A stretch of DNA of 64,000 nt from Isoetes taiwanensis (Eukaryota > Streptophyta > Lycopodiopsida > Isoetales > Isoetaceae). How positions within the stretch are numbered: position 1 is the first letter of the stretch; each line of letters starts with the position of its first letter. The stretch spans positions 12,598,134 through 12,662,133 of the forward strand of contig JAJEKV010000028.1 in NCBI GenBank assembly GCA_021234155.1, in the 5' to 3' direction. The translations under genes and the position numbers were made by a program. Positions 1-64,000 of this stretch are shown here, piece by piece. The notes below the pieces were generated by a model. That model was not told the DNA's origin. It was given only the letters and a program-made list of their open reading frames with translations, and made no database searches.

Positions 1-205
1 TAACCCTTTGACTAGACCTTCTTAGAAATTTCGAAAAGTGGGGTGTGTCTTTGGAAATACAGTTAGGATTCGGTGGCAAAAAAAATCAAATTTATTTTCG
101 TACAATGCATTAATGCAGAATTTATGAATGTCTTGCCCTTTGCCAAAGTGCCCCGAGCTTCTACATCGGAGGACGGGGCCCCAAACTCACTCAAGTCGGT
201 TCCCT
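1..205 (+). repeat. Partial copy of the 1.11-kb GC-rich satellite monomer
   Basis: The window opens at the same point where monomers of the array at 19-26 kb begin (CTAACCCTTTGAC, then the AATGCATTAAT and GAATTTATGAATGTCTTGCC blocks). The match runs for about 200 bases and stops at the start of the 1.35-kb direct repeat. The array may continue upstream of the window. No gene is visible; the short ORF here is a by-product of the repeat. Confidence 0.8.
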
Positions 206-1570
206 TACCTTCTTCTGGCCATATACTATCTTCTCCGGAAATAGGATTTAATGCCCTAAATCGATTTACACACTAAACGAAGACTATTGCATTATTTTTA
301 AGTCAAAATCCAATCATAGGCAAATTGTGTAGCATGGATGCATCTTAGGCTTAATGCTTCTCACGCCAAGCATAATGCTCTACATTCACACAATAACTTC
401 ACTTAGAAGCCTGGAAAATATTTCTGCAGTCTCCCCAAACAAATTGACATATTGAAAGGCTCAATAGTTACATTTACCATAAAGGCTATGCCTAGAAAGC
501 CAAGGCTTAATTAGTTTGAAATATATACATTTTGAAGCCGTAAAATATTTTATGCCCCAAGCCACATTAGCATATTTAAAATGCCAATGGTTACATTCAC
601 CATAATGGCTATGCCTAAAACCGCATTAGTTTAAAACAATTCCTATGTATTTTGCTACCAAAAGCCCCTTCCTAAAAATGCTAAAGTTAATGCTTTTAAA
701 AGGATTGGCACCTTACCATATGCAAAAGTTGCCAAAATACTCAGAGATAGTGTTGTAGTCACCATATAGTTTTTAACGAGGCAACAACATGGCATTTTAC
801 ATAACTAGCCTTTGTGAAGACCAAATAGGCAAATAATTTTAGACCTTTGCCCAATTATGCCATATCAACCTGCTCATCATGCCATCAAATGCATGACCAA
901 GCCATAGGAACCATGTAGCAACATGATGTGAAAAATTCAAAAATACCATACTACCCCGATGGTGCCATTGTATTTTAGGGCAACCCTATCTAATGTCGGG
1001 GAGGTTCCCACCCATGCACATTAGTACCCATGGTGCCATTGTATTTAGGCAACCATAGCATTAAAGGAGAATACATAGCTCTAGTAATTTGAGCATGTGC
1101 AACAAAGATAAGCTACACCAAGTTATATCCACTCATGTGTTCCACCATGAGTTCAAGACCACTCAAACCGGTCTGAAGTTTCCACATATGTCAGATTTAG
1201 CTCATGTGTTTCAGCTAGCTCTAGTATTTTGAGCTTATGGCTGGGGAGTCCAAGACCCTCTCAAATCGGTCCGAAGCTTCCACAAATGTTGTAACCTGCT
1301 CATGTGTTTCAGCCATTACACTATAGGAGAATACACCGCTTCGTATTCTGCTTATGGCTTAGGGGCCATGGCATAATAAGTAACCATGGTGCCATTGTTC
1401 AAACTTGGTGCCATAGCCATATAGGCCACCACCAACTATAGGAGAATACACACTCTTGTATTTTGAGCCCGTGTTATGGGAATTCTAGACCCCATATCAG
1501 CAATAAGCTTCACAAGTGTTGTATCTAGCTCTTGTGTGCAACCGCTTCCAACCTCGTTATATATATTTAT
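206..1570 (+). repeat. 1.35-kb direct repeat, copy 1
   Basis: This segment reappears almost base for base at 3,866-5,215, offset by about 3.65 kb. Both copies begin near CCATATACTATCTTC and end in a TA-rich tract. Differences are mostly small indels in CG or CHG-like contexts. Inside it are shorter internal repetitions, for example 'ggtgccattgta' and 'aggagaataca' blocks. No coding potential was recognised. The ends do not show the TG...CA of LTRs. Confidence 0.8.
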
Positions 1571-3865
1571 ATTTATATATATATAGCAACCTACCTCCTA
1601 CCAAGGAAGTAGGGTCCTAAAAGAAACTTCAAGATAATGTTAGGTAGCGTGAGGGTACCTAGCATTCCGCTAGGACCCTACGCTACCGTGAAATCGTTAC
1701 AATGTTAAAAGATAAATCATACATCGATATTCATACCTTTATGGTCGTGTTTCGTGTTTCAAGAAGCCCAATTTTAATGTTCATGAACCATAGAAGTCCG
1801 GCCCTCATTCTATGGCTAGTAATTTGTCATTTTTGAAATGTCCCAAGCAATAAGTAAATAGCAAAACAATAAGTAAGTAGCAAACAAGTAATAGCTAAGG
1901 TAACAATAGAGCAGTGCTAATGAAAAACATAATGTTCAATCAATCACGAGAGGTGTACAATGTTCAATTAATTCAAGTGGACTCAAGAGGATAGAGTTTC
2001 ATATCCTTGAATATGATAACAGATGTTTCAGCATATATACTTTCCTTTGCCTAGGATCTAATCTAGCCAAAGCCATACTCCTAACTTGGTCACTTAACCG
2101 AAGCTAGAGAAATTCTGTCCTGGCACTACCCAGGCCCTATTCCAGATGAGTCCAGCCTGAATACAAAAATAAGTTCTATATTTGTCCAAGTCGCTCAACA
2201 TTTTTCTATTACCAAGTTATCTTTCCTTTTCTTTTAGCGTAGAATTTTGAAAGTTTAGCCTTAGAAAGCAACAAAATGTAGTTATATAAAGTGAAAAAAG
2301 GTAATAACATCCCTTTCTTTTACCGTAAAGTCTAGTAGTATACATATCTTTGCTTGATCATAATCATTGTGTACACATTTCGAAAGCTTTTATGTGAAGA
2401 TATTCCACCCTTTTTCCCCGATAACAACATCCCTAAAAGCAAAAAAGCGACAATTGGAGGAGAGAGTCTGTGACTGCAGCCCAAACATGCAAACGTTAGC
2501 AAGATCCCAGAAACGATGCAAGGGCCAAAGGTACATTGGGTCCTCGACTTATCACTGATCACCAATTGTAACCTTGCCCGGAGACATCGCTCATAAGAAA
2601 AGAAGGAACTGAAATCTTAAATTATCTCAGAACCTTAAGAGCTTAGCTTTATGGTTTTAAATTTCATAACAATATGTTCATGTTTCAAGTCACGTGTTTC
2701 TAGAAGTCCTTGCCATGCATAGAAAGTCCCTATAAGTATAGAAATCACCCTGGACATAGTAAAGAAATCAGCCTGCATATAGTAGCCTCTATGCATAACC
2801 ATATATTAATCAACCAATAGTAATGGCCATTGATAGCAAAGATATTTATTTTAGCCAGAATTCGGTCAACAAAGATCGCACAAATATGCATTGGTTCTTT
2901 CGTACACTAGCACAAAATGCATTGGCAATCCGTATAAACATGGTGCCACAATTTTGTAACTTTAGTGTTCAAGTATTAAGTACATAACTCTTTTAAACTA
3001 TTGTGAACATACAACTACTCTGTACAATTTAATATCGCTAGTAGTTCTCGCACTAAATCTAGCTGAATTTCATAATTCCACGTAACCATGAGCCAGAAAC
3101 AAGAAGTACTAGTTTTGTGCATTTAAATCTATTAACATTTTCTTCGCATCTAATTTGAAAACATCACATGCAAATTTGCTATCAAATAAGAACCTCGAGT
3201 ATTGTTTTTGATCGGGCCGTGATGAAATCCTTAAGCTTGGACCATGTCGCATTAGTTACCCCTGCATTTAAATTTCATCCGCTTTGTCCTGTTTGTCGAA
3301 TCAGATATATCATGTATCCAGCTACACTATATAGTAATCATGGGCACAAGCTAGAAGTAGGCACATGCCGTTGTAGCCAAATTAAAAACCCCAACACCGA
3401 AGTCTCAACATCAGAATCGCGGGTCGAAAACTACCAACACAGATTCAAACTTTATATCCCGAATCCGGATCATGTAAAAAGTAATCGCCATCAAGCTAAA
3501 AGGGAGCCGTTCCCTCGAATCCGACTTATGGCAAAACCGCCTTCCGCAACAAAACCGCACCATATAGCATGGCTCAAGCTCGCATAAAACATTCTCATCA
3601 TGAATCGATGCTTGCTATGGCTTTTCGACCATTATAGAGCATGAAAAAAGTGTCACTTGGCCTTGCCCTAAATCAAAATTTCTATGTCTCAGAGATCTCG
3701 CACATGCACTTAGAAAGGCTAAAGGTTAATACCGTAAAAGCCAAGCCAAATCGTGAGGCCCAAAATCCGCATATCCGCTTTGGTGTCGATTTTTTTCCTT
3801 TTGATATTTGCCCGCATTAGAAATAGCCGATTCATGCACGCCAGCCTAGCGCCATACATTAGGTA
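1571..3865. other. Spacer between direct repeats, no recognised gene
   Basis: About 2.3 kb of AT-rich sequence separates the two 1.35-kb copies. A 139-codon open frame on the plus strand (3,168-3,587) has no domain that I recognise and is read as chance. No primer-binding site, polypurine tract or retroelement protein motif was seen that would make this the interior of an LTR retrotransposon. Confidence 0.5.
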
Positions 3866-5214
3866 AACCTTTCTCCATATACTATCTTCCGAAATAGGAT
3901 TTAATGCCCTAAATCGATTTACACTTAAACGAAGACTATTGCATTATTTTTAAGTCAAAATCCAATCATAGGCAAATTGTGTAGCATGGATGCATCTTAG
4001 GCTTAATGCTTCTCACGCCAAGCATACGCTCTACATTCACACAATAACTTCACTTAGAAGCCCGAAAAATATTTCCCCCTGACCAAATTGACATATTGAA
4101 AGGCTCAATAGTTACATTTACCATAAAGGCTATGCCTAGGAAAGCCAAGGCTTAATTAGTTTGAAATATATACATTTTGAAGCCGTAAAATATTTTTATG
4201 CCCCAAGCCACATTAGCATATTTAAAAATGTCAATGGTTACATTCACCATAATGGCTATGCCTAAAAACCGGCAGATTAGTTTAAAACAATTCCTATGTA
4301 TTTTGCTACGAAAGCCCCTTCCGAAAATGCTAAAGTTAATGCTTTTAAAAGGATTGGCACCTTACCATATGCAAAAGTTGCCAAAATACTCAGTATAGTG
4401 TTGTAGTCACCATATAGTTTTTAACGAGGCAACAACATGGCATTTTACATAACTAGCCTTTGTGAAGACCAAATAGGCAAAATTTTTTAGACCTTTGCCC
4501 AATTATGCCAAGGGTCAACCTCGCCATCATGCCATCAAATGCATGACCAAGCCATAGGAACCATGTAGCAACATGATGTGAAAATTCAAAAATACCATAC
4601 TACCTGATGGTGCCATTGTATTTTAGGCAACCCTATCTAATGCTGGGGGAGGTTCCCACCCATGCACATTAGTACCCATGGTGCCATTGTATTTAGGCAA
4701 CCATAGCATTAAAGGAGAATACATAGCTCTAGTAATTTGAGCATGTGCAACAAAGATAAGCTACACCAAGAAAGATATCCACCATGTGTTCCAAATCATG
4801 AGTTCAAGACCACTCAAACCGTCCGAAGTTTCCACATATGTCAGATTTAGCTCATGTGTTTCAGCTAGCTCTAGTATTTTGAGCTTATGTCAGGGGAGTC
4901 CAAGACCTCTCAAATCGGTCTGAAGCCCACAAATGTTGTAACCTGGCTCATGTGTTTCAAACATTACACTATAGGAGAATACACCGCTCGTATTCTCGCT
5001 TATGGCTAGGGCCATGGCATAATAAGTAACCATGGTGCCATTGTTCAAACTTGGTGCCATAGCCATATAGGCCACCACTGCACTATAGGAGAATACACAG
5101 CTCTTGTATTTTGAGCCCTGTGTTATGGGAATTTAGACCCCATATCAAAGATAAGCTTCACAAGTGTTGTATCTAGCTCTTGTGTGCAACCGCTTCAACC
5201 TCAATATATATTTA

Positions 5215-5215
<1 letters not shown>
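3866..5215 (+). repeat. 1.35-kb direct repeat, copy 2
   Basis: Second copy of the segment at 206-1,570, in the same orientation. It ends directly in a long (TA)n run, where copy 1 has only a short TA tract, so slippage expanded one copy after the duplication. No gene content recognised. Confidence 0.8.

Positions 5216-5305
<90 letters not shown>
5203..5305. repeat. (TA)n microsatellite
   Basis: An almost uninterrupted TA dinucleotide run of roughly 85 to 100 bases, followed by shorter TA clusters to about 5,430. Open frames through it encode only alternating Ile and Tyr and are not genes. Confidence 0.95.
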
Positions 5306-5307
<2 letters not shown>

Positions 5308-6570
5308 ATATATATATATATCCCAAGAAAAGAGAACTCTTATGTGATAAATCTATATAGAGAAATCCAGATAAATTTATACCAATTGTATATATATATA
5401 AGACTTTTATATATATATGTATATATATATGCAGTCCGAGGCAAAATATATATCGTGGTAAAATCTTTTGGGGTTTTCTTGCTCGCCAAAGGGTTTGGCA
5501 ACCGAAAACTACTAAAGTAACACACATAAGGGATAATTTTACACACTTTTCTTGGTTTTTTAGTCTAAAAAGTTCTAAAACTGTTCTAAATTTTCTAAGC
5601 TTGTAATGCAATGTTAGAGCATAAAGTAGTCGAATCATGTTGTTATTTCTACTTTTTTTTCTCTATATACATGCTTAACTTCACTTCGTGTAGCTCAAAA
5701 ATTGCTACTAAAGGCAAAGAACTCCAAAATGTTATGGTGACACAGTGTTTGACTTAAAAAGGAAACTACATGGTTTATCCAGAGGGGTGCGAGGAGAAAA
5801 CCCTCGTAAGTTTACCTATTTATTTGCAAATATATAGGAAAGGGTAAGGCGCATCTAATACTTCACTGCCAGAGAAATGTGCATGGTGCCCACTGCTACA
5901 GATGACGTAATTGTGATGAATATGCTCAACATTACTAAAGAGATTGACTATCTTCTGAGCATCATCATGTTGTAGAAAGACATGTGCGTTCAAAAATACA
6001 TCTCCAGAAATAAAAAGGAGGGCATGTAATCACAGGGCTTCATTACTTCAACTTGTGTATCCTCTGTATAAATTTATACCGTGATCATCAACTAAAACTT
6101 CAAATTTTAGCTACAAGATATCGTGGATGTATTGGCATTTATAATACTATGTGATGCAAAACAATGGTTTGTCATTCAAGAAGTTTGTTCAACTGCCTCC
6201 CAATGTGTTTTAAGGTCCATTAGGATGTTTAGCAAAAATGGTTGTGAAATAACAAATTTCTTGTCTTCTAAAATGAAATAATATAAAAGTTTTCAGGGAC
6301 AAGGTACAAAAGCATCTAATTTCTTCATACGAATTTGCCCCATAGTAAATCTTTGAATTTCATTGTAGTTCTTTCCCCCTCTAAAATGGGATTTTTTTTG
6401 TTTTGTGTTTTTCCTTAATACTAAGTCTTCTTAAAATGTCTGTTTTCACGAGCAATTTTATAAATCTTTGGACTAATGGTAATAAAAGGGCCCTTTTTAG
6501 AGGGATTTTAGAATTTTATAAATTTTCAAAAGGAATCTTTCAAACGCACTTCTTAAATAAGTGCGTTTCA
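5306..6570. other. Intergenic, nothing recognised
   Basis: AT-rich sequence with stops in all frames. I see no conserved protein motif, RNA gene or transposon end. Confidence 0.4.
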
Positions 6571-6572
6571 TT

Positions 6573-7289
6573 TTAAACCTTGTTCCAAGTGCTGAGTACT
6601 CCAAGATATCCGAGCAGAGATTGCCATATGGATTTCTCTTTGTCAACACCATGCCGATTGTATGTTTTAGAGTTTTCTGGAGCAAAATAACATACTGCAA
6701 AATACAAATTTTGATGTGTGTTCTCCTTAACCTGTAACCAAATATATTGGTTGTTTGCATCAGATTTTAACAGTTGTATCTCATGTCTTACATCTACTCG
6801 CTTGTATCTTGCAACTCCCCCAAAGCCTCTTCCTGCTCCTGTCATTTTCTCATTCCATACTTGGCCAAGAAGTACAAACCCAGGTATGTCAGGGGGAAGG
6901 CGAAATTGGTGTGTCCAGGTTTCTATGAAGCATAATATATCCTGGTTCATCCATGTTTCCAACGTAGCATCTATCTTTGCTTGAGTGAGTCCATGTGCAT
7001 TCCATAGACTAATTCTCAAGGCCCCTGCTTCCTATTTATGCTTCTTGTTTATAACTATTGCCCGACCTCCATTATGTAATCCAGGCCTTGTGCCTTGTGT
7101 AATCCAAGCCTTAGTGCCTTGTTTAATGAAGATGATGGCCTTGTGCCTTTTTCTAATTATTTTGTACTTACATATTTTACCTTGTAAATTGGTTTTGTTA
7201 TATCTTGTACTTAGATGTTTTACCTTGTAAATTGGCCTCAGTGCCTTGTCTGTATACCAGCAATTTAAATTAGTATGAAATGCCAGCAA
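6573..7289 (-). pseudogene. LINE (L1-like) endonuclease-domain fragment
   Basis: Reading right to left, one frame runs from 7,289 to 6,573 and is broken by a TAG at 7,032-7,034. It includes RISLWNAHGLTQAKIDATLE, then DILCFIETWT, an RGFGGVARYKR stretch, QYIWLQVKE and LYFAVCYFAPENS. The order N-x-x-G-L, ETW, then a hydrophobic strand and 'YFAP' is the usual N-terminal layout of the apurinic-type endonuclease of plant L1-like ORF2 proteins. In an active element this enzyme nicks target DNA to prime reverse transcription. Only the first 150 or so residues remain; no reverse transcriptase follows, so this is a truncated relic. The family call is from motif recognition, not a search. Confidence 0.7.
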
Positions 7290-7444
7290 TTAAAAAAGTA
7301 TGAAATTTTGGAATTCAATCAACATTTGAGTATAAAATTCTGGAACTGAAGCATAAAAAATGAGTATGCAAAATACGGAAACTTCTTTATATTCATAAAA
7401 GTAGTCATAAGCAGAAACATAAGTACTGATACACTACCTTTTAC

Positions 7445-9171
7445 ACAATTGCTCTTTCCACTATTCCAACAACGTGGGAAGCCTCTCTAGAATATCTTGT
7501 TCTTCTTTAGCACTTAGAGTGTAAACCACTCCCCGCTTAACAACGTGCTTTGCTTGAACCAACCTGACTTTGTTCTTTGCAACTTGAGTAGCATAAACAA
7601 TTGCTTTATTTCCTCTACAAAACTTGTAGCTGGATTTACAATTCACCAACTTCTCATAGTATGTCCCTTCTATGACCTCATCCCCTTTCACAAACTTCTG
7701 CCCGTCTTCTAACACCAAGTACTTAGCTTTGGTACATAGGATAAGGTAGAATTTCACATTCTCGTGATTGTTATTTGGAGCCACCACTGCAAAGACATCA
7801 CCTATAGATACTTGCATGCCACATAAGTCAGCGCTGCCAATATATGCTTCTTCTCCTTCATCATGTACTTCTTCTTCAATAATAGCTCTGATGAGCTGTA
7901 CCACAACTAGTTCAAACTTTTTAGTATATGATGCATTAGCAAGATTCCCAATTCAAATCTAAACAATCTGTGCAAAAGTAAGAGAGGTTTCTGACCTGTA
8001 AATGTGTCATGTGATTTGAACACCCATGGAAACAATGAAGGTTTCTAGATCCCTCAATAGGATGTGCTTCCCACTGATTTTTTCTATCCACTTGTCCTAT
8101 TTCAACCTCCCAAAAAGTTTACTTACAATTTGAATCTTCTTTTTATACATTGTGGGTGTTGTTGTTGACATGTACTGCTTTAGCCATTCCACCACCTCGT
8201 GTGCATTGGTCATCTTGTTGCCCTTCAACTCTGCTGCTCTCAAAGCCCTCTTTATTATTGCTCCTGCACCATCATGTTCTCCCTTTCCATGGCCAGAGCA
8301 CCAAAACTTCCACATCATGTCTAAACCTATTAAAGACTTGAATCTAGCATCAAAGTAGAATGATTTTTTACCTTTGAATTGTGAGGCTGCACCATCTGAG
8401 AAGACATAATGCTTCTTCAAAGTGATTTCTTTCTCTTGCATCCAATGATTGTGTAAGAGAAAGCAATGCTACACAAACAAAGAATCATGTTTTCTATCAT
8501 CAGATATATAAAAATGTTCTTCCTTGATCATTTCTTGTGTCTCAGGATCCCTTCCATACATGAGGTGCACAAGAATAGTGATCTGCTCATTATGCCAATG
8601 CTTGGACTGGACTTCATTCTGCTCCTTGAAAGAGTAATTCTCTGCAAAGTCAACCACTGATACAATAGTATCATCAGCAAACCTGTTCAGTAGTTGTCTA
8701 AACATGGCTTGCTACCATTTATACCTGAAATTATGTGTCACAAATTACTTTGCTTTAGATCTGAAGGTTTCCATCAAAACATTGGGTGAAGTCTGTAATT
8801 ACTGATGCTCAATTCCTTTTTTGGGTTTGCCATTTTTATCCTTACCAATTTCAATATAATCTATGTTTTCCCAAGGGATTTTTGAGGTACTATCCTTTGT
8901 TTCTTCTTTTGGACACCTTTCCATTTTGTCCACACCACATTTGCTACAGGTTCCTGACAAGCATGCTTCATTGTGCCACTCTTCACCTTCAGGCTTTGGG
9001 CAAACCATGCTTCTCCACATGTCACTGTTAGACTGCCAAACATGTCTTGGCTGCATTGCACCCTACTTGGCTTGCCTTGTGGTCACATATCTTGCACTCA
9101 CAGGTGCAATCTGCAGCGTGCACTATGGACTTTTTTCTCATGTTCTTCACCTCTTTCAAAGATTCTCATGA
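7445..9171 (-). pseudogene. Decayed gene of a DFAENY/SDGA transposon-like family, copy 1
   Basis: Four blocks lie in order on the minus strand. (1) 9,171-8,799: Cys-rich part with HAADCTCECKICDHKA and later CLSGTCSKCGVDKMERCP, probably zinc-binding. (2) 8,705-8,469: VVDFAENYSFKEQNEVQSKH and a TILVHLMYGRD strand. (3) After an in-frame TAG at 8,469-8,471 the same frame continues to 8,097 with HYVFSDGAASQFKGKKSFYF and WKFWCSGHGKGEHDGAGAII. (4) 8,100-7,461: a Cys/His stretch (LHCFHGCSNHMTHLQ), then a 147-codon C-terminal block. I know the DFAENY...SDGAAxQ...HGKGxxDG layout from uncharacterised, repeat-associated proteins of animals and some plants. An RNase-H-like transposase role for its Asp residues is my inference. 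Stops and frame changes make this copy non-functional. A second copy lies at 48.56-49.74 kb. Confidence 0.65.
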
Positions 9172-9670
9172 TAGACGAAACAAATGTATTGAATTTATAG
9201 TTTTACAACAAAGTAAGGCTTTTTAATTTCTCAAGGCTCTCTACTTAATTTGAACATCCGATTGTCTTGCTTCAAACTAGTGAAGAATTCCTGCGGGCAG
9301 AATGGAAAACTACTTAGTAAATGCTAATGCTAATACCACTAGAAAAACAACTCAAGCTAATGAATAGCAACTTAGAACTAATTATCATTCCATTAGCATT
9401 ACAACATAACCCTTAGCAAACCAAACCACAAACCTAATAGGGACATTGGGATGAAAGCATTGCTAATCAGAGTGGTAGGTGGGCTTTACTAACTACGATT
9501 AAGTTTAGTGCTAACATTGACAAATTTACTAACAGTGGCACCAACATTAACGAAATTGGTAAGATTAGCACTCTCATTTATAAAATCACTAACACTGGCA
9601 CTAACATCAACACAATTACTAAAAGTGGCACGAACATTATGAAGGTGAGAAACCTTAGCACTATAACAAA
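9172..9670. other. AT-rich flank of the giant CACTA-type element
   Basis: About 500 bases without a gene. It contains imprecise short repetitions of 'gctaa', 'ttagca' and 'actaacA' type that resemble degenerate minisatellite DNA. It ends at the AAA that precedes the CACAA terminus at 9,671. Confidence 0.4.
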
Positions 9671-10170
9671 CACAACAAGAAAAAGGCCATTTAGCGACGC
9701 CAATATGACGTCACGGACGCCCACAAGAACGCCCGACGGCTGCCGCCATCGCCGCTGCACGCCGTTAGCAGACATCGCCGCGATGCGACGCGGCGGCCGC
9801 ATGCGACGCTGGTCGGCGTCAGCTGCAGACGCCGCGCAGACGCGACGCAGACGCCGCCAGACGCCGCGATGGCACGCCACACGCGGAAATATACACGGGA
9901 ATATACACGCGGAATATACACGCGGAACATCACCAAAATCCACGCGTCGCCGCCAAAGCCACGCGTATACGCCGCATGCGACGCGACACGTGGAAATGCA
10001 TATCGGAAAATTCAAAATCCGCAGTAGAAAAGCCACGAGCAAAAAAAAAAAAAGCTGGATACGCCGTGATGCGACGCGAAGGGGAAAAAAAAAAAAAAAA
10101 AAAAAAAATATTTATATAAAAGCCACGCGGCAAAAAAAAGCCGTGGATACGCCGATGCGACGTGAAGGGG
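9671..10170. repeat. Left subterminal GCGACG-rich array of the giant element
   Basis: From 9,690 to about 10,000 the sequence is packed with GACGC, GCGACG and GCATGCGACG words in both orientations, with short repeats of 'atacacgcggaa'. It then becomes A-rich with homopolymer runs. In Spm/CACTA elements, subterminal repeats of this type bind the TNPA-type protein; that role is inferred here. Arg-rich open frames through it are artefacts of the repeat. Confidence 0.6.
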
Positions 10171-10204
10171 AAAAATAAAAAAAAAAAAAAATAAAAATAT
10201 ATTT

Positions 10205-10345
10205 ATATAAAAATATTTTTAAATAATCACAAAAGTGTTTTTATATTCATATTTTTAAATAGTCACAAAATTATTTTTATATTTATATTTTTAAATAATT
10301 ACAAAAGTGAATTGTATTTATATTTTTAAATAATCACAAAAGACT
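10205..10345. repeat. AT-rich tandem repeat, about 37-bp unit
   Basis: Four copies of a unit containing TATTTTTAAATAATCACAAA begin near 10,211, 10,249, 10,284 and 10,320, with a few substitutions between them. Confidence 0.8.
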
Positions 10346-12940
10346 CAAGAAGAGGAGTATCCACCCTTTTAGCCTAGAGCTACTCTCTCGATCTCAAGTT
10401 AGTAGTCATCCGAGTATCGTGAAGTTAGAGGACGACGCAGACGGCAGGATTGGATGGCTTCCATCGACGCTTGCATCCTCGCCGCCCGAGCCTTATGTCA
10501 TGCTCTAGACCTTCATTCATATCCGCCATCGCTTCCTATAAAACCAAAAGAATATGGCGCTAATGTAGTTCATAGAATTATAATAATTTTCTACAACGCA
10601 CCCCGCATTCCCGCCAATTGGGAGAGTTCCCTCGTCAGATAAATCGTTGATACAGATAAAATGAAATCCACGCCCGTGGCTACTTGTACCGGCCGCTTGT
10701 TAGGGGGCAAACCCGTATAGATGTTCCTATGACAATATAACGAGTATTAGCTAGTGACATTTAAAGTTCTTATTAAAATTAATGTGAACTAATATAGCTC
10801 TTACGAATCTATGGAAAAACCCTTTTCGATCACGGAGTCTAAATGAGACGCCTTTCATCACTTTTAGTTGCTTTGTTTGGTCCGAAGCTCTATGTTTGCT
10901 TTCTCTCGATCCTTTGCACGCTCAATGCAACTGATTGCAAGGCACAAACATTATCACAAGTTAAAGTGAACGAATGACAAAAAAATAAGAAATACCTTTG
11001 ATATCTTCCTTGTGGAGATTAAGGGTTTAGGGACTTTTGACCAATCGCCTCCTTCTTTTTCGCAAGTCCGCTTCAGCCTCCTTGACCACATGGTGCCTTT
11101 GACATAAATCGATAGATCAACGCCATATCAAAATAATAAAACAAAGACTATGACTAGGTCATGTACCTCCTTTTTCGTATAAGCTCGCCCATCATCGGCG
11201 TGAGCTTCTTCCAGCTTAAACGCCTTTTGCTTTTTCTATCTCTGGGAAACTCGTTTCATTTTATTTTTGACGCCTCTATTTCACAGTTGGTCATAAGCGC
11301 CGCCCACTCCCCTATACCGCTGGGAGGCCATAAACCAGAGATATTATTTGTGACCGCCCCCCTCTTGTAGTATAAAAGACACTTCCCTCATCATCCTTCT
11401 TAGGAAGAGCGCCCCCAAGCATAAAATGGTGGGTATATAAAAGCTGTTTATGTCTACCGCCAATATACATATCCCGGCCCGATTAAGAACCTTTTGAGCA
11501 CTTTGCAATGTATTCTAAGTGAAGAGAATGAAAAAAACAACAAATTTAGATGACAAAGTACTAATATTTAAGGTTGATATCTTAAATAATATGTTCACAT
11601 AACTTACATCAAAAATTATTATTAATATGATAGTCGGTATATTCGGGCCAAATCACCCAGACTTACGTGTTCAAAACAAAGCGAAATGGACGCCTTCTTC
11701 AAGTGACACGTGGGACGCCGCCGGATCCTTGCCTCCAAGTCGCGCGAGCGACCATGTTCTTCTGATCCCAACCCCGTGATGATCGCTATGATCTTGAAGG
11801 TTGTGAGTCTCAAGGTTCCACTACTTCTTGACCTGGAAGTAATGAGAGAATGAGCATCTTTAACATGTCGCAACCAAAGAAATGTTTGGTACGTAGTAGA
11901 TATATATTTACCGTTGAAATCTTCCTCCAAGTTCCTTGCATTAGAAAAAACCGCTCCCGCCTCTTGCCTAGAACGGAGTCCATACTACACGCCTAGCATT
12001 CTCAATATTCTCGCGAGAACGGGAGGCCGATAATCAACACTATGTCGCTGGGGAATAGGAGCGGAGGTCATTTAACCCGGGCGCTGGTGTCAAAGAGGCA
12101 AAATATGCTGCAATTTGGTCTCTCTACGGAGACATGTTTTTATGGGAAGGCGGGAGCGGAGGAGTCGCAGGCGGCACAAATATCATGCATTTATTATTTT
12201 TATTTTCATTTATTTATTATTTTTATAAAAAGCTATCTTAATACCCAAACCTCGGTGGTGTAGTGATAGGTGGAGGTTACGCGCCTTGGAGGACCATCAA
12301 AGACGATTGCCCCTACCTCGTGGAGTCCTCCTCCTATTTTCTAAACTCGCCCCTTTCTCTACACAACAAATTAAAACTCCATGCATAAACTCACATACCT
12401 AATTAGAGGGTAAAGCGTATAATAAAAACTATATAAATATTTACCTTCGCTCTTGCTCATTCTCCGACGATTTGCGATTACCTCTATTCATCGCCGAAAA
12501 AAGAGCACACCTAGATCAAAAGAAATTGTGAGAGAAACATTTGATAACCATGAATGATATTGGTTGCAATAATAGAATGATACTTACAAACCATAGAGAT
12601 GAAAAAATAGTATTTTTATGGTTCAAATGTGCCACTAATGAGCCCCCCCGAGACTTATGCAGCCTTGACCGCCTTGACCGGGGCGGAGGGGAGACGCCAG
12701 AATGCCATGAATATTGCATCGCAGGCGAGGGCCACAATGAGGAAAACCGCTAAGAATTGAGCCTCCGCCATGACTATATATATTAATTTGAACATAACGA
12801 AATTAGCGAGAAAAGCTTTGAACAAGTGTCTTTGAATAAATACCTAAATTTATATTCTTATCTTCTTATTTATATTATTAGAAAAGTATCTCAGATATAT
12901 GTATGGGGTGCATATCGAACTCTAGGTTGCCATATTATCG
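10346..12940. other. Interior of the giant element, no recognised gene
   Basis: A 62-codon frame at 10,454-10,642 (starting MASIDACILAARALCHALD) has a plausible start context but no recognised domain and could be a first exon of an element gene. Elsewhere only short open frames occur. Near 12,250-12,340 a stretch with 'ggtggtgtagtgatagg' has a loose tRNA-like look that I did not accept. Nothing else recognised. Confidence 0.3.
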
Positions 12941-12944
12941 TGCC

Positions 12945-13210
12945 ATGTATCATGTCATACAATCAACCCTAAATTATCCCACGCGGCATTTTTAGTGCCA
13001 CATCATGAAACCCTACGCTATGTGGCACATCATCAAACCCTAGGTTGTGTCACGTCAGCGACTTCCTATTGCCACATCATAGTAAGTGCCATGTCATCAA
13101 ACCCTAGTTTGCAGTGCCACATCATCAAACCCTAGATTGTGCCACATGGCATTTACAATCTAGGGTTTGATGATGTAGCACACAAAACCTAGGGTTTGAC
13201 GTCCTCAGAA
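12945..13210. repeat. Short tandem/inverted repeat cluster with a strong hairpin
   Basis: A motif of about 35 to 50 bp containing GCCACATCATCAAACCCTAG recurs five or six times, mostly direct and once inverted. The inverted copy makes a perfect 22-bp stem: 13,119-13,140 pairs with 13,155-13,176 around a 14-base loop, and the stem extends to 27 bp with one mismatch. No coding capacity. Confidence 0.85.
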
Positions 13211-15115
13211 AGCGACACTTTTATCTACAAGTTATGATTAATAATTTATTTACCATTAATAATAATTTTTGATTAATAAATTACTTTTTTCATTAGTAAT
13301 TTTGACTAAAAAACATTTATTGGTTGCAACAAGCCTCAAATAGGAAGACAAAATTATATTAATCACTTCTTGCAAGCATTTAACAAAGAGCTTAGCCATC
13401 TCAAGTGGATCACCACACTTCATATGTCGCCTCTCTCTCACAACTATATCGGAAGAAAGCCCTCATTGCTTTGAACACATCGACGACGCGAAAGCAATAG
13501 ATGGGCATCCATGTGCACCAGCTCTCTATCCATCATCATTTGGACCTTCATATGTTGATGATGTCCAATGTGCTAGAGTATCGGCCGGTTGGGTTTATCT
13601 CAACACACAACCCCATAAGCCGAATTGCTCGACAAAATCAAGGAGCATCTCGTAAATGTAGCCCAGGGGAATATATGTCGATATCTCATGCCCCCATGAT
13701 GCTTGGTCATCCGATGATGATGTAAAAACTCTCTTCTCCCACCAAGGATATCGCACCTGCTCCATCTTGTAGTGTATAACGGCTCTTCAATTTGGGCATT
13801 CGCCTCCTTGCAAAAAAAACGGAGGGCCGTGGTCCCAATCACCAATAGCCACCCACACATTTGTAAGGGAGTCATCAAAATGGAGTTTGACCCTTTGCAA
13901 TTGAGCTTTGTGTGTGTCCAACCCGAGAGCTGGATGGCATAGACTCCTTCCAGCAAGAGCGAGAGCTATTTCGGGACGTACTTATACACGAAGTCTCATT
14001 TTGGCTTTCCACTCCGACTTATCTTCATATCAGCCCTTCTTGGAGCACTATGCATTGCATTTGACCATCTCCTATAAGAAGAGAATTGGCTCGAAGATGG
14101 TCAAGTAATTCTCGCAAAGGTTCCTCCATTCATGAATGGCGGGACTACCATTGGTCCCCGTGGCTCATCTCCACAAAAGACCTCGTGGGCAAGTCCAAGG
14201 GGTGTGGCCAATGCCGACTTGGGCTCTTGAAACGGATATACTTGTCGGCCAACAACCATGATGCGCCTCTATCTTGGCCTCTCCCACACAATGCCGTGAT
14301 AATAATCATCTTGATTAAAGTACAGTGGTTCCCAAGATCCGATTTGGTATATTTGGCGCCTTGTTTACTACCAATGCACTTTTTACAACTCCAACAAAGA
14401 TCCACAGAATGCCACAATAAATGCAAAGACATTTATCATGAGCATGTAATGATAATCTAGCCCCCGCACCAATAGAGCTCCCACCATGGATAAGACTATC
14501 TAACTCCTTCACCGCTCATCATTGAGACCGCTATCGCCATCTTTGTGATCTTTTGCGTCCGAACCTTTGCACTTCGCCACGAATTAGCCCATCGTCCCAC
14601 GTGATGCCTCAAAGATAGGGGCTCATAAGTGGCACTTTATACTTAAGTAGCATCCTCAATTGCTCTCAGATTGCAAACCCAAGACTTTAAGTTCTTTCTC
14701 ATCATATCTTCCAACTCGCACTCATGCTCCGCCACCTCCCACATAATTCAGACCGACATTCTTTTCTCAACCGATGCTACAAAACGGTTAATCTGATCCA
14801 TCGGGCTTGTATATGTCGTTCGGGCCTGGTGCAGGCGCATATTTGATTGATGAGGATGCTTCTAATTTCACTAAGCATCTCTGTCCCCATCGAGGCCATT
14901 TTTATGCCTACAAACAAAACAAAATAATGAATACAAAAGCCAAGCATGCACAAAGTAAATGCAACATAATAATGACAAATATCAAACATGTATGCGTACC
15001 ATATAATCATTACTTATAACACGCCCTATGGCGACTAATACCTTATCCGACCCCCCGGCCCCAAAAGCAAGAAAAAAAGAAGAAGAAACAAGAAAAACTA
15101 AATAGGTTAGATTAG
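13211..15115. other. Interior of the giant element, no recognised gene
   Basis: Contains several open frames of 60 to 125 codons on both strands (for example 13,956-13,600 minus and 14,086-14,460 plus). I looked for TNP2, DUF4216-like, DUF4218-like and Ulp1 protease motifs here and found none. The composition is mixed and could be decayed transposase-associated coding sequence, but nothing supports a specific call. Confidence 0.25.
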
Positions 15116-15119
15116 GGTA

Positions 15120-15500
15120 TTCGACCTACTCACAAATTTACATTCAGATACTAGTTAATTAGTTAGCGATAGTCCCAAATTTTAGTTAACTTTTTAACCA
15201 AAAACACTACCTAAACTTATCTTCGCACCTTTGTTCTGGATTAGTTAGCAAAATTAACTAAAAATTAACTAAATTAGAAATTTGCACTATAGAGGTCACT
15301 TTAAGTTTAGTTAATTGTACATATAATTTTTATGCCTTTGGCTAACTTAACTAGACATGTTCAAATAATTTAGTTAATTAGTTAAGTTATTTTTTACCAA
15401 CGCTTTTAGTGCTAATTAGTACTACATTAAGTTAGCCTAACCTTTTTTTTTTTTTTTAACTAGCACGGGTGTGAAGGGAATCATCCAAGCCATCGTTAAC
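15120..15500. repeat. TTAACTTAACC-type repeat, copy at 15 kb
   Basis: AT-rich sequence filled with variants of TTAGTTAACTT in both orientations and the block GGTCACTTTAA. The same words occur at 59.27-59.51 kb and 61.68-62.05 kb, so this is a dispersed family, probably MITE-like. Ends could not be fixed. Confidence 0.5.
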
Positions 15501-15544
15501 TTAACCTAGCCATAGCTACCTCTAGCTAAAATCGACAATAAACG

Positions 15545-15935
15545 TGAACTAAGGCCCGAACACCGGTCCTCCCACTGCGGTGGAGCCGACCATGTCCCTT
15601 GCCGTAGCCACATCTACCTAAGAATGAGAAGAAAAGTGGACTTGGACCCCGACACCTAGTCCTCTCCACGCAAGGTGGAGCCGACCGTGACCTTGAACAA
15701 GCCACTACAATTTTATTTTAAACCTAAAAATAACAAGTGGAACTGAAGTGGACTTGAACCCCTGCACGCGGTCCTTCCACTCTAGGTGGAGCCGCCACCG
15801 TGCCCTTTGAACAAGCCACTCATTAACCTAGGAAACATTTATGATTGTAGTGAAAGTGGACTTGAACCCGGCACATGGTCCTCCCCACTCTAGGTGGAGC
15901 CGAATTCGCGTCCTTGAACAAGCCACTCCATCAAT
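15545..15935 (+). repeat. Tandem repeat with TCCAC...GTGGAG hairpin, about 110-bp unit, 4 copies
   Basis: Each unit reads approximately GTGGACTTGAACCC, then GTCCTCTCCACTC-AGGTGGAGCCG, then CCTTGAACAAGCCACT. The middle forms a short hairpin (CTCCAC with GTGGAG). A related set of about three units is at 27,825-28,125. Confidence 0.75.
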
Positions 15936-16074
15936 TTTTTAACCTACTTAAAACTATAAAAATAAAATGCAAGTGCGATCAACTACTTACTAAAATAAGG
16001 ACGCTGTACAAGATCCCGTCGAGGTCCAAATCGTAATAGAAAGCTGCAAATGTATAACAAAGCATTAGAGGAAT

Positions 16075-16880
16075 AAGAACAAAGAAGAAAAAGATCAAGA
16101 AGAAAGAAAGGAAAAAAAAAGGGGGGATAGAAAACAAGAGATAGAAATAAAACAAGAGAAAGAAATAAGAGAATAGAAGGGAAGAAATAAGGATAGAATA
16201 GAGAAGAAATAAGAGAAGAAACAAGAAAGAATGAAGAAAAATAAGAGGAAATAAGAGAAGGGAAGGGAATAGAATGGAAGGAAGAAATAAGGGAAGGGAA
16301 AGAAAAGGATCGAATGGAAAGTGAGGAAGAAATGTGAAGAATAAGAAACAAATGAAGAATGAAGAAATGAAATTAAAAAGAATGAAGAATAAGAAATGAA
16401 AAAAAAAAAGAATAAGGGAAGGGAAGAGAAGAAAAAGAAATGAGGGAAGGGAGGGAAAGAATTAGGAATGAGAAAGCATGAGAAAGAATGGAAATGAGAA
16501 ACAAATGAGAAAGCATGAGAAAGAAATGAGAAAGAAATGAGAAAGCATGAGAAAGAAATGAGAAAGCAAGAAATTAGAAAGAATGAGGAAGAATGAGAAA
16601 GAGTGAGGAATAAAGAATGAGAAAGCATGAGGAAGAAAGAAATGAGAAAGAATGAGGAAGAAAGAATGAGAAAGAAATGAGGAAAGAAGAAATATGGGAA
16701 GAAAGAATGAAGCATGGAAGAAGGAGGAAGAAATGAAGCATGAGGAAGAATGAGGAAGAAATGAAGCATGAGAAAGAAAGGAGGAAGAATGAACGAGGCA
16801 TGGAAGAATGGGAAGAAAAAAAATCAAGAACAAAGAAGAAGAGGAAGGAAAGGAAACCAAAAAAAGAGGAAGGTTGGGCA
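16075..16880 (+). repeat. 0.8-kb polypurine minisatellite
   Basis: The plus strand is almost purely A and G, broken mainly by isolated T in ATGAG or AATAAG. Irregular units such as GAAAGAAATGAGAAAGCATGAG repeat with variable length. Long Phe/Ser-rich frames on the minus strand (up to 224 codons) are produced by the pyrimidine strand and are not genes. Polypurine tracts of this length can form triplex structures; this is general knowledge, not shown here. Confidence 0.9.
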
Positions 16881-17039
16881 TGCACCATTCAATCCAAAAA
16901 ACCTATTCAATCTAAAAAACATGATATACTAACCTTAGAATAGTTGCTTGCAGGTAGATCAGGGTACTAGCGCCGCGGATCGCCCAAGAACCTCGAAGAA
17001 GTAGGGCAAAAAGAAGTTCCGGTGCCGGCGCTGGTTCAA

Positions 17040-17150
17040 AATATTACGTGAGCCGCCGCATGCGACGTCACGTCGCATGCGACGTTATTTCAAATCTGCG
17101 TCGCACGCGACGTCCCCGCGACGTATTTTGTTATAGCGACGTTATTGTTT
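17040..17150. repeat. Internal GCGACG-type repeat block
   Basis: About 110 bases with GCATGCGACGTCACGTCGCA and related palindromic words, like the subterminal arrays of the giant element. It may be the end of a nested or deleted relative. I found no CACAA or CACTA terminus next to it. Confidence 0.6.
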
Positions 17151-17204
17151 TTGCATCTTTTTTTTTAATGTGAAGCTCATTAAAGTTTGTCCCTAGGCTT
17201 ATTT

Positions 17205-17460
17205 GAACAATCCCCGGCCGGATCCTTGAACGGAGGATTCAACTGGCCGAATATATAGGGGAACCGAAGCTTCGAGGGTGTTCATTAGCATACAGCCCCC
17301 CGGTGCCGTGACAGTCGCCTCGAGAACGTTTTTGGGGTCCGTCTCCTGGGGACGGGACTCTCCCCTCTCCTGAGGTGGCCATTCAAAGTCGCCTTGTTTG
17401 ACTTGGGGAAGGGTGCCAGTCATGCTTGCCCAACAACGGCCGCCTCGACCGCTCTAACCC
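17205..17460 (+). repeat. Diverged partial satellite monomer
   Basis: Matches the last 250 or so bases of the 1.11-kb monomer (GGATAGGGGAACCG, then TTTGACTTGGGGAAGGGTGCC and GACCGCTCTAA) with more divergence than the main array. It probably marks the old edge of the array. The spacer at 17,461-17,952 contains a further faint echo of the monomer start (ATGCATTAACTACGAATTTAT) and no gene. Confidence 0.65.
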
Positions 17461-17952
17461 CAACGCTTGGTTCGGACCTTATCCGGGGTAAATTTTGGAA
17501 ATTTTCCAGATGTCTTTGGTGATGACCATAGAAGCCAGCTGACCAAAAACCATAATTTAATTCCATGCCATGCATTAACTACGAATTTATAAACCATAAA
17601 TGCAATAAAATGCATAACTAAAAGAGTGTGCATCGAAAAAAGGCGAAGTCTTTAACCAGGGGGCAAATAAGGCGGTATGGACACATTAAAAAATTTTCAC
17701 TTGGAAACTATGAAGCAATCTTTCATCAAGGTACAATTGTTTCTGAGAAACAAAACCAGTTCATTACAAGTTAGTTATGCCATCCATGTCAAATAGCTTT
17801 AGGGAGCAGAAAAACCAAAACAAAAACCCTTCTAGAATCTGGCAAGTCACAGGGTTTACGTCCAATGCAATCTTAGACCAAGTATAACGCCCAAATGGCC
17901 AAGGTCAACCCCAAGTACAACGATCCCACAAACTCCATTCCTTTGACCTTAG

Positions 17953-18525
17953 CTAACCCTTTGACCTAGACCTTCTCCAAAAATTTCAAAATTGGGTCCG
18001 TGTGATGGAGATGGATTAGGAATCCAAATGGCAAAAAATCAGAATTTATTTTCGCATAATGCATTAATTGCGAATTTATGAATGTCTTGCCACCGCAAAA
18101 GCCCCCCACTTCTACTTGCCACATCGGGAGGAGGACAGGCCCAAACTCCGCCCGCCTGCTCCCCTTGCTCGTATTCTCGGCCGCACTCGGCCAGTCCCAA
18201 ATGCAATGCACTGCCCCCCGCCCCCAAAATGCAAACCCTTCTAGAACCCTCGGCAACCCACAGGGTTTACGCTTTGAGGCCCTCTCCTTGTCGATTAGGG
18301 CGGACCTTGCGCCGCGGACTTGACGGGAGTGGGGGTGTTGATGCTAGAGCACGGACCCTAAAAATCCCCCTAAGCTGCTTGCCCCGAATTTCCTCTCCCC
18401 AAGGCCCTGGGGATCTGACCATTTGTGACCTCCCTCTCCTGGAATCAAAGCGATTTGACTCTCATGTGAATGGACTCGAACGACGACGCTGCCCTAGGGA
18501 CCAGTTCTCGCGGGTCGATTAAGGA
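17953..18525 (+). repeat. Partial 1.11-kb satellite monomer, first half
   Basis: Begins CTAACCCTTTGACCTAGACC and follows the monomer for about 570 bases, up to the GACGCTGCCC...GGGACCAGTTC block. It is then interrupted by the 18.5-19.4 kb minisatellite. Confidence 0.85.
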
Positions 18526-18529
18526 GCCA

Positions 18530-19377
18530 AAGGTCACCAAAATCGGTTTGAGAGACCAAGGAGGACGATCCAAGTCGGGTGGGCAGCCAACCAACCGAAC
18601 CAAACACCGCCGAAAGTCGGGTGGGCACACACCAGCCCGGGCGGTTGGGTAGCCGACTATCGGAGCCAAACACCACCAAGTCGGTTGAGAGACCAAGGAG
18701 GACGATCCAAGTCGGGTGGGCAGCCAACAAACCCAAACAAACACCACCGAAGCCTGTCCCGTGGGCAGCCAAACACCACCGAAGCCGGTGGGCGCCAACC
18801 ACCACCAAGTCAAATGGGGAGCCAAACTAACCGACAGAGCCACCAAGTCGAATGGGCAGCCAACTAGCCAACCAAACACCACCGAAGTCTGGGTGGGCAC
18901 CTAACCCACCACCAAGTCGAGTGGGGAGCCAAACACCACCAACTCGGGTGGGTAGAACTCGACGATCCGACCACACGATTCTACCAAGTCGGTGGGCAGC
19001 CAACTAACCGAACCAAACACCACCCAGTCGGGTGGGCAGCCAACCACCCAGCCAAACACCACCAAGTCGTGTGGGTAGCCAAGCTGATCGATTAGACCAC
19101 ACGACACGACCAAGTCGGGTGGGGAGACAACAACGGCGATCCAAGTCCTCGCCAAGTCGGATGGGTAGCCGACATAGCCATCAAGTCGAGTGGGCAGCCA
19201 GTCGGGTGGGCAGCCAACCACCACCAAGTCGGTTGGGTAGCCAAACTAACCGACAGAGCCACCAAGTCGGGTGGGCAGCCAACTAACCGAACCAAATGGG
19301 TGGGAAGCCAACAACGGCGGGCCAAAGACCCGACCAAGTTGGATGGGTAGCCAAACACCACCAAGTCGTGTGAGCGC
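18530..19377 (+). repeat. ACCAAGTCGGGTGGGCAGCCAA minisatellite
   Basis: Some fifteen to twenty irregular copies of a 40-60 bp unit built on CACCAAGTCGGGTGGGCAGCC, with ACCGAACCAAACACC spacers. It sits inside a satellite monomer: monomer sequence stops near 18,525 (monomer position about 570) and resumes near 19,378 (about 150), so it interrupts the array rather than simply adding to it. Open frames through it are repeat artefacts. Confidence 0.85.
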
Positions 19378-22300
19378 CCCCCGACTTCTACTTGCCACAT
19401 CGGGAGGAGGACAGGCCCAAACTCCGCCCGGCCAGTTCCCTTGCCCGTTCAGACTCGGCCGCGCCTTCTCGCCAGGTCCCCAGTGCAACAGACCAAGTCT
19501 CGCCCCAAAACGCAAAACCCTTCTAGAACCCCTGCAACCCACGGGGTTTACGCTTTGGAGGCCCTCTCCTTGTCGATTCGGCGGGACCTTATACGCGGAC
19601 TTGACGCGGATTGGGGTGTTGACGCCGTGAGCACGGACTCCTAAAATCCCCCCGAAGCTGCTTGCCCCGAATTTCCTCTCCCTAAGGCCCCGGGACGGAC
19701 GGGCGACCTCCCCTCCTCGAATCGCGATTTGACTCTCGCCAATGGACTCCGAACGCCGACGTTGCCCCCGGGGACCAGTTCGTGGGCCGGAAGACCACCC
19801 CACCTCCAAGAAGCGCCAAAGTAGCTCACTTCCATCACACCCCTCGTAGTCAATTGGCCTAGGATGTGGATGCGATACCTTTTTATGGCGTGGAGGGCGT
19901 GGAGTGTTTCTTTCTTTTGCAAACCGACCTTGTAACTTGCTCCCTAGGGTAATTTCGCCATTCCGGACGATTTGGCAGGGTCGATTTGCCATTCGAACCT
20001 CCCCTGCCCGAACGACAAGACACCAAGGTTTACAAGGTCACCTCGTGGCGCCGGTTTGACAAGTTCTCCTGACCGATCTTGAATCTTTGGGCCTTCCCCG
20101 AAGAGGGGCCCCGAACGAGGATCCAACGTCGGATAGGGGAACCGGCCCGGAGGGTGGTCATTAGCGCAGCAGCCCCGGAGCTACCGCCAAAGAAGGGCTG
20201 CCTCGGGAACTTTTTGATCCCGCCTCTTGGGGTCCTGACTCTCCCTCTTGTGAGGGATCCCCGCAAGGTCCCGCCTCGCTTGACTTGGGGAAGGGTGCCA
20301 TCTCTGCTGCCCCCGCAACGGGCTGCCCCGACCGCTCTAATGCTAACCCTTTGACCTAGACCTTCTCCTAAAATTTCAAAATTGGGCTGTGGTGGCCGGA
20401 AATGGATTAGATTCCAAATGGCAAAAAAATCAGAATTTATTTTCGCACAATGCATTAATTGAATTTATGAATGTCTTGCCACTTCAAAAAGCGCCCCCTT
20501 TCTACTTGCCACATCGGGGAGGAGGATGTGCCCAAACTCCGCCTCGTCCCGGGCCCCTTGCTCCGTATTCTCGGCTGCTCCCGTCTGTGTCCTGCCCAAC
20601 TAAGACCAAGTCCAGCCCCCAAAACGCAAAACCCTTCTAGAACCTCGGGCAAACCCACGTGGGTTTACGTTTTGGAGGCCCTCTCCTTGTCGGATCGGGC
20701 GGACCTTTGCGCCGCGGACTTGACGTGGAGTGGGGTGTTGACGCCAGAGCACGGACCCCTAAAAATCCCCCGAAGCCTGCCCCGGCCTCTCCCCAAGGCC
20801 CCGAGGGACCTGACGGGCACCTCCCCTCTCCTGGAATCGCGATTTGACTCTCGCCAATGGACTCAGGCGCCGACGCGTTGCCCGGGGACCAAGTTCCGCG
20901 GGCGAGGAGACCACCCGACCTCCAAGAAGCGTAAAGTAGCTCACTTCCATCACACTCGTAGTCAATTGGCCTAGGATGTGGATGCGGGATACCGCTGTCG
21001 GGAGGGCGGAGTGTTTTCTTTTTTGCAAAACCGACCTTGTAACTTGCTCCCTAGGGTAATTTCGCCCATTCTGACGATTTGGCGTGGTCGATTTGCCATT
21101 CGAGCCTCCCGCGTTCGAACGACAAGACATCATGGTTTCTACAAGGCCGAATTCGGGACGCCCATGTTTGACAAGTTCTCCCGACCATCCGGAATCTTTT
21201 GGGCCTTCCCGAAGAGGGGCCTCAACGGAGGATCCAAATCTGTCGGATAGGGGAACCGGCCCGGAGGGTGGTTTGACAAGCGTCACCCCTCGGAGCGCCG
21301 CCAGAAGGGCTGCCTCGAACTTTTTGGATCCCGCCTCTGGGGTCCTGGACTCTCCCCTCTGTGAGGGATCCCCGCAAGGTCCCCGGCCTCGCTTGACTTG
21401 GGGAAGGGTGCCAGCTCTGTTGCCCCGCAATCGGGCTGCCCCCTGACCGCTCTAATGCTAACCCTTTGACCTAGACCTTCTCCTAAAATTTCAAAATTTG
21501 GGCTGTCGAAATGGATTAGGATTCCACCCGCAAAAATCAGAATTTATTTTCGCACAATGCATTAATTGGCATTTATGAATGTCTTGCCATCGCAAAAGTG
21601 CCCCCGACTTCTACTTGCTACATCGGAGGAGGACAGGCCCAAACTCCGCTCCGCCGGTTCCCCTTGCTCCGTATTCTCGGCTGCAGCTTATCTACCAGTC
21701 CTTAAGTGCAAATGTATTCAAGTCTCGCCCCCAAAACGCAAAACCTTCTAGAACCCGGCAACCCACGGGGGTTTACGTTTTGGAGGCCCTCTCCTTGTCG
21801 ATTCGGGGGGACCTTGGCGGCTGTGACTTGACGTGGAGTGGGGGTGTTGGACGCCAGAGCATGAACCCTAAAATCCCCCTCCCGCTGCCCCGGAATTTCT
21901 TTCCCCAAGGCCCCTGGGACCGGACGGGCGACCTCCCCTCCCTGAATCGCTGATTTGACTCGCCAATGGACTCGAACGCCGACGCTGCCCTGGGGACCAA
22001 GTTCCGTGGCCTTAAGACCACCCGACCTCCAAGAAGCGCCAAGTAGCTCACTTCCATCACACTCGTAGTCAATTGGCCTAGGATGTGGATGCGGATAATC
22101 TTGCCGTGGAGGGCGTGAGTGTTTCTTTCTTTGCAAAACCGACCTTGTAACTTGCTCCCTAGGGTAATTTCGCCATTCCTGACGATTTGGCGGGGTCGAT
22201 TTGCCATTCCGAAGCTCCCTGCGTCTCTAACGACAAGACATCATGGTTTCTACAAGGTCGATTCTCGTGGCGCTTCGGCTGTTTGACAAGTTCTCCCGGA

Positions 22301-25300
22301 CCGACCGAATCTTTTGGGCCTTCCCCGAAGAGGGGCCCCGAATCCAGGGGATCCAACGGGTCGGATAGGGGAACCGGCCCGAGGGTGGTTCATTAGCGTG
22401 CAGCTCGGGAGCGCCGCCAGAAGGGGGTCCTCGGGAACTTTTTGATCCCGCCTCTTGGGTCCTGGACTCTCCCTCTTGTGAGGGATCCCCCCAAGGTCCC
22501 GCCTCGCTTGACTTGGGGAAGGGTGCCGCCTTCTCGTTGCTCGCAACGGCTGCCCCGACCGCTCTAATGCTAACCTTTGACCTAGACCTTCTCCTAAAAA
22601 TTTCAAAATTGGGCCGTGGCCGAAATGGATTAGATTCCAAATGGCAAAAATCAGAATTTGTTTTCGTGACAATGCATTAATTGCGAATTTATGAATGTCT
22701 TGCCACTTCAAAAGCTCCCACTTTCTTCTACTTGCCACATCGAGGAGGACAGGCCCAAACTCCGCCCCGCCTTCCTTGTTCCGATTCTCTACCTGCAGCT
22801 TTTCTCCGGCTGTGTCCTGCGCAATGAGATCAAGTCTCTACCCCCAAAACGCAAAACCCTTTCTAGAACCCGCAACCCACAGTGGTTTACGCTTTTGGAG
22901 GCCCTCTCCTTGTCGATTCTAAGGACCTTTGGCTTTGACTTGACGTGGGAGGGGGTGTTGACGCCAGAGCACGACCCTAAAATCCCCCTAAGTCGCTTGC
23001 CCCTAATTTCCCTCCCCAAGGCCCCTGGGGACTGACGGGGCACCTCCCTCTCCTAATCGCGATTTGACTCTCGCCAATGGACTCTTTAACGCCGACGTTG
23101 CCACAGGGACCAAGTTCAAGCGGGCGAGAAGACCACCCGACCTCCAAGAAGCCAAAGTAGCTCACTTCCATCACACTCGTAGTCAATTGGCCTAGGATGT
23201 GGATGCGGATACCGTGGAGGGCGTGAGTGTTTCTTTCTTTTTTGCAAAACCGACCTTGTAACTTGCTCCTAGGGTAATTTCGCCATTCCTAACGATTTGG
23301 CAGGGTCGATTTGCATTCCCGAGCCTCCCTATGCCCTCAACGACAAGACATCAAGGTTTCTACAAGGCCGACCTCGTGGCGCTTGCGGTTTGACAAGTTC
23401 TCCCTACCGATCTGAATCTTTTGGGCCTTCCCCAGAAGAGGGGCCCCGAATCCAGGATCCAACGGGCCGGATAGGGGAACCGGGCTCCGGAGGGTGGTCA
23501 TTAGCGCAGCCCCGGGAGCCGCCAGAAGGGAAAGGGCTGCCTCGAACTTTTTTGGATCCCGCCTCTTGGGGTCCTGACTCTCCCCTCTTGTGAGGGATCC
23601 CCTCGCAAGGTCCCGGCCTCGCTTTGACTTGGGGAAGGGTGCCACTCGCTGTTCTACAACGGGCTGCCCCACCGCTTCTAATGCTAACCCTTTGACCTAG
23701 ACCTTCTCCTAAAATTTCAAAATTGGGCTGTGTGCCGGAAATGGATTAGGATTCCACCGCAAAAATCAGAATTTATTTTCGCACAATGCATTAATTGCGA
23801 ATTTATGAATGTCTTGCCATCGCAAAAGTGCCCCCGACTTCTACTTGCCACATCGGAGGAGGACAGGCCCAAACTCCGCCCCGCCGGGCCTTCCCCTTGC
23901 TCCTCAGATTTCTCGGCCGGCAGCTTTATCGCCAGTCCCAAGTGTACAGAGACCAAGTCTCCCCCAAAACGAAACCCTTCTAGAACCCGGCAACCCACGT
24001 GGTTTACGCTTTGGAGGCCCTCTCCTTGTCGATTCGGCGGGACCTTGCCTTTGACTTGACGTGGGAGTGGGGGTGTTGACGCCGTGAGCATGAACCCTAA
24101 AATCCCCCTAAGTCGCTTGCCCCCGAATTTCCTTTCCCCAAGGCCACCCCGGACGGACGCACCTCCCTCTCCTGAATCAGCGATTTGACTCTGCCAATGG
24201 ACTCGGAACGCCGACGCTGCCACGGGGACCAAGTTCCGCGGGCCAGAAGACCACCCGACCTCCAAGAAGCCAAAGTAGCTCACTTCCATCACACTCGTAG
24301 TCAATTGGCCTAGGATGTGGATGCTGGATACCGCCGCGGGAGGGCGTGAGAGTGTTTTTCTTTTGCAAAACCGACCTTGTAACTTGCTCCCTAGGGTAAT
24401 TTCGCCATTCCGGACGATTTGGCGGTCGATTTGCCATTCCTGAGCCCTCCCAGTGCCTAGTTCAAGACATCTAATTATTTTACAAGGCCGACCTCCCGGG
24501 CCCGCGTTTGACAAGTTCTCCTGGCCGATCTGGAATCTTTTGGGCCTTCCCCAAGAGGGGCCCCCCAATCCAGGATCCAACCTGGCCGGATAGGGGAACC
24601 GCCCGAGGGTGGTCATTGTGCGTTTTCCGGGAGAGCCGCCAGAAGGGTCATTCTAGAACTTTTTTTGGATCCTTTTCACTTGGGGTCCTGACTCTCCCTC
24701 TGTGAGGGATCCCCTCGCAAGGTCCTGGCCTCGCTTTGACTTGGGAAGGGTGCGGCACCGTTGCCCCGCAACGGGCTGCCCCACCGCTCTAATGCTAATC
24801 CTTTGACCTAGACCTTCTCCGAAAAATTTCAAAATTGGGCTGTGGTTGGAAATGGATTAGATTCCAGCCGCAAAAAATCAGAATTTGTTTTCGCACAATG
24901 CATTAATTGGTGAATTTATGAATGTCTTGCCACCGCAAAAAGCGCCCCCGACTTCTACTTGCCACATCGGGAGGAGGACAGGCCCAAACTCCGCCCGGCT
25001 CCTCCTTGCATCCGTGATTCGCCCCAGCCTTCTCGGCTAGGTCCTGCGTGCAACAGACCAAGTCTCGCCCCCAAAACGCAAACCCTTCTAGAACCCTCGC
25101 AACCCACGGGGTTTACGTTTTTGGAGGCCCTCTCCTTGTCGGTTCGGGCGGGACCTTGGCCGCGGACTTGACGTGGAGTGGGGTGTTGACCTTGAGCACG
25201 GACCCTAAAATCCCCCTAAGCCGCTTGCCCCGAATTTCCTCTCCCCAAGGCCCTGGGGACGGACCGGCCACCTCCCTCTCCGGAATCGCGATTTGACTCG

Positions 25301-26045
25301 CCAATGGACTCGAACGCCGACGTTGCCACCTCGGACCAAGTTCCGTGGCCGGAAGACCACCCGACCTCCAAGAAGCGCCAAAGTAGCTCACTTCCATCAC
25401 ACTCGTAGTCAATTGGCCTGGATGTGGATGCAGATACCGCCGTGGAGGGCGTGGAGTTTCTTTCTTTGCAAACCCGACCTTGTAACTTGCTCCCTAGGGT
25501 AATTTCGCCCATTCCTGACGATTTGGCAGGGGTCGATTTGCCATTAGGAGCCTCCCTGGTGCCCGAACGACAAGACACCTGCGGTTTCTACAAGGCCGAC
25601 CTCGGGGGCGCCCGGTTTGACAAGTTCTCCTGACCGATCTGGAATCTTTTGGGGCCTTCCCCAAGAGGGCCCCCGAACGGAGGATCCAACGGCCGGATAG
25701 GGGAACCGGGCCGGGAGGGTGGTCATTAAGCGTCGCGGCCGGGGGCGGCTGCCGGAAGGGCTGCCTCGAACTTTTTGATCCGCCTCTTGGGGTCCTGGAC
25801 TCTCCCCTCTTGTGAGGGATCCCCTGCAAGGTCCCGGCCTCGTTTGACTTGGGAAGGGTGCCACCAGTTTGCCCTACAACGGGCCCCCACCGCTCTAATG
25901 CTAACCCTTTGACCTAGACCTTCTCCAAAATTTCAAAAATTGGCCTGTGTCGGAAATGGATTAGGATTCCAGGTGGCAAAAATCAGAATTTATTTTCGTA
26001 CAATGCATTAATTAAGTAATTTATGAATGTCTTGCCAACGCAAAA
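19378..26045 (+). repeat. GC-rich satellite array, monomer about 1.11 kb
   Basis: Monomer starts (CTAACCCTTTGACC or a close variant) lie at 20,343, 21,458, 22,570, 23,684, 24,795 and 25,901, giving spacings of 1,115, 1,112, 1,114, 1,111 and 1,106 bases. The first monomer (19,378-20,342) lacks about 150 bases at its start; the last stops after about 145 bases at the TNP2 fragment. Each monomer has an AT-rich start and a GC-rich body with fixed landmarks such as GGAGGCCCTCTCCTTGTCG, CACTCGTAGTCAATTGGCCT and GTAACTTGCTCCCTAGGGTA. Differences are mostly 1-4 base indels at CCGG, CTGG or CCG words. Antisense open frames of up to 299 codons show no recognised domain, and a monomer length not divisible by three argues against an array-wide protein. 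Confidence 0.9.
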
Positions 26046-26070
26046 GCCCGAATTTGATAAGTATGTCACC

Positions 26071-26562
26071 TCAATAGAGCGAGACACTTGCATTGCTCCA
26101 CTTGAACTTGGTTTGGAGATTGAGAATTAGCGGGTACTGCAAAACAAGCGAGGTTTGAGACGCAGAAATAACCTCGTTTCCGCTCGATAACAATAGGGTC
26201 ATCGTCGCATCACGACCAATCCTCGAAGGGTATCCCACATCTTCTACCATATCCTCTCCACCACCATCCTCGACATCATCTAAATCAATATCAGGTAATT
26301 CTTGAAGAGCGTGCAACATATCGAGCATCGGCTCGTCACGAAAGACTTCGTTCTCGGGTTCGTCAATAGTTTCATCCTCTACATATTGATCGTATGCAAT
26401 ATCTTCATATTGGTGCTCCTGAGAAATTCCACGGCGATAGGTTTCCCTTTGCCTGTAACTTAGAACTAATGGATCGGGATGGAGACCGCTCTGAATGAGT
26501 TCATTAACCAGGAGTAACGTATTAACCATCATGTCAAATAATGTAATAAGTATAAAATACAT
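26071..26562 (-). pseudogene. TNP2-like CACTA transposase fragment (giant element)
   Basis: A 163-codon frame ends in LILNLQTKFKWSNASVSLY, matching LILNLQHKVGWSKNSVSKLF of the transposase in the smaller CACTA element at 46.5 kb. It is preceded, as there, by a long acidic region (here with DIDLDDVEDGGGEDMVED). In TNP2-like proteins this block lies just N-terminal to the transposase core. The frame stops where the next exon should begin and the satellite array starts within 30 bases, so the catalytic region is missing. Its presence supports the CACTA identity of the surrounding 23-kb element. Confidence 0.6.
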
Positions 26563-26649
26563 ACAACCATTTGTATAGACTCACGAATGACAAAAAACAT
26601 ATTAAAAAAAAAAAAAAAAAAAAACCTCTTTATTCCTTTTTTTTTAGTA

Positions 26650-27190
26650 CAACAATACTATTGTTCCATCTCAAATGGGAGAGGTCTATCATAGCGATAG
26701 TTGATGAATAACTCATCTCCAATGTTTATGCTTTTAATAGCACACACCATGATATATCTGCTTTTTACAGATCTTGTAAAAAATCTTCCTCCCCTCCTTG
26801 ACACTCTAAAATTCACAATTGCATCAGCCACGGTTGTCAATAGAACTGTTGATGAACCCCGCAATATTGCCATGAACCCCGGCCGACCATCAATAAACTT
26901 CAACTCCTCATCACATGCCCCCACAATATATCGACGCTAAAGATTGGAATTCATTCCATAAATCCTCATACGCCAAGCATATTTAGTCAAAGTTTGCCAA
27001 GTTTTCCAATCATTACTAAGGGACCGCATATGGCATTAATGGAATGTGGGTATCTCGCTCCCACTTCTATACGCGTCTTAGGAGATAAGGCGAATCCAGC
27101 TTTCGGACAAATGCGGCTCAAGATAATGATGTATCTTCTTCCCCAATAAGCAAATTCTTGATCCATAGGGATAGGTAAGTCCACGGCCAC
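26650..27190 (-). pseudogene. SET-domain gene fragment with frameshifts
   Basis: The frame at 26,924-26,658 contains FIDGRPGF, then later RYIMVCAIKSINIGDELFIN followed by YRYDRP. Directly after DGRPGF the +1 frame reads GNIAGFINSS and then CNCEF. Together these give the order expected of a SET domain: the GN-x-AGFIN segment, an N-C-x-F strand, and the terminal I-x-x-GDELF-x-NY that forms part of the methyl-donor pocket. SET proteins methylate lysines, usually on histones. Upstream, 27,190-26,987 (DLPIPMDQEFAYWG and ALSPKTRIEVGA) may be an earlier exon; I do not recognise it. At least two frameshifts break the domain. It lies inside the giant element next to the TNP2 fragment, so capture is likely. 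Confidence 0.55.
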
Positions 27191-27789
27191 AAGCCAAATG
27201 TCTTGCGGTGCCTAACAAAGGGCTCGGACTAATCTTTGCAATTCTTCAGAATTTCATGCTCGGGCGGTGAAGAGGCCAAGCGTTCTTGGGAAATGTCGAC
27301 ACATGCAATGTTCTCATGATTGTAGCCCTTCGTGTTCTTTCACGCAGGGGAACACTTTCGGCGTTGAGCGGCACCCATCCACATTATTGATGAATCGGGT
27401 TCTTGCCGCTTTCGGCCATATGCCTCTATGGACAACATTAAACCAAAATCCACATCTAGTTTGGAGGAGACATCAAAGATCATCTACCTACATATTTAGA
27501 TATCATAAACATCTTGAATATATACTTAAACCGAGAGATACTCTTAAAAAAAAAAATAATAATTGTATACCAACCTGACATCCATGACGAGCATCGATCC
27601 GTGGGTTGTTCAAATGTACCAAATCTTATCGATGGTCTTCAACAACCGCTCTAAGTCGCCTCTCTTCAAAATTTCATACATCTTTTACAATCGCAAAACT
27701 ATTTTGTCCCTCCGCCAATTACAAAAGGTAAGTACTATATCTTTGCACAATAGTTTGAACGCCGTGATAGATACAATATATGGTAGTAT
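27191..27789. other. Interior of the giant element, no recognised gene
   Basis: Mixed sequence with short open frames only. No motif recognised on either strand. Confidence 0.3.
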
Positions 27790-27820
27790 AAACCCTAAAC
27801 CCTAAACCCTAAATCCTAAA
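27790..27820 (+). repeat. Interstitial telomere-like (CCCTAAA)n
   Basis: Three exact CCCTAAA units followed by one variant (TCCTAAA). This is the Arabidopsis-type plant telomere repeat. Two further TTTAGGG units occur near 34,391-34,411. Four units are too few to mark a former chromosome end by themselves. Confidence 0.9.
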
Positions 27821-27824
27821 TGGG

Positions 27825-28125
27825 CCAATTGGGCCCGGGACACGTAGTCCTCTCCACTCAAGGTGAAGCCGGCCATGCCCTTTCCCGAAAGTACGACCCT
27901 TATATAAGTTTCAATTTCAATAAAGATCTTTTTGGAGACGCCAGCTAGCCCTCGATACATAGAGTCCCCTCCACTCCAAGGTGAAGTCGACATATGACCT
28001 TGACTTACGCCACACCTCAATTTTGTAATCTACATTGTACTTAGTAAGGTATGAAGGTGAGTTTGGGCCTGGCACATCCTGGTCCTCTCCACTCAAGGTG
28101 GAGGCGGCAGTGTCCTTGACCAAAA
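27825..28125 (+). repeat. Second TCCAC...GTGGAG hairpin repeat array, about 3 copies
   Basis: Three diverged units with GTCCTCTCCACTCAAGGTG and AAGxCGGCxxTGxCCTTGAC blocks, related to the array at 15,545-15,935. The two arrays bracket the satellite block of the giant element in the same orientation. Confidence 0.7.
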
Positions 28126-28439
28126 AACACTGCGTTTTTTTACTACTCGCGATTACGTCCTCTCCTAGTTTATATATGTCTAGGCTACTAAATACAAGAA
28201 TCGAAGAACTTACATGTGATCTGCTCAAGATATCCAAATTTTCCTCAGGTAGTAAGACAAAGATCAATCGTCTCTCCGCCATCTCCAAAGTCGATCATGC
28301 CGATGACCATGGTGATCCATGTAGGGCAAAGAACAAGTATAAGATATGGTTAAAAAGAAGAACACTAAAGGCGCTAGGGGGGAAGAGGAGCCAAAAGAAA
28401 ATAACAATGAAGGCCGAGAAAAAGTTGTTTATATAGAAA

Positions 28440-28740
28440 TCTTTAACGTCGCATGCGGCGTGGCGTCACGGCGGCGTAGTGTCAACGGTCACATGCCAAG
28501 TCACCCTCGACTTGGCGGTACACAACAAATGCGCATGCTGAGGCGTGTGCGTGACGTTACAGGACCACGCCGCATGCGGCGTATAAGTCAATCTGGTCAA
28601 GATCCGGTCACATGCGACTGGCAAAGACACATGGCAAGTAATGCGTCGACGTGGCGTGTCTTATGTTCTCAGAATGTCACATGACGCCGCATGCGACGCC
28701 CGACATTTGTCGTGACATTTGTCGTGACATTTGCCGGTTA
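28440..28740. repeat. Internal GCATGCGACG-type and GACATTTGTCGT repeats
   Basis: Contains CGTCGCATGCGGCG, CCGCATGCGGCG and CCGCATGCGACG words like the element ends, followed by two or three tandem GACATTTGTCGT units. The GACATTTG unit recurs near 28,880-28,905. Confidence 0.6.
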
Positions 28741-30500
28741 TGAAATTTATGTATACCTATCTTTGCCGCTCGAGCAACCTAAAAATCTGAGCAAGTTTTG
28801 TGTAACAACCTAAAATCGCATACCTCAAAACACTTGAACATAGCTTGATTAGTCATCCACGAGCAAATTGGATGTGTCCGACATTTGCCGTGACATTTGT
28901 CGTGGACGATGCCGCCCAGTGGGCGGGCATTTTTTAGGCAAATTTTGATCAGACGCTTTAACACATGGGACATTAATGCCTTGGATTTGCAAGGAGTCGT
29001 CAGAAGCAGTTCTCCCACCAAGTTCCTCATTCAGATTGCATTTTGTTGCTTCTCTAAAGATGTTGGACTGAGGATATGGGAGTCCCACTTTTTGACTACC
29101 CAATATTCTCGTTGTAGAAATTCTAGGGGGTAAATCCATATGTCATTTCTAATTCCTTCTTTTTCTCTTTCTCCGGATCAACCGAAGCTAAATTATGAGC
29201 TCAAAAAATTCTGGATCAACCATCTCCAACTCCATGTCCATCACTAAATTCATCTGCTTTTTCAAAATACCCATAGCACAAATAGGCCTATACAAATTAA
29301 AACAAGCAATATTATTGTCATATCCTTATTCATCGTGGCATTCATCTTCTTGATATCCATCCTGATCATATTCATCTTCTTCATATTTTTATCTTCAAAT
29401 TCCATTTTGAAAAACGATTTAAAAATCTATATCATATCATATATCCAGTTTTTGTATTCTACATCATGCTTATATACATAAGGCGATTGCCTCAAAAATT
29501 CGATCAACCATAAGCTAAATTAAGAGCTCAAGAAATTACGGATCAACCAGAGCTAATCGAGCTCAAAACTACCATATTATAGTTATATCAAAAGATAGAA
29601 TTTAAGTTGCTTCAATACCAAATATCGACTCCAAACGGCCTTTGAAAAACTTTCTCGCAAAGAAGGTTGCATCCCTCATCATCAACATTTGTAATTTCCA
29701 AAGACCGGCAGAAGGATCCCTTCCCGGTGATGTAAAATTTTTTACCTTGGATATCTCTCTCAAACGAAACCACATCATTCACCGCAAATTCTTTGCCTTG
29801 ACAAACCTGCTCCGCCTTTTGCGAAGACATAACTGCGAACTATCCCAATAACTTGATTCTAAATTTCCACATGCATTGATTTTAATCTATAAACGAAGCA
29901 TCTTACCTTTTTTTTTCCCACAATTCCATCGCCAAGGCAAATGTGCTTCGCGTTGATTTTTGGAATGACGAAATGAAACAAAAATCCAACGCAGAATCGG
30001 TTATCAAATCAAGCCGCCCACTTGGTTGCACAAGCACGAAATGAAATGCCAGGTCTCAAGGACTTTCTTATCTAACCAATCTACACTATCTTGAGAGCCA
30101 ACTAGATCCACCACGAAAATATCCGGTGGAGTGTCTAGCATAATATCCTCTAGGTGAACTTTTTTGTAACGCATGGCTCAAGATCAAACGTGAATCCAAG
30201 TTCTCTAAAAGATGACGCCATCATTTTCTATACTCCTTGCCAACCCCCATCGGAAAACTACGAATATCTTCGTCATTAATCGGAGATTATTTGCGTGGTC
30301 GAACTTGATAAGAATGCATTCGCCCGCAGCCTACAAGTCGAGACTCATTTGTGCACTGATCCATATTAGCCATTACAAACCGGACTGATAAATTGGTTAG
30401 AATATTAGAATACAATTGCGGGGAGATGAAGAAGCAAATCTAGACAATGACACGATAACAATAGAACTTACGAAGCACCGTATGACTAGATATATTATTA
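28741..30500. other. Interior of the giant element, unassigned coding-like ORF
   Basis: A 72-codon minus-strand frame (29,830-29,612), containing FAVNDVVSFERDIQGKKFYI and ending in FGVDIWY, looks protein-like in composition but I do not recognise the family. The rest is AT-rich with repeated 'attcatcttcttcat' and 'gagctcaa' words and no gene. Confidence 0.3.
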
Positions 30501-30544
30501 TTTCATATTTTATAGCTGCAATTGACATGGTTGGGATGTAATAT

Positions 30545-31060
30545 AGCGTATTGCCCTTGCTTGGATGGAGAAATCTGAACTTCGGGGCGGATTGTCCGGG
30601 GAACTCATATGTTTATAATTATCAAATTATCGGGATTTGGAAAGACAATCTCGCAATTGCTTTGATTTTGAAGGCTAGACCGCCAAAACGTCAAAGATAC
30701 AATGTAGAAGAATGCAGGAGCACCTTGATTGTTTGCCCTAAATCGCTTTTAAAACAATGGGAACATGAATTGAAGGAAAAAGTAGCACCATCTGTCAAGC
30801 TATCTGTGTACATATACCATGAAGATCAGAGAAGAATAAATTGTGTTGAACTTTGTAAGCACGACATTGTGCTTACTACATATGGAACCATTTGTTCTGA
30901 ATTACAGAAGCCATCTGAAGAGGATGAAAAGAAGCAACCCCCGGGCTAAAGGGGGCTTTGTCGAACATTAGGTGGTTTAGAATTATTCGGATGAAGCTCA
31001 ATCCATTAGAAAAGCTCACACTAAAAGTTCACGTGCTTGTCAGGGCTTAAGGGCACAATG
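30545..31060 (+). pseudogene. Rad5-like SNF2 helicase fragment with frameshifts
   Basis: Pieces of one ATPase domain lie in order across three frames: ALAWMEKSELRGG at about 30,555; the P-loop as SGFGKTIS near 30,632; IALILKARPPK; STLIVCPKSLLKQWEHELKE (motif Ia); DIVLTTYGTI; NIRWFRII; and DEAQSIRKAHTKSSRACQG (Walker B, near 30,985). The W-F-R-I-I-x-DEAQ/H-x-I-(R/K) signature is typical of the Rad5/Rad16 group of SNF2 enzymes, which remodel chromatin or act in DNA-damage tolerance. Frames change between the P-loop and IALIL and just before DEAQ, and nothing of the C-terminal helicase half follows. It lies inside the giant CACTA-type element, so it is probably a captured and decayed gene piece. 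Confidence 0.65.
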
Positions 31061-31159
31061 AAGATGGTGCCTTTACGAACATCGACCTTCTACGACACAT
31101 ATGTCACATATGTCACATATCTGAAAAGTTCTAGAATGTTCTAGAAAGTTTTAAAAGTT

Positions 31160-32210
31160 TTTAAAACATAAGAGAATCTTGGGTGAGCCTAAGGAATCCT
31201 TCTAGAAAATTCCGAATGTTGTAGAAAGTTCTAGAATGAATGTTGCGAGAGAAATACACCGATTTTTCTTCCCAAAGCATTTTGCTAGATGACCAATTAA
31301 AATATTTTAGTTCAACCAACTCCACAATTCTCTTTGATTTTCGATGAACAAACTTGTCCAAGAAGGCAACAACCTCCACAACCTCGGAATGGCCATAATG
31401 AAGAAATTAAAAAAGACGGTTAAGAGATTTCTCGAAAAAAAGCGCATGATTTTTGGGCTGCCAGATGTATGTTGTATTTGTCGGATCATACAATCGATCA
31501 CGGCCCGAAGAACCCATAAAAATCTTAAGCTCAAACGGAACAAGTTCATGAGTCATGAAGCGAAAACAATCTGAGCATGGCGTTAAAAAACTGCACCAAA
31601 GGACCCCAGCAATGTCGGCAAGCTCAACCGCCTTGTGATCCCTAAGCTCCAGGCTGAAGCCCATTTTCCTTTGCACCATGACATGCTCTACTTTGAAGAC
31701 TTCCAAGGTAACGGTGGCGGTTTAGATACTCTTCTCGGCATAGCGATCGAGCTATGTTCCAATTCCACTTTCCATGTATGGATCTCCGAAACAAGGCCAT
31801 CAACAGGTGTAGCCACATAGTACCTCGGCTTTTCAAAATCCTCATCAATGGGGTCGGCTTCATATGGAACTTGTGCAATTGAAACGCAAATTCCTCCACC
31901 ATCATATATCACAAAATCATCCTGACGTTTGGCAGGTAAAGTTGCAAGTTCAAGCATTCTTCTTCTGATTCCAACCTTGATGTTGATCTTTCAACTTCCA
32001 TAGTGCCATTAGAATTACTTGTATACCCAAAGATGAGATTTTAAATCATAACCTTCTTCCCCACATATTGACGTATCCATATGTGCTTCTTTGGTTTGCT
32101 GATATAGTTCGAGACAATATTTTTCCAGCTCTTGCAATCTCTCAAAGCCCCAAAAAAAACCATTTTTCTCAAAGTCTAGATGAAGGAGGTAATTCATGCG
32201 GTAGCACATC
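31160..32210 (-). other. Unassigned coding-like stretch, minus strand
   Basis: Several minus-strand frames of 60 to 100 codons follow one another: 32,209-32,015 (with FERLQELEKYCLELYQQTKE), 31,957-31,688 (with DDFVIYDGGGICVSIAQV and KPRYYVATPVDG) and 31,706-31,407 (with SLELRDHKAVELADIAGVLW). Their composition is protein-like and they could be exons of one decayed gene captured by the element. I do not recognise the family. 'Tctagaa' words near 31,125-31,240 are short local repeats. Confidence 0.3.
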
Positions 32211-32350
32211 TACTGTGATGATGCATGTGCAGGCAACATGCTTAAATGAAGCTGCAGGTTGGTCGTCAGAGTCTTTTTCAGACAGGTATTGAATTTGTAA
32301 TCCTAAAAAACCAAAACTTCGTGTATAAAAAATATACGTCACATGCGACC

Positions 32351-32480
32351 ACCTACGTCACATATACGTACTAACGTGTCATATACGTCACATATACATA
32401 CTGACGTGTCATATACGTCACATATACGTATGGACGTGTCATATACGTCACATATACGTACTGACGTGTCATATACGACA
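32351..32480 (+). repeat. 30-bp tandem repeat with ATACGTCACATATACGTA
   Basis: Four consecutive 30-base units (about 32,361, 32,391, 32,421 and 32,451) with very few differences, each containing TACGTCA and GACGTGTCA words. It leads directly into the right subterminal array. Confidence 0.9.
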
Positions 32481-32860
32481 CATACGTCACATACGTCACA
32501 TATACGACGTCGCATGCGACGTCACGTCAGAACATCACACACATGCGTCCACCGGCGCAAGCGTCCACACCGGCGTGATGGATCGCGCTTACGTCCACGA
32601 TTGTCGACGTCGCACCATACGCCGCGACATGCGGCGCGACTGGCGTGACACACGTCCGCCTGGCGTGACACCTGTCGTCGTCTTTGGCGGCGTCCGCGAT
32701 GTCGACGTCGCACCATACGTGTCAGACGTCGCACCATACGTCGCATGCGACGTGCCTGCGACGTGACGTCGCATTGACGTCGCATGGTGACGTTATTTGC
32801 GACGTCACGTCGCACAGACGTCGCAAGCCCACGTCGCTAAAAGTCCATTCTCTTGTTGTG
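32481..32860. repeat. Right subterminal CGTCGC-rich array and terminus of the giant element
   Basis: Dense GACGTCGCATGCGACGTC, GTCGCACC and GGCGTGACAC words, mirroring the left end. The terminus reads ...CGTCGCTAAAAG...TCTTGTTGTG at 32,860. Confidence 0.65.
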
Positions 32861-33059
32861 AAAAAATGATCCATTATCAACCATCAATAGCACTAAAACT
32901 TGTTAGCACGACAAGAACGTGCAGATTAATTCCATTAGCAGACGCAATTCATATTAGAATCAATACTTCAAAATTTATAAAAAATATTAGTAATTAGTAA
33001 ACGTGAAAAAGACTTAGTAAAAAACTTTTTTACAGACATTATACCTGGCTCACATCAAG

Positions 33060-33690
33060 GTAATGTGTTGGATGTACCAGATCTGACGTCCTTGAAGTTA
33101 GGCGAAACTCTGGTGTAGTTTGTCCAATAATCCACAACTTTTTCAATCACTTCTTGGCTCAGGGAATCCTTTCTCTTCTTCCTTCCCCCAAGAGCCCATA
33201 ATGTGTTTTTATTACTAATTGCAACATGGTGCTTCTTAGCTCTGGAACAATTCCTTGGATGAATTCCTAAAGCATTGGCAGGTAATCTTTTGCTGCCATG
33301 CCTGACCTTCCCAAGTCCATGACTAATGCTGCTCTTTTTGCTGCTAATTTGTCATTGGACTCCACTCCTTTCACACGCTGTATGGTTTCTTGGATGCTAC
33401 CGATAATTTCACTGTGAACAATCTTTTCCTTATCAGACACTGCAATCTGCATAACTTTGTTATTCTCCACTAGATGCCATACTTCTTTCTTCTGGAACCT
33501 GTCAAATCCAAAAACGTTTTTGTGATTACGGAGGCTGCATGTTGCAATTGCTTTTTTGAGTGCTCAATACTCCAATCTAAATTTTCATTTGACAATTGTT
33601 GCCTCATCTTGCTTGCTCCTTGTCGTTGCTTCTGCAAATGCCATTTCCGCCTCCTGTCTTCGTCATTAGTCATTGGATCACAAGAAGCCT
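33060..33690 (-). pseudogene. Transposon-like ORF relic of unassigned family
   Basis: Frames on the minus strand: 33,673-33,470 (with DRRRKWHLQKQRQGASKMRQ), 33,470-33,267 (with IQETIQRVKGVESNDKLAAK), then another frame with GIHPRNCSRAKKHHVAISNK, LWALGGRKKRKDSLSQ and VVDYWTNYTRVSPNFKDV, ending at a stop near 33,060. The basic N-terminal part and the GRKKR-D...VVxxW order could be the N-terminal region of the DFAENY family at 7.4 and 48.6 kb, which also lack a start, but no overlap allows a test here. At least one frameshift is present. Confidence 0.35.
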
Positions 33691-33699
33691 GAACAAAAA

Positions 33700-35895
33700 A
33701 TGGATGGAAAGAAAGAAACGTGATCTCTCTCCCTCGAGAAAGGGGGAATCAACCATCCCGAGATATTCTCGTTAATTTTGAATTTCCCTCTTCCTATAAT
33801 ACTAAAAAATAGTGCGAAATTGGGTGGATAAAAAGACACTAAAAATGAGACACCATAAGATGCGAGGATCCATGTATTAAAGTAAAATTCAACGTCGTGC
33901 CGGAGGACATAGCTGAGTGCATGTATCCATAATTTCTCGAAGATATGTTCCCAGTGAGCCCACAGAGGTCATGTCTAGCAGCACATATAGTGGCTGACAG
34001 AGCTACATCCCCGATCATGTATCATAATCCAGAAGAGAATAATAGTTCTCATCTAGGTAACCTATTCATATAGAAATACAAGTGTCATGGTTCCTTTGTC
34101 AATCTTGTTTTAGGGTTAATGTCATTGGGCATTTGATACTAAAGCGAAGATGCAATTATGCTTAACTATTGCAGTTAAGCTAAGATCAGCACGTAAACCT
34201 ATGACTAACTTGATCCGTGAGCTGCATTCCCACTCTGAGATCCTAACATACTGAAAACCTTGCTAAACAATGTCTTTGTAGTAGCACCTTAGGTACATGG
34301 GCTCCACTCGAGCTCTGAAGGCTTCTTTCCCCTGGCGCTGCTCGAAACAGACTCCTGGAGATTCTTCAACACCAAATGGCACTGAACCTAAGAGGTTTAG
34401 GGTTTAGGGCCCCTCCATTTATAACCCTGAAAAATGGAATCTGGCTTTGGGATTGGGTCACGTGGTCACATTATTCCTTGGCACTTGAGAAGTGAGTCCC
34501 AAGGTTACATTTATCATAAATGTCATCAAAGGGGAATTTATACGTAGGTAACTAACTAGATATTAACATGTGACACGCGTGTAATATTACTGAGCCGCAC
34601 ATGTTACATTAACATGTTAATTAATTATTGCCCCTAGCTGATATATTATGTGACCCACAGAATATATAGGTACTATTGTTGGTATTATATTATCAAGTAT
34701 AATATGACAAGTGCCAATGGTTGCCATGCACTCTAATACTATTGTATTTATGTGGGGCCACCTCCTATTGTCTCTCGACATGCAGGATGCTAACTACATG
34801 GCATGCATGTGTCGAGTTACATGTGTACTAATCTTGTATATGTCATCTAGATGATATGTACTGTGATGTAGCAGTATATTATATGTATTTATGGCGTATA
34901 ATAAAATGGATCGTCACAGGAGATATTGATGATCTCAATCGAATATAAATAATACATGAATTCTGGTTGCATGGCATCTTTGGACAACTCTCCAGCATTA
35001 AAAACCATAGATATTAGAGAATTTTGGTGGTCCGCCACCATTAAACATTTTGGATTTGGATAACCTTGATTCATGCTGAAAATAACTCTTTGTTTAGAGG
35101 AAAAAAAAAGGGTAACCACGTATAAATCTAAAATCGAGAGATGCATTTGCCTTTCCATTATGTATCCTTTGATTTCTTTCCAATGTTCCATTGCAACTAT
35201 AGTACCCCCCGGTTTTTAGAAGGATAACATCACGGATGCAATACATATTCCAATCTACTCCATGCCACAATACCTTATGCTAGAAGTTGCTCCATGTGAT
35301 TGTATATTATATACCGTCCATCACACTAAATTAGTTTCACCTAAAGCATCCGGAAGTCACCTATTACTTTGGTGTTCCATGCCACTGATTTACATGGACC
35401 AGTCATCATAATCAGCCATCTATGGATACTGCATCTTGCAGGTCAACTGCAAAATTGTAAGGAAGTGTGACTTAATCCAACCACACCGATGGATATTGAG
35501 AAGCTCTATCTGCATAAAATATTCAACGATGTCCTAGCAAACCAATGCACCAATATATCAGGTCAAGAATCTGAAATTACTACATAAATCATCCTATTTA
35601 GCATTCAAAAATCACCCATTACTTTGGTATTCCACGTTGTTGCTTCACGTGGTTCACTCATCGCAATCGGTACTCGTCTTATGAATATTGTGACAAGGTC
35701 ATTGATAAAGATGAAATCATAACAAGTTAGCAGTAGGGGAACTTACAATGTCATTTATTCTCCTTCATGTTAAGAATGCATTGAATGGATGCCTTGGCTT
35801 TGATAAGGATGCTCAAGCAAATCAAAAGGCCATGAGAAGAATCCTCCATGATCCATGAATCTTCCAAGGGGAACCATATGTGGCAACTCTGCATA
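33700..35895. other. Intergenic, nothing recognised
   Basis: About 2.2 kb with no convincing coding sequence. A 100-codon minus-strand frame (35,191-34,889) has no recognised motif. Two TTTAGGG units occur near 34,400. Confidence 0.4.
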
Positions 35896-35899
35896 AACA

Positions 35900-36051
35900 A
35901 CATAAGGTAATGGAATTTAAGTTCCCACCGCTCAAATCTATGATGTAAGGTAATGGAATTTAAGTTCCCACCGCTAAATTAATGTTGGTTATATTTGAAT
36001 CCATGACCTCGTATATGGCGGGTTTAAGGTCCTACCATTAGACTATGCTCC
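35900..36051 (-). mobile_element. tRNA-derived SINE
   Basis: Read on the minus strand from 36,051, it starts GGAGCATAGTCTAATGGTAGG. TAGTCTAATGG fits the pol III A-box consensus (TRGYNNARNNG) exactly, and GGATTCAAATA, about 30 bases later, is a B-box-like sequence. A cloverleaf with a matching acceptor stem cannot be drawn, so it is not a working tRNA gene. The downstream part contains a 43-bp tandem duplication (units near 35,903 and 35,946). Target duplications were not identified. Confidence 0.5.
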
Positions 36052-36874
36052 AAAACGCGTTGTGTTGTTTTAGACTAACTGTCAACTCCTCAAATAACAG
36101 ATAACCTATCTAAATTTCATATATCTGGATGATATTTTCCTGCTACGGTATTGAGATGCAAAAAGAATATGCATTAGAAGAGCTTTAAATACATCTACGC
36201 AAAAGCAAGGACGTCTTAAATTAGATGCAATGCTACTTCCAACCCTCTACGAACCATTGTCGTTCCTATATAGCCTATGCGCAGATAAAGCTTATGCCCT
36301 ATCCATGTCATTGCATGTGCGCTCATGAGCCATTGGGACCTCTAACTATTTTGGTCTCAAATGATTTGCCATCTTTCTTTATTACAAGACATCATCTCAA
36401 TTGTTGTGCAGAAACGGTCAATCAAATTGGTGACAGTCACAAAACCCCTCGGTATATATTAGGATTATAATAAACAGTTTTTAGCATGCTCTTTATTTAA
36501 TACCCACTACAAGTAAAACCAATTCTCACCCTAGCAATACGATTTGAAATCCGATTATACCGTTGCAGTCTATAGGCTAGTGATATATGTAGAAAGTGTT
36601 AGCCATTTGTCTCTATTAGATTGTGTCATATTATAGGAACTGGTTTTCCAAATGGAATGCTAGTCATATGCTGATGCTCAACAATTTTTTTCCGTGAACC
36701 ATATAATTTTATAGTCCCAAAAGGTATCTAGGTGAAGGATAGATGATGGAGAACTTTAATGTCCACAGAGACCACAAGGGCCATGACATAAAGGGATGAA
36801 TTAGTTTTCTAACACTTTATTAATGTTGTATTAATTTGCCATACATTGGCATTCATGATTCACAATATCAATTG
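36052..36874. other. Intergenic, nothing recognised
   Basis: Open frames up to 81 codons without recognised motifs. Confidence 0.35.
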
Positions 36875-36882
36875 GTTAGAAT

Positions 36883-37097
36883 CTTGGTTCGGGGAATTTT
36901 TTAGCCTCAAGAAGCACCTTTCCGACTCTTCTGAACCTGCCTTGGCAAGCTCCAATACAGGGCCATGATTCCTCCAAAAATACTAAGAAAATCTGTTATT
37001 GTCAGCCGGAAATTTTCCTACTGTTTCAAATTTGTCCAGCTAAATCTGGATTTTATCCAGCAGGTTACAAGGGTTCCGGGGAACTTCCCGAACCAAG
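36883..37097. mobile_element. 215-bp MITE, hAT-like, with 8-bp target duplication
   Basis: The element starts CTTGGTTCGGGGAA and ends TTCCCGAACCAAG, giving 11 perfectly inverted terminal bases plus imperfect continuation. It is flanked by direct GTTAGAAT on both sides (36,875-36,882 and 37,098-37,105). An 8-bp duplication is the hAT superfamily pattern. It encodes nothing and lies about 750 bp upstream of the BAHD gene. Confidence 0.75.
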
Positions 37098-37105
37098 GTT
37101 AGAAT

Positions 37106-37853
37106 ACATCAATTTCACTTTGTCATTTATTGTGACAAGAGACATCTTGACTCTTGACTCGGCTAGGTAGTCCATAATAATGATCTATATGCATGCCATA
37201 ACGAGTTCACATGGAGGCAACAAAACGAACGCATTAACGTTTATATGGGATTAACAATGAACAATGGCACTTGGGGCTGTGAGCGATATAATAGCATGTC
37301 GGCGAAGCACACGATTTTTCTCATTTGAGTCTTGGTAATGTAATAGCACAAATATTAGACAATGGAGCACACAAGTTGAACCGTGGTAGTGAATGCAGCA
37401 CACAACTTCTCTTAGTTGTTGAACCTTATGAAGCACCCACCCAAGGGTCTTTAGTTGGACCTTATGGTGGAATACCACCATGAGAATATTAAATCCATCT
37501 ATGGCGCCAAATGGCAATTATGATAAGTGGCAAGACCCTCACCGTTCGGCGGAACAGGGCCTTTTGCACCCTATTTGTCCTTAGCAAGGTTGGTAGAATT
37601 TTAAAGGGACTCCTTTGTTTGATGGCAGAAATCATAAAAGAGCATGTCCGTCATGTTGCATTTTGGTGAGTAATTGCAGAGATAAAAACATTCGGGAACT
37701 AGGTTATGCATTAGTTCATTCGGATAGATTTCCAACGGCAGCTGGCGAGTTAAAGTAACTCTGTCATGCATAAAAAGGCAGGGCCTTTGAAGCATCCAAC
37801 ATATTTTCCATCTGTAAGCATTGTTTACCTTTCTGTTCCTCAGTTTTCTTAAC
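37106..37853. other. Region upstream of the BAHD gene
   Basis: About 750 bases between the MITE and the BAHD start codon. It presumably holds the promoter; I could not fix a TATA box or transcription start with confidence. Confidence 0.3.
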
Positions 37854-39348
37854 ATGAAGGTTTCATTGTTAACTGTTTCCACGGTTGTGCCTTCAATTCC
37901 AACCAAAAAGGATATCATGCATCTCTCTCCCTTTGATCACTTGCATAGAATTGTACCTTATATGCAAAGAATCCTTTTTTATGCCATTGACCTTGAATCT
38001 CAGGAGGATTACACTAGAATCGTTGATATGTTGAAACTTAGCTTGGCTGACACCCTTTCCTGGTTCTATCCTCTAGCAGGAAGGCTTAGTGATGGAAAAC
38101 TTGGTCCTCCTCATGTAGACTGCAATGATGAGGGGGTTGAATTTATTGAAGCTTCGGCAGATGATATCTGTTTTCAAGATGCTGTTCATGAAGCAAAGCT
38201 CTGGCCTGACCTTGCCGCCATGAAAAAAGTCAGGATAGTAGATGTACCTGAGCTTCCTCTTCTGTCTGTGCAGGTAAAAACATATTTGGATCTTTTTTTC
38301 TAGGATGGCATTGATTTTTTTTTATTTTTTTTATTTTTGCTTTGCCTTAAATCCTAATTAAAAATCTTATGCTGTATACATATAGATTTATGTCATATAC
38401 ATGAATGTGTTTCTGCAGGTTACCAGGTTTGGATGTGAGGGCATCTCCCTTGGCATAGCATTCAACCATGTCATTATGGATGGAAAATCATTCTGGCATT
38501 TTGTCAGATCTTGGTCAGAGATTTCAACAGGTGCCTCTAACATTTCTGTTCCTCCAATCCATTCCAGATCTATACAAATGTCTTCAGAACACATTCCTGA
38601 TACACCTAGTCTCTCCAATATTCATCAACCACCATCTGCAGTCTACAAATACTCTCTCCCATATGAGCAATACCTAGATCTTGTGTTCACTGTGGCACCA
38701 CAAACTAAAGTGCAGCAAAAGCACTTCTATTTCTCGTTTTCCACTTTAGACAAGCTCAAACAACAGATATGCACAGAAAGTGATGAGAAGTCTTTAAAGG
38801 TTACTTCACTCAAGGTTATATGTGCCTATGTTTGGAAAGCCCTTCTCAAAGCCAGGAAAGCCAACAGAACTAGCGAGACCGGCTTCTACACAATCATAGA
38901 CATGAGGAAAAGGATCAATCCTCCCCTTGAGGAAGGTTATTTTGGCAATGTGATTACTGTTGTAGGTGCAATTACAAAAACAGGCAATCTTCTAAAAAAT
39001 GGACTTTCTTATGCTGTGAAACTTTTGGAAGAATCTATAAAGTTGGCCACAGAGGCAGATGTGAAAACTGTGATGGAGAATTTTGAAAATCAAGGAAATG
39101 TGATTCTTGTGCCTTCTAATTTAGAACTGCAGCACTGGTTTGGGACCTTGAGTTCTCCTAATTTTGCAGTGTATGAGACGGAGTTTGGTTGGGGCAAACC
39201 TGTTGCAGTAAGACCAGGCACTGTTGGCTATAAAGGCGTCCTGACATTCTTCAGATGTGAAGCTGGAATAGATGTGTTTGTGTCATGCACTGATAAAGAA
39301 CTAGCTGCACTTGGTGATGGTATGCACACTCCAAGTGTGGAAGTATAG
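37854..39348 (+). CDS. BAHD acyltransferase, HCT-like, two exons
   Basis: Two exons, 37,854-38,273 and 38,419-39,348, join in frame across a 145-base GT-AG intron (CAG|GTAAAA ... TTCTGCAG|GTT) to give 449 residues, the usual BAHD length. The ATG at 37,854 matches family N-termini (MKVSLLTVSTVVPSIP, then LSPFDHL). FYPLAGRL lies near residue 75. The catalytic HxxxD is HVIMDG, just after the exon junction, and its His takes the proton from the acceptor. The structural DFGWG motif is present as EFGWGKP, an Asp-to-Glu change. BAHD enzymes move acyl groups from CoA thioesters to alcohols or amines in the cytosol, for example in phenylpropanoid or cuticle metabolism. The acceptor cannot be told from sequence alone. 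No stop or frameshift is present, so it is likely active. The single intron position is typical of the family. Confidence 0.92.
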
Positions 39349-40705
39349 TATACCATATGATATACTTGTATCTTCCATAACGTAGTTCAAATCTACAAGG
39401 GCATGATATGAGATTAGTTATGACGATTGCATAATATCAAGGAGAGATCCTATTAGTATTCTCATGCTTATACATCAGCAAGATGGCCGGACTATCTTCT
39501 CAAAACATATCTATTGCATGCCAATATGCATATGCTCTTATTTGCTAACATAATACATTTCTCGAATTCTAATGAGGCTTAGCAATGCATATGCACTATA
39601 AAGAGCATATGTCGCTATGCTTTACAAATTCATATATAAGTGACTTAGCAAGTGGGTGGGCGGGTGTAAAAGAGGTTATTGCATAGCAAAAGGTATATGT
39701 CTACAAGCAACTAAGCAGCTTGTAGCTAAGAGACTTGGTATTTAAGATGCATAGCGTATGGTCGTATATATGCCTACAAGTAATTTATCAAGTGGAATGG
39801 TATGAAAGAGATCAAGATCAAAGATTAAAGGAATAACAATGCATAGATAAAACAATGGATTGCCTCAATTCCATGGGTTGGCATTTTAGAGAGCGATGGT
39901 GACATAGTTATTGATCCCACAAATGAGCACATTTTATTCAATATTGAGACACAATGCATACAATCATCGTCTTCCTACATATATATGTGATTAGTAGAGG
40001 AAAAAAAGGACAAAAAAGAAATAATAATCCAAAAATGAAGTTTTCACACAAAATAAAATTTCAAAAAATATTAGATTTGGAACTGAAAAGTGTTTTTCCG
40101 GCCAAACAATTGTTATGACTAGGAAACATGCCTAGGCCTGCCTCTACCACCGATACAACCCCCCCACCAAACGACTCATTTGAGGTAATAACTTTTAGTT
40201 CTAATGTCATTAGTGCGGTTTCTCGCAGATTTGGAGGAATTTCAGGCATTGGCGACTAACCTGAGTTCACATCCTTGGAGCCTAGCATGCATCAATCTAG
40301 CCTGCTTCGGACTCCGCTCTACCCCGAGCATGCATGCATTTCTTATTCACCAAAATTCACACACAATCCATCAGGTTATTTAGCTTGGCCATTCTTATTT
40401 TTAGCATCGAGAAGAATGTTGCACTTGCTCGTGATCCTTGAACACCCATTTTTTTTTATGTTACAAGTCTTGCATTGCATCTTCATAATATTTTAGTGGG
40501 CTATTGTGGCCCTACCTCCCAAGGTGCTCAAATTTTTCCCTTAGGGTACCAATTAAGGCCTAAAAGTGTCATGATTGGTAAATACAGTCACACGTATGAA
40601 CAAGAAAGGTTTACAAAATGCCAACCATTGGGGAAGAAGAGATAGAAAGGAAGATTTATAGTGCAAAATTGGCTCATTTAGCTACTGTTGCAAAGAGGGC
40701 AGATT
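39349..40705. other. Downstream of the BAHD gene, nothing recognised
   Basis: AT-rich. It contains an inverted pair of GCATATGCTCTT-like words (39,529-39,612). No gene, RNA or clear transposon end was seen before the CACTA terminus at 40,706. Confidence 0.4.
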
Positions 40706-43375
40706 CACTACAAGAGAAATGTACCTATAGTGTCTAGTGTAATGTCAACTTTTTTGACACAAACAGAACCTGTCAAAACCCAATTATTGTCACAACCTTG
40801 CCACTATACTTGTCGTGATCATTTGTCACAAACATGCCACAATAGCGTCAAATGTTGTGTCAAGCTTGTGGCTTCAATTTATGACATAATATTGACACAA
40901 AATCAATTTGAACTATATGGCAGTCTAGAAAATGGCGAACTTGTGACAATATTTTAACAACATTGTGATAAATAAATAGAAGTCCATATGAATACTATTA
41001 CATCAACATTATCGCGAGCTAGCGACAAAGTAGTAGCTATAATTCATCCACAATAAGACAATCAATAAGAACATTTGTGACCCATTTTGTAGCTAACAAA
41101 TAGTTAGTGTTGTGACCACATTGTGATAAATAAATAAAGCTTATACCAACTACACAGCATCAACATCATGGCAATGTATTGACAATATAGTAGTTATATT
41201 TCCAACAACTAATAAGAAATTTTGTGACTAGTTTGGTCTCTAAAGAAGCACTATTTTTCATTGTTGTGACGACATTATGATAGATAAATAAACAACTGAT
41301 AACAATTTCTATGAGTTTTGTGTCTAGGTAATAGCTAATTTAAGACAATTTATGCATTGTATCTTGTGTCAAAAGGATAAACATCTAAGTATTTTTTTTT
41401 TGCTTGAATAACAAATATTCTGATTTCTGAAATTCGATAACAAAAACCAAAGTAATAAAGTTTCATTGATCAACAATGAATTTCCAACATAACAAACTAG
41501 AAAAAGTGCCCAGCGTTGCTGGGCTTTTTGTTGGGCATTAAGTTCAAGAGTTATAAAATGTGAGTTTTATTTTACAAGGGCGTATTTCAACTTTACAAGG
41601 GCGTATTTCAACGATGCCAAATGGCATTCATGTTGTTGACAAAAAATACAATAGGTTGAGGAATCTAAAATTAATTATGTTAAGAGTCAAATTGTTGCAC
41701 GGAACTATGACAGGCATAAATACAAACAGCTGAGGCATTAGTTCAAAAAGGTGGAAAAACTCCTAACCTTAAGCTGTGGCTGCGTGACCTGTACACCCAA
41801 AGACTATAATTGTAAATACTTATGACGAATCACCAAAAACAAAATGCCTCAGCTTGTCTGCAACAGGGATACTGTTCTTATTTTCAATGCCATTCCCAAG
41901 CAGCTTATTTCCTATACGCTGTTAGAGATGATCCTCAATATTCTGATCTTTATACATATAATACAATTTTTGTCCTGACACTCTGGTCACTTCAAAGATA
42001 ATACTATTCTTAAGGGGAAGAAATGAATACATAAATCTGCTTGAAGGTAATAAATAATAGGTTTAAAGCCATGCAAATACTTGGTAGCCCTCACCTTTTC
42101 CCCTATGGCATTAGCATATCCACCACTAATCGATGCAATCTCTTGTTTCAAAGATGCTATTTCTTTTCTGGCCTGCACAGCCAAAAATTCTCATGTTAAT
42201 CAAACTGGCTATGCGCTCATCTATTATAGGCAAGGTTTATAAGCAGAAAGAATGGACAAAAAGTTTTTTTCATTGTTTAAAAGTAGAAGCATACTTCTGC
42301 TATTTTTTTTTCATGTTCAACCTCCAGCTTCTGTATGTGTAGTTCATGGTCTTTCTCAATTTCTTCCATTTTTCTTAGCCTCGAGCAATGTTTGCTGCAA
42401 CAAGATAAGATGTCATACATAAGTTAGAGAATAGAGATAACATAAAATGTTACATTTAACACTTCACATGCCTCTCTGTGTATAGCTATTTCATGCTTTT
42501 CATTGACTTCAGCCTCGGACATAAACGTGATGGGTTTCCAGCCATGGTTATCCTACATGGGCAGAAATCTATGTATTTTACCTGATCATTCCGTTGCGAA
42601 ATCTCTTTCAAATGCCTTGTAAGTTCTGCTTGCTTTTCTTTAAGCTGATACTGTGATTGCTTCTTGATTTCTAGCACTTTTTTTTCAGTGGCAACCACCT
42701 GCGCTTGTATCTAGAATGGCATAATTTAATGGCATAATTAATTGGAAAGATGGGTTTCGCTAAACTTTTTCCAAAGTTTGTGATGGAAACCAATGCGCAA
42801 GCTTGTGAGCATACCTTGGTTTTCTGTTCCTCCAGCAGTTGTTTCTCCTCCTCAAGTTTCTGATTTGACATGCAAAGCTCATGGCATTCCTGACAAATAC
42901 GGTTGACATCCGACTGTTGTGATATAATCTGTTGTTCCAATAAAGCAATGCTTTGCAACATTGCTTGCTACTTTCTTTCTTGTTCAGTGATTTTCTCTTG
43001 TAGTGCAATTTCAACAGTCTGGCTTGCAGCTTTCGTTTCTGAAACAATCTCCATTAAATCATCCTGCAAAATGAACGAATGTGTCTATTAAGTCATATTT
43101 CTAATCACAAATAACGCAAGAGGAAAGTAACTTACCTTCTCTTTCTGTAATTACATTAAGGATTTATCTGGTGTTTGGCCAATGGTTCAGATTGACTGTG
43201 AAGGAGAAGGGCAACATATTGACAGAGCATTGCTAAAGAATGGCGTTGGCATCTTTGTTGAAATCTCGAATGCTGCAAGATATTGCTGCATATTATTCTC
43301 AGAAGGCGTCATCCTGGATTGAGAATGATTCATGTCCAGATTGCATGCTGAAGGTGATGAATCCATGGTCCGGAG

Positions 43376-43570
43376 GAAGGTAAACGAATCCATGCGTATG
43401 TTCTGGAATCTGGCATTGAATCGGATGTTTGCATTGCAACTTGTCTGATTGACATGTATGGTAAATGTGCGAGGATAGGTGATGCATCAGAGATATTTGA
43501 TAGAACACCTTTCTCTGATGTGAAACTGTGGAACACAATTATTGGAGCCTATCTGCGAGATGAAGATGAC
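43376..43570 (+). pseudogene. PPR (PLS-type) gene fragment within CACTA element
   Basis: One frame reads [20 protein letters not shown], then ATCLIDMYGKCARIGDASEI, FDRTPFSDVKLWNTIIGAYL. The order GKxIHAxVxxSG, LIDMYxKCGxxxxAxxxF and VxxWNTIIGAY is the classic L-S-P repeat sequence of plant PLS pentatricopeptide proteins, which bind organellar RNA. Only about two repeats are left, with a stop just upstream and no DYW or E domain. It lies in antisense between exons 2 and 3 of the captured coiled-coil gene, so it came from a different locus. Confidence 0.75.
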
Positions 43571-44027
43571 AAGCCTATACTCATACAAGCTATTAAAAAG
43601 AAAGTTCCATATCTTGAGCTTAACATCCACAAATTGAAAAGAAATGGAAAACATCATCACATCCTCTGTCCCATTCCCAAAAGTATTTGCTACAGCACAT
43701 TGATTGTTCATGTGCTTTCCTGTTATCTGTCCACTTGAATTTAGAGGAAAATATTCTTAAAGTATAGACCACAAATTTCACTTTACATTACTTTTATAAT
43801 GTAATCCACCTATGCACTTTTACAATGCTTAATCGAGATGCAAGAGATAGAAAATTAAAAACTTAAGGATGCTTGCACAAATTACATACCTCAGATTTAG
43901 ATAGTTCCTGTTTAAGACGATAGGACCTGCAGATTTTCTTTTCCTTTTGCCTCCTTGTTTTGAAGTTTCTGCTTCTGGGATATTGCCGGAACTCGATGAG
44001 CATTGATGCTCCTCCAACCTAGAAAGA

Positions 44028-44165
44028 AAGTTCAGCAAAAGGTTCAGCAAAAATCCAGCAAACAAATTGAGCAAACGGTCCAGCAAAAGGTACAGCAAAA
44101 ATCCAGCAAACACTTTGAGCAAACAGGCCAGCAAAAAGGTAGCAAAAATCCAGCAAACACTTTGA
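44028..44165 (+). repeat. About 50-bp tandem repeat in captured intron
   Basis: Three imprecise units of AAAATCCAGCAAACA-TTTGAGCAAAC-GxCCAGCAAAAGGT within intron 1 of the captured coiled-coil gene. The Gln/Ser-rich frames through it are artefacts. Confidence 0.8.
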
Positions 44166-45537
44166 GCGATTCCCTGTGCCTTCATACACGTTTAGTCTAT
44201 CTTTAAGACCAGGGTTATACAAAAAGATCATCAATGTAGAATTTTTTATGAATACAGTAGTTGAAATTACAATTCCTTGCGAAGAAAGAAGACTTTGAAA
44301 AGTTATAAGAAAGAAGGCTTGTCTACCTAATGAAATTCCAATTACAGTTCTCATTTCAAAGGATTTGGCATTCTTGGCTGTACACTCCTCCTAATAAATA
44401 TGACGAAAGGAAAGATGAAGTTGTGGATATAGGTAGTGCCCTTAATCCGGCATACATAGCACTGCTCTTCAAGAAAGAACCAAGCATATAATAACAGGCA
44501 AAGTTCTACAAGTCATACATGGGAAATCTTTCCAGAGATATGCTTCTAAGGAAAAGATATGTCCTAATTACGCAATATTTAGAGCTGAAACGTTTCAGCA
44601 AGCAAAGATGCAGATTCTCAGGCAAAATCTTAATGAGGTCAGAAACTTTTTTACGAAATAATGGCACCAAGAATAGTGGTTCGTAGCTTCAGAAAACATG
44701 AGCAGGATCAATGCAAACTCAATATTAGTTCATAGCAATCAAATTCTCACAGTTCGGATGTCAGGAGCAAAGCTGAAAGATGCATAAATAAATCGTATAA
44801 TTTACCTTCCCTTTCCATTCTTTTTCTTGTGCAACTCCTTTCCAGAGTCATCATTTTTGTCTTCAGTATTTCTTCGAATCCTCTTCTCCAATTCCGTCAT
44901 TAGGGCAGCCAGAACACCTTCTGGCACATTGGCCATGAAATTTTCCAGCGTACCTCCATTAGACTCCTCCGTAGATACACTTTTGCCCTTGTCGGATCTG
45001 TTGGAAGCCACTAAAGACCAGAAGAATGGAAAAAATTAGAAACTGACAACGATATAAATGCAAATGCAACTGAGGAAATCTAAAAACAGAAACTTTTTTG
45101 CCAGCATTTTTGTATTCTGCTTGAGTCAAGATGCTTACTGATGGTGCTTTGCGACCGCAAACGAAACCTAGAAGAGCAGACGCTACTCAGGAAGAATCAA
45201 CCAAGATTTATTGGTGCTCGACATGAAAAAAAGGTAATCCATCCCGCCATTTTTCTGTTCCAAACGGATCCCTTGTTTTTTTCCCTTTTTTTTACAATTT
45301 ACCTTTTTTTTTTCTTGCCATTGTGCTGTTCACCTAATGATGTTTTATTGATGTCCAAGTCATTAAAATTGCCTGATATTGAAATCGTATTGAACTTGAA
45401 ATCCCTTAACTAGTGTAGAATATACTAGCTGCTAGTATAGCATATGTTGTGTTAATGGTGTCAATGGCTAATGGTGTCAATGGCTAATGATGTCAATGGT
45501 GTTCAATGGTGTCAATGGTTAATGGTTGTTGTGTTAA

Positions 45538-46257
45538 TGACACGCGATCGGCCCCAGATAAGCACGCACTATTTAAGAAGGACGAATCAAGATTTATTCT
45601 ACTAACTGTGAACTAGGTAAGTAATCACGCCATATTTCTATTTGAAACATATCTTTGGGTTTCTCATCTTTTTCATCATTTTTTTGTCTCAATTTCGATA
45701 TTGGGTGTGATTATTGGTTCTTAGGCAAACAGTACTATATGTTCAGTATGTAGGGTATGAATATTGATTCTTATGCAGTAAAACCAATGGTCCACTTCAT
45801 TGTCTGCTAGGGTCATTTTTTGCTTTTCTAGATTTCATTATTGGGGTAATGATAGCTTGTACCATAATGGGGATCCAACGAGAATATTAGAAAGATTCAC
45901 TTTATCAGTTGCTAAGGTATTGCCTAGTAATTTTGAAAAAACATTAGTAATTTCGCATTCTCCAATGGTTTTAAAAGGGAATTAATTTTTCAAAGTGCTC
46001 GCCCTGGCTAGTATTCAGAAGGTTCACTTATTGTCTACTAGGTCATTTTAAGTTTATACCACAATGGGAAAAAGGTTTACTGTCATTGTGAGAAAACATC
46101 GTGGCTCTCGGGTGTCATTCATGCATGTGGACACGCGAACGGCCCCAGATAAGCACACACTATTAAAAAAGGACGAATCAAGATTTATTCTACTGGCTGT
46201 GAACTAGGTAAGTAATCACGCCATATTTCTATTTGAAACATATCTTTGGGTTTCTCA
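45538..46257 (+). repeat. Duplicated 120-bp leader in CACTA element
   Basis: A block starting GACACGCGATCGGCCCCAGA at 45,538 recurs at about 46,129 with few changes. Both contain GACGAATCAAGATTTATTCT and a donor-like AACTAG|GTAAGT, and the second ends at the acceptor TTTCTCAG (46,257) in front of the TNP2 exon. A third, weaker relative lies near 45,180. It looks like a duplicated 5' leader exon plus intron. TGTCAATGG tandem words lie just upstream (45,455-45,540). Confidence 0.7.
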
Positions 46258-47073
46258 GTGTCTGGATCACACAATGCATTTGTTGGTGAGGATGTGATTC
46301 ACAAAACCATTATGGATTTTTTTCCAACAAATGAACAAACTAGTGGTGGCGAAAATAACGATGGTGAGCATACGGGTAATGTGGATGGCGACTCATATGG
46401 GGAAAAGACAACATATCTCAACAATGAAGCAAGCAAACCATTGTTCCCTAATGCCCGTGTTTCTCGCCTTGCAACATGCATGTTGATTCTAAATCTCCAA
46501 CACAAAGTTGGTTGGAGCAAGAATAGTGTGTCCAAACTTTTCAGGTATGTATAGGCAAGTCATTCTTTTGTTTTTATATGGATGTAGAAATTACATAAGT
46601 ATGACTAATTGAATTTTTGTAGCTTACTTGATAAGATATTACCAGATGGACATTGTCTTCCAAAATCTAGGCGGGAGGCTAGAGAATTATTACGTTCTTT
46701 CGGATTGGAGTATAATATTGTGCATGCATGCATTAATGATTGCGTGCTATTCCGCAAAGACTATGCAAATGAGAAATCGTATCCAAAATGCAAGGAAGCA
46801 CGATATGAAGAAGGTAGAAAAACAAAGGTGGCGAGAAAGGTATTACGTCACATGCCTATAATCCCTCAACTTCGTCGTATGTTCCGATCTCCATTCAATT
46901 CGTCAATTCACATTGCTGGACATAATGCGGATTATATGGAAGACGAAGAGATTACCGAACATGCACATGATCCATCCGAAGCAATTAGGAATTTGGCTCT
47001 TTGTTTATATCTAGATGAGGATGAGATAGAGGATATGGAGAACGATCTTAATGAAGTTGCCACATGTGATTAA
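46258..47073 (+). pseudogene. Truncated TNP2-like CACTA transposase, two exons
   Basis: Exon A (46,258-46,544) follows an acceptor TTTCTCAG and carries SGSHNAFVGEDVIHKTIMDF, an acidic middle and LILNLQHKVGWSKNSVSKLF. It joins in frame across a 78-base GT-AG intron to exon B (46,623-47,073): SLLDKILPDGHCLPKSRREA, then GLEYNIVHACINDCVLFRKD, KSYPKCKEARYEE, and KVLRHMPIIPQLRRMFRSP. These are the N-terminal landmarks of TNP2-type CACTA transposases (LP-x-SxREAxxLL, IHAC-x-NDC-x-LFxKD, a Cys knuckle, KVLRxxPxxPRLxRxF). The usual second Cys of the knuckle is not obvious. The protein then turns acidic and stops at 47,073, before the catalytic region, so it is not a working transposase. Confidence 0.8.
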
Positions 47074-47743
47074 TCAACATTGTTAATCTTATTGCTATGA
47101 CTACTATGGTATAGATCATTTGGTATTGAGTATTGTTTTTTATCTTCCTATAAATTTGCTCCCTTGTTCAAGTTGTCGGGTACCCTTCACCATTATCTAT
47201 TCCCCTTCATCTGACTGTGTCCAAATCATTCTTTCTATCAAGTAACATTCCTTAGCGCAGTACCAAATCTTTAATGATATATGAATACCAAACTCAATTC
47301 TACTAATATATTAGATACAAATTGGATGGCATTATGTTATAAATCTCATAGAAATGTTATAATGATGGAGTTATAAATTTGTTAAAAAATTGTTGCAACA
47401 ACCCACTTAAATTGCAATATAAAGTTGACAAAATGCTCCTCAAAGTTCCGTTAAGATATTAGATGAAATTTTGGATAATCGTTTGTTATAAATCTTAAAA
47501 AAAAGTTGGCACAACTTAGCTTAAATATTGTTCAAAAGTTGTTGCAAAAACCTACTTAACATGCGATAGAAAGTTGACAAAAGGAGGTCATTGCTTTGAC
47601 AAAAGATTTGACACTATACAGTAGACACAATGTTGACACAACACAAGCACTTTGTGTCAAGATAGTAGTAATCGACACAAATTTGTCACTACACATAGGA
47701 CTTGTCACAAGGGTTGACACTATACCCCCATCCTCTTGTAGTG

Positions 47744-48555
47744 ATTGGGCAGAAGGGCAAGCTAAACACATTCGTGAGTTGGGATCTACATCTAAATTTG
47801 AGCATTTTCTATGGCCATTGATGCCTCAGTTTGCTTGAGAAGAGGCCAAAATCATGAATATTCGCATCACATTCAAGCTCATGGCTATAGATAATCATCT
47901 TCTGCATGAAACTATAAAATACATTAATGGAACATATATACTTTGCTTTCGCTTAGTTTTTTCAATTGTCCACCGATAACTAGGAAAGCTATTGGCCATT
48001 GGTGTAGATAAATGGATTTGTTCCTACAGGCACTTGCTGTCTCATGCCACCACATTTACTTTCATACCTTGCACTACATAACCACATAATATTACACAAA
48101 CAATTACATTCCCCACAACAATATCTTTTATATGCACAAGCATCGCATTTCCAGTGCCACACCTAAAGTGGCCATAACTCATTTGCTCCAATGGCAAAAC
48201 TACTATATAGATGGCAAGCATTTATGCAAGACTCCATTGTCGTGCGAACACATAATTAGCATGGTATGTGAGTCAACAGAAACAATCCCCAAATGTACTA
48301 TCACTGGCAATCTGGTAACTAGTGACTGCAAACAGGGTGTTTGCATGTCGTTAAGAGAAAATATCAAACCATTTGTAGTTGTCTCTTTCAGTTAAATATG
48401 CTTGATCTCACAACAGAAATGCCTCACATTTCAAGATATATGATGTATTTGTATGTTATTCTAGATAGACCTTGTTTCCGGTAGCCTTTCAGAGCTCTAA
48501 CTTAAGCATCTTTCATATATCATTAGTTTACATCTAAATTGTTGTAAGGGCAACC
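47744..48555. other. Intergenic, nothing recognised
   Basis: Flanking DNA between the CACTA element and the next transposon relic. No gene motif was seen on either strand. Confidence 0.4.
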
Positions 48556-48559
48556 CACA

Positions 48560-49740
48560 GTGCGTTAGCACCTTATTTTACTTTGATGCTAGATTCAAGT
48601 TTTTAACAGGTTTAGACAAGATGTGGAACTTTTGGTGAGGGGAACATGATGGTACCTGAGCAGTAATGAAAAAGCTTTGAGAGCAGAGTAGTTGAAGGGC
48701 ATTAAGATGACCAATGCACACGAGGTGGTGGAATGGACAAGTCAACAGCAACAGCACCCACAACATATGAAAAGATGATCCAAATTATATGTAGAACTTT
48801 TTGAGGGATTGAAGTACGACAAGTGGACAAGAAAACTTAGTGGGAAGCACGTCCTATTGAAGGCTCTAAAAACCTTTATTATTTCCATGGGTGCTCAAAT
48901 CACATGACACATTTACAGGACAAAAACCTCTCTTGCTTTTGTACAAATTGTTTAGAGTTGAATTAGGAATCTTGCCCAAATTCATTATATAATAAGAAGC
49001 ATGAACTAGTTGTGGTAGAGCCCATCAAAGCTATTATCGAAGAAGAAGTGCATAATGAAGGAGAGGAAGCCTATGTTGGCAATGCTGACTTACATAGCCT
49101 GCAAGTATCTGTAGGTGACATTTTTGTGGTGCTGGCTCCAAATAACAATTATGAGAATGTGAAATTCTACCTCATCTTATGTACCAAGTACTTGGTATTA
49201 GAAGACTTCACAGATATGGGCAGAAGTTTGAGAAAGGGCAATTTCTAGCCTACCTCCTAAAACCCTTCCTAATTCTTCAATCGATTCGCCCCTAAATGTC
49301 TTGGACCATCTCTGCTCCGGTTGCAGTGGAAGAATTTAACCTTTAAGGTGAAGATTTTTGGAAATTTGGTTTGTCCAGGCCGCGCCAGACCCATCATTCC
49401 CTTCGTCCTTTAAATTTGGAGTTCATTGTCTTCTATCGACAGCCGAAGTATTCTTGATCAGCTCTCTCGAAGCGCCACAGGTAAGCGCCGGCTTCTGTTG
49501 TCTCCTTCAACTTAATTTGGATGTTTCTGGGCTAGACTAAACGTGTTTTGTTGCAACATATCAGGCACAGCAGTGATTATGGATCAAGCACGCAGGACAA
49601 GCTTCCCTGGAAGTGGCCAATTCTAAATCCAGCTATAAGTTTTATAAGTGAAATAAAACAATAGTTTATGCTCATCAAGTTGCAAAGAACAAAGTGAGAT
49701 TGGTTCAAACAAATCACGTCATTAAGCTAAATGTATGTTG
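48560..49740 (+). pseudogene. DFAENY-family relic, copy 2, with a 370-bp insertion
   Basis: It aligns with the last third of the minus-strand gene at 7.4-9.2 kb. FYFDARFKF...MWNFW near 48,580 is followed by GEHDG with the intervening HGKG lost. Next come TNAHEVVEW-like DNA, the Cys/His region (48,830-48,960) with frameshifts, and a clean 49,012-49,248 stretch reading IIEEEVHNEGEEAYVGNADL and NVKFYLILCTKYLVLED. Homology breaks near 49,243 and resumes near 49,611 with SSYKF and QVAKNKVRLVQTNHV. The inserted 370 bases contain no recognised gene, though one part ends in a donor-like CACAG|GTAAGCG. The copy is more decayed than copy 1. Confidence 0.65.
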
Positions 49741-50044
49741 TGTATCATTACTTATGAATATAATTAAGTTTCCATATTTGCATTCTCATTTTGATGTTTA
49801 AATTCCAAAATTTCATACTTGAGTACTTGAGTGATATGTCTCATAATTTGAGGCTTCAATTCCAGAATTTCATGCTTTCTCAATCCAAATACTTGAAATA
49901 CAAATTAGAAATACCATCATAATCATAACAATCTGAACTCATCTCAATTATATATCAAACCCTATTTTCTTTTTCTTTTCCTTTTTCTAATTGAAGGTTA
50001 TATATATCGAAGTATACAAAAAGAACTTTTTCCAAGGGAAGTAT

Positions 50045-52065
50045 AACCCTAAAAAAAATCAAAAGGAGATCCCCAAGGGATCCCTGTACAAAAAGTGGCC
50101 ATAACAGCAACCACAGCTACAATTTTCTTATCCAAAATTTGTGCAACTCCAAAGATCTTCATCCATTGTGTGGGTGTGCGGAGGCCAATCCTATTGCATT
50201 TGAGTCTCCTTAATAGCATGAACAAGACCCCTGCAATAAATAAGCATAATTTATAAGTTGTGAGTATACCTCCTGGATCCATTTGACATCATATAAAAGC
50301 TGCTTTATAATCCCTTCAAGGGGTATATTTCACAGTTAAAGATGAAGTTGTTTCTACCTTCCAGATTCTCCAAAGAATAATATAAATTCTCCAATTAGTA
50401 AGGTTGAAAGGCATAAAAAAATCAGTTCCACTCTGATCAAAGAGGTTATGGCCAAGGATTTCAGAGGCCATTCCATCACCCATTCTGATCAAAGGCATTT
50501 CTTGAAGAGACGTTCCTCATCCTCACCTACACATCAAAGTTAGCTATAGAGAGACTGAATCTCTTACAATTCGTGGCCAAGGCCATGTGCCAAAGCTGCC
50601 ATATGAAAGCTTTTATCTTGAGATGGATCGGGCTACTCCACATGAATTGGAGATTTCGGGTACATCTATCATGCTCAACATTCCATTTTAAATGGATAAC
50701 GATCTTGTGATCCCTTATAAGGTATCTGTAAGTCTTCGGAATTGTAAAAACCTCACTATCATTGTGAAACCATGGTTGTCCTCATTAAACCAATGGTCAG
50801 TAGAAGGGGTGGCCATTGTTATATAAGAAATAAGCATGAGGTCCTTCCTCTGTAAGCAATCATCAAAGAGATCATGGATGAAAACAATACCCCATTTACC
50901 TGAAGCCATGTACTTGTCCATTTCTTGAGAATACTTGGACTATTGTTAGGGACAGTAAAAAGAAAGTAAGAGCGAGGAAGCTCCATCTTTAAGTTCCTCT
51001 AGCCAAAAGGGTGACAAGATGCTTGATTAAATCATAACATGTTTTATAAAATATTTGGCTGCCAAAGCAAGCCTCTGCTTTTCGATATTGATGATTTCTA
51101 GCCCTCTATTCTTTTTCTTATTGTAAGAGTCTTTCATAGAAACTAGACACCAACATCTCCGATTCTATCCACAAGCTATAAATCTGCCAATGATACTCTG
51201 TAACTTAGAAGAAATCTTAAGAGCCATGATAATAGATGGTTGATAAACATGGGAAATAGCTCTACCATTTTTTGAGAGATACTTCGAATTAAGACTATCA
51301 ATCTTTTTTTAAAATTTGTCTATTATATTGTTCCAGATATCAAAGGCATTACTTCTCATAGCAAAAGGGATACCTGATTTCATATTGGGAGTGTTATCCT
51401 TATAGCCCGAATTGGCTACCTGTTTACCCTTTGTTTGGTCCCTAGAATGAATGCGCGATTTAACAGGATTGATCTTATATCCAGAGGCTTCTCCAAAGTC
51501 TTTAAGCATCCGTTGAGTGCTGCTAATAGAATCTGTGTCCACCATGGAGACTAGCAGAAAAGTATCATCTGCAAAATGACCATTGAGGATGTGATCTACC
51601 TCTGGATTCATAAGAATATTAAGACCTCTGATGAGATTAGTATTCTTGGCCCATTCCATCTTACAATGATGGATCTCTATGATGATCAAGAAAAGAAAGG
51701 GGGCTAAGGGGCAGCCCTGCTTAGCTCCTCTTTAGATGGAGAAGAAGGGATTGCTTTCCCCATTAATCAGGACAACTGACCTTGACTTGTTGAGAATTGC
51801 CTTAAAGATTTGGATGATGTCCTCATTAAAGCCACAGTTCTTCTGCAACATGTAAAGATAATTTCCAACTTACAGTGCCAAAGATTTTTGTGATATCCAG
51901 TTTTAAAAGAGCAATGTCTTGTTTAGAGTCCTCTGCCCATTGAAGACCAAGGATGGTTGAAACCACATTGTCCAATATAAATCTATCCTTGAGATATAGA
52001 GAAGGACTAAAGATGATGTTGACGATGGTCTTCAGCCTTGAGGCATTGGTGCCACATCATCAATT
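50045..52065 (-). pseudogene. LINE (L1-like) reverse transcriptase relic
   Basis: Reading right to left: KTIVNIIFSPSLYLKDRFIL and DNVV at about 52,040-51,960 (fingers), LLKLDIT near 51,900 (first catalytic Asp), GFNEDIIQIFKAILNKSRSV, then RGAKQGCPLAPFLFLI near 51,700, and HILNGHFADDTFLL near 51,590 (the x-x-DD box of the palm), followed by GYKINPVKSRIHS. Further left, RGLEIINIEKQRLALAAKYF near 51,070 matches the region C-terminal to the polymerase in plant L1-type ORF2. Stops and frameshifts occur throughout, and the endonuclease half is absent. The QGCPLxPxLF plus FADD pair makes the non-LTR assignment firm. Confidence 0.82.
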
Positions 52066-53390
52066 TCTCAATTTATAGCAAATGTTTGATTAGTCAAAGT
52101 TTGAGAACCAACTTGGGATTTTGTAGAAGAAATATGGATATAATTGGAATATAAAGTACCATGGGAGTGTGATGGCTAGAATGAAGGATGAATAATGATG
52201 GTGGATAGGTTAGATGAATAGGGGATATGGAATATGCCAACTTAAACTATGAAGCAACGATGAAAAATCAAGCAAAATACCATGTGCTCATATTGGGGTC
52301 TTCCAAACTTCAATCTTCATGAGTGACTTCAACTTTGAGCTTTGACTTGCATCCTAAAATCTTGATATTGCCTCAAGGATCTTTGCACTTAAATCTTCAA
52401 ACCACAACCAAGATTAAATCTGGCTTTTGTAAACTCCTCGAGCTTTGTATCCTAGTTGTGCAAACATATGAGTCTTCCTTTCCCATGCTAACTCTCTTCT
52501 TTGTAATGGATCCCGTGTTTTAGCTAGATACTCTTTGATAACAATACATGTATTGCAATTGAAGAAAGCTATGCTCTTGGCTATGGCAACCTCCGAATGA
52601 GTATCCTTCCAAATATGCAAGAAAGAAGAGCACATAAACCATCTGCCATGCTTGCTAGCAGACCTCTTTATTATTAAGCATCAATGTGCCACTCTGACCA
52701 TCAACAATACACAGGTCAAACATGCTATAGACAAAGGTAATCCGATATGATGATTTCATGTTCCAATAGAAGGTTCTAAGGCTAGCAATCTCCTTAACCG
52801 AAAATGTAGAACATGACTATGGCAACAATAATCCCCTAGAGGCAAGCCAAAAAAAGATGATTTAGATCTGTAAATATTATAGTACCCATGTCATAAGGTC
52901 TGTCACAGCACTCATACTTAACCTTAGGTGATCCTTTAACTGGAGGACTTCCTTATCAGAGATCTGCCAATCTATTTTTTGTATTTTCTTTTCAGGAATG
53001 GTGATTTTTGGTGCATTCTATGCTGCTTCAGTTAGAATGTCAGCTATAGGCTACAGTACTAATGCACCACGTATTTGCTCTATAGTCTCTATTTCAGACT
53101 CTAGCTGAACCATCGAGAGCCATGTCAATGGAAACAACAAAGGCACTATCTGGTACTTGAGCATTGTGATGCTTAGTAAAAGCGAGGATCTTACCCTTAG
53201 CCATAACCACACTCGTCACTATAAGGAAAAGCTCAAAAGACATCTGGAAGCTGCAATAGCATAAAAATATATCAACAACATGTCCGAGCGATCGGCACGG
53301 TGATTATCATGAACTAAATAGACAATTTTCTCCAGAAAATTGCTTATGCAATATGTTAGAGCTGGTACTTATGTTCAAGCTAGGCTAAAA
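52066..53390. other. Intergenic, nothing recognised
   Basis: Short open frames only; no motif recognised. Confidence 0.35.
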
Positions 53391-53394
53391 ATAT

Positions 53395-56300
53395 AAGCTA
53401 CTCGCTGCTCATTTAAGCTATTGGTCAGGAGGATCACAGCTGCGACTGCCTTTAATTGAAGGGCATCGCTACCGCGATCTTTCTGGTCAGCAGGTTCGCA
53501 CTTGCAATTTGATCCAGCTCAAGATCTATCTGGACAACATTCTAATTATTGAGACCAATCAAGCAGAGGGTTAAGGTTTAATGGATATGGTAGAGTTAGT
53601 ACTTGTACTCAAGCTAGGCTAAAAACATAAGGTACTAGTTGTGATCTTTCTAATTCGAGGTCATAGGAGTTTCTTTGACGTTGCGTCATCCTTTTGAATG
53701 GTTCGTACATGTTTGGTCTATGCCTTGCTTGGTCTATCAGCTAGCTCAAAAGGATCGTGGCCGCGATCCTTCTAAGTTAGGCCAGTGAATTCCTCTACAC
53801 TTTTGAAATCCATAGTGATGCTTGGCCTTCGACCATCCATTGCACTGTAATGTGTAGTCTTGATACCCGTAACTGGAGCATAGTTTTATATACTAGAGTT
53901 TGCATCTGCAACAAATGACCGAAGTCTTAGTATCTCTTTGACTTCCACAAGTGTAGAGGACGATATTATCCTTAGGAGAGTCTTCTAAGATCGCTTTCTT
54001 CTTAGTTTGTTTCTTCATGATTGCAACAAAGATGCTTGTGGTGGGCAAGACCATCGCAGATAATAATATTGCTTTTCTATGCCTTGCATAGGAAATGCGA
54101 CAAATGTGGCATCTTCAAGCAATATAGATCAAGAAGGGGTGGAGAAGCATTGGGAAGTTTTCGTACTTGAGCGGCAACATGTCGTACAGAACAATGAACG
54201 CATTCTCGATGCTCATGCAGATCCATTGCACGCGCCTATTCGCGATGCTCCTGAAGATGCACTGCACGCGTGAGTCTGCTGATGGCTGAGATGGAGCTAT
54301 TGTTTAGTCTGATAGTGGCCTTTCTGGTGGCAAATCATTAGGATATGGTGCTTCATGCCCGCGCTCTAGATAGATCCTTGCTCAGGTATCCCGCTTATAT
54401 ACCTGAGAATTCACATCACGGTCGCGATCTGACAAACATTTCTTAGGACTGGCCGTGTTCACAATTGGCGAGGCTTATGTTCTTACGGGATCTGTTGTGA
54501 TCAAATCTACAATCGTCACGCCTGGCAGGACTGGAGATCTATTGTCTTGGAATCTACAAACCTTGCTGCTTTTGATGTCTTGATAGGAATGTTGAAGAGT
54601 GTAACATTTTGTTCATATAAAAACAATACTATGTTGCTTTTGTCCCGACGGGGCTAAAAAGGATTGTAACATTTTGATTATAGTTATAAATGTCTGTGCC
54701 TTCTCGATGATCATCTTTAGTAGTTCTACATCATTTGTTTCCTATTTATCTAAGAGGCCTAGCTCGAAGGGATCGCCATGTCGATCCTGTCGAGATAGGC
54801 TTTGCCTCTTTACAAAGTGCTCTGTCCAGCTTTCAAGGATTGCGACTGCGATCCTTCAAAGCTTAGCCCTAGATTTTCTTCTTGGTTCAAGTTGTATTTG
54901 TGTTGTAGTGTTCATTGGATTGTTGTATTTTCAAGTTGTGTTTCTAAGCCAGGTTATTTGTTAGGGTGCATTTTCTCAGGATACAATAGAAAGTTTCTAG
55001 AAACTCTTGTTACCTCCCTTAGAAAGAACGAGTTTTCCTCTACTACTTTCTGAATGCCTCTCTGGGTCAATGGAGCTTAGGTACACACTAACTTCCATTA
55101 CACAGAGAAGCTCAAGAACAGGGTAGGGGCAATCTCTGCCTTCTGATGGTAGAAGTTTCCAAATGCAATCTGGTACAACTTCAAACGTGGGCAAGATTCC
55201 TAATTGTAGGTCAAAGCACTGCCTGAGCTTTTCCATCCATCGCGGTAGTCAGATGTCTTCTAACATGCCAATTATGCATAATAGAGGTACGTTTTACTGC
55301 CACAATTGATGGAGAAGCTTGAACAACACTATGGCCTGCAATTAGGGTCCCTACCACGTTTGAAGTTGTAGCAAATTGAACCTGGACGTAACAAGACTTT
55401 CTAGTACTGATCTAATGTTCTCTGGGAAAATGCAGCTTACTAAGTTGCGATTCATTTTGGAAATCAAACTCCCATCTTAGCAGATCGTAATTGTGATCCT
55501 TGTAAGCTGTTTGATTTAGAATAGATGATTATACGCTATTTTGTATTACATATACTAGTAATTCAATAGCTGCTGCTTGGAAGGATCACATCTGCGATCC
55601 TTCCAAGCTTTTTATACTATGCCATTAACTGAACTTTGGAACTTTGCAGACTCTAAATTATTCAAAGGATCTACCAGGTGATATCACTTAGAATTGTGAC
55701 TCCTGGGCCTGATAAGATGGTGTATGGAAATATCACAAGGTGTGGTGCATAAAGAAGGGGACAAACAAAAGGAGTTGTGTCAACGTCAAATGAAAAGAAT
55801 AAGGTGGGTGAGCAGATGGGGATAATAGTACACATGTGAGAAGGCAGTACTGAGAAGGTTGATAACGCTATTCTATTCTCTGTGGAAGACAACCCCCCAG
55901 CACTAGTTCATTCAGTACGTTTTGCTTGCTGCTCAAATATTACGGCCCTGCTATGATGACGGCAAGTTCACCGAAGTCTAAAATCAAAGAAAGGATCATA
56001 GTGCCAGAGGTTACGGCCTTAATTGCAATAGGGATATACTGGTGGGATTTAATGCATGCAGAAAGTTGCTAATGACAAGAAACCATCAAAGAAAGTGGAA
56101 GGTAGTGCTAGCACAACCCACCTTCTTCGTCAAAGTCAGCTCCAACTTTAAAGCGCAAGTCACCTGAAACTTCAAAGGCATCTTCAAAGATGAAGTTGTC
56201 CGAATCTTCAAAAAGCAAGTTGGGATTTGGGCAAAAATCTTGTTGTGGATGAAAGTGAAGGGACTAGCAAAGTGTCTCAAAACAAAAGAAATGAAAGCAC

Positions 56301-57136
56301 CGCTTCAACCTCTACACATTTGATCCCACGTTCCACACCAACAATTAGAGTCACGTTCAAGGGACCAAGGATGATGCAGCCCAAGAACTCAAAAAAATCG
56401 TTGCAGGTTCCAACACCCATCCCAACGTCATATTCTTTGCTTGAGGAGCTTAAGTTTAATCTAGCTGATGAGAAATGGCTGACACAAAAAACAACATTGA
56501 AATTGGAGCAGTACAAGAGGTTTTATCCGATGGGTGTTTCCTGGTTCAAACATGTTAGCATATATGATTACGTCACTGCTCCCCCCTACATGACCCACAT
56601 GACCAGTTCTAATGACCATGTGCATACTCTATTAGAGACTCCCCATATGAGGTCCTCACACCAGCGAACCTTGTCTCGTTTGATCCTGCAACAGGTGAAA
56701 AAATAACATGGAGTGATCCAATGCAGTTAATAGGGAAGAAATATTATATCATCTCTGGGAACCATTCCATATCAGCAGCTCAAATCCTTTGTGGAATGAT
56801 CGGGTCAGATGAATAAAAAGTCGAATTCTCCTAAGTGTACACAAGAAGAAGGGAAAGATCTTAAATGGTAACTTGAAAAACGCAGAATACTTGTGTCTTT
56901 CTATTAAGTGCAATGAAATCATTGCCAATACAATACACATGGAGCCTCTTGTTGAGAAAATAAAGCAATTAAAAAAATTAGCATCAGACCGCCATGCGAT
57001 TTCCTAGAGCAATATATGTTTGTTTTGCTTTGCTCATCAGGATCACTATCGTGATTCTATCACAATTCCATTGAGCTGTTATTTATAAGATTTTGCTCTG
57101 CTTTACTCGTCAAGATCGCCGAGGCAATCTTCCTGA
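53395..57136. repeat. Field of dispersed GATC-centred hairpins
   Basis: At least eight short imperfect palindromes of the type AAGGATCGCnnnGCGATCCTT are scattered over 3.7 kb, among them 53,750-53,771, 54,764-54,792, 54,830-54,863, 55,478-55,508, 55,575-55,608 (13-bp perfect arms, 8-base loop), 57,039-57,058 and 57,111-57,130. A longer direct repeat (TACTTGTACTCAAGCTAGGC block) occurs near 53,370 and 53,600. The pattern is visible by eye; its function is unknown. Confidence 0.65.
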
Positions 57137-57990
57137 CCTATTCTTCTTAAGAATTCGCTGAAGTCGCCACCACCACTCTGAAAGTCAAGGAACTGGAAGA
57201 CGAAATACAATGCATCTTTATGCTCGAAGAGACATGGCCAAAGGTCATGGCTATAGTGAACAAATGGGTTAGGAACAATTGGGCAATGATCAAGACAATG
57301 TCCCTGACAAATCAACAAAGGATTTCTTCAACAAGAACTTCCTTCGGACTCTGAGGGGCATGTTCAATGCTGACATCAATTGTCTGTTGAACGAGATACT
57401 TGCAAGCGAATATTTTTTGAAAACCAATATAGATTACAGGGGTCATTTCGACTACAAGCAACGTGCATCAGACTTGAGGACGCTAACTCAGATGGAGAGA
57501 GAGTCTTGAATCATGTGAACTCCAACAAAGAAGTACAGTACCTTAGCTTCTAATACTTGTATAGGGCATATCCAGAGTTTATAATGGAGGGTTTGTTTCA
57601 AATTGCAAGCATGGATACCGCTTATATTAGACAAAGTATCGATAAAAACCATGTCCTGGGTACTCTTCCTGCAATCATGTTAACCTGTATTAACCACATC
57701 ATACTATCGAATGAAGATAAATCACGTGTCTTTGAAAGAAACGTGGTAAGGATGCGCACAAAAGATTGTATTCTAGCTGCCACTGAGCATGCTCAGCCGA
57801 TCTGTGTGGATATGATGAGATTTAAATCAGATTGGAGGGTAGCTCAGTTCTTGGAGTTATATGGAAGGATCTCAGGAATGACGACAGTCAAAGTGTTTCT
57901 ATATTTCCAAGTGTTATATCTCCATAGTTTATCACATATGGAGGGGGGCGGCATTTATATTGGAACTTGCGAGGAGCTCGCAACATTCTC
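56227..57990 (+). pseudogene. Degenerate ORF set with a ParB-like segment
   Basis: The frame 56,227-56,706 encodes a basic, Ser/Thr-rich start and KFNLADEKWLTQKTTLKLEQ, WFKHVSIYDYV. In another frame from about 56,650, YEVLTPANLVSFDPATGEKI is followed by KKYYIISGNHSISAAQILCG. The 'YxIIxGNHSxxA' signature resembles the ParB/Srx-type fold (GxHR/GNHS segment), which in plants occurs in uncharacterised, often repeat-associated proteins. Later frames (57,279-57,509; 57,557-58,024) contain FFNKNFLRTLRGMFNADINC and IRQSIDKNHVLGTLPAIMLT and may belong to the same gene. Frameshifts and stops separate the parts. The ParB-like call rests on one motif. Confidence 0.4.
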
Positions 57991-58040
57991 TCTGCTGCTT
58001 CTCTACGCTGCGATAAGTCCATAATCCTTTTGTATGCTAG

Positions 58041-58784
58041 TTACATCTCGCATCGCTTGCACCAAAACGGTTGCAGCAGTCTTCGTACCGTACCCTCCTC
58101 GTTCCTTCTGGCTCTTGTTTTTTTCCCTCTCACACCAGAAGAGCTCTTCTTCAGTTTTTTTCTAGGAGGGGTACCTATCTCAGATTCCTTACTTTCAAGA
58201 TCCTGAACATCCTCCACATTATCATTTTCACAAATCACCTGCAAAGAACTTGACTTGGAAGGTTTGGAAGTCACAACTATGTATTCTGGTTGTGGAGCAT
58301 CTGGCTCTGATACATTATTTGGGGCTCGAATTTTTTTCCTCACAACAGTACACTCCTCAGCATTGGCTATGAAATCAACGTTCTTTGTCTCACCTTGCTT
58401 GCTTTAAATACTCGGACGAAAGCCGCCATCAGTGGATCCTCCAGGCAAGCCCACAACTTTAGAGGATTCACCAAAAACAGCATCAAATTGATTAAGAAAT
58501 TTCCAACTACTTGGCACTGGACCTGTTCTTATTTCCTTGGCCTTTTCCAATTTGAATTTCTTGATAAGACATCCGACCTTATTCTTGACCTGCTTCATCG
58601 TGTAAGTGGTCTTCAAGTCCTCGTTCAATCGATTGACACATCATGTAAGTGGTCTTTAAGTCCTCGTTCAATCGATCGACAACATAGACATAATCTTTGG
58701 CACGAAAATTCCCCCCTCTTAATTTGTTTAGCTTCACATCTGTGTACTCTTCTACAAGCATTTCATCAGCATTTTGGGCCATAG
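58041..58784 (-). pseudogene. Myb/SANT-like domain ORF with internal duplication
   Basis: From the ATG at 58,782: MAQNADEMLVEEYTDVKLNK, then GGNFRAKDYVYVVDRLNEDL, KTTYTMKQVKNKVGCLIKKF, LEKAKEIRTG and WKFLNQFDAVFG. This is the layout of the plant Myb/SANT-like DNA-binding domain (about 95 residues, YT-x-xQ-x-KNK near the middle), often found in proteins linked to PIF/Harbinger or other transposons. A 42-bp tandem duplication at about 58,605-58,680 repeats the RLNEDLKTTY segment and shifts the frame. After a stop near 58,404 the same strand continues with PPRKKLKKSSSGVRGKKTRA, a likely nuclear signal. The ORF set faces the ParB-like ORFs tail to tail. Confidence 0.6.
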
Positions 58785-59265
58785 TTGGTATTTCACTGAG
58801 AATTCAGAATCCGGTTTCCTTCCTCCGCATCGGATTCATCCTTATTGAGTTCCTTGGGGACATCTATTTGTATTGATGGTATAATTTCAATGGGTTCTTC
58901 GTCTGAGAGCTCAAGAGGGATTGAGTTCAGATCAACCATGGTGTCTTTAGATAGATCGAGATGTTGCAGACGGATCGAGCTATTGCAGATGGATCAAGCG
59001 AGAAGGAGAGTAGGTCTGAAATAGATGCAGGTAAATTTGCAACGGTCGATAAGCACTTTGTGTTGCCCATGTGAATAAAATGTAGCCTGCTGTGACGGGC
59101 TCCAGCTGCGTCAAAATTTTTGCATCATGTGAATGCTCCATAAGACTTGTCGTATAACAGGTTTATGTTATTTGTCTTGATCGGCCTTATGTTTATTTAT
59201 ACCTATTATGGATGGCTGCAAAGTTATAGGCTGAGGGGTCATTTTAGAGATATAATGGTACCTTC
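58785..59265. other. Intergenic, nothing recognised
   Basis: Upstream side of the Myb/SANT-like ORF. A duplicated 'gatcgagatgttgcagacgg / gatcgagctattgcagatgg' block lies near 58,950-59,000. Confidence 0.35.
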
Positions 59266-59269
59266 GCAC

Positions 59270-59505
59270 TAGCCGTTAAGTTAAGATTTGGTTAAGGTTT
59301 TAACAGTTTTCGAATTCACACCCAAGTTAGGTTAGTGTTCCATTAAGTTAATATTTAGCATTCCGTTAAATTTTTTAACTTAAAATCCTTCACCCAAACC
59401 ATCTTCACACCACTTTATATTAGGTTACCAAATTTAACGGAATGATAACCCAAAATTAAAATTGCACTGAAAATTAAAGTGACCTTCGTAGGTCACTTTA
59501 ACACT
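59270..59505. repeat. TTAACTTAACC-type repeat, copy at 59 kb
   Basis: Multiple GTTAAGTTAAG-type words. It ends in a perfect inverted repeat, TTAAAGTGACC / GGTCACTTTAA (59,474-59,501, 6-base loop). The GGTCACTTTAA arm is shared with the 15-kb copy. Confidence 0.55.
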
Positions 59506-59969
59506 GGTTATCTTCAACTCGAGGACGATGATGCTGGTCGCAGAGGTCGCGGAGGACGGCGATGCTGGTTGCAAAGGGTGCTGGTCGCAGAGACATTCTG
59601 ATCAGGTTAGGCTGTGTGTTGGATAAATTTTCAGGCTTCGATGTAGATGAACTACTCTTTTTTTTGGACTTGCAATAGCTATAGTTCTGTCAATGGGTAA
59701 GCTCTTTGGCAGATGATTTTCCCGTAGAACATGTGTTTGAATCCGTCTTCTGGCAAATATTATAGGTCCTCTAGAATTGTGGCCTCATCCTTGCTTTTCC
59801 CATATGCAAGCAGTGTTGTTGCTGAAATACATCCACAAAAAAATGGTATTGGAAATCTTTAGTGTAAATAAATTTAGTCTTCAGAAAATGTGATGATTGT
59901 AAGAAAAAGATAAAAAAACCACACAATTGAAGATGTTCTGACAGGCATGCAAAAATTCTAAGGTCTTAC

Positions 59970-60173
59970 CCATTTTATCTGATGCATGTCGATGCCGAGA
60001 TTTACTGGCACAAAAGGCTCTGCATTTATCTGCATGTAGGCATTGATTCTAAGAAGGTTTTGGATAAACTGCCTCAAGTTTGCAACATCAAATAGTTTCT
60101 CATTCTGCACTGCAATAACTAGATGGGACCAAGAAAGAAAGAGAAGCAAAGGAATCTGCCATAGGATTTTCAT
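59970..60173 (-). CDS. Possible first exon of a secreted protein
   Basis: The ATG at 60,173 opens MKILWQIPLLLFLSWSHLVI-AVQ, a good signal peptide with a likely cut after the Ala, followed by LRQFIQNLLRINAYMQINAE and EPFVPVNLGIDMHQIKW. The frame ends in a consensus donor (TGG|GTAAGA) at 59,970. A candidate next exon (CAG, then ATTLLAYGKSKDEATILEDL near 59,820) soon meets a stop. I do not recognise the family, and the gene may be incomplete. Confidence 0.35.
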
Positions 60174-60849
60174 TTTAGATGAAAATGTTTGAGTCTAGAA
60201 GTTGCAAGATAAATAGAGGGTGCTAGGCTAAGGCATGAGGATATTATTGAATGCCAGGGGCTGCAATGCACAACATGACCCTCCAATAATGGGGAACATA
60301 TCCATATCTTTTCTGGGTACTGCTCACAGATCGTTCATCAGTAAACAATCATTAGACCCAATCATGCATTGACCATCCAGAGTTTTTCCTTAGGAGCATG
60401 ATGTTTTGAAGGATCTTAACTGACACATGTAGGATACAGATGTGTGTTTATGAATCCTGTGTTTTATGGAAAATAAAAAATTCATCCTAATATGCCAAAA
60501 GATATCTTGTTTAACCTAACGTACGTACCACTGGAGGAGATACTAGAAACAATGGGGCAAATCTATCAATTTAAAGGGAGCTGCACTTACAGGTCTGACA
60601 GGCAGTTTTTCGTGGCATGCAACTGCTTGTTAGTTCAATTCGTCAAGATCTATCTAGAGAGTCATTTGCTTCTTGTTGGTTCATTCGGTTAATCTTGTTT
60701 GTGTTGTTCAGTTGATGCCAATCATTTTGGTGCTTTTAGTATTTCCACAACATGTATTTTCTATTTGTTTACTATTTCAAGACACATGTTTGTAGGGTTG
60801 TAGCACCTAAAAGGTGCTTCTCTAGGCAATGAAGATATTGACAGACCAA

Positions 60850-61530
60850 AGAATTGGGATCACCATCCAATGAACAAAATCTGGCGTTCGACATTACCTT
60901 TTCTCCATCGATGTGCACTATTATATGCACTTTGTAGCAGGTCTGATTCTGTTTTGCCTATCATTGGTTCTCATGCTAGGGAGGTCTCCAATGCCCTGAA
61001 TAAAGATGAAGTGGAAAAGAATTGGAGGAATTGAAGAAGCATTTCTGTATTCCTCCATTGTCATATGTATTGGAAGATTCATATGTACAAACTGTAGTTT
61101 TGAAGCGGTCTACACATCATATGGGGTATGCAAATTTACATGTAAAGAACATTGAGTTCCTGCTAAACATCAATTTATTTAAATTCTAAAGTCATAGCAA
61201 AAATCTTAATAAAACAATGCTCAATTCAAAGAATCATCGAAAATTGACTATGGTAATGAAAGTTGTCCATTTTAAGATATCTATGCCTTCAGTTGTAATT
61301 AGCGTTGTTATAGTCTTTGTGTTCCAATTATCTATTTCAAAGAAAAGCCCATTCCAGGCTGCATCTTGTTCTTCCATTAGAAATTGATTGAGATCTTGTC
61401 TCTCCTATTTCGGTTTATTTATTGTATCATATAATAAACATGCAGCTCATGATTGTTAGCAACAATGAAAACAATAAAGCTGGGTAAGAAAATAGGCATT
61501 CAGAAAAAAAAAAAAAAAAAAAAAAAATGG
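60850..61530 (+). other. Coding-like relic ending in AATAAA and a poly(A) run
   Basis: Around 60,910-61,110, frames read ALCSRSDSVLPIIGSHAREV-SNALNKDE and then, after a shift, KKHFCIPPLSYVLEDSYVQT-VVLKRS. An AATAAA occurs near 61,471 and a run of 24 A begins at 61,504. This is the pattern of a retroposed transcript end, but the protein is not recognised and the link between the coding-like part and the tail is not shown. Confidence 0.3.
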
Positions 61531-61679
61531 AGCCAGTCAAATGTTAAACATGACATCGAGACAAATGTAAACATGACGTTTTTTGCACTGTTTTGAACTG
61601 ATGCAAACTTATTATTAAGCATGCATTCCACTGTGAAATGTTGGGCGTTAATAGGGAGTCAAGGCCCACAAGTTTAGCA

Positions 61680-62050
61680 TTAAAGGAATGTTCGCGTCGC
61701 AACGCCGCAATAAGTTTAAAACTGGATTAGAAAAAAACTTAACTTAATGAAGGATGTGCGAAGTACTCACCGTTAGCATTAAGTTAGCAACTAACTTAAC
61801 GAAACATATGTGAAAGAATTGTCGTTAGCTTTAGGTTAGCACTAACTTAACTAAGGCATGTGCGAACCCCTTCTTTTGTTTGACGTTAAGTTAAGAAAAA
61901 TAACTTAACTTTTTTCATGTTGCGAAAGGATTTAACTAATTTCCGTTAAGTTAAAGTCTTAACGGAAAGTTAAATTAATCTTGGTGCGAACATAAAGATC
62001 TCTTATTAGTTTAACTAGGCAGTTAAAATTTTTAAGTAAAAATTATTATT
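61680..62050. repeat. TTAACTTAACC-type repeat, copy at 62 kb
   Basis: Repeated GTTAGCACTAACTTAACT and CCGTTAAGTTAA words in both orientations, with TGTGCGAA recurring between them. Same family as the copies near 15 and 59 kb. Confidence 0.55.
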
Positions 62051-62382
62051 TACAAAGGATCTAACACGATCGATCTTTCAATGCTTCCGCACGATCTATC
62101 TTCCGATCCTTTTGAACACTGATCTTATGTCTATCTAATAAAGCAGAGCCCTAAATTTTATAGTTACCATCACGATCACATACTCTAAATTGTCTTTGAA
62201 GGCAATTATCATGCCATGAAAAAAGTAGGCATGCCTCTAGCAGCATCTGAAAAATACATAATCAATCATGTCCTAACACTTCAGATACTACTGTAAAGGT
62301 ACTGTTAGAATGATATCCGTTAGATCTTTGCTTCCTGCGTTTATTGATTGCAAGTCTTATATGTAGCAGAAAACCGTTAATA

Positions 62383-63680
62383 TTATCTGCATTTGAAAGA
62401 AATTTTTGGGTCCTCGTCGTTGATATCCGAACTGAATGGAAAATCTACTTGCAGATCGGCTTCTCCTAAGCCAATTTTCTGTAGGATTTGAAGTGCTTCT
62501 ATGTACACAACCATATTGCCTTCAGAGGTTAGGTGCAGGCCATCACTACAGCCACACAGGTAATAGTAAGAACTCAAATATAGATGCTATCTCATATAAA
62601 ACGTAGCTTGCTTGGATCAATATCTCAAATCAAACCTGAGAAGCTTTTGCCAGTTGGTGTGCTTTTGACATTTAGACCAAAGATCAATTATATGTGTTCC
62701 TGTTGCTTTTGCAACTGCTACACATGCTTCTGCGTACAGGCCAGCAGTTTCATTTGTCCGCTCTGGAAGACTCGTAGCACCATCTCCATATTTGGCCCTG
62801 GATATATAGAAGAGTCCAACAAATTGAGACCTTATAAAATGGATATTCTAAGCATTTATGATGCTTTATTATGAACATAAGAAGCAAGTCTAAACCTGGC
62901 ATAAATTTGACGGCCATTTTCATCTATAGGTGGTGGTGTGATTAATATAATTTGAGGTGAGCCTGGCAGCCTCTGTCACACAAAATTTCTAAGCTTGTTT
63001 GCCAGAATTTTCTAAAAAACATATTTCTGCTTCAAACCTTCAGGTGAGATACAATTTGAGAAAGATTGCTCTTGTATTCAGAGATTGGAACATGCTGGCG
63101 TGCATTTGACCTATCTGGAAGGGCACAATCATTTGCTCCAAAAAACACAGTCACCAAAGATATAGGTTTTGATGATGTCTGACAAAAAGAAAAACATAAC
63201 ATTACCAAAATTCAGGCGCAAGGATGATGCAGAAAAAGAACATAAGAAGCAGAAGGGAGATGTAGAATGTTATTATTCCAAAAATATTGACAGTGCAAAA
63301 AGAATCCGGGTCAAATTGCAGATGCAAGAACGATGCAGGATTTCAATTCAAGGTTGCGAGTAATAGATTAAAGTACAATTTGAAGAATGATTTAGAAGTT
63401 GATATTGAGGGCACGTACCAAGGGAAAGACTTCATTCAGCAAGCAAAGTGCCCATCTCGTGTTGTATCCACTGTATCCTCGGAGAAGCACATCTGCCTGA
63501 ACTTAGATAAGTTTACACTACAATTTTGCAGCCTGCATTGACTCTGAGAGATCTGGAAAAGTGTTCTGAGCGACTCACCTTACGGGCATAGGTATGAGCA
63601 AGAGCAGCTCCCCATCCGCCAGGCCCGAAAGACTGTTGGGTTATGGAATCCCCAAAAAGAACAAATACTGCGCGGCTCAT
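62383..63680 (-). CDS. GDSL esterase (IAH1/CPRD49 type), six exons
   Basis: Exons at 63,680-63,579, 63,496-63,419, 63,178-63,038, 62,972-62,896, 62,797-62,636 and 62,545-62,383 all have GT-AG borders and join to 240 residues plus stop, the usual size of the plant short GDSL group near Arabidopsis At5g45920. Block I is VLFGDSIT (nucleophile Ser12). Block II is [11 protein letters not shown] (Gly of the oxyanion hole). Block III is FFGANDC (Asn). Block V is SDGLHLT (catalytic Asp and His). [11 protein letters not shown] is a group hallmark. Members hydrolyse small esters, as yeast isoamyl-acetate esterase does; the plant substrate is not known from sequence. There is no signal peptide, so it is likely cytosolic, unlike large secreted GDSL lipases. 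The C-terminus DPKISFKCR is slightly unusual. The ORF is intact and probably functional. Confidence 0.93.
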
Positions 63681-64000
63681 TGCCCAGCTTCTGACCTAAC
63701 GTAACTGTGCATAGTCCCGTCCCGAACATGCTCCTCAACTATTCTATTCTATTTTATTTTGGGGAAAATTGCAGATATAACCTTCAAGCCCCTAGAAACA
63801 GGGTATTTGGCTCAAATGGAAATAACTTTCTTGGGACCAACGAACTAAAAAAGTGCCCTTCATGAAACTTATTATAGATGAAAGTAAGAGCTATCCAATA
63901 GCACTAGAATCATCTAAAATGGAGTTGGAATCTTCAAGTTATAGTGTTTTAAGTGCGTGCTATAAAAAATAACGTAAATGAGCATAACTTGTCAATTTCA
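63681..64000. other. Upstream of the GDSL gene
   Basis: Presumed promoter and 5' leader of the minus-strand GDSL gene, to the window edge. No further gene seen. Confidence 0.4.

What the first reader, a model, noticed from the sequence alone, without database searches (positions are those of the whole stretch)
40706..47743. Complete CACTA element that captured at least two host genes
Perfect CACTACAAGAG termini and ATT duplications define a 7,038-bp element. Between a truncated transposase and the left end lie exons of a coiled-coil gene with exact splice borders and a PPR fragment in the opposite orientation. This is a Pack-CACTA arrangement with cargo from two unrelated loci.
Basis: partly seen in the sequence, partly recalled or inferred. 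Interest (0 to 1): 0.8.

Follow-up and report, generated by a model that had tools for sequence, protein, structure and literature searches.

The report
CACTA transposon with nested Helitron cargo
A cut-and-paste plant transposon contains the remains of a second kind of jumping element, a Helitron, which most likely brought in broken pieces of three ordinary plant genes; the kind of event is well known and no function is indicated.

Summary
The 7,038-bp CACTA element (40706-47743, TSD ATT) is real. Exons at 45010-43890 belong to the CACTA family's own second gene (within 14 kb of 15 of 40 left ends examined). Only 41690-43150 is host cargo: a ZYP1-like (synaptonemal-complex) gene fragment, 97-98% identical to copies outside this family. 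The "PPR fragment" is a cullin piece (43151-43360) beside a PPR piece (43369-43576, 98% to part of an 800-codon PPR frame). So there are at least three host genes.

The cargo's left border is a Helitron 3' terminus (hairpin plus CTAG), sitting exactly where three other family members read A^T. Genome-wide, this end is followed by T 998 times and by another base 3 times, as Helitron insertion requires. I conclude that a gene-carrying Helitron inserted into the CACTA element; its 5' end was then probably lost in a deletion reaching the second gene. "Pack-CACTA" is thus probably the wrong mechanism. The assembly size matches Isoetes taiwanensis. A new member of known kinds; moderate interest.

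The parts
40706..47743 (.). complete CACTA element, ends CACTACAAGAG
   Evidence: family arms found elsewhere
40703..40705 (.). target-site duplication ATT (left); right copy 47744-47746
40706..41496 (+). left CACTA arm, conserved in other family members up to 41496
   Evidence: (40 scored of 284 candidates): 14 places other than the window cover the whole arm, 11 at 92-97% and 3 at 87-91% (counted); exact break
41497..41692 (-). Helitron 3' end: hairpin GCCCAGCAACGCTGGGC, then ACTTTTT, then CTAG (its last base at 41497), followed by host T
41690..43150 (-). fragment of a ZYP1-like (synaptonemal complex transverse filament) gene with exons and introns; one in-frame stop in exon 43063-42815; about 460 bp missing at 42517-42523
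43151..43360 (+). cullin gene fragment (seems to run a few bases past the exon)
43369..43576 (+). PPR gene fragment, 98% to a piece of an 800-codon PPR frame
43577..45140 (-). 5' part of the CACTA family's own second gene (exons 45010-44806 and 44018-43890), not host cargo
45539..46257 (+). 128-bp direct repeat (45539-45666 and 46130-46257, 95%) upstream of the TNP2 remnant
46257..46889 (+). 5' exons of the TNP2 transposase, truncated before the Transposase_21 domain
46889..47743 (+). right part of the CACTA element (short terminal reading frame and right arm), shared with many family members

Best explanation
This is a non-autonomous, internally deleted CACTA element into which a gene-carrying Helitron inserted. 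The Helitron lies on the minus strand. Its 3' end (41497-41692) is intact and sits at an A^T target in the CACTA left arm. It carried fragments of a ZYP1-like gene, a cullin gene and a PPR gene. Its 5' end and some adjacent CACTA sequence (about 0.8 kb as judged by relative L059, about 2.3 kb by C1019) were then lost in one or more deletions that joined the PPR piece to the second gene at 43576/43577. Shown: the CACTA ends and TSD, the Helitron 3' end at an A^T empty site, the three gene identities, the donor-like copies, and the family-wide second gene. Inferred: that all three fragments rode in the same Helitron, that a deletion removed its 5' end, and that the composite has no function beyond being carried along by whatever CACTA transposase acts on its ends.
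For: Left border: L009, L010 and L059 read CATAACAAA^TGCCCATAAAAAATGAG, and the window switches at exactly that point to CTAG.... On the minus strand this is hairpin GCCCAGCAACGCTGGGC + ACTTTTT + CTAG, then host T. Only 1 of 200 shuffles folds at least as well. The exact end CCCAGCAACGCTGGGCACTTTTTCTAG is followed by T 998 times and by A, C or G 3 times in the whole genome; the reversed controls were 0 both times. The features 5'-TC, 3'-CTRR, palindrome and AT target are those given in a passage of PMC10095026. The 196-bp segment is a dispersed repeat: 42 matches, itself included (634 candidates, 40 scored); 20 of 42 alignments start at the host A and none at the first base of the end, and 21 of 42 stop at 41692, where ZYP1 homology begins. 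One of the closest ZYP1-like copies, C1040, has the same Helitron end about 5 kb from its ZYP1-like part, in the same orientation. C1053 holds the same CACTA/Helitron/ZYP1 junctions in two tandem copies.
Against: No 5'-TC end was seen at the right border (by eye), which has no Helitron signature. The cullin and PPR pieces lie opposite to ZYP1; C1044 has cullin and PPR together without ZYP1 or this Helitron end in the 3.2 kb seen, so they may have joined separately. No other copy of the whole 41497-43576 block was found in the searches made. The genome-wide count of empty CACTA sites was not obtained; the empty site rests on three members.
Confidence: 0.78

Rival explanations
1. Pack-CACTA capture: two neighbouring CACTA copies lost their facing ends and moved as one, taking along the host DNA between them (41497-43576), which happened to begin with a Helitron end.
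For: The element is exactly a left arm cut at 41496, foreign DNA, then a right part starting at 43577. This geometry fits the model described in passages of PMC13317346 and PMC8903248. Pack-CACTA elements holding several loci are common in maize.
Against: The left break coincides to the base with a Helitron 3' terminus and an A^T site, which this model leaves as coincidence.
Confidence: 0.11
2. Filler DNA: a break in the CACTA element was repaired by copying several unlinked templates, among them a Helitron end, ZYP1-like, cullin and PPR sequences.
For: The junctions show little or no microhomology and short extra bases, e.g. 8 bp between cullin and PPR. The pieces differ in orientation.
Against: The Helitron end would have to begin exactly at its terminus beside an A^T site; C1044 already has cullin and PPR together; C1053 has the Helitron-ZYP1 junction.
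Confidence: 0.09
3. The coiled-coil exons are all the standard second protein of this CACTA family, and there is no ZYP1 cargo.
For: True for the exons at 45010-43890.
Against: 41690-43150 matches other loci at 97-98% and Arabidopsis ZYP1A (29 of 56 identical, E 4e-10 against that one protein; alignment score 144 against a maximum of 89 in 300 heptad-preserving shuffles). No CACTA-like end lies in 15 kb around C1040 except the one inside the exon copies. The C1019 family member lacks it in the 10 kb seen.
Confidence: 0.02

Closest known systems
Gene-carrying plant Helitrons (maize examples recalled; definition from a passage of PMC10095026)
   Same: 3' palindrome plus CTRR, A^T insertion, several unrelated host gene fragments
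   Different: 5' end missing; nested in a CACTA element; in what is very probably a lycophyte; a ZYP1-like fragment among the cargo
Pack-CACTA (Arabidopsis, rice, maize; PMC8903248, passages)
   Same: CACTA ends and TSD around coding fragments from several loci
   Different: cargo begins at a Helitron terminus; the element keeps a TNP2 remnant and part of its own second gene
CACTA elements with captured gene fragments in Chenopodium (PMC8978399, passages)
   Same: host gene fragments in the 5' region of a CACTA element
   Different: in the passages seen these are treated as captures by the CACTA element

Membership tests
CACTA (En/Spm) superfamily | terminal inverted repeats beginning CACTA | tested here: met
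CACTA (En/Spm) superfamily | 3-bp target-site duplication | tested here: met
   ATT here; TCA and GAA in two siblings
CACTA (En/Spm) superfamily | TNP2-type transposase (Transposase_21) in the family | tested here: met
   relative L060 E 6.5e-27; only the 5' part in the window, without a Pfam hit of its own
CACTA (En/Spm) superfamily | subterminal repeats in both arms | tested here: met
   (inverted pairs I3, I5, I16; direct D5, D8, D9)
Pack-CACTA | host coding fragments between CACTA ends | tested here: met
Pack-CACTA | cargo taken up by the CACTA element itself (borders made by CACTA) | tested here: not met
   left border is a Helitron terminus at A^T; right border uninformative
Helitron | 3' palindrome followed by CTRR | tested here: met
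Helitron | insertion between A and T | tested here: met
   L009, L010, L059 read A^T at the break; the end is followed by T in 998 of 1,001 exact copies
Helitron | 5'-TC end | tested here: inconclusive
   none visible at the right border (by eye); the copy looks truncated, so only a Helitron remnant is claimed
Helitron | RepHel protein in the autonomous family | not tested
   not searched
ZYP1 (synaptonemal complex transverse filament) | sequence match beyond coiled-coil bias | tested here: met
   an N-terminal ZYP1 exon stands near the matching part in C1027
Cullin | Pfam PF00888 | tested here: met
   relative L070 (79% identical) E 7.5e-10, above cut-off; the window's own 31 codons only 0.076, at the same profile place
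PPR | Pfam PPR repeats | tested here: met
   donor-like L062 E 3.9e-85; the window frame E 1.3e-4, below the curated cut-off

The most novel reading that the evidence does not exclude
The CACTA element acts as a second-stage carrier: a Helitron collects fragments of ZYP1-like, cullin and PPR genes, enters a CACTA element, and the composite then moves by CACTA transposition, so that host gene pieces change vehicle between two unrelated transposition systems in a lycophyte. C1053, which holds the same CACTA/Helitron/ZYP1 junctions elsewhere, would be a decayed second copy.
Probability: 0.3. Interest if true: 0.5.

Novelty: new member of a known kind. Interest (0 to 1): 0.38.

Why it matters
It is a worked example of how a nested Helitron can pass for Pack-CACTA capture. 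Surveys that classify elements by their ends plus coding hits (as described in passages of PMC8903248) could count such cargo as CACTA-captured. It also points to an abundant Helitron family, with 998 exact 3' ends followed by T, in what is very probably the quillwort Isoetes taiwanensis; 'helitron' has 0 occurrences in the main texts of the two Isoetes genome papers looked at.

Tried and rejected
Rejected: one continuous captured coiled-coil gene (relatives split it). Rejected: the 9-bp 'exon' at 43144-43136 as a real small exon; it is the end of a longer ZYP1-like exon cut by the cullin join. Rejected: PPR continuing beyond 43576; what follows is CACTA sequence. Rejected: a Pfam NET2A hint for the coiled-coil (E 0.0002 on one exon frame and 0.0085 on joined exons, both below cut-off). 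The PDB search with the ZYP1-like exons gave 3 weak hits, best E 0.055. Literature: 'CACTACAAGAG' gave 13 papers, by title none on transposons; 'Isoetes' with 'Helitron' gave 2 papers, listings only.

Mended after the one check: the count of whole-arm matches (11 plus 3, not 13); the missing CACTA stretch (0.8 to 2.3 kb, depending on the relative); the CTAGV control, which ran and supports the reading. For that reason the confidence of the best explanation went from 0.72 to 0.78 and those of the first two rivals went down.
Full report
What was checked. The element at 40706-47743 is a complete CACTA transposon: 7,038 bp, CACTACAAGAG at both ends, ATT on both sides. The window lies in a 1,658,258,908-base assembly of 1,110 contigs. 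The Isoetes taiwanensis assembly is 1658.30 Mb in 204 scaffolds and 909 unplaced contigs (PMC8566536, passages), so the species is very probably that quillwort; this is inferred from size and contig number only.

The family. The left arm has 64 matches, itself included (284 candidates, 40 scored), the right arm 40 matches, itself included (489 candidates, 40 scored). Fifteen of the 40 left ends, the window's included, pair with one of the 40 right ends on the same contig, giving elements of 2,085 to 20,889 bp, three of them near 12.5 kb. Siblings L009 (4,873 bp, TSD TCA) and L010 (3,630 bp, TSD GAA) share the window's arms at 89-98% but have other interiors, apart from a 199-bp inverted TNP2 piece in L009. 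The transposase is TNP2: relative L060 continues from the shared part into Transposase_21, E 6.5e-27. The window's copy is cut at 46889 and then joins a right part that has 40 matches, itself included (251 candidates, 40 scored).

The second gene is not cargo. DNA at 43740-45140 has 62 matches, itself included (63 candidates, 40 scored). In C1019 it stands together with TNP2 in the same order as in the window. I compared 27 of these 62 places with the 40 left ends: second-gene sequence lies within the element, or within 14 kb where no right end was paired, for 15 of 40, and 13 of these 15 have the window's orientation. It lies inside 5 of the 15 two-ended elements, all 5 in that orientation. 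C1019 and C354 are the two inverted cases. Against C1019, about 150 bp are missing inside the second of them.

The ZYP1-like fragment. DNA at 41760-43150 has 95 matches, itself included (113 candidates, 40 scored). C1040 and C963 match both halves at 97-98%, and C954 the first half at 97%. Extended, the match runs from 41690 to 43150, and about 460 bp present in C1040 are missing in the window. In 15 kb around the C1040 copy the only TIR-like 10-mers are the ones inside the two exon copies. The exons match Arabidopsis ZYP1A (sequence printed in PMC9957857, passage): 29 of 56 residues identical, E 4e-10 with composition adjustment against that one protein. The local alignment score is 144, against mean 59.6, sd 6.8 and maximum 89 in 300 heptad-preserving shuffles; tblastn of ZYP1A finds window 42698-42579, E 1e-6. 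C1027 also has an N-terminal ZYP1 exon, 57% identical over 72 residues, and is the best candidate seen for a genuine gene. The window's copy has one in-frame stop where C1040 has none.

Cullin and PPR. The search with 43140-43800 gave 31 matches, itself included (28 candidates, all scored). 43369-43576 is 98% identical to C924:766749-766956, inside an open frame of 800 codons with PPR repeats (E 3.9e-85). 43151-43360 matches a different set of places. Relative L070 (79% identical) is a cullin (PF00888, E 7.5e-10), and the window's own 31 codons match the same profile place weakly (E 0.076). The cullin piece seems to run past the exon end into intron, so it was copied from DNA (inferred). C1044 holds cullin (93%) and PPR (91%) pieces 362 bp apart, which points to an older cullin-PPR chimera.

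The left border. L009, L010 and L059 agree beyond 41496 (AACAAA^TGCCCATAAAAAATGAG); the window and C1053 switch there to CTAG. Read on the minus strand, the segment ends in hairpin GCCCAGCAACGCTGGGC, ACTTTTT, CTAG, followed by host T. The hairpin has z -3.7 against shuffles. The exact end is followed by T 998 times and by another base 3 times, with 0 for the reversed control in both searches. In fetched DNA three independent sites (window and C1053 together, C1040, L005) are all followed by T. The 196-bp segment has 42 matches, itself included (634 candidates, 40 scored): 20 of 42 alignments start at the host A and none at the first base of the end, and 21 of 42 stop at 41692, where ZYP1 homology begins. 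These are the features of a Helitron 3' end inserted at A^T as stated in PMC10095026 (passage).

The right border. C1019, C354 and C1100 agree to the left of 43577, and the window differs. The PPR match ends at 43576 and CACTA sequence begins at once. No 5'-TC end is visible. In C1019 about 2.3 kb of CACTA sequence fills the interval that is foreign in the window; in L059 the interval up to 43713 is about 0.8 kb. A deletion that removed the Helitron's 5' end and neighbouring CACTA sequence explains this, but it is inferred.

Second occurrence. C1053 holds window 41253-42089, with both the CACTA/Helitron and the Helitron/ZYP1 junctions, in two copies 93% and 95% identical to the window, inside a tandem duplication of at least 6.4 kb. 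So the composite, or part of it, exists elsewhere. Whether it got there by CACTA transposition is open, since the outer arm is missing.

Verdict. The element and its mixed cargo are real, with three host genes rather than two. The captured coiled-coil gene was over-read by about half, and the mechanism is most likely a Helitron carrying gene pieces into a CACTA element. Gene-carrying Helitrons (passage) and nested transposons are well known; Pack-type elements with several loci are common in maize, Pack-CACTA most of all (PMC8903248, passages). New are the host lineage and the particular cargo, as far as searched: listings for Isoetes with Helitron (2 papers), Isoetes with genome and CACTA (12 papers, 10 listed), and 0 occurrences of 'helitron' in the main texts of the two Isoetes genome papers.

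Noticed in passing
window 37818-39348 (+): BAHD acyltransferase gene in two open frames (Pfam Transferase PF02458, E 2.7e-24 and 8.8e-52) about 1.4 kb left of the element.
   Followed up: partly
window 26071-26580 (-): Open frame that by eye resembles the N-terminal part of the TNP2 remnant; no Pfam hit. Possibly another CACTA remnant.
   Followed up: no
window 18000-26000: Block of 54-58% G+C in an otherwise 35-43% window, with tandem repeats and long frames; the one frame tested had no Pfam hit.
   Followed up: no
window 16131-16855: Long purine-rich tandem repeat tract.
   Followed up: no
L042 (C1040:7145001-7155000), 7500-10000: ZYP1-like and PPR-like fragments alternate on one strand in duplicated units, with the same Helitron 3' end at 1206; perhaps a long gene-carrying Helitron.
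   Followed up: partly
G000 C1037:13.02-13.49 Mb: Six ZYP1-like copies, 84-85% identical to part of the window's fragment, in half a megabase; a meiotic gene family with many copies here.
   Followed up: no
L060 (C1019) and C354: CACTA members whose interior is inverted relative to their left ends.
   Followed up: partly
L009 3976-4174: Sibling element carries an inverted 199-bp piece of a TNP2 exon, 98% identical to window 46257-46455.
   Followed up: no
G000 C1056:12199515-12226512: Three elements of 2,085-2,088 bp spaced about 12.4-12.6 kb apart, probably a tandem duplication.
   Followed up: no
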